NCBI GenBank assembly: GCA_020055645.1 | Contig: CM034550.1 | Coordinates: 14,335,001-14,399,000 of the forward strand | Direction: 5' to 3' | Length of the DNA stretch: 64,000 nucleotides | From: Tomocerus qinae | Taxonomy: Eukaryota; Arthropoda; Collembola; Entomobryomorpha; Tomoceridae | Shown here: positions 1 through 64,000 of the stretch, piece by piece | Position numbering within the stretch: the first letter of the stretch is position 1 | Layout of the letters: each line of letters begins with the position of its first letter | Program-made: the position numbers and the translations under genes | Notes under the pieces: generated by a model | Database searches by the model: none | What the model was told of the DNA's origin: nothing | What the model saw: the letters and a program-made list of their open reading frames with translations, nothing else

Positions 1-360
1 TTAATTTTTATTACATATTCATTTATTTAAATGCATATTATAATGATGATTAAGGCATGAGATAATTAACTGAACAAAGTTTACCCAAAGGCAGTCATAA
101 CACTAAGATTACATTTCAAATCATTTTTACTGCTAAAAATTCGATTTCGCATGCTTTGTCGTAACTGCTACAATTTATAATTTATGCCAATAATAGACTT
201 TGACCAAAAATAATGCATCTGTTAAAGTTATATTAAATTTTATAGGTAAATTAGATTACATTGTTTATAATGCATTTATGTGCAAGCATTAATAACTCAC
301 GATGATTCAGGGTGATGGTAATTGATAACCATTTAATAAAACTATTTTTATTTTCTGCAG
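1..360. other. Intronic or upstream DNA of G1
   Basis: No coding exon is seen here. The first G1 exon begins right after a good acceptor (pyrimidine-rich tract, then ctgcag) and starts in mid-codon, so at least two upstream exons (the membrane/signal exon and the GxGxxG FAD-motif exon present in G2-G6) should lie to the left. I searched this stretch for a VGAGSAG-like exon and found none. Confidence 0.5.
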
Positions 361-3300
361 CATATCGCCTATCTGAATACCATAACGGTAAATACATTTC
401 CAATTAATACCAAACACATGAAACATTAGATAGAAAAAATGAATATCCCAAATATTTAACTCATGATTTGATTTAGTTCTGCTTCTGGAGGCGGGAGGTG
501 AACCCCATCCTTTTGAGGCTAGTTCCTTGAGAGAATTATATCAATTTTATGGATTCACCGATGTGATATTCGATGAATATTCTTAGTAGGGTTAAATAAT
601 AATTTTTTGTTTACAATATCACAGGCTATTCCAGGCTTTTCACTTTTCCTACTTAACAATGACCATATTGACTGGCGACATAGAACAATTCGGCAGAAAC
701 GATCTTGTTTCGCTTGTGTCAAAGGGGTATACTCAAAAAAATCTTTTTGCAATTTTTTTTTCTATTATGCAATGGGATGCAAATTAGTTTTAATTTTTGT
801 TTTACAGCAATCAGCTTGGAGTCAAGGGTTAAACCTTGGAGGAACTAGTAACTTAAATTGTAAGATCAATAAAATAGCTTTCGTGAAAGATTGACAAAGA
901 TAAACAAGAATTTTGAACAATAATTTTTCTACGTTTAGTTCTGGTACATTTACGTGGTCATCCAAAGGATTATGACCACTGGGCAAAAATAACGGGTGAT
1001 CCTACTTGGAGTTATCAAGGAGTGTTGCCATTTTTCAAAGTATCTGAAGATTTTATTGGTGGATCTACTGATGGTACTTAAAATTAATTACCCTGTGTTT
1101 TAAGTAACTATTAAAATTCCACGTAGATGTGGAGCATTATTTTCGATTGCTTAACATGAATTTGAATTTTTTTCAGAACATGCACATGGTAAAGGAGGAC
1201 CATTAACAATTGAGCTTCCCGATCCTCAGGGACTGACCCAGGAATTTCTTTGGGCTGCTCAAGACTTTGGTTATCAGAATGTAGACCTGAATGGGGAATA
1301 TAAAGAAGGTATATTTTGTTGAATTTTAATTATAATATTTTCTACATAGACAATTGGAGTACTTAACAATAACTGCATGGTCTTATAGGATTTGATGCTG
1401 TATATCATCCAATTCGAAGGGGAGTTCGACAGGCAACTTACCGTTCATTTATTCAGCCAGCAAGAAAAAGGAAGACACTCACAATTAGAAAATTTGCACA
1501 TGTTAACAAAATTCTTTTGCGAGGTAACGATAATGGTGCATACGGAGTGGAGTATGATCGTCATTCTAAAAGGCAAGTGGCTTATGCCACAAAAGAAGTT
1601 ATCTTGTCTGCTGGAGGTGAAAATTAAAACAATATTTAAAAACATACATACTGCGTATTTTGTAGAAAAATACACAATTTTAAGTTCTAAGACTATTAGG
1701 ATTTGATTTTAAGTTTTTCTGATTTTGTTTTGCTTTAGCTGTGAATTCGCCAAAAATTCTGATGCTTTCTGGCATAGGACCTTGGCAGCATTTGAATGAC
1801 ATCGGGGTGATTAAAATACAACTTCATGCATTGAAAAAAAAGTTCAAACTGCTATCTGTTAAAGTTCTAAAACAGAAAAATCATTATGAATAAATTATGT
1901 TCGGGAGGTTTCAGTATTATTAAAATTTATATTTTTATTCGTTTCGATAGATTACGCCAAAAGTGGATTTGCCAGTTGGACAGAATTTACAAGACCATTT
2001 GTCAACAATAGTAGGACCATTTTTCATTGACAAACCACGTTCATTTCTTCTAGATCGAGATGTCACTGCCAAAACGTTTCTGCAATGGGGAACTCACGGT
2101 TCTGGAATTTTGACTTCCTCAGGGATAACGGTAAAAAATAAAATATACTTAAATGTTTACACTCTACATTTAAAAAATGCTTTTAAAAAGCATTAAATTT
2201 GATATGATGTACGTTAATAGGCTACGGGATTGTTTGCGTCGACAATTGCGCAAGATTCCGGAGAAGCTTACTATCCTGATATACAATTGTCCCTCTTGGG
2301 AATGGGCGTTCATAAAACATTTGCTTCCGATTTTGCAAATGCATTTGGAATAAGAGAAGACATCTTAAAGAAATACTATTGGCACGCTACGGGAAAAGAA
2401 TCCTTTCAAATAATAGCATCAAATGCCCGTCCCGTTGCTCGAGGAGAGATTCGTTTGTCAAGTAGAGATCCTTACGATCCACAAATAATTGATCCAAACT
2501 ACTTAGATGACCCTTGGGAAGCTGATATCAAAGTTATGATAGAAGCATTTAAAACTGCAATTGCTCTGGTCGAAAATAGCACCAGTTTCCAAAATCTTGG
2601 AGGAAGACTCACGGATGTTCCTTTTCCCGGCTGTGATCACCATTGGTATAGATCTGATGCATATATCGAATGTTTTATCAGGTGAGTTTGCTAATTACCT
2701 TCGAATATAAACAAAAATAGGTTCTGCGGAATTTTTAATAATTTTTTCTATTTTCAGACAATATTCTGTATCTTTGAGAGATATAACTTCTACTTGTGCG
2801 ATGGGGAAAGTCCTGGATTCTCAATTGCGCGTGAAAGGAACGAAATCATTAAGAGTAATTGATGCATCGAGTTTTCCTCAAATTACCGTCGGTGGAAGTC
2901 AAGCTCCTACAATAATGATTGCTGAAAAAGGAGCGCATATGATTTTGGATTATTGGAAATCACAAGGAATAATTGATAATTTCAAGCATGAACATTATTC
3001 TGGATTTGCCAATTCTCAACGGGGAAAAGTTGAAACTCCTGCTCCTGATGATCCATTCGGGAATCCTTTTGGCATCCCCAGTGGAGATATGCCATCTTTA
3101 AACAGTTTGGATTTAGGATTGTCGGTATCCCCAATAAAAAATCCATTCGAAGGACTTTTAACAGCTTTTACTCAAAATTATAATATCGAACCTACAAAAA
3201 ATCCAATTGAAGAATTTTTCAGTGGTTTATTCCCCAAAAATCCCGCTCAGGATGGAGAAGAGGAGGAAGAAAAGCAGCACGCAGAAAATGCAGGTCTATA

Positions 3301-4225
3301 CGGAGTCAATTTGAATTCGGAAGATGCGAAAAATACTTATGGACAAGAAGGGAATCAAAATGACGATGATCCTCCTAAATTCTTTCCACCTCCGATCGTG
3401 AATCATTCTTTAACAAGTGATAATTCACAATTGAAAGAAGTTTCGAAATCCTACCAACCTATTTCTATTTCTGTAGAAAAGGCAAATTTAGTGGATATGA
3501 TTCAATACATAAATGGGCAAACTCACCATCAATATTCACAGAATCAAAATACAAAAGAAATTATTCTACCAGAAAATCAAAAACGAATTAAAGTTAATGT
3601 GGCTAGTCGTTTGAACAACATTATTAATAAAAGAGAACATTTGCACAAAACCCAAGACGTTCGAGTACAAAATCATCCTACGCGTCCTTCTAACAGTAGG
3701 AGTCAAAATACCCAATCAACAAAACCTAGGAGGAAGATAAACAAGTCTGAAAAAGGCAGAAAATTGCCTGCAAATAGTTCTAGACCTAAAAATAATATTG
3801 CAGAGATCATTTCATCTTCTGTAAAATCTCAAATTACCACAAGACCAGTTAACCAAATAACTGCAAATGACTTTTCTCTGCCTGATGAAGCAGATGTATT
3901 AAATTTTCAAAGTCAGAAGCTACATGTGGTAAATCCTGGTCCTGTAAAATTACACACTGAGTCTGGATATTACCGACCGTATCAAGCAATTGAAAATCCC
4001 AACATTGGAATACCAACTACTAGAAAACCATTGTCTGTTAATCGAAATTCTAATAGATACAGAACCTCCCAAATTCCTCAAGTCAGAGGTCCACAGGTGG
4101 AATACGTTTCTAGTACTTTCAATAATCCTGGTGGAGAGGACTACTTTGGACAAGGGAGCAGTATTAAGATAACTAAAATTCCAGTCTCATCACAATTCTC
4201 ATATCAACAAGCACAATCTTCGTGA
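361..4225 (+). CDS. G1: GMC-family FAD oxidoreductase-like protein with low-complexity tail (5' partial)
   Basis: Exons: 361-387, 477-517, 625-726, 808-859, 939-1073, 1177-1308, 1389-1616, 1739-1806, 1951-2130, 2221-2681, 2758-4225; about 964 aa are visible. GMC landmarks in order are LLLEAGGEPHPF, the RGHPKDYDHWAKITGD block, KEVILSAG, the GMC signature 2 region (SPKILMLSGIG), DLPVGQNLQDH, GRP-like ARPVARGEIRL, IIDPNYL and EKGAHMILDYW. Members of this family oxidise alcohols or sugars with FAD, using a His and an Asn/His. Here the His position of the HPxGT motif is Asp (SLRDITSTCAMG) and the later Asn is Gly (VGGSQAPT), so catalysis is doubtful. After the GMC domain comes a tail of about 420 aa rich in N, S, P and Q, opening with HEHYSGFANS (shared with G5) and holding two NP(F/I)E-type motifs (shared with G2). 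The FAD GxGxxG exon is not in the window. An AATAAA lies at 4568. Confidence 0.85.
518..624 (+). other. GC-AG intron in G1
   Basis: The exon ends ...HPFE and continues AIPGF, which needs a GC donor (gag|gctagt) and a normal AG acceptor. G4 has a phase-0 intron at exactly this place (NPLQ|AIPG), which supports the non-GT donor. Reading on into the intron meets a stop within about 20 codons. Confidence 0.6.
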
Positions 4226-7150
4226 TACACTACCTGTAATTAAACCGCTATTATGTTCTAATTCATGGTTGGTAATATTCCTAAAATCTCTACTCCTCAC
4301 TACTATTTACTATTGATATCATGCCAGATAGAGACTTGTTTATGGATACAATTAAGATTATAATAATTCAAGATTAATATTTTGTGTGTGGATTGTGTCT
4401 AGCAATCAGCTAGCCTTTTTGAAATAAGCCAAAGACTGTGTGATGTAAGTAACCGTATGTTTAAGAACGAATGCATGTGTGTGTTATGGAAGATTATTTT
4501 ATGCATTTAATAAGAATTTTTATCTTTGTGTCTGCTGTGTCTGCATGATTGACAATTTAAGCTTGGAAATAAACGAAATATTTTAAAGAATTGTGCAAAA
4601 TTCCAAAATTAGTTTTGAATTTTATGATTTACTAGCTAATAATAGTAAATTGTCGAAAGAATATCTTTTATTTGTTTCCTCGACTTCCTTTCATATGTAA
4701 GTATTACCTGCTTGGGCCAAATTGGACTAAATGCGACCGAATTGGGCTGAATTCGACCGAATTGGACTAAAGTCCACCGAACTGGACTGAATTGGACCGA
4801 ATTGCTTGGTAGATGCATGCATAAACGTAACAACAGAATAGGTTTATTTATTGTGATGATACTTGTTAATAACCAAAAATAATTAAAATTCCAATTACTA
4901 AACTACAAGCTTGTGTTGTAATACTCTATGACATGACTATTAGATGTAGAAAACGAAGGAAATCGTATGATACTAATTATTAGTTATATTTCTCTATGAT
5001 AGAGCATAACTGAATATGTCCATTGAATTGAAGCCTCTTCCATTTCCAGTGTAATTGCACTGAAGCTATTAAAAAAGCAATAAACCACCAAAATAGGTGT
5101 AAAGTTACTCATTCATAAAGTAACTGAATTGTTCAATCGTAAATAGAACCAATGCCTAGTACAACTTTTATTTGTTTCCTATTATATACGGCTCTGAATG
5201 TGTAAAACATGAACAGAAACCTTTTGTTGAGTTTTCCTAGACTAATTACGTAGCTGATATAATTACAGTGATTTTAGTCTTAAAGCTCATGTAATAAAGA
5301 GTATTCATGTTAGGTTAGCTTTAGAATCTTGACTAAACATATAGTAAACATATCTGTATGTTATTATCATTGCTGCATCCTGCATTTGAGATTGGGTATG
5401 AAGGGATGTGAGTTAAAAGCAGGAGAGTAGTAGAAAGAAACTGTTGATACCTACCATAGCAATTCGCACGTTTTACAGACAAGAACGTTGATTAAAGGAC
5501 TCACGTTCCCATAAAACAAGAAAGTTATGTATGTGCATTCATCATAATACGAAATCGAAAGTCAGATCATCAAATTGCGAATTGAACTCTCCTTACTCAT
5601 ACTAGAGCAAGAACTAGCGTATAAAGCGGCGGTGGTTGGAAGAACAATCCATTAACTTTTTGCAATAGCGTTTTTAAGGTTGTTATTTGCATTGCCAAGA
5701 AGATGATGGTAGCAATCTTTGGTTCATTTGCGAATAAACTGAATTGATTTGCGAATTTCAACGAATTTGCAATAAAAACCCAGAATAATTCTGCAGTAGT
5801 GTATTTCTTTAAGATCTGCACACAAGAAAGAATAGTTTGCTACTGTAATACTTGAATAAAAGCATAATTGAAACCTCAAATGCAAATCATGTTTAGACAA
5901 TTGGTTTTTACTGCCACTTTCTCGATTTTTTCACCTTAACCAACATTGAAAATGGATTTAGGATGTACATCATTCTATTTTAAAGGGAGCAAGATTTGAT
6001 TTGTTCAAAGGTTGATGACGCAATATTTGCACATTTATTACTCTTGTTAAAACCATAAATTTTGTTGAAAACAGACTCAGAAGTCCAAGACCAACAACAC
6101 AATTATAAATCTGAATATTATATTATAATGCAGTATTTTATTTTTTGCCATATTTTCAATGTACGGACATAAATAAATTCGTTTATTACAGAAAATGGCA
6201 AAATTGCAAATAAATAGCTACCTGAACTTGGAAAAGTTAAATTGTGAGTTTCTGAAGATAAATCTAAAATATTTGAACATATTCATTGCTTAATTACGTA
6301 ATGTTGAGTAAATTGTAAATAGGATTCAGGTATAATTTGCCAAGCAGCAGAAGAAACAGTGCATTAGATTCTTCCTATCTGAAATCCTTCCAATTGCAAA
6401 TGAAAATATTTTTTGAACTAAATAATGAATTTTTTCCATGTTTATTCTATATTTGGAATTGCAAAAGTTGATTGCATTGATGTATGCGCATAATAATAAG
6501 TATGCAATTTTAGATCTAGTTTATGCTGTCAGTATGATAATAAAGATAATGGTCGCATATGATAAGTGAAGCTTATGTAACTAAAATATTGAAATGAAAA
6601 CAATAGCCTTTACCTTTTAGGGAGAGCACGGTAAATGCTCTTTGGCACGGAAATTAATTTCACTTATTGTTTGTTCACAGCAGTGAATAGTGAGACAGTT
6701 TTATTCCATCTCAATTAGTTTAAGGTGGATATTCTATAATGTTTATAAACTGTGGCCAAGAAAAAGTGAATTCTTTAGGTTTATATAATACAGGAGTTCT
6801 AAGGTATTAGGTAAAGCTGTGTAATAAATAAAAAGGTGTAGACTATACTTATTTCCCTTTCGTAGCCACTGACCGCAAAATATGTACATGTAAAACGTTG
6901 AAGTTTGAGCTAGGTAGTTTGTAGCATTGCATGAGTCTATAACGAATAGTATGTAAAGCTGAATCATGTTTTTATTATGTTAAGTGGTCAAAGAGTAAAT
7001 GAAATCAACGAATTGAAACAATACGGAAACGACTGTCAAAGGCGAAGGAATGGAGTGGATTGATTTCTTTACGTCTTACTCTTTTGTGAAGTGTTTCTAA
7101 ATATAATATTTCCGTTATTTTTGAGAGAATTTTTTGAATTCTCCAACAAA
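4226..7150. other. G1-G2 intergenic region
   Basis: This is the G1 3' UTR, with AATAAA at 4568-4573, then AT-rich DNA with no gene I can support. Short open frames here lack homology, splice context and codon bias. The only clear structure is the short-period repeat at 4720-4804. Confidence 0.7.
4720..4804. repeat. 10/20-bp tandem repeat downstream of G1
   Basis: Eight to nine units of 10 bp follow the pattern AATTsGACyG, alternating in type so that the larger unit is about 20 bp (AATTGGACTA then AA..CGACCG, and variants). It lies about 150 bp past the G1 poly(A) signal. The AATT blocks recur once per helical turn, which may curve the DNA. No gene overlaps it. Confidence 0.8.
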
Positions 7151-10100
7151 ATGACGTTTTCATTTGTTCCAGACTTACAAGGAGTTCGTGCACTCCTCCA
7201 GAGAGTTTTTATTGTGCCAATTATATATCTACTCTTCTCTGCTATGCCAATCTTCCTTGGAGTATGGGAAACTGGAGATCGCATCTCAGACAGAGCTACT
7301 GATTGTTTTAGGAGTAGAGACAATACTTTCGACTTCATTGTGGGTGAGTAATAAATTTAAAGCTTCAGAAAAAATTTTGTGCCCGTTAATAAAAAAATCG
7401 CAGAAATTTGCAACAAAAATGGTTTATTTTCTAAGGATGTTGAATTTAGTGTTAACGAACTGAAAATTAAGGACAAGGGAATATTATGCCATAAAGAATC
7501 TTTAAAGAAAATCTATTTTTCTTATAGTACCTAAAATGTCCAATATTTCTCACATACTTTGATAAATATGTATCAAGAATTCCTATGTCATTGTACAAGT
7601 ACAAGTTATTACCTAAGTTTGTATTGTAATATACGCGCAATTAGTATCAATAACACTAATTACAAAACTTTCAAGTATAAAGATAAGCATTAATGTGATA
7701 ATGATCCTTTTTCCGTTTGAACTACTGAAAACAATTGCAGTCTGTAATTTAAATATGAATCTGAAAGTGAGACTTGCGTGTATTTACAGTATAATGCCTC
7801 CAATGCATGCTACCTTTGCAACAAGTTGATAATTTGCTAGGGCTTAAACGAAAATTGTCATGCTTTAACAATTTATCAAGTTTATGACTAACTTACTTAC
7901 ATTCTTTGTAACAGCGACGCTGTAATACAAGTTCAGTTATGCTTGGACAGATCTATTTAGTCTTTTGTGCTTGTTAAGGTAGTTATTCCCACATGCAATA
8001 ATTTTATTTGGTTGAATTAGATTATTTTGGATAAGATTTATACAGATGCCCTTACCTTTTTATTCTGAGTTATCTAAAATACTCGATTTAGTGCATTGTA
8101 GGTGACGTTCCTGTAAAAATCTCTTAAGTAGCTATTATGACCCTTTGAAAGATATTAACATTTATGGATTAAATATAATTTTTTACACAATATTTAGTCG
8201 GAAGTGGGTCAGCAGGAGCAGTAGTTGCCAACAGGTATGAATTCCCAATTATAATATTATCTAACATATTTTTAATGGAAGTTTATTACAATCACATCTT
8301 TAATTCACAGATTGTCCAAACATTTTTCGGTTCTGTTGTTAGAAGCCGGAGGTAAGAAAAAATATGAATGCTATTTTTTGCAAAATTGTTTTTGAATGTT
8401 TTTAATAAATTTTTTATTTAAAGGTGAGCCCCACCCTCTACAAAATATTCCTGGGATTGCTCTGCATTTAATAAGCCATCCACAAACTGATTGGATGTAA
8501 GTGTATTTAAATACTTGAAGATTATTGTACTTCTATCTGCATAATACACTGTGACAAATAATGAAAAGTATATTTTCCGATTTTTAGGTATCGTAGTGTA
8601 CCACAACGAAAATCATGTTTGAACTCCGTCAATCAAGTATGATCTTAGCTTGTAGAGAATTTATCTAAATAATGTAATTTATCACTAGATTCAATAAATA
8701 TTTGGGGAATATTTAGCAATCGAGTTGGTCAGCTGGGAAAACTTTAGGTGGAACTGGTTCTCTAAACTTTATGATGCATCTAAGAGGACATTTCCGAGAT
8801 TTTGACAATTGGGCTAGAATTAGTAAATAATCTTCAATTTCTTTTCGAATAATTTATTCTCAACATGTAATTAATATTGGCATAAGTTATTGCACTAAAA
8901 TCTATCTTTACAATCATTTGTCTCATCTCACCGTAGCTGGCGACAACAGTTGGGGTTATAACAATGTTGTACCGTTTTTTAAGAGACATGAAGATTTCAT
9001 TGGACCGACTACAGACCGTAAAGTTCTTTTACACTTTCTTACATACAAAAATCATCCATTTTTTCTACTGCCATTACCATTTGAGACAGTCAAGAATGTT
9101 ATAGTAAATTTTTGTTAATATTGTGTTTAATATTATGCGAAAATTTTGCCATTTTACAACATTTAGCTTCAGCTAAAGGTTCTGGTGGAGATTTACGTGT
9201 TGAAGTATGTACCCATTTTAATTTTGAGTTTCTTTATTTTATAGTAATTTTTAGTAATAATTATGTTATTGTTTTGATCCCAAGTACCCAGACTATAAAG
9301 GAATGGCACAACATTGGCTGAAAGCTGGAGAAGAATTAAACTATCCAAGTGTTGATTTTAACGGAAGATTTTTGGAAGGTATTTACGAAAATTTCCCAAC
9401 TATGAGTTATTTGAGAACTCAAACGAGCTGCAATAATTAATTAACATCTGTTGCACAGGTTTTGCTGTAAATCAATATGCAATCATGCAAGGGGTTCGGC
9501 AAGCCCCATATAGAGCTTTTATCCAACCAATTAGAAGAAGATCAAATTTGACCATAAGAAAATTTGCTACTGTTAATCGGGTAAAAATGTTTTATCAACT
9601 TGTAATAATAATTGTTTGACTTTACCAAAGACATTTACGACCTGTAATTTTGAATTAGATTATATTTCGGGATATGAGCAACTCGGCCTACGGAGTAGAG
9701 TTTGAACGTCACGGTAAAACCAAAGTCGCAATTGCAACTAAAGAAGTTATAATTTCCGCGGGTACAATTGGTTCACCAAAATTACTAATGCTTTCTGGAA
9801 TAGGCCCAAGACAACATCTGCAAGGTTAAAAGGAATTTCCAATGATTATGTAAATCATCTGTTTGTAATATCAACATTAATTTACACGGATATGTTTTAT
9901 TTTTCAGAACTGGGGGTTTGCGACCGAAATTCTTATCAATCTGTTCTTTAGAACAAATATTTTATTGTACACCACTAAATATGATTTCTGGAAGTGAATA
10001 TTAATTTCTTTTCATAGATCCCATTAAGAGTCGATTTGCCAGTAGGTCACAATCTTCAGGACCATTTGACAACTTACCTCCCTTTTAAAGTGAATTCTCC

Positions 10101-12993
10101 CAACTCATTTTACATGGATCGAGATATGACACCAACTGCTTTGGTGAAATGGGTTCTAAATGGTGAAATCATTTCTGTTCTTAGATCTAAGCAAACGATA
10201 TTTCTAGATCAATAATTTAGTCTATTTTGATTTAAAGTAATTATGTTTTTAAAAATCAGTAGGATAATAATAATAATATTTAATTTGTAGGAGGAGGACC
10301 TTTATCCAGTGCAGGTTCACAAGCAAGTGCTCTAGTTTCATCATCATATGCAAAATCTAGAGGGGAAGGGGACTGGCCCGATATTATGTTGACACTTTAT
10401 GGATACGGAGGGGAACGAACATTCGGTCAGGATATGGCACAAGCTTACAATTTACAAGAAGATCAAATGAAACAATATTACGAGCCGTTTGTGGGCCAAG
10501 ATTCTTTCCACGTTGGCGTCACAGCAGCTCGCCCTGTGTCAAAAGGAGAACTGACTCTTTCTTCCAGGAATCCAAGAGAAGTCCCGATAATTGACCCGAA
10601 GTATTTGGAAGATCATGAAGATTTAGATTTCAAAGTAATGGTTGAAGGAGTCAAATTAGCAATGCATGTTGTAGAAAATACTACGGCATTCCAGAAATTA
10701 GGAGCAACATTTACAACTGCTAAACTTCCAGGATGCGAAAATTTCATTATGAGATCAGATGAATATTGGAAATGTTACATTGTAAGCAGATAGCACTTCT
10801 TCATGATGGTATTTGGAAAAGCACAATTTTTAAATATGACTTTTTATTATTTACAAATTTTTAGCGACGATTTTCAGTGTCTAATTTTGGAGCATCAGGA
10901 ACAGTTGCAATGGGACCTGTAGACTCTTTAAATTCAGTTGTTGATCCTGAACTACGGGTTATTAACACCAAAGGATTGCGTGTAATAGATTCCTCGTAAG
11001 TATTTTACATTCAGTTTGCCCGAAAAAATCTTCATCCTAATAAAACTCTGAAATTTTGTTTTCCAGAGTAATGCCAACAGGTGTATCAACAAATTTACAA
11101 GCATCTACAATGATGATCGGTGAAAAAGGAGCTGATATGATTTTAAAAGACTGGGGAATCCGAGAGGGAAGTACTGGAAATGGTCCACCGAAGAATAATC
11201 CATTTGAAATGATTTTCGGTGGCAATGGAAAGAGTTTGTTTGAAAATTTTCTAGGGATAGCTGGAGGAAAAAATGGAAATCCACTAGAAAGTTTATTTCA
11301 AATGAAGGGAAACAAAAACTTTAAGAGAGACAGCAATCGACAAGAAAATATCACGGATGTTAGTAAAGTAGCAAATGTGCCAAAAGCTTTTGACTCAAAT
11401 GAAAGTAATACTGCTAATACAATTCCCAATCCTTTGGACAATTTGATAAACGTTATTGCCAGAGGCTCCAGTAGAAGTCAAAGTGCTAATAGTCCAGAAA
11501 AACGTAATGAATTGGATCCTGTTCAGCAAGAAATTGAAACCCCAAATGAAAATCCTCCTAATTTGTTCGCGAATATATTTAGTGGATCGTCTGGAGAGAA
11601 TAATGCAAATAATGGTAACCCAAATCCATTTGCAAATATATTTGGCGCTCCAAATGCAAATAATGGAAACCAAAATATTTTCACAAATCTTTTCGGAATT
11701 GCAAAAAACAATGACAAACCAATTTCCAATGCTGTTGACGATTCTAGCAAAAATAGCAAAAATACAGAGCAGAATCCTTTCGCAAATATATTTGGAGGTT
11801 CGCAACAAAGTGACAATAACAAAAATAACGATATTTTTGGAAATATATTTGGAACTAGCAGGCAATTAACTACAAATAATAATAACAATAAAAATCCATT
11901 TGAAGTTATCTTTGGAAGAAATCCCACTGCTACTGCAAGTAATAATGACAATCAAAATAATGTTTTCGGAATATTTTCGGTAAATAACAAAAATCCACAG
12001 AAAAATGTTTTAGAATCTATTTTCACACCTTCCACTGAAAGACCGAAAAATATTTTGGAAACTATTTTTTCTCCTAAAACCGAACGACCGAAAAATATTC
12101 TGGAAACTATTTTCTCACCAACAACCGAACGACCGAAAAATATTCTAGAAACTATTTTCTCACCGCCTACGCAGAAACCAAAGAATATTCTAGAGAGTAT
12201 TTTTGCTCCACCACCAAATAATAATCAAAACAATATTTTCGCAAATATTTTTACTCCCACGACAGAAAAACCTAAAAATATCCTGGAAGATATTTTTGCT
12301 CCACAACAAAGCAATAATCAGAATAACAATCTGTTCGGGAATATTTTTACGCCCACAACTGAGAAGCCTAAGAATATTTTTGAAAACATTTTTGCTCCAC
12401 AGCCCAAAAATAACCAAAACAATCTTTTCGGAAATATTTTTAATAATAATAATAATAACAATAACAATCAGCCGAAAAATATTTTTGGTTCGATATTTGG
12501 AGGAACTCAGCAAGCTCAAAGCAGCCCTCCTCAGAACAATTTATTTGGAAATCTTTTTGGAAATAATAATAACAATAATAACAATAACAATAAAAACCCT
12601 TTTGCATTTCTGTTTGGAAATGGCAGAAGCAACGTGCAGAAAAATCCTTTTGATGTACTTTTTGAAGAAGAAAAGAAACCGGCAAACGCTTTGGAAACTT
12701 TAATAGAGAGAATAACCGGAAATACAAATGAAAATAGAAGTCCCAATTTGTTCGATGTATTATTTGGCCGAACTTCGGGAACTACCAGTGCTTTTGATAT
12801 TCTTTTCGGGCGAAAATCCTTTTTCCAAGGTTTTCTCAAAGGTCTATTCAACAATAATAACAATCACAATAATGATTTAAACAATAACATAATTCCAATG
12901 AGGTCTTTGATGCCAAAAAATCCATTAGAAGGTCTTTTCGGTGCAAATAAAAATAATTCTGGGCTCAATGTATTTGAAATATTTGGAAAATAG
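7151..12993 (+). CDS. G2: GMC oxidoreductase-like protein with Asn-rich NIFG-repeat tail
   Basis: Exons: 7151-7343, 8198-8234, 8311-8351, 8424-8496, 8588-8636, 8717-8822, 8937-9017, 9167-9204, 9285-9378, 9459-9580, 9659-9824, 9908-9915 (8 nt), 10018-10162, 10291-10781, 10865-10995, 11067-12993; 1233 aa. The first ATG in good context encodes a basic, then hydrophobic leader (about residues 15-40) ending in VWETGDR, followed by DFIVVGSGSAG, the FAD dinucleotide-binding motif. The GMC domain runs to about residue 625. The first catalytic residue, normally His, is Gly557 (NFGASGTVAMG); the second, Asn601, is kept (STNLQAST). The tail of about 610 aa is built from short hydrophobic motifs such as NPFANIFG and PKNILETIF, separated by Asn/Gln runs. 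It is probably secreted or membrane-anchored and probably not a working oxidoreductase. ATTAAA at 13095 is a possible poly(A) signal. Confidence 0.88.
11190..12990 (+). repeat. Coding repeat array in the G2 tail
   Basis: The frame holds repeated units of two kinds. About 12001-12420 encodes near-identical blocks of 15-17 residues (PKNILETIFSP plus T/E/R/K). Flanking blocks read NPFANIFGG, NLFGNIF or NPFDVLF with (N)n spacers, encoded by AAT/AAC runs at about 12440-12470 and 12560-12595. The pattern resembles sticker-and-spacer low-complexity proteins. The unit at 12368-12468 is the source of the inverted copy inside G3. Confidence 0.85.
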
Positions 12994-15113
12994 AGCTTTT
13001 GGCCTTTGTAAAGTAAATATTTAAAGTGTTTCAAGGCTGAACAATGAAAGAACTGATGGAGAATTTCTCCGGGAGAAAATAACATAGTTTCGTTATTAAA
13101 CGTGGTTATTGTTGCCAGTTTTATTTCTCGAAAAATGTAGAAAGTATAAATCTATTATCTCCATATATAGGTTCAAAAGATCCAATTGCTAATTACATCT
13201 CTACTTCAGTTACCTATTTAATTAAAGATGAATTAATAATTTTTTGTTTATTGTTACGCTTGATGAAAGCGCTGAAATGTAAAATTGAGTTATGATTATC
13301 ATGCAACCTTCGAGATTTATCATTGCATTGTTTTAGTAGAATTATATTATTCTTGCTAAAATAATTGCAATTTTTAAATTACTTATCTCGATTGGAGTAA
13401 ATTAGTAATGTTAATTTTAATTGTACATAAGAAATTGTATTTGTAGTTGGCCTGTCAGCCTGTCTAGTCATTTTAAATTCTTAGACTAATTATTTAAGTT
13501 GTATAGTAAAGAATGAGCTTTTGAAAAAGTCATATTTTTTCTGTTACAGGATGATAACATAAGTCCCGTAATGTATTTATATATCTCAATGGCCTACTAT
13601 TATTGTCTTAGGAGTAAGCCGGAGCAAGAATTTCGTTATAATTTAGTGAAGAGTAGTGTCTTTATGGCTTACACATCTAAATGGATATGAATATCCATAA
13701 AATACTGTCTGCTACAAAAAAAGTGATAGGTAATAATTGTGCAAATATGTATGTTTCCTATTTAGGTAAACGTGCTAATAAACTATAAAGTTTTATTTAA
13801 ATTGAATTTACTAAATATGTTTAACTTTGTACCCTTCACGCATTTTTCATCGTGAACAGTTATTTGTTTCACATTCTTCATCAGTCTAGTTTCTACATCA
13901 CGAATGAGTGACTTCAGATAGCGAAAGTTGTTATTGTATTCTTCAGTAGACAGACACATGGTCGATTAAATTGCTATCTACTAAACTATCTTCAAAACAA
14001 ACTCTGTCTGAAAGGAATTCTATATTTCATAATTTAATACCTGCATTTATTTAACTATAGTACTTTGTATGTAATAATAATAAATACATCTGTATTTGCA
14101 GTCTCTTGACTCTTCACTAGTTTAATTTTCACATTCAGCAAGATGGGATTATTATTATTTTAGAGTTATCACTTTGTGCTGTCGATCCATAAAGCCGTTA
14201 GGCTCTACCTAAAATAATTCTTGAAGCTAAATATCCTTAATGGATAGTTCACAATACTTATCTGTATCTATTAGCTTACAAAATTCCTCCACGCTTCGTT
14301 TATTTTGACATTAACACTCAGTATCTGTAGAATCATACACCTAGCTGAAGCTGGTGTAGGTACTACGAGGTACATTTAGACGCACTTGCATTCTACACAA
14401 CAATAATCATAGTATGCATGTAAAATAGTAGCTAAATTCTGAAAAATTACTAGAAGCGAGAGTTTACACAGTTCGATACATATTTTATCCGATAAGCATA
14501 GACAATCTCATGCTACCTGCTTCAAGTAGAAATGATAAACTAACCTATATAAATAGTTGAATGCAACAAGTCAAATATTAAGTTAGGTAGTACAATTTTA
14601 TGCTTTATTTATGCAATATAAAAAAATCTTCACTGTACTCAACAGTAGAATGCATCTTTGCTACGGATGATATACGAAAATCACTCTCGTGTCTGCAATT
14701 CTCCTTATTATAGGGATATTGCTAAGGAATGAATTAAAAATACTATATCTACATAGTATATCATATAGTAGATAAAGTTTTCTATTATTAAACTTATCTG
14801 AATTATTTCTACTTCTATTAGCTTACTGAGTATGGATTGAGCCGACGATTACAAGTTCGATATGCCATAAGAGAAAATGCAAGTAATCTCGAAAAATATA
14901 GCTCTACTAGAAATGCATACATACATACACTAAATAGAAAATAGAAACTAATGCAATGATCTTGACCCTTAGTGCTCGAATTGATTCACATCTGCAAATA
15001 CCTCAGTGAAAAACAATGGTTCTGATTTTCCATATTGAATCCATTCACTATTGAAATAATTTTCTAAATAAAATTGAATTTTGGGTGTAAATGTGAAGTG
15101 ATTTTGTGTCAAA
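12994..15113. other. G2-G3 intergenic region
   Basis: AT-rich non-coding DNA with the G2 3' UTR at its left end. No further gene, tRNA or clear repeat is recognised. Confidence 0.7.
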
Positions 15114-18100
15114 ATGGTTTTCATACTCAAAAAACACATTTTTAGATCGTTAGCTACTACTTTTCAAAAAACAGTTTTTCTTCCTTTTCTCTATTGGACA
15201 TTTTCAGCGTTGGGAGTAATCCTGTCTGTTTGGCAAACTGGAGATATTCATTTGAATTCGAAATTAAATTTTAAGGATTCGCAAGACGTCTTTGATTTCA
15301 TCGTTGGTCAGTTTGACACAAAATTCCCTTTTACAAATTATCTTAAAACTTTAATCCAAAATGTCATTGCAAAAAATGGTTAATTGTTTAAAGCCAATAC
15401 TTTGTATTCCTATTCTAAATTAAATAATCTGTATTGGTTAATTAGGTGCTTTTTTTCAGCAAAATATGTTTTAAATCGAATTTAATCATTTATTATTGTT
15501 ACCCAAAATTAATTTCTATTTTTCATAATCGAAAAATAATAATCAAAAAATTATTCAAAAAGAGATTAGCTTAAGTTTATGCTTATGTTTAGGCTCTGAC
15601 ATTAAATAATCATATTTTATTTATTTCTTACAGTTGGAGCAGGGTAAGTTGGATCAAGCAATTCAGGATAACATAATGTGAACCAAAGCAATGAAAAATA
15701 TATTTATTACAGATCTGCCGGCTCTGTTGTTGCAAACAGATTATCTGTTCATTATGATGTTCTTTTACTAGAAGCAGGAGGTAAGTCACTTACAATATTC
15801 CATTAATCTAACTTCATCCACAGAAAAGCACGCAATATATTTACTTTTCTCTTTTAGGTGAACCAAATCCTTTGCAAAAGTAAGTTTGCATAAATTCTAG
15901 AGTAAAAATAGAATATTAAATACTTATAAAAATAATTATTTGTGTATAAAATCTGTACTAAATTCTTTTATTTTATTTTTGTAGCATTCCTGGGTAAGTG
16001 GATAATAAAATTAGTTTCTTATAACATAAATCCCATATTTACGTATGCTTTATTTATGTATAGATTCTCAGTGTTTCTTCAAAATTGGCCTGAACTAGGT
16101 AATAAATAATTTTATCAAATGCGCTTTACACACGAGAGTGACAGTGATCATCAATATCAAATAGATAGATATCCCAAGCTTTTAAAATGCTTCTCAAACT
16201 CCAGCATGCTCAAATAAATAATGTTTCGAATAAGATTTTAACGAATAGACGGATTTAGATGCATTTCAAAAGTTTTAAGCTATCTATCCATTCAGTGTTG
16301 ATTATCATTATAATTTGTGTTTCTTCAAAATAATTATACCAAAATTGTAGCACATAAATATTACAATTTAATAATTTAACTTATTCTTAGACTACCGATG
16401 GAGATCAGTGCCACAAAAATTTGCAAGCCTGAACTCTGTTAATCAAGTTTGTACAATATTCCCAGTTTTATACATATTTTTACAAGCAATATTTTTATAT
16501 AAATATTATATTGACATTTGTGACAATTTTCGAATTCAGCAAGCAAGTTTGTCTGCAGGACGAGGTTTAGGTGAGATTTAGTTTTCAAGACATGAAATTC
16601 TAAAAGAAATGGTTTAGTATTTTGAATGTTATATTTTGTGTATTCAGGTGGTACAGGTACAGAGAGATTTACTGAAGTTGCTGGAATTATTACTTGAATT
16701 ACTCTGAACATCTTTTTATGGACTCGACTCAATGACGAGAAAACAGACGCAAACTTTATTTACAATGGACATGGACAATCGCAATAGAAATAGAACAACC
16801 GCACATAGACTATAAATATAATGTACCTTACTTACTTACAACGAACACCAAAAAACTAGTTTGGGGCGTCTGAAGACACATACACTACTTAGCTTACATA
16901 TTCAATGCATAATATTTAAGACTATGACTTACTTATTTACTATTATTATTACTTCGTCGATGTTATACATTATTATTCTATAATTTACGGACAAATATTT
17001 TTTCCAGGGTTAAAAAACCCAAAGTCAACAATTTATGTTCTAAGACTGTAAACTATAATTATACAGATAATTATTATCATTCTGTTATGGTTATGTATAA
17101 GATCATTAAGACTGACTTAAGAAATAATGGACAATTTTGCTAATAATGGCAATGACATCTTCGATTTGGACACCGAAGTTTTTGGACGACCGGAATGAGA
17201 AATTCCAAGACTAAAAATTGGACAATTTACTTTTATTTATCATATTTTTAAAAGCATAATGTCACTTTAAGGAAAAACGTTTCTAATTCATTTATTTTCA
17301 TGTTACAATAGGAAACTTGAATGCAATGATATACCTCAAAGGTATAGTATAATCTGCTATTTACTTTTGTTACAATCTGTTTGCACATTTTCGTAATATT
17401 TCCTGCGAATTTAATTTACAGGAAATCCTAAGGATTGGGATAATTATGCGGAAATCACCGGGGATCCAACTTGGAGGTAAAATTTTTCATTTTAATTGGT
17501 GCACAAATTTTCCTAATATTTCTTGTTCTTTTCTTAACAAATTTTTATACATTTCAGTTACGAAGGTGTGACACCCTATTATAACAACATGGAGTCATAT
17601 TCAGATCCCAAAGGACATAGTAAGACATTTCTGTATAATTTTACGCATTTTTGGTTTTCCAAGTACTAATTTGGTAATTTAATTTTACTTGTAGAAAGAT
17701 ACCACGGATTTCATGGGGACATGAGTGGTAAGAAATCTTGTGTAGACATACAAATACATGCCATTAATTTGAAATACTGCAAATAATTCAAACTAATTAA
17801 CTGAGTAACGATTTTCTATTTTCAGTTGAATTGCCCGAGTACCAAGGACTGTCAAGTACTTTACACATTTAAATATCAACACTACAAATTAATTACTTTT
17901 TATATTTTAAACTAAGATCTGGCTACAATAGATCTTTTGTTTTTAAAGGCCACTGGTTATTAGCTGGGCAAGAATTCGGTTATCCAGAAATTGATCCTAA
18001 CGCTCCACATACGGAAGGATTCTTCAAAGTATTCCAGACATCCAAAAATGGTCTCAGACACTCGTAAGTCACTAAAAATGACGTTGTGGTGGATTAGTAC

Positions 18101-20885
18101 TAAAATTAGCCTTATTATAAAATGACAATTATTTTTTAGATCATATCGAGCATTTCTTCAACCGATTCGTCTAAGGCATTCCCTTACAATCAGAAAATTT
18201 GCTCATGTAAATAAGGTATGTTTTTCAACCAAATAAATCCATATCTGAAATATTTTAAATAAAAAATATTGTGTATCTCATGAAAATCAGTTAACGTTAC
18301 TGAAGTTTATTATGCTCTACATTTATAGATTTTGTTCGACCAGCATGACCCAGGAAAAGTAATTGGAGTAGAGTACGACCGAAATGGTGTAAAAAGAAGA
18401 GCAATTGCAAAAAAAGAAGTTATCATTTCTGCAGGAGGTAGCTCTCTAATGTCTAAAATTTTAATACTGAAAAATTCGGATGATTTATGATTGATTTGTT
18501 TTTCAGCTATCAAAACACCTCAACTTCTCATGTTATCAGGCATAGGACCAAGAAAATTGCTAGAGAAGCTACACGTAAGTATAATAAATTACTTATATAT
18601 GAATTTATTCTCATTCTTCAATATTACTTTAATAAATATGGATATTATTTGATTTTAGATACCAATTAAGCACGACTTACCTGTTGGAAAACATTTGCAA
18701 GATCATATGTAATTTTTCATGATAAATTTATTGTTATAGTGCACTTATTTTAATTGTGTTTTTCTAATTTTATGTTTCTTTTGCAGTGCCGTCAATTTAG
18801 GACCTTTTTTTACTCGAAAGCCTGCTTCAATATTATTAGACAGGGATGTAACTGTACCTAGTTTGGTTAACTGGTTTGTTATTGTTATTGTCATTATTGT
18901 TATTAAAAATATTTCCGAAAAGATTGTTTTGGTTATTTTTTGGCTGTGGAGCAAAAATATTTTCAAAAATATTCTTAGGTTTGCTACTGGTGGAGATGTA
19001 ATGGGTTCCTCCGGAGTCCTTGCATCAGCTGTTTTCAGTTCTTCGTATGCCAAAGCTAGAGGTATTTTAATAAATTGGGTTGTTTTGAATTTACAAAATG
19101 TATTCAGCTGTATAGCTCTTAAATGTTTCTTTTAGGTGAAATTGGATGGCCCGACATTCAGCTATTTTTACACGGGTACTCCGTATGGAAATCATACCCA
19201 GAAACTATTTCTAGAGCGTATGGTTTGAAATTGGATGAAATGAAGAGATATTACGGACATGCAATTGGGAAAGATGTACTTAAAACTTATCCAAATCATT
19301 TGAAAATGAAATGCTATTGATTTTCGGGAGCAATAATTTTCTTCGTGTTTTTTCTTAGTCTTTTCATATAATGGTTTCGGCTGCACGACCTTATGCTCGA
19401 GGGATAATAGAACTATCCAGTTCCAGCCCTTACGACAGTCCCGTAATTGATCCTAATTATCTAAGCGACAAAGGTGATATTGATATCAAAGTCCTCTTGG
19501 ATGGAATTAAAGCTGCCTTGCAGCTAGCTGAAAATACAACTACATTTGAAGAGTTTGGAGCACGATTCACTGAAATGAAACTACCTGGATGTGAGCATAT
19601 GCCTTTTCGTTCTGAAGAATACTGGGTACTTTCATTTTTACACATCTTAATTATCAAACCAACTATTGGAAAATCGTGACCTGTGTTTTTACGTATAATT
19701 AATAGGTGTGCTATGCCAGACGCTTTTCAGTGACATTGAGACGTAATAAAATATATGAAAATTTAAACTATTCTTGTGAATTATTCTTTGGTTAATCAAT
19801 GGTTTTATGTGATACTTACCAAGTTGATTTCAAAAATTTAATTAAATCCTTAATTATGTTAGATCCTTGTGGAACAGCGAGCATGGGCAAAAAATCTTCG
19901 CCGCACGCTGTAGTGGATTCTGAATTGAAAGTCATCGGAGTTTCTAATCTCCGGGTAGATAACATTCACATATTTTACGTTTTATAGCTTCTTTTTGTGT
20001 TGTTTCTTATTGTGCTGACTTAATTTTCTTGTCTATCTTACAGGTTATGGATGCATCGTAAGAATTTCAGATATGCCAAAAATTTGTCCAAACTTAGCAT
20101 AAAATAATTTTTATATATTTGTGATTTAATTGCCCTATTTCAGCATATTGCCAGTTATAACAACAACAAATTTGCAAGCGCCTGCTATGGTAGTTGGAAA
20201 CAAAGGAGCTGACATGGTTTTACGACACTGGACAGATATTGATAGACACTTAGCAGCAGAACGGGAATATCTTAATAGAAAACTGAGAGAGGAGAGACAA
20301 CGCATCCAAGAACAGCAAAACTCACAACTGATGGATTATATTTTCGAACCACTAAATAATAAAGTTCCACAAATTCAAGGTCCTGGCCATTCTATTAGTT
20401 GGGAGTTTAAATTGCCAAATCTTCATTTGCCTAAAATACCAAAGATTCCCTTGTTGGCAGTGCAAAAAGTCCAAGTGCCCATAGTACATAATGATCCTAA
20501 TTTATCAATGTCAAATCACATGCTATCAGCGCCCAACCTTCCTTTGTTACCTTCTGAACAAAATCACCAATCTTCTATGCATGGTTTTCACGTGACTTCT
20601 CCGCCTCTTCAGAAATCTCCAAAATTAGCAGCAGTAAAAAAGAATAATCCATTGCCCTCAAAAAGTCCTCCGCTTTCTTCTGCAAAAAATCAAGCTTTGC
20701 CAAACGGATTTCACCATCCTTTCTCCCCTCCACCTCCACCAAAACCGTCTTCATCTCCGATAAAACTTATACTGAAGAAGAAGAAAACATTCCAAACATC
20801 TCCAACTAAAATTGAATGCATTGAAGACGATTTTGAATGTTGGTCTTCAAAATTTCCACCTTCTTTTCCTAAAGTTCAGTTCTAA
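15114..20885 (+). CDS. G3: GMC FAD oxidoreductase, active-site residues intact, with Pro-rich tail
   Basis: Exons: 15114-15306, 15634-15643, 15713-15780, 15859-15880, 15985-15993, 16064-16098, 16391-16446, 16540-16570, 16648-16656, 17312-17341, 17422-17476, 17558-17619, 17695-17727, 17826-17855, 17949-18063, 18140-18215, 18329-18437, 18507-18574, 18659-18708, 18787-18873, 18979-19061, 19136-19275, 19359-19625, 19706-19742, 19863-19954, 20044-20057, 20144-20885; 840 aa. The leader (FLPFLYWTFSALGVILSVW) is followed by FIVVGAGSAG. The catalytic His559 is assembled across an intron (c|at), giving LRHPCGTASMG, and Asn603 is present in TTTNLQAP, so it is likely an active oxidase or dehydrogenase of unknown substrate. 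The tail of about 215 aa starts with a charged helix (DRHLAAEREYLNRKLREER), then Pro-rich stretches and a lysine patch. If the segment 18874-18978 is retained, 35 residues are added in frame. A possible poly(A) signal is at 21270. Confidence 0.87.
16673..17224 (-). mobile_element. Probable solo LTR in a G3 intron
   Basis: The 552-bp insert begins TG and ends CA, and is flanked on both sides by the same 6 bp, ATTTAC (16667-16672 and 17225-17230), as expected for a target-site duplication. Read on the minus strand it starts TGTCC and has a TATA-like box, then AATAAA, then a GT-rich stretch, the order expected for U3-R-U5 of a long terminal repeat. Removing it leaves an intron of about 97 bp, the size of its neighbours. 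No internal retroviral genes are present and I cannot assign a family. A non-autonomous DNA element is less likely, given the TG...CA ends. Confidence 0.6.
18874..18978 (+). other. Antisense copy of G2 tail DNA forming a putative new intron in G3
   Basis: From about 18905 to 18978 the sequence matches the reverse complement of G2 12368-12441 with about two mismatches in 75 bp. The remainder matches the adjoining AAT/AAC run with slippage. The segment splits the conserved codons for NW|FATGG, whose paralogues are continuous here. The 5-bp GTTTG at 18874-18878 recurs at 18979-18983. The segment starts GT and ends AG, and removing it restores NWFATGG. It is 105 nt with no in-frame stop, so retention is also possible. 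Confidence 0.85.
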
Positions 20886-23824
20886 AAATTGAAAACTAAA
20901 ACAGCTTAATTTGCTTTGTTGACAATACTCTGTGATAATTTTGAGGAAATTAGACTTTTGGCATGTTTCTCTGAATGCATGTCCATACTTAAAAGTTGTG
21001 TTTGAAGTTTGAACTCGTTATTTTGTAGGCATACATGAAGTGTAGTTTTGCAAATGCCTTTAGTGTAAGTATTTAATATATTTTTGTCCTGTTATACGAT
21101 ATTATTATTGTTGTGATATTTTTAACGCGAATAACTATTGGGTTGGTTGTTGGTTTTACTTTATGTTATGTTTTCAGTTTTTATTGTAATTCCCATATTT
21201 GATATTTTGAATTCTGGAAAACTTAAATACTAAAGGTAGTGTCTAGATTTTTCAGTTAAACATTTGTGAAATAAAATTTGCCCAAAATGAAGCTGTGATT
21301 TTATATTAGAATAGGTAAGTTTGATATTCAGAATAAAATTGTCTAACACAGCTAGTATTTAAAGACATGAAAAATCTGCAAAATTCACTTGCATTTTTCA
21401 TAATGCGCTATTATGAAAGTTTTTTATTGATTGAAATGATACCTGTCAGTCAGGTTGAGAAATTTATAGACGAAAGCAATTATCTCATTTAATGTGATCA
21501 AAATTCATTACTTAACAAGCAGATAACAATGAAATATGAAATACAAGTTGATTTTCGCTTGTTTATGTTAAATTAAGAAATTGTATGAACATGTGAAGCA
21601 GTTTTCATGCTTAAAATCTTGTGTCTTGTGTTTTCATAATCGATTTTCTTTTTCCAAACTGATTGTGGCCGAAATGACTTACTACATAATGAAATCAAGG
21701 AGTTACAGCATTATAATGATTTTATGACTAATATTGCTTGGAAAATCCATTGAATAAAGGAGCCAATTAAACTGTCACTCACTCAACTGCACGATTAACA
21801 AGTTGATTATATTATAGTATACAATGCAACTACTTCGCTAACAGTGTATTTGATTTTCCTACATGCACTCGGGCACTCGTTTTAGTCGTTTTCGCTATTT
21901 TATTGCATTACGGTTAATATTTTAGTACATATAAAATATTATGTTCGCAAAGCTGAGACAAGCAACTTACAGATGCTTGAAACATGCAACATGCTAGATT
22001 TTAATCGTTGCATTTCAAGATTGAATTGCTAACAAACTAATAATCAATTTAATGATTTTCTAAAAGATTGGTCGGTTGAAGAAAGGATAGGAACAAAATT
22101 TACATAATACACTCAATAGGTATTTATGTGTGAAACTAAATACAATTGGCATGGCTTATCTATTTACATCTGATAATATCTAATTACAGAGTGAAGTACT
22201 TCTTAGCCGTTTTAGTGATTAGTGTATCGCTTAGTATATTTGCTTCTATAGTAGTACAAGCCTATTAAAGTCTATCAATTGTCAATCGTATAAACCAGTA
22301 ATTTTTATTACTGTCTACACGTCTGCACTTAACTTTATGCTATACATTACTCAAAGCCCAATGCAAAGCAAATAGAAAGTGATGTAAATTATTTAATAGC
22401 AGAGTAGTATAGGTATAGATGCAACATGTTCACTCAAAAAATGAAAACATTCACCAATTAAGTCACACTTCAAAGAAGCTGCATAAACTTTTACTCTACT
22501 ATTTGCTATATTGTAGTTTGTTTATTGTATTTATTGATTTATGCAGATTTGCTACGTAACAATGCGTATAAAAATGTATTTTCACTAGATTCTTCAACTA
22601 AGGCATTATAATATAGGTTATAGCAATTATCTCACCTGATGGTCGTTAAAAGGGCATTGGGTTGACCGTGTTGTAGGATTTTTTTAGTTTCTCCTGCTCT
22701 TCCACTTCCATAGGGGAATTTTGTTTTGAGTTGTTGAGTAGGACAATATACAACATTATATGACACAACTCTTTTGGATTACGTATATAAAGAGCCAATG
22801 AACCAAACCGGTTTAAGTGAAAGTCATATACGTAGTAGTGAATGAAGAGCCAAACGAAAAAATATCACTAGTTATTACTGGCTGAAATGCAAAATATCTA
22901 TCTTATGGATATCATGTACGATAGTTGTCGTGAACTCTAACATTTGACTTGACAGGTGATTTATTATCGTGACACTATTACTTTCATCCCTCGAATATAA
23001 CCCAGCCATTTATTCAAAATTGCAAAAATGTATTTTTTTGAATCTTTTTCCATAATATGCTCATTTAATCCCTATTATTTCTTTATACCATTGTATTTGC
23101 TTATTTATAGTAACAGTTTAGTGCAGAATGTATTCTGAAAGCTTTTTGTGGGCATGTCAAGCGATTAAATCGACCACACAATAAAAAATTGTTGCAAACA
23201 AAGCAATAAAAATAGGAAGCAATAGTATAAATACTAACAGATTATGCAGAAAAGTAAAATAAAAATGTATGTATTTCCTATATGCGTGAGAAATGATCGG
23301 AATGTATCGTTGTGTATTGTTGCATGATAAATAAGAACAACATGTGTAGTTTGTAGTAGGTAATTATTTTTAGTTGCATTCTTGTATTACGACAGGAAAT
23401 GAATTTGTAATGCATTACATACTGACTTATGTATTCAGATCATACAAGTGCTGTATATACGAATGTAACTTTCTTATTGCATTGTCCATGTGTGGCTACC
23501 GGCTATTATAGTAATGTAATCAACATCGAGTGCATAGTGCAGGCTGTATATGCACACAGACAGGAAATAATATTTGGTCCTACAGCTAAAATACTAACCT
23601 AATGGCCAAGTACTTTAATATCAAAATCTGTACGTCAATTTCATTCTTGAGCTTGGACCAGAAGAATAGTTCATTGGATGTTGAACAATAAATTATAGGC
23701 CATTCGAGTGTCTCTACATCTAGTCATTTTCTTTTCTGCATTAATTATTTATCTTCAATTTAAAGCCATTTAGTATGGACAATTTTAAAATTTAGCAATC
23801 TAATTCAGTTTACAAGTTTTTTAA
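20886..23824. other. G3-G4 intergenic region
   Basis: AT-rich, with the G3 3' UTR (AATAAA at 21270-21275) on the left and presumably the G4 5' region on the right. No gene is supported. Confidence 0.7.
22784..22792 (+). promoter_or_regulatory. Candidate TATA box upstream of G4
   Basis: A strong TATATAAAG lies about 1.03 kb before the G4 start codon, with a TCA-containing possible initiator about 40 bp downstream. Use by G4 would need a long or spliced 5' UTR, so the link is weak. Confidence 0.25.
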
Positions 23825-26800
23825 ATGGGTGGATTTATTCGGAAGGCCATTTCCCGTAAAGTGGCAACGGGTCTTAGATATTTGTGGCTACCAGTTTTAT
23901 ATTATTCACTAGCATCTTTAGGAGTGATTCTTTCTATTTGGCAGCAACATGATATCCTTCTAGATGCCCAAGCAGCCAAACATGACACTGCTGATACATT
24001 CGACTTTATCGTAGGTATTGTGAATTATTGTGTCTACTCTAAATAATAAATTCACCAAAATTAATTTAATTGTGATTTTCATCCTGTTCTTTTTTCTTTT
24101 TTCCAACAGTTGGAGCTGGGTAAATAAAATTGTCATCCCGGTATAAAAATACCAGGATATTTTTAATAATGTGTTCGTTGTGTTCACAGATGTGCAGGCA
24201 GTGTCGTCGCAAACAGGTTATCGAGGTATCACAATGTTCTATTGCTAGAAGCAGGAGGAGAGCCTAATCCTTTACAAGTAAGTCTCAAATTTTACAATTT
24301 GTCAATATATTTTATTGATCTATTTCTTTTAAATTTTTTAAAATTCGTTTTTACTTTTTTGTAGGCAATTCCAGGTAAGTAACAGATTGTTACACGAAAT
24401 AAACAATTAATTTTTTGTTACAATATAATATAATGCACAGATAATATGCAAATGATTTTGTTACAGGATTTGTACTCTTCTTGTTACGTTATCCGGAAAC
24501 TGGTATGACACAACAAAGGGCTTAGTATTAGTATCTGTCATAGTTTATTAACCTACTTACATGAAAATACATGAAACATGCAGATTATTGCAGTTAATAG
24601 GATACACAAATATAATGGCTTAACAAGTAGTGCACAAAATTGGAATCCTATTGATATGGTCTATTTAAAATTGCATGTTCAGATAGGAATGTAATTTATA
24701 ATTAAATGCTTTGTGTTTATAAGATTGGTTGCACAGTACCGTTCCGCAGAAATATGGAAGTCTTAACTCAGTGAATCAGGTATCGTTGATAATCGTCGTA
24801 ATTTCTGATAGTTTTGGATTAATTTTGCCATGCATAATCATATTTGCTTATTTATTGTGTTTTAGCAATCTAGTTGGTCCGCAGGCAGGAGTCTTGGTAA
24901 GCTATTAAAAATTATAAACATTTTTTTGTTGAGAAAATATCTTTTTAAGGAAGTGATGAGCACTGTGGGAAGTGAGAGTAGTCATAAACATCAATGCAGT
25001 AATAGAATCTGTTTAGCAGTAAACAACAGGATTAATAGTATTCTCACAATGCCCATCACAATCCCTTTTCCTCCTCCTAAGAAATTGGTATTCCTTATGT
25101 AAATCAAACTGTCAATTGTTCCCTAATTTTCCTAACTTTTTTATATCTTATCTTTACAGGTGGAACAGGTGAAAATTAAAACTATAAAATGTCAGAGTAC
25201 CCAAATCTGTGATTCTGCGATACGGATATAATACTAAATTCTTGTGATAATTAAACTTATTTTAGGAAATGTTAATCTGATGTTGTATCTGAGAGGTATT
25301 TTTAAACTTTTACCTACTATTTAAGCGTAAAAAAGCAATTATCTGCAATCTACAATATTTAAAAACCTTTAACTTAGCAGTAATAGTGTTTATCTGTTTG
25401 TACAGGGCACCCGAAAGATTATGATGAATGGGCAAAAATTACTGGAGATTCTTCTTGGAGGTTGCTGTTTAAATTCACAAATAAAATCCATTTGAATGGA
25501 TTTATAGGCTTGTTCTTTTCACTCAAATTGATTTAAATGTACCTACTAAAATATTTATTTACTACCAATTTAGTTATGAAGGTGTAACTCCATATTTCAA
25601 GAGTTTAGAATCTTATGGAGACCCGCATGGTGATCGTAAGTGATGTAGAAAGGTTTCCGTTTTCTTTAATTGACAACTATCAATCACGTTTAAAACATTT
25701 TTATAACATGGTTTAAATATGTCATGTAGAAAATTTATTTTAATCGCAATATATTCTTTCAGCTCGATATCATGGATTTAATGGTGATTTGGGTGTTGAG
25801 GTAGATACATATTAACCTGTTGAAAACGTAAAACGAGTGGACATTCTGACCATATATTGTTTTTCTGAATATTTACAGGTGCCAGACTATTTTGGCCTTG
25901 GTAGGGAATTCATTCAGGTTGGTTTTAGACTTTGGAGATTTTTTTCATCACTTTTAATATATTTACATTTAAACTGATTTACAATTTACAATTATAGGCG
26001 GGTCAAGAATTTGGATACCCAGAAATAGATGTTAATGCACCACATACTGAAGGATTTTTCCCATTGTTCCATTCGGTTAAAAGTGGAGTGAGACATGCAC
26101 CATACCGAGCATTTTTACAACCAATCAGATCTCGGAAATCACTTACTATAAGAAAATATTCTCTAGTCTCAAAAGTAAAATAGCCATTTTTCATTACCTG
26201 CATAAATCCCAATGTTAAGAAAATCTACAAGATAATTGATCATTTTAGGTCCTCTTCAAAGATGAAACTAACAGTGAAGTTTATGGAGTGGAATATGAAA
26301 GACATGGGAAAACGTATAAAGCTATTGCCACAAAAGAGGTCATCATATCCGCTGGAGGTAAACTGATTTATTGAAATGTTTATTGCTTAAGCTAGAAATT
26401 TTGAAAAAAACTGGATTATTTTGGATTTTCGTAATTTTTCAGCAATTACAACACCCAGGGTTCTGATGCTGTCTGGTATAGGGCCTCAGGAGCATTTGGA
26501 GGAAATGGGTGTAAGTTTTACGTGGTTTTACTACCTGAAATAAGTACTTGACATTATTTTTGGCAAAATTTTCTCCCTAACTTTACACGATTTTAAGAAT
26601 AATAATTTAAAGTTTCAAATATTATTTTAGATTCCTGTTCGACACAATCTTCCTGTGGGCGAGAATCTTCAAGGTGAAAATGAAAACAAATTATCTCAAC
26701 TTTATTATTATTGGGTGGGATTTAGATGAATTAAAACTGAATATCTGTCATTCAAAGATCACTTGGCCGTATATTTGAATCCGTTTTTCATCGACCAACC

Positions 26801-28569
26801 TAGGACATTACTATTGGATCGAGATGTGACACCAGGAGCATTTGTTAAATGGTTTACTACTGGTTCCGGTACGACTCTTAAGAATTGTTATGACTATGCA
26901 TTTTCACAATTTTCATGAATCTTTGTAAAATTATTTATTTTGTAAAATAATACAGGTGTGTTATCATCGTCCGGTGCTCATGCTTCAGGTGTATTTTCTT
27001 CGTCTTTTGCCAAAGCTAGAGGAGAGGGTGACTGGCCGGATTTACAGGTATTTGATTACTAAATACAATGTATAATATCTGTATTCAACCTACTCTTTTA
27101 TACTTACAGTATAAGTAGGTTTATCAAGTTTAGTATATCGTTAATGGTATTTAATTCTCTTTCAATTTTTTAGTTGTTCTTTTTTGGGTTTACGTTTACC
27201 AGGTAAAAGATATTCACAATGCATGCATACTCAGCCCAGTTAATGATTAAGATTGCCGTGCACTAACTGTAGTATTTATTTTCTTTAAAAATAGGACTTT
27301 ACCACAAGTTGTTGCAAAAGGATTCAGTCTCAAAGAGGATGAGTTGATTCGTTATTATGAACATGCCGTTAACAAAGAGAGTTTCCTTATATCCGTCTCC
27401 GGTGCAAGACCTTACTCCAGAGGATACATTAAGCTAGGAGGTTTGTAAAATTTGCACACATGAAATACCCGCTAAAATAATATTTCGCATCATAATTCAA
27501 AATGACTAATTTTAAAAAATAGGTAGGAGTCCAAGGGATAATGTAGTTATAGACCCAGTAAGTAATATAATGATTTATTATAAACAATAAAATAATTTTT
27601 CAAGAATAGAATAGAGACTATAACACGAAATTTTATTTATAGTTATATTTAAGCGATCCCCACGACATCGATTTGAAAGTTCTGGTCGAAGGTGTTAAAG
27701 CTGCATTCCAACTTGCAGAAAATACAACTACATTCCAACGACTAGGGACAAGATTCACAGATGTAAGACAGTCTGTCATAAATTGACATTTAGATGGCTT
27801 GAGAATATGATTGATGTCAATAATTAACTTTATATTACTGTAGGTGCCATTGCCCGGATGTGAACATTTGCTGTTCAGGTCTGATGAGTATATCGAATGC
27901 TATGTAAGGAGATACACCGTTACTCTTCATCATCCTTGTGGAACAGCGTCTATGGTTCGTGATAGTGTTTACAATGTTTACTTATGATGATGTGGCATGA
28001 TTATCTTTTCCTAATTATTATAACATCCACAGAATTTGCACATTAACGTTATTTAATATTTACAGGGTCCATATGGAGCCACCCAAACTTCAGTTGTTGA
28101 CCCCGAACTTCGGGTCCATAACATACGGAATCTTCGGGTTTGAAAATTAAAATCTAGTATTTCATATTCATTTAGTAGTACATCCATTGCATGGACTAAC
28201 TCTAATTATTTTGATTTCTTAACAGGTTATCGATGCAAGTATTATGCCAAAATTGATAGTCACCAATACACAGGCTGGTAAGTTATATTGTATAAAATAT
28301 AGCTATTATCTTTGTAACGATGAAATGGAATTTCGTTTTACTAAACAATTGCTGTTAATTATTTTTCCAGGGTCCATGATGATAGGCAAGTTTTTATATA
28401 TAAACATCAATTTATGTGTTATGATTTTGTTGATATTAATTTGAGAGTGATTCATTTCTTAGGTGAGAAAGGAGCAGATATGATTTTGAAATATTGGCAT
28501 AAACAAGAAGAAAATGCTGGCTGGTCACAACCTTCGGGGCAGTGGCCAAGTTACACCCTGCCTCGGTAA
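23825..28569 (+). CDS. G4: complete, canonical GMC FAD oxidoreductase without tail
   Basis: Exons: 23825-24014, 24110-24119, 24190-24277, 24365-24374, 24467-24502, 24724-24779, 24866-24896, 25160-25168, 25267-25296, 25406-25460, 25574-25635, 25763-25800, 25879-25917, 25998-26174, 26249-26357, 26443-26510, 26631-26673, 26758-26868, 26956-27047, 27174-27202, 27295-27440, 27523-27557, 27643-27762, 27844-27954, 28066-28137, 28226-28277, 28371-28385, 28463-28569; 646 aa, the usual size for insect glucose dehydrogenase-like proteins. The leader has a hydrophobic run (LWLPVLYYSLASLGVILSIW), then FIVVGAGCAGSVVANR for FAD. GMC signature 2 reads AITTPRVLMLSGIG. Both active-site residues are present: His558 in HHPCGTASMG and Asn603 in VTNTQAGS. 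The protein ends about 25 residues after the GMC domain. This is the best candidate for the ancestral, working enzyme of the array; its substrate is unknown. Poly(A) signal at 28796. Confidence 0.92.
28386..28462 (+). other. GC-AG intron in G4
   Basis: The boundary after MMI reads atag|gcaagt, the standard GC-donor consensus, and joins in frame to |gtgagaaaggag at the acceptor, rebuilding MMIGEKGADMI, a block conserved in the paralogues. The preceding exon is only 15 nt. Confidence 0.8.
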
Positions 28570-29873
28570 TACTATAAAACTAAACACACGTACAAAATAA
28601 ACATAATGCATTAATAGGTAGGGAAGAGGTACTAAAACCCATGTATGATTATGAATTCACTTTCACTCCAAAGAAGTTATAATAATGTTTACTCCGATTA
28701 TGGGCCGAGCTTGCTGCATTACTGTCTTTATAGAGGATTATAGTCTACAAAATGTAATTTTGTGTTATTGTTGTACATTAAGTGCAATAAATACTTTCTT
28801 CGAAAGCAAATCGTTATTTATTTAAATGTCACACCGCACAATTCATGGACTAGTCGATTTTCAAATCGAATAGCCTAAATAATGACATTTTTAAAATTTT
28901 GTTTCAATGTCATAACATAAACTGAATAAAGTCGAACATGTAAAAGGACTTGATACAAAAAATGTGTATACATAATTCAGTTAATGGAACAAAAGTTTAA
29001 AAGTTTTTAAATCATTTTGGCGAGACGATATGAGATTGAATAGCGCATTATACTTGTCAATGAATTGATTTTTTAAGGATTTTTGAATTGTGAAATTTAC
29101 ACTATTTCGTTATGATGGAATATGTTGCACAGTCGTTGATACAGGCGTTTTATTGAATTGAGTAGAAAGATGAAAAGAAAATATCAATGTCAATATGTGA
29201 AATGCTCAACATTAATTGATTTACTTTTTATTTATACATAACAGTATTTTATACCTTGTATATTGTGTATCCCTGTACAGTGACAATGAAACGAAACATT
29301 ACAAATACATTTACTACAGATACCTAAATAATCACAACGTATCTATTTGAAACTACAGTGTTATCCAGGTGTTCTGAATCCTGACTTTTTGGAATATTGT
29401 TTTATTGGGAATCTAAATATGCACTAAGCACCAATGGTCCTTACATCACTACTTCACATTAGTAATGTAATACATTACGAAGTTTTACACATACGATAAT
29501 CTTAAATAAACACAAGTTTTCCAACACTTTTGGTTTAACGAGTGTTTTAATTTTGGAACATTACACCGAAAAATCATCCTAATTTAGAAAGGATTAATTG
29601 GTGTACGATTGGAAGTAGAAGGATTTAAATTAAATTAAAGGTACTATTACTTTATTGTTCATTTAATCAGGCACATTCAGAAGTAACTATTTTAGATATT
29701 TAATTTAACCTAGCTTTGCTATCGAAAATTAATTTTCAAACTACACAAGAGTGACAAATGCACAGCTTTAAGTAGGTACAATAATGTTTTTGATAGTTGG
29801 GTTCACAGAAAAACCAAAAAATTAATGTTAAACATGAAACAAACCTCTTTTTCTTCCACTTGAGCAATACATT
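28570..29873. other. Convergent 3' region between G4 and the CISD2-like gene
   Basis: It holds the 3' UTRs of two convergent genes: AATAAA at 28796-28801 for G4 (+) and TTTATT at 29651-29656, which is AATAAA on the minus strand, for the CISD2-like gene. No other feature is seen. Confidence 0.65.
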
Positions 29874-30843
29874 CTATTTTTTGATGATAAGAGGACCTAC
29901 GTTGTCTCCAGTTTCCTCATTATGAGCATTATGAGCCCCATCACAGTATGGAAACTAAAGTAATCCAAGATATAATTTAAAATACATGTTTTAATTCATT
30001 TTGGTTCACTTTAAAATATTAAATAACGACGCTATCTCACCTTCTTAGACCTCCAGCATCTACAAAATACTTTTTTGTCTCCAATGTCTTCAATGTCTAC
30101 AGTGTCAACGATTTTTGGATCGTCTTTCTTAATGTTCAGATTGACCTTTGGCTTGTCCTTCGAAGCCCTTTTCTTATGGGCTTCCGGACAAAGAGCCTGA
30201 TAGCTGAGGTAAGCAGTCCCTGCAAAGAAGGCCGCCAGAGGTGTAAGAGCAAGCCAATCAGACACTGGAATCAGTTCATAATAACATAACAAAACTATAG
30301 TTTACAAAATTTTAAACAGAAAATTTTTAAGTTACAATTTACAAACTAGACTAAATATTGAGAAAATTGTCTCTAAAGACTTATAAAAGCACAATGTTGC
30401 TGTTGCTTATTTTTATTAAAATTTCTTCTTTTAATTTTTGCTGAGATCCATTAAGCCACATTTCAATATATAATAGTTTTCCAAACATTAACTATATTTT
30501 CCAAATTTTAATCTTCATCTACTTTTTAATCTGTCACAAGTATTGTTTATATATCATATATTGAAATAGCTCATGTTCAATCTCTTAATCGCTACCCATT
30601 ACCTATGCTATTCAATTTTTGTCTTTAGTTAGTGTGCATATCTGCTGAATCATTAACTTAAAATATTTTGTATGGCTATACTACATAGTTCAATGTTCAA
30701 TTTAAAAATATTGTATGCATATTTCGACATAAAGAGTTTTAAGTACCTCCCAAACGAAAGAATCCTCCGACAGAATCCGGAACAGGCAAATTTTTCAGGT
30801 ACTCCGGAAGACTAACACGGATAACATGCGAAATAGAATTCAT
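29874..30843 (-). CDS. Cisd2: CISD2-like CDGSH iron-sulfur domain protein
   Basis: Three minus-strand exons, 30747-30843, 30041-30264 and 29874-29954, join to a 133-aa protein, close to the 135 aa of vertebrate CISD2. The N-terminus (MNSISHVIRVSLPEYLKNLP, then VPDSVGGFFRL) and the membrane segment (DWLALTPLAAFFAGTAYLSY) are typical of the family. The cytosolic CDGSH domain has CRCWRSKKFPYCDGAH, giving the three Cys and one His that bind a [2Fe-2S] cluster, and ends GDNVGPLIIKK. Members sit in the ER and outer mitochondrial membranes and take part in iron-sulfur, redox and calcium balance. The start codon is the first ATG and gives the family N-terminus. CISD2 rather than CISD1 is favoured by the N-terminal match. 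Confidence 0.95.
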
Positions 30844-33302
30844 TTCGAGTTTAGAAGATTTTGAAGTTGGACAAAATTACGACTGAATTCGCGGACGCTA
30901 TAAATTGGAAAAACTTTGGCAGGACAGCGGAATATTTTCTCCGGGTTTTGAAATCTCCAGTAAAACTGTAAACAAATAAGAAAAATGAAAGTCATCCCAG
31001 AAGTAAGCTATTTTCTCTGTACAATGACACCCTTTATCAGTTATATACATCACTTTTGTATCTTGTATTGCTGTACATAAACTTGTCAGTATAATATTTA
31101 CTATACAACTTTTTTTCTATTATTTTTACCGTTATCTTTAGGAAAAGTCGGATTTAGTTACAACTTACAAGTCTTTCCTAAGAGCCAAGATAAACAGGAA
31201 GGTTATTGCGAATGTCCACCCGGTTGACGTGTATTTATGTGAGATGATTGCACTTGAAAGTGTTTATTTATGTTACTTAGGACTATTGGGACTATATAGA
31301 AGACAATACACCATAGAATAAATCTTTAATATAACAGAAACAGATATAGAGTAGTGCCAATCTCTGCGAATTGCCAAAGTTCGAACTGCCAAGCAGATTA
31401 TTGCAGTACACAATTAGTGCTAGTGAATTAGCAGAACAACTTTTCAGTTCATTCATCCAACCAATACAATGCAAATACGAAGAGTATAGGAACCCGCAAT
31501 CTCAGGACCTTTGCACGCTCCAATTTCAAACGCTTCAGTTGGTTTCTTTCCGCACAAAATCTTCCTTGTACCAATCTCCACAAGAATTAGCACAAAACTC
31601 TTCGCTTACCTGTCTGTCTGTTGTAGTAACGATTTAGCATTGCCCTTGCCGTTGCCAATCCCTTCTGTCAATTATTGGATTCACTTTTGTCATATTTTTC
31701 ACATTTTGTCTGCAGCCGGAGCTCTAGTGTTATTTACAATTGGCTTCCTGGCAGTGTAAAGATAGATTCGTCAGAAAAACTTGTAAAGGTATGTAAATAC
31801 AATCACTAATTAGTATAGAAATTAGTCTATTTGAATATAAATTATGATTGCGAGGATTCTGATTTGTGGCTTAATGGCCTCATAAATAGCAATCCAATGT
31901 CAAGACCTTCTGGCATCATTTCTATGCACTGATTATGATACTTTATTGTTTTAGGTACTTATTATCCAGTCCAGGCAGTTTGCTTATGTGAATTGCTGCT
32001 TTAAGCTTTGCAGCACAAAATGAATAAAAGGTTTCTAACTGTGTATTATTTTGAATTTATTCACAGGACACCCTAAAGACAACTAGAAATTGCCACTTAG
32101 ATAACACACTTTGAAAGTGACTGTACTGAGCAAAAATTTCCTCCGGAAAATTCTTAATAACTCTTTCGTAATACATCATTGCCCAATCACAACAGGGAAG
32201 AAGGTAATTTCATCGCAAGTTAACTGGAAGTTGGAAACTTTCATTCACAAATTCAGATCAGCGTTTGGCTCTTAAATTGTTACTGCTATCTTCCAATTTG
32301 ATTGCTCAAAATTTTTATCGCATCAATAGAAGATAAGTAAGTTTTGCTTTTGTACATGTTATGCATGAGTATGTATCGTTTAGTTTGATATGTAGAGTTT
32401 TAATTTAATGTAGAAGTAGATCCTTGTTGCCGATAGTCAATATGTAGAATGTAGAAGAAGAAAGAAAAACAGATAGAGCAGAAAAATTACAACCAGCGAA
32501 TCATAAAGAGAAACAAAATCAATTGGGTATCAATTTTGTGGTGAGACCTGATTGTGACAAGACATAAGCGCAAAATGAAATATCATTAGCTTATTTAATG
32601 GTTTTGTGTGCTGTTTCTTTAAGTCATTAATAAGTCAATACAATAGGTTTTATTTTATTTTTCTTGGAATTGTCCTTTCACCTTCATCGTGTAAGAATGG
32701 ATGGAAATTGATTTCTTTCCTGTTCTAAAGGCCGTAAAAAATGTAATGGCTTTGCATCTTATAAAATTTTTACATCACGTTCGTGCAACTTTCACCAAAG
32801 TGAAAGTAAAGTGAAAGTATTATATAAGTAAAGTGTAAGTATATTTGCGAAGTGCTCACAAATTACTATTACTAGAACACAATTTTTATGTAGTGTGAAA
32901 GGATAAATTCAATGAAGGAGTATATGCCAAATAGTGGATTGAACACACTCAAGACCCTAGTAAGTATAAGCTTACGTAAAGAAAGCGAAAGAAAGCCATT
33001 TATGGAAAGGAAAATACTTTTACTATTGTTGCAAGGCAACCTTTTCTTATGTGAACTATCTTGCTTTGTATTGTGATAGATGGTTCTATTATGTATGATT
33101 GAAAAGAAAGTGTATGCAAAATAACTCTGCGGCAAATGACAGGATTCTTGTGTGCAGATGCCGCAGTGTTTTAGTCGTAGTAGCTGTAGGTAAAATGAAT
33201 GGCTTCGCTATTGCAAACGCACGGTTTCATAACAAATTATTGTGTGTTTAACTGTAGAGCTTTGTATGTCGCCTCCAGTGCTGCCCTTTAAATACAATAA
33301 CT
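30844..33302. other. Divergent region between the CISD2-like gene and Miro
   Basis: It should contain both promoters and 5' UTRs. The open frames around 31.3-31.8 kb have no homology I recognise. A short GTGAAAGTAAA-type direct repeat lies at about 32800-32840. The last bases before 33303 are probably the Miro 5' UTR. Confidence 0.6.
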
Positions 33303-36868
<3,566 letters not shown>

Positions 36869-39800
36869 ACAACCTTTCAAAAGACAAAAGTGAATGTGCC
36901 TGGTTCTGGTCTAGATGGAATAAAGTCACATAACATAGCAGCTCAAAATTAGTCAAAGTCAAGAGAAAACATCTATACTTAAAGAATACTATTCTAAATC
37001 TCAACACTGCCCGACCGCCTACTTTCTCATCAAGAGTTGTGAACTAGAGTAGACAGTAGTGGTAGAAATTGTGAAAAATATTGGAATCCTATCTCTGTAT
37101 TACTTGATGCACAATATGAAACTGAAAATGAATTCAAACGTAACCAGTTCAAAAGGTAACAATTAGACAACAGAACAGCCTATTGCTTTTGTGCTATACA
37201 CTCCAACTGTAGCTAACACGTTTTGTAGTACAATGTTAAAATTATTATTCCAACTCTTGTAGGAAATTTGGTAATTGTAAGTATGCTATCAAGCAATAAT
37301 TTTAACTCACATGCTTATCGATATAAATTCAAGTCGAAGATAATGATTTGTCTCATGTCATTTGATTGTGAGTAATATCAGTATTTCAATTAATTATTCA
37401 TGTCATAAAATTATACTAAGACTTAGAAAGTATTTTTAGTGGTTTTAGCTGCATGGTAGTTTCTTTCGTACGCAGCTCTCAATAACGTATTAAAATATGT
37501 AGTCAAGCATAGAATTGCTCAAATTAAATTGTAGTGATAGCTTTAGCTATGTAGTACTTAACATTGTAACATTAATTATTACGCTATAGGTCCTAATTGA
37601 GATTTTACAACGGAGTTGTAACTAATTGGTTGTGTCTTTGCCTCAACTTTCGTCTAGGTTAATTAGCTAAAATTAATTAATTAGCTAAAATGTTACAATT
37701 CAATGAATATTAGATCTGTAAGCTATTAGTAATGAGTTAGCAATAATTTGCTGACAGAAACAATGTTCGGAGACCACAAAAATACGATAGCTATACGCAA
37801 TGGTGAAAAGAGTAAGGTACTCTGGAGTCTGGAGTAATATGTAGTTAAAGTCATAGTCTGACATTTTGACTTTTAGTCGACTGATTGTTTAGGGAATCTT
37901 CCTTTCTGCCACTATACACAGAATGATTAAGTGCTGCAGCTTAGTTTCGTACTGTTGCTGCTAATTGTATCTCAATATTATAAGTAAACATTACTTAAAA
38001 ATAGCATTTAGAATATTTCATTGAGGTATATTTTTTCCTAGTGTTTAAAGACTTATCCCATGTGTTTTTTGACTTAGTTTTAAGTTTTAGCTACAATAAA
38101 ATTATGTAAAGCTTGAACAAATATTTTTTCTTGCCATTAGCTAAATTATTGGACTCTTCATTACTGCTGCTGTTGTAAATATAATCTGATCTGTAGCATT
38201 CTGTTATGCCATCGGATCTATAAAGCAATAAAATGTTTTTGTATAATGTTCAATGTGTGAAGTGAATTTGTATTATTGCATCATAAACCGTTCTCATTAC
38301 ACGATAAGTGTTATACCAAGATGTACGGGATTTCTGAAAGAACATTAATTGGTTTTCTTCATAGTATTTAATATTTGTAATTAGTACGTAGATGGGATGC
38401 GTCAGGAAGTTTTTACATGGAACAAGAAATGAAACACGCTAAAGGCGTGAATAAATATTGTTGCTGAAAATTGTAAATCTCAGAAAAATTGATTTTTCAT
38501 TTGATTAGCATAATATTACATTTACACCCTAACCAAACTTACTCAAGATATGATTTTAACATTTCTTTATACAATTAACATCTTTCTTTACAATATTGAA
38601 CGAAAGATAAAGTAAAATAATGAAAGTTGGTAACCCAATTGACAATTACAGACTGAGGAGTAGAGTATAAGGTAATAATATAGTATTATGAATAAAATTG
38701 TTTAAATATTGTCTCGAATAGTTGCTCGAGTGTTGCAGAGGATTATTTAGTCTGTTGTGTATATGTGGAGTTACTTGAGAAGCTTCCTCGCAACAAAGAC
38801 GAATGTTATGAGTAGGTATATAATAGGTACTCACGTTTACACGCTTGAACATGAAAAGTAGTCGAATCACACTTATCTATAGGTTACATAAGTTCTGAAA
38901 CAGATACTCTCGATTTTTTGCTACTTATGGTGCCCACGAGGGTACAAAAACGTGTTTGCAGATAATGCACTTCCTTATGAATCCCTATATCGAAAGTAAT
39001 ATCTCCACGTATTCACTATATGTACAAAATTGACATTTACTTCTTGTAAATGTCACTACAAAGCGGAACTACATGGTAAAGATGAATTTATTATGTCCTT
39101 ACAAATATTATGCATTTCGGTATGCTCACAAAAAAGTTAGCCATTCAAAAATTGTAATTTACAAGCTATAATGTAAAATTCAAATTAATCTGGTCGTTTA
39201 GCATAAATTTACTAGTACTACAAATTGCACTCCTAAGAATGGCAATTGTCACTTTATAAGGTAATTTGCGAAGAAAGGGTACATTAAATCTGTTTGTATT
39301 TATGTAAATAAATCTAGTTGATAAATCATAAGAGATTTTCATTACTATACCTGTATATACAATTTTTAAGAGTCATAGTATCTTAAATGTCAATTAACCC
39401 ATAATCGCATTACACAGGTTATACACTGGAAACATAAATTCTATTAATATCCTTATCCTCTTAATGTCAAAGGAGAGTAAAAGCCATTAATATAATGTAA
39501 TACAATAACAAATAGCTTACAGTTCAATAACCACATGATAACAGGTCCTCATAAAACACAATAGTAGATACACAATTATAGAACTTTCTCCATAAGTGCA
39601 GTTAAGGTACTCAGAACAAAAGAAAAAATTACATAATAATAAAAAGACATTTTTAAAATTGAGAATTAAAAGACACGCACGTGTATGGAGAATACAGATC
39701 ATTATCTTTAATATTCTAAAATTGTTTGCCTACAGGTAATTCTAGCCAATTTATAAAACTTGGGTGTAACAATTATTAAGGGGTGATTTGGTTTCGGTAA

Positions 39801-40728
39801 GCATTGTAGTAGTTTATTACGTTTTCTTAATTCTGCAAAGAATACAGACTATGGATAAATAGTAGATTATGATTGCCTGCATGTCGCGTCTTAGGTACAT
39901 GCAGGTAATGATAATTAGGAGTTTAAATAAATTAGTTGATGAAGGATTAGAGAGAAAAGCATTGATTCTACAATATTCGTCAATCTTGTAATCTCATTGA
40001 AGCAGATAAGCGGAATGGACTGCTTTTAGGAATTATGTGCAGTATGACTAGTCCACTTATTTAGCTACGCAGAATAATCTGAGAACAAGTTATATTAGTA
40101 CTATATAATGATTTTGAATGTATTAAGCAACGAGATTAGAATAGGTATATCACAATTTGTAAAAGTAAGGATATCTTTTGCCGTATAAGGATAGGACAGT
40201 TGTATATACTGAGGAATAACAAACAGATTGGTGATTGTTGTTCTTCCTCTCTGCTTAACTTACGATTAGATTTACATGTCACCTACTATGCAATTACTTG
40301 ATTGCAATAGAATCCCTAGCATTGCATTACATGCTTACAAATAATTGTATTTGTATTGACTTCACGAGGAAGATTGACTATATTGAAAAGAAAATCAATA
40401 CACTCTTCTATAGGTGCAAGTAGAATGGAAATACAATGAATCAGGATGGTAGAATGTTATATTATACCCCTACAATGAATAAGACCACCATTAAGGATGT
40501 CAAACAAGCCTCCTACTTTTAATTTACCTACAAGCGAGACTTTATTATTACCGTTTTCTCTTACATTCATGCGCACCTTTAATGCTATACAAATCCATCT
40601 ATGTCATATTGTGAGCAGAAATTATGAGGTAATATTTATTTCGCTACTGCACAATGCAGATTATTAACCGAGGCCGTTCACCCATATTTTACCAAGTTAA
40701 AAAAAGGGGATTTTCTGAGTTTGTTGTA

Positions 40729-41615
40729 CAATATTTTCTGTGACAAATGTTTTTCAGATGCTTTGCAATATTTGGTATGAAAACAGCAATTAATTGGTTT
40801 TTCGAAGATGATAAGCAATGTTTTGAGAAAAAATGGCAAATATTTTCCTAAGATTTTGCACAATATTTTGTATGAAAGTAGGAAATTTTTAAGGAATATT
40901 TGAGTATTTTGTGAAAAAATGGCAAATGTTCACGAAAGGTATGGCACAATATTTTGTGACAGCACTGGAAATGTTTTTGGAAAATGCCGCACAATATTTT
41001 GTATGAAAATAGGAAATGTATTAGGAATATTTATCATTTTGTGAAAAAATGGTAATTTTTCACGAAACATATGGCACAATATTTTGTGGGAATATGGCAA
41101 TTGTTTTCGGAAGATGTTAGGTTATGTTTTGTGAAAAATGATAAATGTTTTCGGAAGATTTTGCACAATATTTTGTATGAAAATAGGAAATGTTTTAGGA
41201 GTATTTAATATTTTGTTAAAAAATGGTAATTTTTCACGAAACATATGGAACAATATTTTGTGGGAATATGGCAATTGTTTTCTTTTGCGCAATATTTTGT
41301 GTGAAAATAGGATGTTTTAGGAATATTTTGCAATATTTTGTGAAAAATTGGCAAATGTTCTCACATGATATGGCGCAATATTTTGGGTGAAAATGGCAAA
41401 TGTTTTCGGAAGATGTTACACAATATTTTGTGTGAAAATGGCAAATGTTTTCGGAAGATGTTACACAATATTTTGTGTGAAAATGGCAAATGTTTTCGGA
41501 AGATGTTACACAATATTTTGTGTGAAAATGGCAAAGTTTTCGGAAGATGTTACACAATATTTTATGTGAAAATGGCAAATAAACATCTTCTGAAGATGTT
41601 GCACAATAATTCATC
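40729..41615. repeat. 45-bp minisatellite with higher-order structure
   Basis: The core unit (CAATATTTTGTGTGAAAATG, then GCAAATGTTTTCGGAAGATG, then TTACA) repeats every 45 bp at 41376, 41421, 41466, 41511 and 41555. To the left, older copies recur at spacings near 45, 86 and 89 bp, and a block of about 174 bp (starting near 40992 and 41166) is itself duplicated. Because 45 is a multiple of three, several frames stay open by chance. Confidence 0.9.
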
Positions 41616-42495
41616 GAAAAAATGTCTTAATTGAATAGCTTGATTTCAATGTGGTATTTAATCTTTGGGTTTTTCTTTATGATATCAAGAAAGGAGGTCA
41701 ACGCAGTCGAATTTCTATATAGTTAGTAGAAATGCAATTATATGTTATCTAAGACAAAGACGTTCGATTATGTGTTTGTATGCAGACAGATCTGTCAATG
41801 AGACATCAATTTTCATCAAGAGCTGTCAACCTCCTGGTTGTTTTTCTACATTTTAAAAAGTGATATTTATAATAATGTATAGGTACATAGCTATGTAGTA
41901 TAGAAACAGGATAATAAAAGCGTATACGTATTTCTCAGAGAGTTTGATACTTGAAGTATGGGATTTCATTAGTGTCCACAATATAACACACGCTGAATGA
42001 GCAGAATTAATACGATTGCCTATTTGTTTGATTACAGGAGGATGTTAAATGGATGTAAAGATGTAATTCACTGTTGATTATTCCGGTTTCCGCTACCTCA
42101 ATTCTATCTTCCTTCCAACTCAATCGACTTACTACAGAATGACTTATTTCTTCGTAGACATCGTTGTTTTGCTTGCAGCTGTAATTGCACCACTTTATTA
42201 CTACTGCACCTACTTACCTTTCTATAACGGATATAGATTAGAATTGGCAACAATTAATGCACCCCAAACACTGTAAAGAAATTTGTTTTCAAACTGTGCA
42301 TTATAATGTGCTCGTATCTAATTTACAGTAGAGACGCATCTTGATTCGTAAAAATGTAGAGGAATGGCAATCACAAGTGCTATGCAGACACAAACAAAGA
42401 TGGGCTACATGTTACATACCATAAGAAGCAATTTTTGTCGAACACTTGATTTGATAACCTGACCGGTTAAGAAAAGATAAGGCTTCGCCAGAAAT

Positions 42496-42503
42496 TATAT
42501 AAG
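42496..42503 (+). promoter_or_regulatory. Candidate TATA box of G5
   Basis: TATATAAG lies about 150 bp before the G5 ATG. An arthropod-type initiator TCAGT lies at 42533-42537, slightly farther than the usual 30 bp. Position and motif fit a core promoter with a short 5' UTR. Confidence 0.4.
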
Positions 42504-42646
42504 GAACCTCGTTACGCAATGAAATGGTTTAGTCAGTTTGTTGACGTACTTATTGCTAGTGCTTGTCTTTGTCTCCGTTCAAATTTATAGTACATGGGAA
42601 AATAAAATATTCATTTTCCTACTGCAAAAGTATCCTCCTTCAAAAT

Positions 42647-45600
42647 ATGGGAGTAGTGTCTAATTTTCGACTAAGGTTTCGAAACCTGTTCTTCACGCCG
42701 ATTTTATACGGATCTATTGCTTCGTTAGCACTCTTCCTTTCAGCTTGGGAAACTGGGGATAGAGTTCGTGATCGTTTTCAAGATCGATTTAGGAGCAAAG
42801 AAGATACTTTTGATTTCATCGTTGGTATGTCACTTAGTTTATTTTCTTTTTCTAATTATTTTCACAATTCTTTATTTTCAAGTATTAATTTCTGTTTACT
42901 TTTTAACTTTACAGTTGGAGCGGGGTAGGTTTTCAATATTTGCATAACACTACATAGAAATTCTTTGACCAAAATCTCAGCATTAACATAATTTTAGTCA
43001 AAAAGTAAAATTTTGAATATTCCCTTGCGACTAATCTTCATTGATTTTTTTTATTTTGTCGAATTTCGTCTATTAGATCTGCAGGTTCAATTGTTGCAAA
43101 CAGATTATCCGAAAACTTTGATGTACTACTTTTAGAAGGTGAAGATTATTTTTAAAACTATGCAAAGGGTTTGGTTTGAATTATTTGTCATGAATTCCAT
43201 AGATTGTAATTTTGGTGGAAATATATATTTAAAATTAATATTTAAAATAGATGTTTATGGAAGCCAATATTTCAATTGAATATTTAAAATACATTTTTAT
43301 GGAAATAAATATTTCAATTGAATATTTAAAATAGATTATATATCATTTTTTATTTATTCCAAAAGCTGGAGGGGAGGCTCATCCTTTTTCTGCCGTTCCT
43401 GGACTTTCACGATTTCTCATGAACTACCCACAAGTTGATTGGGGTTATAGGTGAGATATTTCAGCCAGAAATCCAATTGTCTGCATATAATTCACGAAAC
43501 AACACTTTGTTTTCACTACTAGATTACTAGAAAATATTTCATTTACTTATAGCATGTACTTTAGATTTTCACCTAAGACTAAAATTATAATGTTTTAGGA
43601 CCACACAGCAAAAGAGATCATGTCTTCTTTCAAATAACAAGGTAACGAAATAATATTTATTACATTAGTAGTAAATATTAGAATCTTCTTTTGTCTAATA
43701 TGAAAATTATAACTTTTAGGAATGCAGCTGGTCTGGTGGCAAAGGTAATTTTGTTACTCCTAATGTACTGCCAAGGGACAGAGCATTTTCTATTTTTGTA
43801 GTTTATGGAAAACCATTAGAAATGCATGAAAATATTTGACACATCTACAATCAAGAAGATTCTTAGGTTTATTTTATGTTTTGTAATATAGGTCTTGGTG
43901 GAAGTGGAAATTTGGGGCAAATGACTTACCTGAGGGGAAATCCAAAAGATTATGACAATTGGGGACGAATTACAGGAGATAGTCGCTGGAATTATGAAGA
44001 AATCCTTCCTTACTTCAAGAAAATAGAAGATTTTATCGGGAACTCGACAGATCGTAAGTAATTCACAGTTCTGAGGCCAAATTTATTTTACCTGTACTAA
44101 TCCAGATTATTTAAGTTCATTTGGTTGATATTTAACTTTCAGCGGATGCCCATGGACATGGAGGAGAACTTAGGGTAAATTATTACCTATTTTTGTCAGT
44201 CAATTAACAATTTACATCAATGATTGTATATCATATTCTGTATTTTCCATTACAGGTAGAACTTCCTGACTATATTAATCCTACTAAAGGTAACAAGATA
44301 GATCTTTTATTGTCTTGTCTAAATATTAGGAACTTTTGATCACATTAATGTGCGAATATGTTATTTTAGAATTTCTATGGGCTGCCCACGAGTTAGGATA
44401 CGACAATGTTGACTTGAATGGTCACTACACGGAAGGATTTGATGCAATGTACTACTCCATTAAAAAAGGTGTGCGTCAGTCTCCCTATAGGGCTTTTATT
44501 AAGCCCATTCGGAAGAGAAAAACTCTGACGATAAGAAAATTCGCCCATGTTACAAAAGTAAGAAATCATTTTAACTCATATGAATATTTTATAAAACATT
44601 AGACGAAATACATCAACTAGAACAAATTTGGAGATTTTGAATCTACTCAATTGTTGATTTAATTGATTTATATGATTGCTTGTTATTTCAGTTAATGCTG
44701 CGGAATAATGACAATGGTGCTTACGGTTTGGAGTATCAGAAACATGGAAAACTTCATAAAGCCTATGCACATAAAGAAATTGTTCTATCCGCTGGGGCAA
44801 TACAAACACCAAGAATACTGCTGCTCAGTGGAATTGGCGATGAAAAGCATCTTAAAGACATGGGGGTAATAATAAATAATAATTTACAATTAAAGAAATG
44901 TGCAAATTCCAAAATTTTGAGATTTTATTAACTTCCTATTTGATCACACAGATAAAATGTCGCTTCGACAGTCCTGGAGTTGGTCAAAATCTACAGGATC
45001 ACGTAAAACCTTAAAGAATACATTTAACCTACAGTTTCTATTGAATACAGAAAATAATTTCCTTTAATGAATTTCTTGTATGGTTTTTATAGTTGACGAC
45101 ATATGTGGGTCCATTCTTTATAAATGAAGCGAAGACATTGCTACTAGATCGTGATATTTCAACTTTATCTTTTCTGGAGTACGGAGCATTTGGAAAAGGT
45201 CCTTTGACAACAAGTGGGGAAATGGCTGCAGGAATAATTACCTCAACACAGTCAAAAAATCGTGGAGAGGGAGATTGGCCTGATATGAAAATAAGGTAAA
45301 TTTTCATAAATTTGAAATCTCTTTAGAAGTAAAATATAAAAGGATATTGTTTCTTTAGCCTGCACGGGGTGGCTGTGTACAAAAATTTTGCTGCAGATAT
45401 GGCCCATGGCTATAATTTGAAAAGGGATACTATCGCTGAATATTACAAACATGCCATTGGTCAAGAATCATTTCATATGGGAATATCAGTTGGAAGACCC
45501 CTTGCACGTGGAGAAATACGACTTACAGGGAAAAATCCTTTAACCGATGACATTGTCATCGATCCTAATTATTTAGAAGACCCTTGGGATTTAGACTTGA

Positions 45601-47115
45601 AAGTAATGATGGAAGGAGTGAAAATGGCATTGTTTATGGTAGAAAATACAACAGTCTATCAAAATCTTGGTGGTAGATTTACAAATGAAGTTCTTCCAGG
45701 ATGCGAGCATGTCAAATTTAGATCCGACGCGTACTGGGAATGTAAGAATTCATTTAATATTGCTTAAAAATAGAAATTAATTTGTACTAATTAATTTGAC
45801 TATTGCAATAGGTTACATCAGAAAATTTGCTATCTCATCCAATGACTATGTCGGAACTTGTGCAATGGTGAGATAAAATTTTAGATGTTAAAATAGCTTT
45901 CTATTTACATAGATTTAATTTTTTGGTGAATTACATAGGGACAACGTGGTAAACGAACAGCAGTTGTTGATCCTGAACTTCGGGTCATTGGAGCTAACAA
46001 TTTAAGGGTAAATACAATGTTAAATAATTTTACTGGATAATTGAAACTCAACAAAATTCAACTCTGTTAATATTGGAACATTTTGTTTGAATTTCAGGTT
46101 ATTGATGCATCGTAAGTTAACTCTAACATTTATTTGGTCATTATTTATTTTTTGTGTTTTAACTGAAATTTTAACGTGAATCTTTTTCAGTGTTATTCCA
46201 AGCATAGTAGTAGGTAATGCAGAAGCTTCTGTTTTGATGCTGGCACAAAAGGGAGCTGATATGATGGTTAATTATTGGAAAAGTCAAGAGCCTGAAGATT
46301 GTCACGAGCATTATTCCGGTTTTGCAAATTCAAATCGGCCTGGAAAAACAAAAGATAAGGCAAAAGAGACAGAAAATCATCTCGATGAAGAAGAATTGAT
46401 TGTCCAGAGTCCCCAGCGTAATAAACAAGAAAGTTTTCCTTTGGAAAATCAAGATTTGAGTGAAATTTCTGAATATATTCACAATATCCACCCTTCATCA
46501 ATTTCATCTTCCTTGAAATCTTCCGAAGAAGAGGAATCCCAAACTCAAAACAGATTAAGACCTGTAAATCTTGCTTCTGTTTTAAGCAAACGGATGAAAT
46601 CTTCAAAAAATCGGAAAACATTGAACAAATTGAAGTCTCAAACTTATGAAAATCAACCTTCAGTAATTATAGATATTCCACAAAATGTCCACGCAGTGTA
46701 TCCAACTCTGTCTATTTCACCAAAGTACCATTTAACTAGAGCAATTTCTTCCCCTGAATTTTCCTATGTGGATGATTCTGTAAAGGAAAAGATTTACGAT
46801 GACTCTGTGTACGTTGTGAAAACCAAAGTTGATAAAAATAGACACAAACCTTTCCAGGATACTGATTCTGATTATAGTGAGCAAAGACCTATGATTATTA
46901 TCAAAAAGAAATCCGATCAATTCAGTCCAAAAGCAAAAGAAATTCCCAAAATCGAAAATGACAATTCTGGAGGAAATGGCCACATTTATTTACCAACGTA
47001 CGAGGTTAGTAACTCAGAAGGTACAATTCCTCTAGAAAATCCATTGTCATCTCTGACAACGGAAGTTCAACGGCGTTATAATTCGCCAGTTCAAACAGAT
47101 GATTTTAGTTTTTAA
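42647..47115 (+). CDS. G5: GMC oxidoreductase-like protein with charged low-complexity tail
   Basis: Exons: 42647-42824, 42915-42924, 43077-43138, 43366-43450, 43599-43641, 43720-43744, 43892-44053, 44143-44174, 44256-44289, 44370-44557, 44692-44865, 44952-45002, 45093-45295, 45359-45741, 45812-45867, 45939-46007, 46098-46111, 46191-47115; 897 aa. The first in-frame ATG starts MGVVSNFRLRFRN, then a hydrophobic run (FFTPILYGSIASLALFLSAW) and ETGDRVRDRF, then FIVVGAGSAG. The GMC domain is complete, but the His of HPxGT is Asp555 (SSNDYVGTCAMG). The Asn is kept (Asn599, VGNAEAS). The tail of about 275 aa opens with HEHYSGFANS, as in G1, and is rich in S, E, K and P. Catalytic activity is doubtful. 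Poly(A) signal at 47397. Confidence 0.88.
43237..43336. repeat. 42-bp tandem duplication in a G5 intron
   Basis: Two 42-bp copies (43237-43278 and 43279-43320), plus a 16-bp start of a third, lie within the intron before the exon at 43366. The copies differ at several sites, so the duplication is not very recent. Confidence 0.85.
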
Positions 47116-50100
47116 ATTTTGACACAAAATTGTTTCTCGATTGTCTATATTATGGATTTCAATCAATAGAAACTTTCTAGTCCGTTATTACAGTACATAA
47201 TCATCAGGTGAATGTGGGATAATTTATTTTGTAGGGAATAATGCATGTTATAGGTAGGAAGATAGAATAATTGGGATGAGGATTTGGTTGGTTATTATTG
47301 TAGTAATTGTATGCGTTTGATGTTAGTTAGTGCACTAGATTTTTTATCTTAACCAATATGCACTTGCACTGAATATTGAGGATTCTATTGTGTGATAATA
47401 AATGAGTAAATTATTTCTGATTACTTGTTTTTACTTTTCAACACTTTTACTACTTTAACAGAAGCTCTATGCATTGTGACTTGCTCTGGAATGTGGAGTA
47501 ATTACTACAGAAAGGAAAATAAACAAATTGACCTGACTGCCCGCAACAATACATAATTTATGTAGAATTGGTACAAAAAGTATTAATTAGGAAAAATCAT
47601 CACCTCGATTCTTCGATCTCATTGCGAACACTTTTTGTTTCTTTCAATTAGGGATTGAGACGTGAGTCTAATACTATCAAAAATTAGATAACTTGTTTTG
47701 CATTGTGATTTTAAGGTGTAGTAGAATTTATTTGTCCTGTCCTACCTACAGCTACAATGTTACATGTTTACTGCGGATTTAATGAGGAACGGAAAGGATA
47801 ATTGGACACACTCCTTTAGGCTGTGGGCACACACATAGTCTAATAATATGAATTTATTATACTTCTGCACTATATGCTCTATATTTCTCGAGAGAGTAAT
47901 AATGTACAGACTCTTGCACCTTGTCTTCCGTCCATTTATCCCTCACAGCTAAATTACTACACACCAAGTTAAAGACGCCACAGCAAACCAGAAGAGCGGA
48001 GTGGATTGGCCTACTTCTCATGTAAAAGGATGTACTAACTTATACTTACACATTTATAATGTGTAAGCTACCCCCATAATTAATACAAACTGACAATGAA
48101 TCAAGAATCCAATCAAACTTGTTGATCTTGTACACACTATCGTAGCTTTATGAAAGTAAAAGCCTATATCACTTACAAATCAACTATTAAAGGCTACAAG
48201 TAAAATCCTTCTTTTATTCCAAACATTTCTTGGCGAATTTATTAAAGGAAAACATTAGCCTAATGCTTCATTTTTATTATTAATTAGTTTACCAATACAA
48301 ATATAAATCCATCTAATGCCTTCATTTTCTTAACATAGGGATATCCTTTGCTTTTAGACAATCAACAATTTATTAAGTGCATACAATCGTTAAAATAAAT
48401 TAGTTTTCATCAATTAATCGCATTTATGCCTGATATTTTTAAATCAGGGAATTAAATATTAGTTATTAAAAATGAATCAGGTAGATTGATTATCTCCAAT
48501 TTAAAAAGACGTACAGCACATTCGAATCCATATTTTCGTACATCATGTACTAAAATACTAGAAAATACGGGTGCAACAAAGATTTTGAAAAATAAGAGCT
48601 AGTATACTTAGTACAGTTACTGAAATTCGAAAATTGAACCGGACAGGTAGAAAATATTGTAAAAACATGAGTAAAATATGTAAAATGTCAAAGCAGCTGT
48701 TTTGATTCGACCTTATGATTAAATCAACATTGTATTTGTACTAAAATCTACATGAAATCTATTCCGGTCCGTAGTTAAATATTTTTTTGTGTTAGGCGTC
48801 ACATCATTGTCTAGGATTGAAAAGGATGTATTTTTATAAGCACGAGTGTAAAATGCAATCCATATTCTATCAATTAGATAGTATCATTTAATAAAGGCTT
48901 CGTCAAAGCCAAAAGGAGTCACGTTGGGATGTGAACCTTTAATGTTTCCTGTTTTTCGCTTGCCTCTTCAATAAATGAGCAAATCTTATCTAAATAACAT
49001 TTTCTCCGTCTAGTAGTGGCATTAGAGTGGCGGTGTATTCACATCTTTGCAATCAATATGTAGAATTACTTGTGAGAGAATTTCTGTCAAATGTGCATAG
49101 AAAAACATTGTTTTTAAACTACCTGCATTCAAATGTCAAAAGTCACCCCCTGCGAACTTTATATTCACAGTGTGTATTTATAATGCTTGTTTTATTGTTT
49201 TGATAGGATTTTTCTAGGCAGTTGAGAAGGGAGTACTAATTGTGAGTTTACAATGTTGTAAAAGAGAATTTTATTACAATTCTAAAGAGAACGTGCCTAG
49301 AATGAGTGTACTTGTACCTTATTTTCATTTTATTGTACCTCTATCTACATTCCACTACTTGTAGCAATGCAATAGCCACATAATTATCATTCCACATATC
49401 TCAAACAATAAAATGACTCGACAATATCAATGAGGCAGACACCCATATCAATCATGGGAATTCACTTTCTTTACATTCTTTTAATAACAACGGACTTGCT
49501 TTGACTTACATATACTCGTGTCAATAACATGATTGCACTCTAAACAACAAAATTGCATTTCAATTGAAATGTTAATTACTCCTCCTGAATACATTTGTCT
49601 GTTCATCAAAGTTTATTGCTTATAAAATCCGTCCAATGCTTATTCATTGACTTCGGGACAAAAACAAATAGAATTTCATCAGAATTTTAAAATTTCAGTG
49701 CTCATTCATAAATTATTTGTCCAACGCCATCTTAGAAAATGATTAAGGTAGCAATATTTTTGAAATTTAAACTTTTAACAGATACGAAGGAAATAATGTT
49801 GCTATTTAGTTAATAGTAAAGACTAAAATTATGCTGTATGTTTATTAACGCACAAACCATAATTAACTAACCCTGTACTACAGACTTTTAGCAATTGTAC
49901 CAGATTCGTCCTTTTATGATACAGGTAAGGACATAAAATTGTTATGTATTCAAAAAGATGCAGTCCTTTGTATGGTAATCATTTCAAAGCTTTCATTTCC
50001 CCTTACGTATGTTTAGATATAGTTTTGTAGATGATCTTGTTAAATATTTTCATAACAGAGCTCGTTATAAAGAGTATGTAACAATGATGTCGAAATATTT

Positions 50101-51624
50101 GCATATTTGAATATGAAATCGACGGGAAGATCGAAACGAAAGTGAAGTGAGGAAAGGAAATAAAGATTGCCGGTGAAAAATGAAAAAAATGTAATATAGT
50201 TGTGTATATTTTTGCTTTCTTTTATGCAAACAATGGTAAAGTAATAAATGTGCTATCTGGAAAATCAAAAGCTACTATAGTTAGGAAAATGCATAAGAAG
50301 GGAAATAATGCGACAAAAGTGGCGATAAGGGAAGCTAAAGGTATATACAAATGATTTGTTTATGTATTGTATATGTTTAGCTGAAGAGATAAATGTAACG
50401 TTGCAAAAAGCAATAGAAAAACTGTCCACACACGTTGGGTAAATTTTAACTTTTCTTCCTGTGTAATTAGTTGCGAGGATTTAACGATAAAGCAAGCAAT
50501 GCAATTCCAAGTCATGTCAATTCACCATCAACGTCAAATCCTATCGTCATATTATCATATCATAAAGATCTGAGGTCGGTCACTAGCCCCATCCTTTTGT
50601 ATTCCAACATATACCTGAAAACTCCTTTTTATATGCATCAATGATAAGTAAGTGCATAGCAAATGCAAAATCCTACTAATTTTAAGTATATGTACAGTGG
50701 GAATGCAAATTATATGTAACTAAACCTTTTAAAGTATACAAGAAAAGAGTGAATGTTTCTATGTAATACTTTTGAATTGGTCATTTTATCATTTCTCCAT
50801 ATTTTTCCCTTTTCTTTGAATATTGAAATGGAAATGGGTTGAAAATGAGAATTTCCTAATGGCTCATAGTTCCTTATGGCATTTTTTTTGTGGTAAATAA
50901 GCAAAAGTTATGTTTATGTTACAGGAGTAATAGAAGGTGAGGGTGGAGGTGGAAAACAATGTATGTATGTATGTAAGTCAAGAGTATTATTGTCTAGTGA
51001 CTTAGAGAAACGTTGTTTACAAGACTAGGACATGACAGCTGTGCATTGAAATGAATATCAACATATCGTGTGAACTACAAACTGAACTTTACCAAGATAT
51101 CAAGAGCATTAAATATAAAAATTTTATCCGAAAGACTCTTGGCGGAAATTCAGTTCCTGACTTTTCTCAAGACTATGGATGAGCTAGAACAGTTCATTCA
51201 GTAGTCTTGGCCGTTCAACATCGTAAGAGCAATGGAGCTCTTGCTCCATTTAATTCGAAATAGAAAAATGTCTTTGGCTCATCGAAAAACTTTTCAGAGT
51301 GAACTTATCAATAGAATTTGGGGTTTTACAAAGTTATTTATGTGAAATGTGATTTTATACAAGTGTCTTCTCTAAAGGATTGAATACAAACGAAACCTCT
51401 TTGTTTTTGTGCTTTAATACAATAATAGTAATAATTTTAGTACCGTTTATTCGCTAAAATTAATTGTGCTCTAATTAAATAGAAAAGTTTTCAAAGTTTA
51501 TTCCTCTGTGGATTTAAGAATTAATTTTCTTTTTGCACTGTGCCATTTGTACACGAATATCCAACGTGAAGAAGCGAGAAGTTATTTTCTCGCTCACGTT
51601 GGTGTCGTGTGAGTGGGAATCAAA
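47116..51624. other. G5-G6 intergenic region
   Basis: G5 3' UTR (AATAAA 47397-47402), then AT-rich DNA. A short GTAT repeat lies at about 50960-50975. No gene is supported. The last 60 bp hold the hairpin described separately. Confidence 0.7.
51564..51599 (+). promoter_or_regulatory. Inverted repeat just upstream of the G6 start codon
   Basis: AGCGAGAA (51573-51580) pairs with TTCTCGCT (51587-51594) across a 6-nt loop. An outer pair, ACGTG (51564-51568) and CACGT (51595-51599), extends the stem past a 4-nt bulge. It ends 25 nt before the ATG, so it is probably in the 5' UTR, where it could form a stem-loop. It could instead be a DNA-binding site with two ACGTG half-sites. Confidence 0.6.
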
Positions 51625-54600
51625 ATGAAGAAAGTTTTCTCAAAGCTTCGCTACCAATTCAAATCAGGACTCAGACATGGTTTCAAAAATGTGATATTTT
51701 CTAAATTCTTCTTTGGGTTTGTGGCTTCCTTGTCTATGATTATTTCTTCGTATGATAAGGCAGATAGAGTGAAAGATAGTTTGAATGCAAGGTTTCATGA
51801 CCAGGAGGATACCTTCGACTTTATTATTGGTAAGTACATCATCTATTTCAAATATGACACAACATGCAACAGAAAATCTAATTTCATCTCAGAGTTGGCT
51901 CAAAGCCTAATATTTTTAAGTTTTCCGCACGAATTTTAATCTAATTGGGAATAACAGATCTCTATGCGCCAAAATTCTCTTTTATTTAGTAAAATTGAAT
52001 AGAAAAGTAGTTTTAAAATATCAGTGCTTAATTTTTAATCACTTTTCTACATTTCAGTTTCAGTAGAAATTAATTCGCATTTTCTCAGCGAAGAAAAAAG
52101 AAAACCAAGGTATTAAAATGAGTGCTGAGTGTACGTGTTTTAATCATGCACTTAAGCATGTAAATAATATGTAGTTATATAGGAAAAGTTCTATTTTATG
52201 GTGACACGTAGGATATTATGTAGACATACAGGTAGGTACAATAGTCGGAGCGACAAACATCATAGGAAGCGCCAATAGAACATAAATACTGAAAATTACA
52301 CTTTGAGTGTAGAAAAGTTGCACACACGTCTGTAAATGGTTAAAGAATGTATAGAATCAAAGAGGAGTACGCAAATGATAAAATGTAGCGTATAGGAAAT
52401 CCTGTGCTGGTTAAAGACGTCCGGTGTGAATAAAATTGTCTCTTAGAATCTTACTTTTAATTGTATTCAACAGGTAGAGTGTCTCAACACTGCTCTGTAA
52501 CCTTTTACTTGAATTGCAATTCAATGCTAGTGACTCCACGTTGAAAAGTTTCATAAAAGTTTGAAATTTGCCTTCACTATCACTAACATTTATGACAGGA
52601 CAGTATAGAATGGAAATAAATAAGGCAATTACTCACTCCATAGAGGAATCCTTAGTAGAATACCTACCGTGTGACATTCACTAGTAGTTATATACTACAA
52701 AGACTAACCTACTGTTTACTATGCTTCATAATTTAATCCATCATTACATTTACTGTCACTGATAATGTTATTTTCTTCAGAGTTTTACTATACTAACAAT
52801 GAGCTAAATTGATCTAAATATCTTTACCTTAATGCGTATAGACAAATATATAGTGCGTGTAGAACAAATCGCTCCATCAACACGAAATGCATACATAGTG
52901 TCAAGAAATGAGGTTTCTAGTTAACTAACTCTTTAATTGCCTAGCCTTTAAATCAGAAGTAGACTGCATAACAGATTATATTCGGCATTCTTATGTATAT
53001 TTCCTAGCGTGTATCTTCAATTAAGTTCCGGTAGAACTAATTAAACTAATAAGCTTACACAAAAAGAGGAACTTGGTACATATTTGCTCATAAATTCGTC
53101 ACAGCTGAATGACATTCATCAAATTGGAGACTAATAGTTCCTCCAGTCGCACAATAATTGTAAGAAAAGGGCAATTTCTGCCTCGGAATTGACGAGAATG
53201 ATTTCTTATGACAATTACAGTTGGTGCAGGAACGGCGGGTTGTCTTTTAGCAAATCGCCTATCAGAGAACCATAAAGGTGAGTTAATTAGATGCACTAAC
53301 TAATTAGCGTGAAATTAGTTTACTCTTGCTTTTAACAGATTTTAAATTATGTATTAGATTAAAATTCCTTTCCATTTTCGGTTTTAGTATTACTATTAGA
53401 GGCAGGAGGAGAGCCCCATCCTCTCCAGCGGATTCCTGGACTAGCATTTTTTATGGTCAATTATAAAGAGGTAAAAACTAAAACAAAACTAAATTGAATG
53501 AATATACAATTGTATAACACAAGGAATACATTCTCATTTATTTTAACACAGACCGATTACAGCCATCGAACTGTTCCACAAAGACGCGCTTGTTTTGCTT
53601 GCGTAAATAAGGTAAAACAGTATACCAAGTTATCTAGTAAGATATAAATACAAATTATAATCAAGCATCTATTTGTTAGACAATGTGTAACAGATTACCC
53701 AAACATTTAGAATCTAATGTTTATTATAATACTTTGTAATCTTAAACAAAATCTTTCGGCAAACGGCAGTTATGTAAACTGTCTCATTAATAGACGAACA
53801 AAATAATTTACATGATTGTATATGTACATATTGAAAATGTTTAACATATTTAAATGCATTGTGGCCTCAAATCTTATTGTTAATAAGTTAATGTGGAATA
53901 ATCAGCCAGTTAATTGTACATTATGATTTTTTACATACAGAGAGCTGGTATATCGCAAGGGAGGAATTTGGGTGGCAGCAGTAAGTAAAAATATATCTTT
54001 TACTATTGGATAAAATTTTCTTGAAATAGATATAATTATTGCTACGATTTGTATTAGGTAACATAAATTGGCAAGTTTTTTTACGGGGAAGCCCACGGGA
54101 TTACAATAATTGGGCTCAGATCACAGGCGATCATTCATGGAGCTATCAGGAAATGCTTCCTTACTTCAAAAGAAGTGAAAATTATCAAGGAGAGACTCCA
54201 GATCGTAAGTAACATGCTTTTACGTTATTAGGAATGATACGTCAAGAAAAATTATTTGTAATTTATCTGATTTAATATATTGAATAGAAATATTAGATGT
54301 TTCCACTGAATTTAGGAGTTAAATTACAAGTTAATTCAAATTAAAGCTTTCTGAATCGGTTTAAAATTCTTGGACTGTTTTTTAACAGGGGATGCTCATG
54401 GTTTTGAAGGAGAATTGATGATCGATCCCCCTGCTTACACTGGTATGGCAAAAGAATTTATCAGAGCAGGTCAAGAATTAGGGTACGAACATGTGGATTT
54501 GAACGCTCGTTACGAAGAAGGTATGTCTGTGCTAGAAAAAGCATTTGTTTGGTAGTTAATTATTGAGAAGAATGGCAAAAGAAGAATTTGTGTTTGTTTT

Positions 54601-57600
54601 TACGATGTATTTAGACAGGAGAGTGAATGTAAATGAGATTATTATCAGAAAATCAGAGCTGTGCAATTAAAATGGTTTAATTTTTATTTGAGTATAGGTT
54701 TCGACACAGTGTACTCCCCCATTGAAGGTGGAGAGAGACGCTCATCCTTTCAAGCCTTTCTAGAACCAGTGAGAGACAGGGACAATCTTATCATTCGGAA
54801 ATACTCTCACGTTAACAAAGTAAGAAAGAATTAAGATTTCCGCTGTTTTCCTTGTTTCAACGGTGCTACGAGTCATTGTCATTGTTACACGCTTACTTAC
54901 TACACGTACCACTTGTCTTAAGTCTTGAATAATTCCTCGCACACGATTCAAAACTCGTGTTCGTAGTGCACAAAAGTCAATTCCAATGATATGTTGTGTG
55001 TGCAAGTAATGATTTGATGATACTCGCTGCAACCATAAACTAATGTCTTTCCATTGTGTCTATCAAGTTTCTTTTTGAGACAAATCTAATTGAAAGTAGA
55101 ATCAACCAGTCCCCACACTACCACTTGTCGTTTTCTTCATCGACCTAATTGCTGTGATTTTCTTGGGTTTATTCAACTAATCATTATCATTATTACGTTT
55201 ATGGTGGTTTACATTATACTCCCGTATGGAAGTAGGCACTCTGTGGTAATCACCCTCTTCTTTAACTGATTAATTCCTAAGCATTTTCAGATGTCTGTCG
55301 TTAACAACTTATGATTTACGATGATAACTTTGAAGGTATTCATTAGATTCATATCTTCAAGAACATTCTCTGTCTATCCAAGATATTAGTACATTATACA
55401 TTGTGAGTATATCTTTAGCTTTGGGATAAAACGGAAGAGATTGTTGCGAATTAATTAGAATCGCAAGATTTATTCATGCTAATGGTTTCTGATTGTGAAT
55501 AATAAATGAGCTTTGCCTGTTAATTGTAGAAAAGTGAATGTTTCTTCCAGATACTCGTCCGTGGATTCGATAGTACTGCTTTTGGTATAGAATACAAACG
55601 ACATGGAATGAAGAAATTTGCATATGCAACAAAAGAGCTAATTCTCTCTGCAGGAGCAATAGAGTCTGCAAAGCTTCTTTTGTTGTCTGGAATAGGACCT
55701 GGGACCCAGCTTGCAGATTTAGGGGTGATTTTCACAATTTTCACAGAGATTTATGAAGAAAATATTGAATTAGGTTTGAAATGATTATATTTGAAATTAG
55801 ATTCCAGTGATTGCTGATCTTCCTGTTGGTCAAAATCTTCAAGATCATCTTGCAACATTTTTGGGACCTTTTTTCGTAGATCCTCCAAGATCGTTTTTAA
55901 TAGATCGTGATATTTCTCTCCGTGGTTTCTACGAATACAAATCAGATGGTCATGGACCGTTATCGACATCTCTCTTTCAAGCAGCAGCTATGATTTCATC
56001 TCATCATTTAAAACATTCGGGAACTTGGAACTGGCCTGATATTCAGCTCCTATTTTCAAGCATGGGAGCTCATAAAACTTTTCCGAAGGATTTGTCTCAT
56101 GCGTTCAATTTAAATGCGAAGTCCATGAAGAGATATTATGATCATGCGAGCGGAAGAGATTCTTTCTTCATCTCCGTAGCCGTTGCTAGACCTTATGGTA
56201 GAGGTGAAGTGGTCCTTGAGAAAAAAGATCCTTGGGCTCCTGCTTCAATAAATCCTCGGTATTTGGAAAACGATTGGGATATGAAAATCATGATTAACGG
56301 AGTGAAAACGGCATTGCAAATTGTGGAAAATACGACATCATTCCAAACTCTTCGTGCAAGGTTTACGAATAGGAAGTTTCCTGGGTGTGATCATCTTGGC
56401 TTTCGTAGTGACGAATATTGGGAGTGTAAGAATTATTCTTTCGCATTTTTTAACTAATCCTCCGAAAAAAGAGATTTTAATGATGAATTTTGATGTAGGT
56501 TACATCCGTCACTATTCTGTCAGTTTGAATGATCCTGCGGGAACTTGTGCGATGGGTAATCCTCACATGGGAATCAGAGGTGTTTTAAATTCTCGACTGG
56601 AAGTTATCGGAGTAAATCATCTTCGTGTCATTGATGCTTCTGTAATGCCGAAAATTGTTGGAAGTCCAACCCAAGCAGCAGTAATAGCAATTGCGGAAAA
56701 AGGAGCGGATTTAATTATTGAAGCGTGGAAAAGTCGTGAAGGGATGTTTAGTACGATGCCAGTTCCTTCGCTAACGACTCTACCGCCGATTCCCGGAGGA
56801 CCACAGGCAAACAATCTAGATCCTTCGTACGGAGCTCCACCTGAACCTCATACGACAATAACTTACTATGGCCCACCTCCGGAACAATCCAATAATATTT
56901 CTCCGAATTATGGCGCACCCAACAACAACGGTCCAATTTACAATAATGGTCCAAATAATAATCAACCACCAAACAATAATGGTCCAAATTTCAACAATAA
57001 TGGCAATAATGGTCCAAATTTCAATAATAATGGCAATAATGGTCCAAATTTCAACAATAATGGCAATAATGCTCCAAATTTCAATAACAATGACAATAAT
57101 AACAACAACAATCAAGAAATTAATTTCTCACCACCGCCACAATTTAGTCCACCGCCTCTTCCTCCCCAGACGACACCAAACAACAATGGATTCACCAATT
57201 CCTTCACACAAGCATCAGATAATCTGCCTGTGAATTACCCTTCGAGCACTGATCTACCGCCTGCTCCTTTTGGTTCTTCAAGTATTAATCAACAATATGG
57301 ATCACCATCAGACGGATACCCGGCGACGCAAATGTCTCCACCGCCGATTGTTTACGGAGCTCCTCCGAGTTATAACAATAATAATAATGGTGGATACAGT
57401 CCTGGTCCGCCTCCTCAGCCTCCTCCTTTCGGTAATCCTATTTTCGGAAATGATCAGGAATTTAATAGGCCGTTTGGAAACAATATGAACTACAATGGAC
57501 AAGATCCAAGGAATAACAATGGAGATGCTGTTCCAGAAGGAAGTACAGATATCCCGAATCTTACACAAGATCCTTTGCCAGGAGATCCTGACGATGAAAA

Positions 57601-60600
57601 TCCTCCAAGAGATCCGAATACTGGTCTTCCTTATGAAACCACAACACCAACTTATGATGCTCAGGCGTCGGAGCAATTGTCAACCACAACAGAAGCTACA
57701 GGGACATCAGGCACATTTACAACAAGTACCTCAGCAACAACAGGAGATAGCCAGACAACTATGAGTCAAGAAATTTCTAACGTTTTCCAGAATCCTCCTA
57801 ATCGATTGAGAAATCAACAAGCGTCCAGGCCAAAAGTTAATTTTATCAGTCATGACACAAAGAAAAGACCAGGAGTTCAAATCAGCAATCCTCATCCTGA
57901 TCTATATTACAATAATTTAAGTCCGACGAATCCTTCAGGACTCCCAAGTGCAGTCAACCTTCCTCATCATCCATTAGGACCTGTATACTTCCGAAATCCA
58001 GAATACACAGTCAGAGATCCAATTGCTATCAAAATGGGTCCTACCACAACAACGACAACAACAACAAGTCAAAGACCTCCAACGCTTATGGATGAGGAAG
58101 AACACGATGTAGCCAATACGATTGCAAGATTTACAACTGTCAAACCATCAGACGGATCTTTGAGTGAGTACTACATGAAACACAAGCCTAGACAAAGACC
58201 AAATCCAATCGTGCGCTACACAGGCTTGGGTGTTACGAACAGAGTCCCCAGTACAGCTAATGTTGCAGATATTTATTACAGAATTATGGACACCACAAGT
58301 ACGGATGTAACAACTTTTAACAATGCTCCGGAATTGGTCGATTTTGATAACAGTGCTGATCAGACGCCAGCAAATAGCAATTTCTTCTCGAATATAAATT
58401 CGTCCAAGATTCACCATCAACATAAAAATCAACAACAGCATGATCAAGGAAATTTACTGGAGCATAATGACAGTCTTGTGAGCACTACTAATAGTTTCTG
58501 GGTGAACAAAGAGGCTGTTACTCCTTTATATGGATTTCAAACTGTTTCTACCACGAAAAGTCCAACTACCAATCCTTACTGGACAAATAACAGCCCCAAA
58601 CCGGAATTACATCAAAATGAACCTGAAAATAGTTTTGATAGTTTGCGACAAGCATCATCTCAACAACCATTCATTGATAATCATGCCAGTGAACAGACAC
58701 TTTCTCAAACGTATTACAAAAACGAACAAAATTTCAATTTGGATATTAATAACCATGGACAAAAAACTGACATTAATTCACGACAGAAAATAAAACGCAG
58801 ACCTGGAAAGGTTGTGAAAATTAAATCTGAACTTTCATGGACTACCCGCCCAACTACTACAACAACTGCGAAACCTTATAGTGTCAGTAAACAAACACAC
58901 GTACAGACTTACGGCTTGGCACAGTCGGCGAACGATCAGATGTATCTGGATAAAGGTGTCACTTCACAAACAATTGTACCGAGTGGAAGACCATTCGTCC
59001 AACCTGATTGGGCTGGTCCTGGAGATGGTAACGATAATACCCGCTTCTCCGAAAACAATGATATTACTAATGGCAGAAAGTCAAAGAATTTGAGTAAGGG
59101 GAAACCAGAATCTGATGAAGATACTGAAAACGGGAAAAGTGATGAAGAAGATAGCATCACTTCTCATTCGGAAAATGAAGCACAGACACAGCATTGGCCA
59201 CCTAAAGGAAAACAAACTGTACTGGTTAATAGCTTCATCACGCATCCAATTAGCAATGATTATGAATATGATCAAAAAGGTTCTCCTACAACGCAATCTC
59301 CTAAAACTTGGGTAAGCACGGTAGCTCCGAATTCTAATTTTGCTGTGAATCTCGAATTGATTCCACCGAAATCAGAAGAAGACGAAGATGATGACGATAC
59401 TGAAAGTAGCACACTTAAGTCACTGGCAAATAATATTAAAAAATCCACAAAAGGCTTATGGAATGCAGTTACAGGAGTAGTTTGGAAAGGAAACTCCAAT
59501 AATGCCCAAGAATCAACGAGTCCTAAATCTGTCAAGAAATATTCTCCATCGAGCACAACAGCCCGGCCTTATAATCACGTTCCATCTCAAGATCATTCTG
59601 ATTTGATTAAAAATGCACTAGAATTCGCAGTCAATCCTTCCAATTTTAAAAATAAACCACCAGAATTCTTTGCGCAAGAGAAACCTGGAATTTTCAAACG
59701 ACCACCGTTCCATATTGATCCTAATCGTCCTCCGCCACCCGCTTACCCAACAGCTAGTAGTGAAACTCTAAATACTCAAATCCCTGACGAGAACTACAAT
59801 TACAATCCTACCGGAGTTCATGGCCTAGATTACACTACAGAACAAGGCCAGTTAGATTCGAATGAAATTGTCCCACCATTGACACCCCCTCCTCTTGTAT
59901 ATCCTAATGAGCTTAAAGATTACCGACCTATGTTCCCAAAACCAGAAAATTTCCAGGAACACGACTCAACCACAAATACTTATGATGATAATGAAAGAAT
60001 TCCAGGACTCAATCCTCCCGATTTTTCAGATAATAACGACAGACCTCCACAACAGAACAATAACTATCCTGACACTGCTGAAGTCCTAAGCAATTTGGCT
60101 GCAAATTTAAATTTGAATCCTATTACTCAAAATCCTCCGACTCCCCTTCATGTTGAAATTAAAAGTCATGATATGGATCTATCAACCACACCTACCCCAA
60201 GACCATTCCTTCCTGCTTTTCCAAGCACGGAATCACCAAATAATAATGTTTTCCATGATGACAGCACCAATTTTAGGAAAAATCGAAACAACAACAATCA
60301 AAATTATGACAAGCATCTTCACAGTTTTAATGGAGCCAATTTTAATAATAACGACCAAAACGGAGGAAATAATAGAGAAAATGAATTCAAAAGCAACTCC
60401 TTCTCTCAAAATCATAATGAACACGATTCGAGAAAACCAACTCTTGGCCCAGATTTCCAAGGAAGTCAGCAACAAGAAAAGTATGAAAATTCTCCTACTG
60501 CACGTTTTAATTTAAAGAACCCTCATCTTGATACTGGCGTTTATACATCCGAAGTTTTTGCTGTCCCACTTCCTCCAGGAGAAAATGAGAAAAGTAACGT

Positions 60601-63577
60601 TGGACAAATTCCAGATTTCTTTTCTCACCCAGAGAAAAATAACCAAAACAATCAAAATAACCGATTCCCTATATTTAACGAAAATCAAGGAGACAAAAAC
60701 AATGACAGATTCCCAGGTTCTGAAAGTAATGAATTCAATTATAACGATAAAGATTCAAGAGGATCAGGATCAACAGAAAAATACCCAGAATACCCGAACG
60801 GATTTGAACCTTATCAAAACCAGGAAGGAACAAATGGTTTCACACAAAATAGCAATATTCAATCACCGACTCCTCCTGAAAGTTTTCAAACTTTTGTTTC
60901 AACTGTTGCTCCCAGTATCCAATTACCTGTGGGCAGTAGGGAAGAATTTGCTAATAAACTCAAAACTCTTGGGAGTAGTGTCAATGATATTCTTTCTCAA
61001 GCTCAAAACTTTCAGAATAGAGACAAAAATGGAGGTTTATTTGAGACACGGCCATCAACTGGAAATAATTTTCTCAAGAATATCGATCCTTTTGATATTA
61101 CTCAAGATAATTTCAAAGGACCTATAGAAAGTTTTAATCCGGAGGAAGGACCTTCACCAACTCCTGGAAGCCACTACAATAGAAACCAACATACAGGAAA
61201 GCCACATTTCAATTCGGAAGAACCCAGGCTTGCTAGTCCTACACCGACACCCATTTTCGGAGCTCGCATTCCAAATCAACCACGAAACAAGAACATTTTC
61301 AATCTGCCAGAAAGAATAAGCGGATTTGGGGTAAAAGAAAATAACTTTGGGAGCAGTCAGAACAGTTTCGAGCAGAATCCTAACTTCAAGTCAAACGAAG
61401 GTGGAGCTAATTTTGGAAATAATGGAAATGGAAACTTCCAAGAAAATTCTGGTACCTTTGGGGAGATTATCAAGGATGCTTTCAAAGAAAACGAAAATAA
61501 TTTTGAACAGACCCAATACTCACAATTTGGAAATGCCGGGGATGGTAATAAGTTTGGCCAAAACGGAAACAATTTTGAGGGTGAACAAAATCCAAATCAG
61601 AATAATTTTAATCCAACTACCGATAATTACAATTCGGACAACACCAATAATCAATTTAACCAAAATCCTAATTTCGATGGTTTTCCACCTGAAAATCCAA
61701 ATTTTAACAACGGAAATAGTCAGCCCATTGCTGATTATGGACCTGACAACAATAATTTCCCTCCAGATAATTTCAATCCCAATTTTCCTCAAAATGCTCC
61801 AGTTTCCTACTCAAACCCGACAAAATTCGAAGAAAACTTTGAATCAACAACCGTAAATAATTTCAATAATAATCAATTCACAAGCGATCCTGCAATTCCC
61901 TCTGCAACAAGACAAGGAAGTAAAGAATACGATATAACATCCGACCCTGACACAGTTGATATTACTGTAGACGAGAGCAAAAAACATCTTCCGAATCGTT
62001 TCAAGTCTTACGATATCACCACAGATCCTGATACAGTTGATATAACAGAAGATGATCCAGAATTTCCTGACAGATTTAATAATATTAGGAGGAACTTTGT
62101 GCACAAACGACGAAGGAATAAAGTCGGTGGGAAAAATGGTCGTCGACGAAGGCTCAGACTCATCAGACATCCCAATATGCAAAATCCAAGTGAGGAAACT
62201 AATGATCTACCTGGAACTAGAATAGGAACTCGAAACCAAGGACGGAGAAGAAATCAGATGGTGAGAAATGGTAGAAGAAATCGTCAACCTGGTAGTCGAA
62301 TACAGGAAAACTCCGTAGAAATCAATCGACGAAGTAGTAATGTAGACGGAGATATCTCTTACATCGATCCACCTCAACAATCCCCTCAAAATACAAAGAT
62401 AATAGGAAAAGAAAACAATTTAGCCAAAAACTTACAAAATAATAGCAGAAATGGCAGAGTATCTCATAATAACACAAGATTAGAGACATCAGAAAGCAGG
62501 CGAGTTGGCACTGTGGTAAATGCTCCAAGTCCATACGTTGAAAACTACCAAAATTCAAGGCGGAAAAGTAATGTAGGAGAAAATATTAATTCTCGTAGTC
62601 AAAATCAAAACACAATTCCTTCTGCGACAAGAAAACCAGTAGCAAGCGTTACAAGAGGTCCTCCTGATATCATTACTGCCCAACAGTCAGGTTACCAATT
62701 CCCAATTTTGAATTCCAACAATCAGAAAAATTTCCAGCAACTTCCTTCTCCAGTTTTTACCCATTCTAAAAACTTTTTAGTGACTGTTGGGAGTCCAACG
62801 ACACTGAAACCAGTTTCCGTCCTTCAAGATGTAACTCCAAAGAGAAATATTGCATCAATAACAAACGTAGACATAGCCAGACGATCTAAACCTACCCGAC
62901 GAATTGAAAAAATCTCCCAACCCTCCCCTTTAATTCCAAATGTGACAAATTCCGTAGAATATGACCAACAACCAGACGATTATTACGACAAACTCCAGAG
63001 CTTTTTCGCTTCTTTTTACGATCAACAAAGTACTGCACCTTCCCCTTCTTTAAATAAAGGTAGGACTCAGTCAAATCCCAAAAATTCATCTTCACAGCAT
63101 CAGAAAGGTCAAAATAGCTCTCGAAGAGAATCAGATGCGAATACTCAACAAAGTAGAAGTAAAGCAGTAAGAAATAGTAGAGCCCCGAGTGGGCAATCGC
63201 AAAGTGCTGTTAGTAATGCCAATTTTAGAACGAAAGGTAATAGCAGAAGCTCAAGTTTAGTTAGAGATAGTAGGGTAAGTAATTCTAGTGTTCATAAACG
63301 AGGAGTAGGTGAAGGAGTAGCTGCCAAATTAGCTTCCAGTAATAGTAAATACTCACAAACACATGTGCCTAAAGCATCTGATGTTTCTTATGCGAATTCG
63401 CAATCGCGACCTAAATCTAAAGACACGCCTCATAATCATATTAATTCTAGAACTAAACCAAGACCTGGTTCCACAGTCAAAAGTAAAGCCATTACCACAG
63501 AATCCTTACGTGCTGCTAGAAATGCCAGACCAAATCTTATGGCAATTTCCCATAGAAATTCTAAATCAAAAGCATAA
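51625..63577 (+). CDS. G6: giant GMC-domain protein with a tail of about 2280 residues
   Basis: Exons: 51625-51829, 53221-53277, 53388-53470, 53552-53611, 53941-53980, 54058-54204, 54389-54520, 54698-54819, 55551-55724, 55801-56425, 56499-63577; 2907 aa. The leader is basic then hydrophobic (FFFGFVASLSMIISSY), followed by FIIVGAGTAGCLLANR and a complete GMC domain to about residue 625. Both active-site residues are gone: His is Asp560 (SLNDPAGTCAMG) and Asn is Pro605 (VGSPTQAAV). Signature 2 has Ala for Pro (IESAKLLLLSGIG). The last exon, 7.1 kb without an intron, adds a tail with NGPNFNNNG repeats, Pro/Gln and Thr runs, an acidic patch (EEDEDDDDTE), Asn/Phe-rich stretches, a duplicated YDIT-DPDTVDIT block, then Arg/Ser-rich basic ends with many dibasic sites. 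It is probably secreted or surface-bound; its function is unknown and a structural or matrix role is inference. Confidence 0.85.
56970..57115 (+). repeat. Coding repeat PNFNNNGNNG in G6
   Basis: Four near-identical 30-bp units encode the decapeptide PNFNNNGNNG, the last changed to APNFNNNDN, and run into an Asn stretch. Copies are almost identical at DNA level, indicating recent slippage or unequal exchange. Confidence 0.85.
61928..62052 (+). repeat. Duplicated acidic block YDIT-DPDTVDIT in G6
   Basis: The motif YDITSDPDTVDIT recurs as YDITTDPDTVDIT about 80 bp later, each followed by an acidic stretch and N/D-RF. It stands immediately before the Arg-rich segment (62090-62330), so the chain switches abruptly from acidic to basic. 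Confidence 0.85.
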
Positions 63578-64000
63578 TGATTTTCCATAAATTAGTCATT
63601 ATTAATTTGTAAATTTATAATTTTATTTAACAATGCACCTTTGACCAACTAGACCTTAATTTTCAACAATAACGACTACCAAACACTGACTCTGACAAAA
63701 CTAGACAAAAAATCTTGAACTCATTACTATCTGAACTACATTCTCTCCCAGACTGGACTCATAAACAATACTTAATTACTCCTGACTGACTTTGACTTGA
63801 TTTTCAATACAAATTTTCGTTTACCTCATAAGGAAAACTTTGGAAGACGGAAAGAAACCATTTACAAATGGAGGGTTAAACGTGCATAACTTAAGTTTGC
63901 AGAAAACACTCTAAAAATCACGTATTTCTTCCTAGAAATGATTTTCCTAAGTTATAAGTTGTCTTTTCTGTGGTGTGCGTGCTTTTATAGGAATTGGTTA
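63578..64000. other. 3' flank of G6
   Basis: AT-rich sequence after the stop codon, presumably 3' UTR. I see no perfect AATAAA and no other gene. Confidence 0.6.

Follow-up and report, generated by a model that had tools for sequence, protein, structure and literature searches.

The 105-bp segment that interrupts a conserved exon of the GMC-oxidoreductase gene G3 is probably a young and real spliceosomal intron, which, judged from its sequence, would have arisen by templated insertion from the antisense strand of the coding tail of a neighbouring paralogue, G2. We regard the antisense-G2 origin of the insert as almost certain, a grade that is a matter of judgement and not of computation.

Gene cluster and gene models

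The window, that is, the whole 64-kb stretch of DNA that was analysed, contains five GMC-oxidoreductase genes, all on the + strand. The gene models were built by hand from paralogue homology and GT/GC-AG boundaries, and the exon boundaries were picked to restore homology between paralogues.

362-4225, + strand: G1, GMC oxidoreductase, hand-made model, truncated at the window start
7151..12993, + strand: G2, GMC oxidoreductase with an Asn-rich repeat tail, 16 exons, hand-made model
15114..20885, + strand: G3, GMC oxidoreductase, 27 exons, 840 aa, hand-made model
42647-47115, + strand: G4, GMC oxidoreductase, hand-made model
51625-63577, + strand: G5, GMC oxidoreductase, hand-made model

The G3 model is an intact 840-aa ORF without stop or frameshift, in which all 27 modelled exons are in frame and all 26 introns are GT-AG, and a domain search of the spliced product found both GMC_oxred_N and GMC_oxred_C. 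The reading of G3 as plainly broken was rejected, as a 30-nt exon at 17312-17341 closes the apparent gap between GGTG and GNPKDW and the model reads through. Among the best 120 of 7306 protein matches, the closest were springtail proteins (Folsomia candida, 55% identity; Orchesella, 54-55%), the named non-springtail matches reached 34-41% identity, and none was near-identical. On these matches the host is most likely a springtail.

The insert and its source

The features of the insert, which lies in a conserved G3 exon coding for LVNW/FATGG, and of its source are as follows.

18874..18978, + strand: candidate new intron of G3, 105 bp, phase 2, GTTTGT...TTCTTAG
18876..18979, - strand: stretch copied from G2, corresponding to 12364-12467 in reverse complement and overlapping the right repeat copy with its last bases
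12364..12467, + strand: source, coding repeat and Asn tract in the C-terminal tail of G2 (KPKNIFENIFAPQPKNNQNNLFGNIFNNNNN...)
18787..18873, + strand: G3 exon upstream of the insert, hand-made model
18979..19061, + strand: G3 exon downstream of the insert, hand-made model

The window was compared with itself using blastn (word size 11, low-complexity filter on). The best match of the insert was 12467-12364 in reverse orientation, with an E value of 1.4e-41 and 94% identity over 103 columns including the Asn tract, which bore out the coordinates, strand and G2-tail source given for 18874..18978 in the preliminary description. The source had been placed at 12368-12468; its identification as the coding repeat of the G2 tail stood, but its limits were moved to 12364-12467. 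Outside the Asn tract there were 2 mismatches in 77 bp, and the earlier figure of about 97% identity over the non-repetitive part was thereby reproduced. One mismatch and a 3-bp indel were found inside the tract, and one further base differed in the overlap of target and source at the right junction, giving four mismatches and a 3-bp indel overall. The source is 6.4 kb from the insert, in inverted orientation. All inverted self-matches of the window at E<=1e-8 pair the insert with the G2 tail (four distinct pairs). The relation between insert and source is correct and not a product of chance.

Two other routes to a new intron did not agree with this source. Tandem genomic duplication would have left a direct duplicate of adjacent exon sequence, whereas the insert is inverted relative to a source 6.4 kb away. 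Transfer of an intron between paralogues did not apply, because the source is an exon and none of the four other paralogues in the window carries an intron at the position, as had been described earlier.

Direction and age of the copy

Three differences between the insert and G2 outside the tract, AAG/AAA (Lys), AAC/AAT (Asn) and CCC/CCA (Pro), are synonymous in G2. At all three sites the base of the insert is shared by the sister repeats at 12175 and 12268, which suggests that the insert keeps the older state of the G2 repeat and that G2 has changed silently since; outside the tract, no change was attributable to the insert side. The right repeat copy covers the AAG/AAA site, whose base could therefore stem from the target; the other two sites carry no such ambiguity. 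Copying from G3 to G2 was rejected, because the source belongs to a tandem array as one of its units, and the bases of the insert are found in the sister units. These comparisons of sequence indicate that the copy went from G2 to G3, and recently, and they support the earlier proposal of an antisense-paralogue origin together with its direction of copying.

Junctions and route of insertion

The insert is flanked by a direct repeat.

18873..18878, + strand: left copy of GGTTTG, which supplies the donor GT
18978..18983, + strand: right copy of GGTTTG, whose first G completes the acceptor AG

The repeat had been reported as the 5-bp GTTTG; it is present, but is 6 bp long. In a null of mispaired donors and acceptors, runs of at least 6 bp occurred in 1.3% and runs of at least 5 bp in 3.5%. 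Runs of at least 5 bp were observed at 3 of the 35 gene-specific introns, G3 18874-18978 included, and at 0 of the 43 shared introns. On these counts, direct repeats were rejected as strong stand-alone evidence. In Drosophila, parts of PMC3296678 report repeats of at least 5 bp at 26 of 100 conserved introns versus 19 of 77 gained ones; direct repeats alone are therefore weak evidence, because the conserved introns described there carry them as often as the gained ones.

At the left junction TTG is common to target and source. At the right junction they share GG; the shared stretch would be GGTTT had the source read AAACC at the time, an earlier state suggested by the Lys-Pro codons of the sister units. 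The 6-bp target duplication and the microhomology fit a staggered break patched from a nearby template. The same junctions fit as well a template switch during replication, in which the fork moved to the inverted repeat and returned a few bases upstream. Of the proposed repair of staggered breaks of the Daphnia type, therefore, the 6-bp repeat fits, but the junction microhomology fits replication template switching equally. There is also a resemblance between the insert's Asn tract and 12567-12599 (91% over 33 nt), and the template may thus have been switched a second time within the G2 tail. The favoured origin is templated break repair or template switching.

Along such a route, the conserved G3 exon would have suffered a break, or a fork would have stalled there, and the repair path that we infer would have taken about 100 bp of the Asn-rich coding tail of G2 as template, inserted the copy in inverted orientation and left the 6-bp GGTTTG repeat behind. 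The donor GT would have come from the target and the acceptor from an antisense Pro-Lys codon pair (CCT AAG, which reversed reads CTTAGG). The antisense of an A-rich coding repeat would be T-rich, GC-poor and intron-like, and the spliceosome would cut out the 105 added bases and no others, though perhaps not in every transcript.

An artefact of assembly or library, in which a chimeric join brought the G2 tail into G3 in inverted orientation, is very unlikely. The segment comes from a single assembly and its inverted source lies 6.4 kb off, as such a join might have it, but four mismatches, a 3-bp indel, a perfect 6-bp repeat and differences that are synonymous in G2 are unlike a read chimera. 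Even less credible is a copy of an Introner (a mobile intron-making element) or of another transposon. The insert has a short flanking repeat, and, as parts of PMC9860276 describe for some Introner families, its 5' splice site comes from the duplicated target and its 3' splice site lies inside the insert. However, it belongs to no repeated family in the window, where no second copy was found outside the G2 tail, and its source lies within a coding tandem repeat array. By inspection, its ends (TTATTG.../...TTCTTA) are not the terminal inverted repeats that some Introner families have.

Splicing signals and composition

The removal of GTTTGT...TTCTTAG restores the reading frame and NWFATGG. The donor GTTTGT also opens a G3 intron at a position that has an intron in all five genes.

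16447..16539, + strand: G3 intron starting with GTTTGT, at a position common to the five paralogues

Splice sites were scored by a leave-one-out procedure, with matrices from the hand-called introns of the five genes, and the scores accordingly rest on hand-made gene models. The donor of the candidate intron ranked 13th lowest, its acceptor 23rd lowest and their sum 15th lowest of 78, that is, modest scores inside the range of the 77 other introns. The GC content of the insert was 23%, in comparison with an intron mean of 24% and an exon mean of 41%.

No YTNAY motif was found in any of the 105 nt, and 2 of the 77 other introns lack one over their whole length. Between -50 and -10 the motif was found in 67 of the 77 other introns, where shuffles of the stretch expect 63.6. 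This is barely above expectation, so the motif is weak evidence in this window, and its absence was rejected as a veto against an intron.

The insert consists of 35 codons, is a multiple of three in length (3n) and is open in the G3 frame. This combination of 3n length and no stop was found in 3 of the 77 other introns and in 0 of the 34 other gene-specific introns. An insert of this kind offers no backstop through NMD, and the frame alone is not proof of an intron, since the segment can be read through. By chance, 526 of 1290 antisense G2-tail pieces (41%) were open in the G3 frame. Parts of PMC2809761 report that new introns of Drosophila are depleted in the 3n stop-free class, and parts of PMC4202315 that no such difference is significant in Daphnia. 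The earlier identification of the insert as an intron thus retains its canonical GT-AG ends and intron-like GC content, but is tempered by modest scores, the missing branch-like motif and the 3n stop-free length.

Simulated insertions

Insertions of 99 bp with a 6-bp duplication were simulated at random exon positions or at the GGTTTG site. At random exon sites, exact GT-AG removal was possible for 1.7-2.0% of the inserts, and exact removal at the observed summed score for 0.09-0.34%. At the GGTTTG site, which carries GGT, the corresponding values were 28-40% and 1.4-5%. The antisense G2 tail performed best at the observed strength, modestly above random window sequence (0.34% vs 0.26%, random sites). 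The earlier statement that exact splicing restores the ancestral NWFATGG is true, and with GT-AG ends, but it carries less weight than was claimed, because 28-40% of inserts allow exact removal at GGTTTG.

Conservation of the insertion site

In none of 124 other proteins (the 4 paralogues and the best 120 of 7306 matches) were residues found between the split codons, which correspond to the W and F columns of the alignment. In the predicted model of the Folsomia homologue (mean pLDDT 89.6), which served in place of a G3 model and was aligned with 30 of the 120 listed homologues, the split codons W383/F384 lie inside helix 377-386, and a 35-aa insert would be predicted to break it. In the alignment, a G2-specific intron, 10163-10290, follows the G3 insertion site at a distance of four columns; the two may be independent gains at nearly one spot, or their proximity may be chance.

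Were the segment retained in the mRNA, G3 would contain a 35-residue, mostly hydrophobic coding insertion (VIVIVIIVIKNISEKIVLVIFWLWSKNIFKNILRF). The 3n length, the open frame (an outcome found in 41% of antisense G2-tail pieces by chance), the missing branch-like motif and the lack of an NMD backstop all suit retention. So does the Folsomia candida protein P0021 (isoform X1 according to its database name), whose annotated coding sequence includes a hydrophobic stretch of 49 residues, a few positions downstream of the site; as P0021 is a predicted model, the stretch may in turn be a segment left unspliced. Against retention are the count of 0/124, the position within a predicted helix, and the rarity at random sites of exact GT-AG removal at the observed strength, and we think it unlikely.

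It is less likely again that the insertion is improperly spliced and untolerated, merely young, in a dying or null G3 allele. With an insertion this recent (97% identity outside the tract), G3 may not yet have started to decay, and it deviates at 4 of 53 residues that are invariant in the 30 homologues, in comparison with 1-2 in the other window paralogues where sequence is present. One of the four is an Asp for glycine five residues downstream of the insertion site. Constraint on G3 may therefore be somewhat relaxed, but its exons are in frame without stops and its introns are GT-AG, although at hand-chosen boundaries.

Splicing of the insert is, in our judgement rather than by computation, quite probable. 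This estimate was reached by weighing the simulation odds against the 41% chance of an open frame and the conserved position.

Complementarity to the G2 transcript

G2 and G3 share the + strand, and about 100 nt of the G3 pre-mRNA are accordingly complementary to the mRNA of G2. The duplex was predicted at -127 kcal/mol, and the best of the 77 other introns (first 200 nt) reached -33. It is speculative, and improbable, that the new intron doubles as a source of antisense RNA or small RNA and acts as a trans regulator of its parent G2; if it did, one mutational step would have created both an intron and a trans regulator between neighbouring paralogues.

Comparison with known intron gains

Introns flanked by repeats and gained through break repair are known in Daphnia (PMC4202315, in part). 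The Daphnia gains (Li et al. 2009), as partly recounted in PMC3443670, PMC4683709 and PMC4202315, are likewise inserts in conserved exons with a short direct repeat at both ends, of 4-12 bp there and here two copies of GGTTTG. They are AT-rich, like the G3 insert, and mostly canonical GT-AG, and the whole insert is usually excised, as is predicted for G3. Their sources are described there as mostly unknown, apart from one mitochondrial 16S, one rRNA gene and three doubtful matches to other organisms, whereas the G3 insert has a recognisable nuclear protein-coding source, antisense and 6.4 kb away.

The nearest published source that we found is that of the new intron 4 of Dictyostelium DDB_G0273471, which derives from the coding 3' end of another gene plus 64 bp of UTR. 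Unlike the G3 insert, this intron has no flanking repeats, and in the parts of PMC4683709 concerned with it, antisense orientation is not stated and the source is not called a neighbouring paralogue. Intron 5 of Drosophila willistoni GK24465, in the partial account of PMC3296678, resembles the G3 insert in that a break-repair segment was matched in reverse complement, but its source is mitochondrial, with an E value of 0.032 against 1.4e-41 for the nuclear coding source in G2.

Human templated sequence insertion polymorphisms, as portions of PMC5110952 describe them, are also short copies of another locus in which the donor stays in place, with target duplication in class 1 and junction microhomology in class 2; in those portions, unlike the G3 insert, they are not presented as introns. 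Class 1 (LINE-mediated) has a target duplication of at least 5 bp, which the 6 bp in G3 reach, but also an added poly(A) tract, which is absent from G3, where both insert ends match source or target directly. Class 2 (break patch) has no target duplication, whereas the G3 insert has the 6-bp repeat.

The source of a new intron identifies its route of origin and, Introners aside (27,563 introns in 175 genomes; PMC9860276, in part), is seldom found. The excerpted reports give a source for 0 of 307 new introns in Drosophila (PMC2809761), 0 of 168 in Caenorhabditis (PMC9169325), 2 of 62 in fission yeasts (PMC3629103), and 2 of 98 in Dictyostelium and 1 of 21 in the first Daphnia set (PMC4683709). 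A literature search, in which few subscription papers were covered, found no report of an intron derived, in antisense, from the coding sequence of a neighbouring paralogue. In G3, the source, the target repeat, the junction microhomology and the copying direction are all legible in one 64-kb window, and the donor can be assigned to the target and the acceptor to the source separately. If spliced, the insert would be a clear case of an intron from protein-coding antisense DNA, and its 3n stop-free length would make it a test of whether new introns need an NMD backstop.

Other introns and features of the window

The five genes have 78 modelled introns, 35 of them at positions seen in one paralogue only; in G3, 15 of the 26 introns are at positions unused by the other window paralogues. 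Intron turnover in the GMC cluster is high, and some single-paralogue positions may represent losses elsewhere. No intron but the candidate 18874-18978 could be traced to a clear source in the window; searching it for sources of the remaining gene-specific introns gave only weak matches at E<=1e-3, involving six introns over 18-48 columns.

The gene-specific 107-bp GC-AG intron 518-624 of G1 is likewise a candidate for a gain with target duplication. It is flanked by the 6-bp repeat AGGCTA (516-521 and 623-628), and its exact removal restores EPHPFE/AIPGF; no source for it was found in the window.

Some further features of the cluster were recorded. Very long, low-complexity Asn-rich C-terminal tails are present on two of the GMC oxidoreductases, at 56499-63577 in G5, whose model has 2907 aa, and at 11067-12993 in G2. 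Between the GMC genes, an ORF stretch at 35134-35511 matched EF_assoc_1 above the Pfam cut-off and EF-hand families below theirs; we take it to be probably an exon of a Miro GTPase. A satellite-like array with nested periods, including 45, 90 and 174 bp, occupies 40799-41580. The G3 intron 16657-17311 is 655 bp long, against a median of 86 bp, and contains short, imperfect internal repeats. The hand-made models of G2, G3 and G4 also imply micro-exons of 8-10 nt, at 9908-9915, 15634-15643, 15985-15993, 16648-16656 and 42915-42924.
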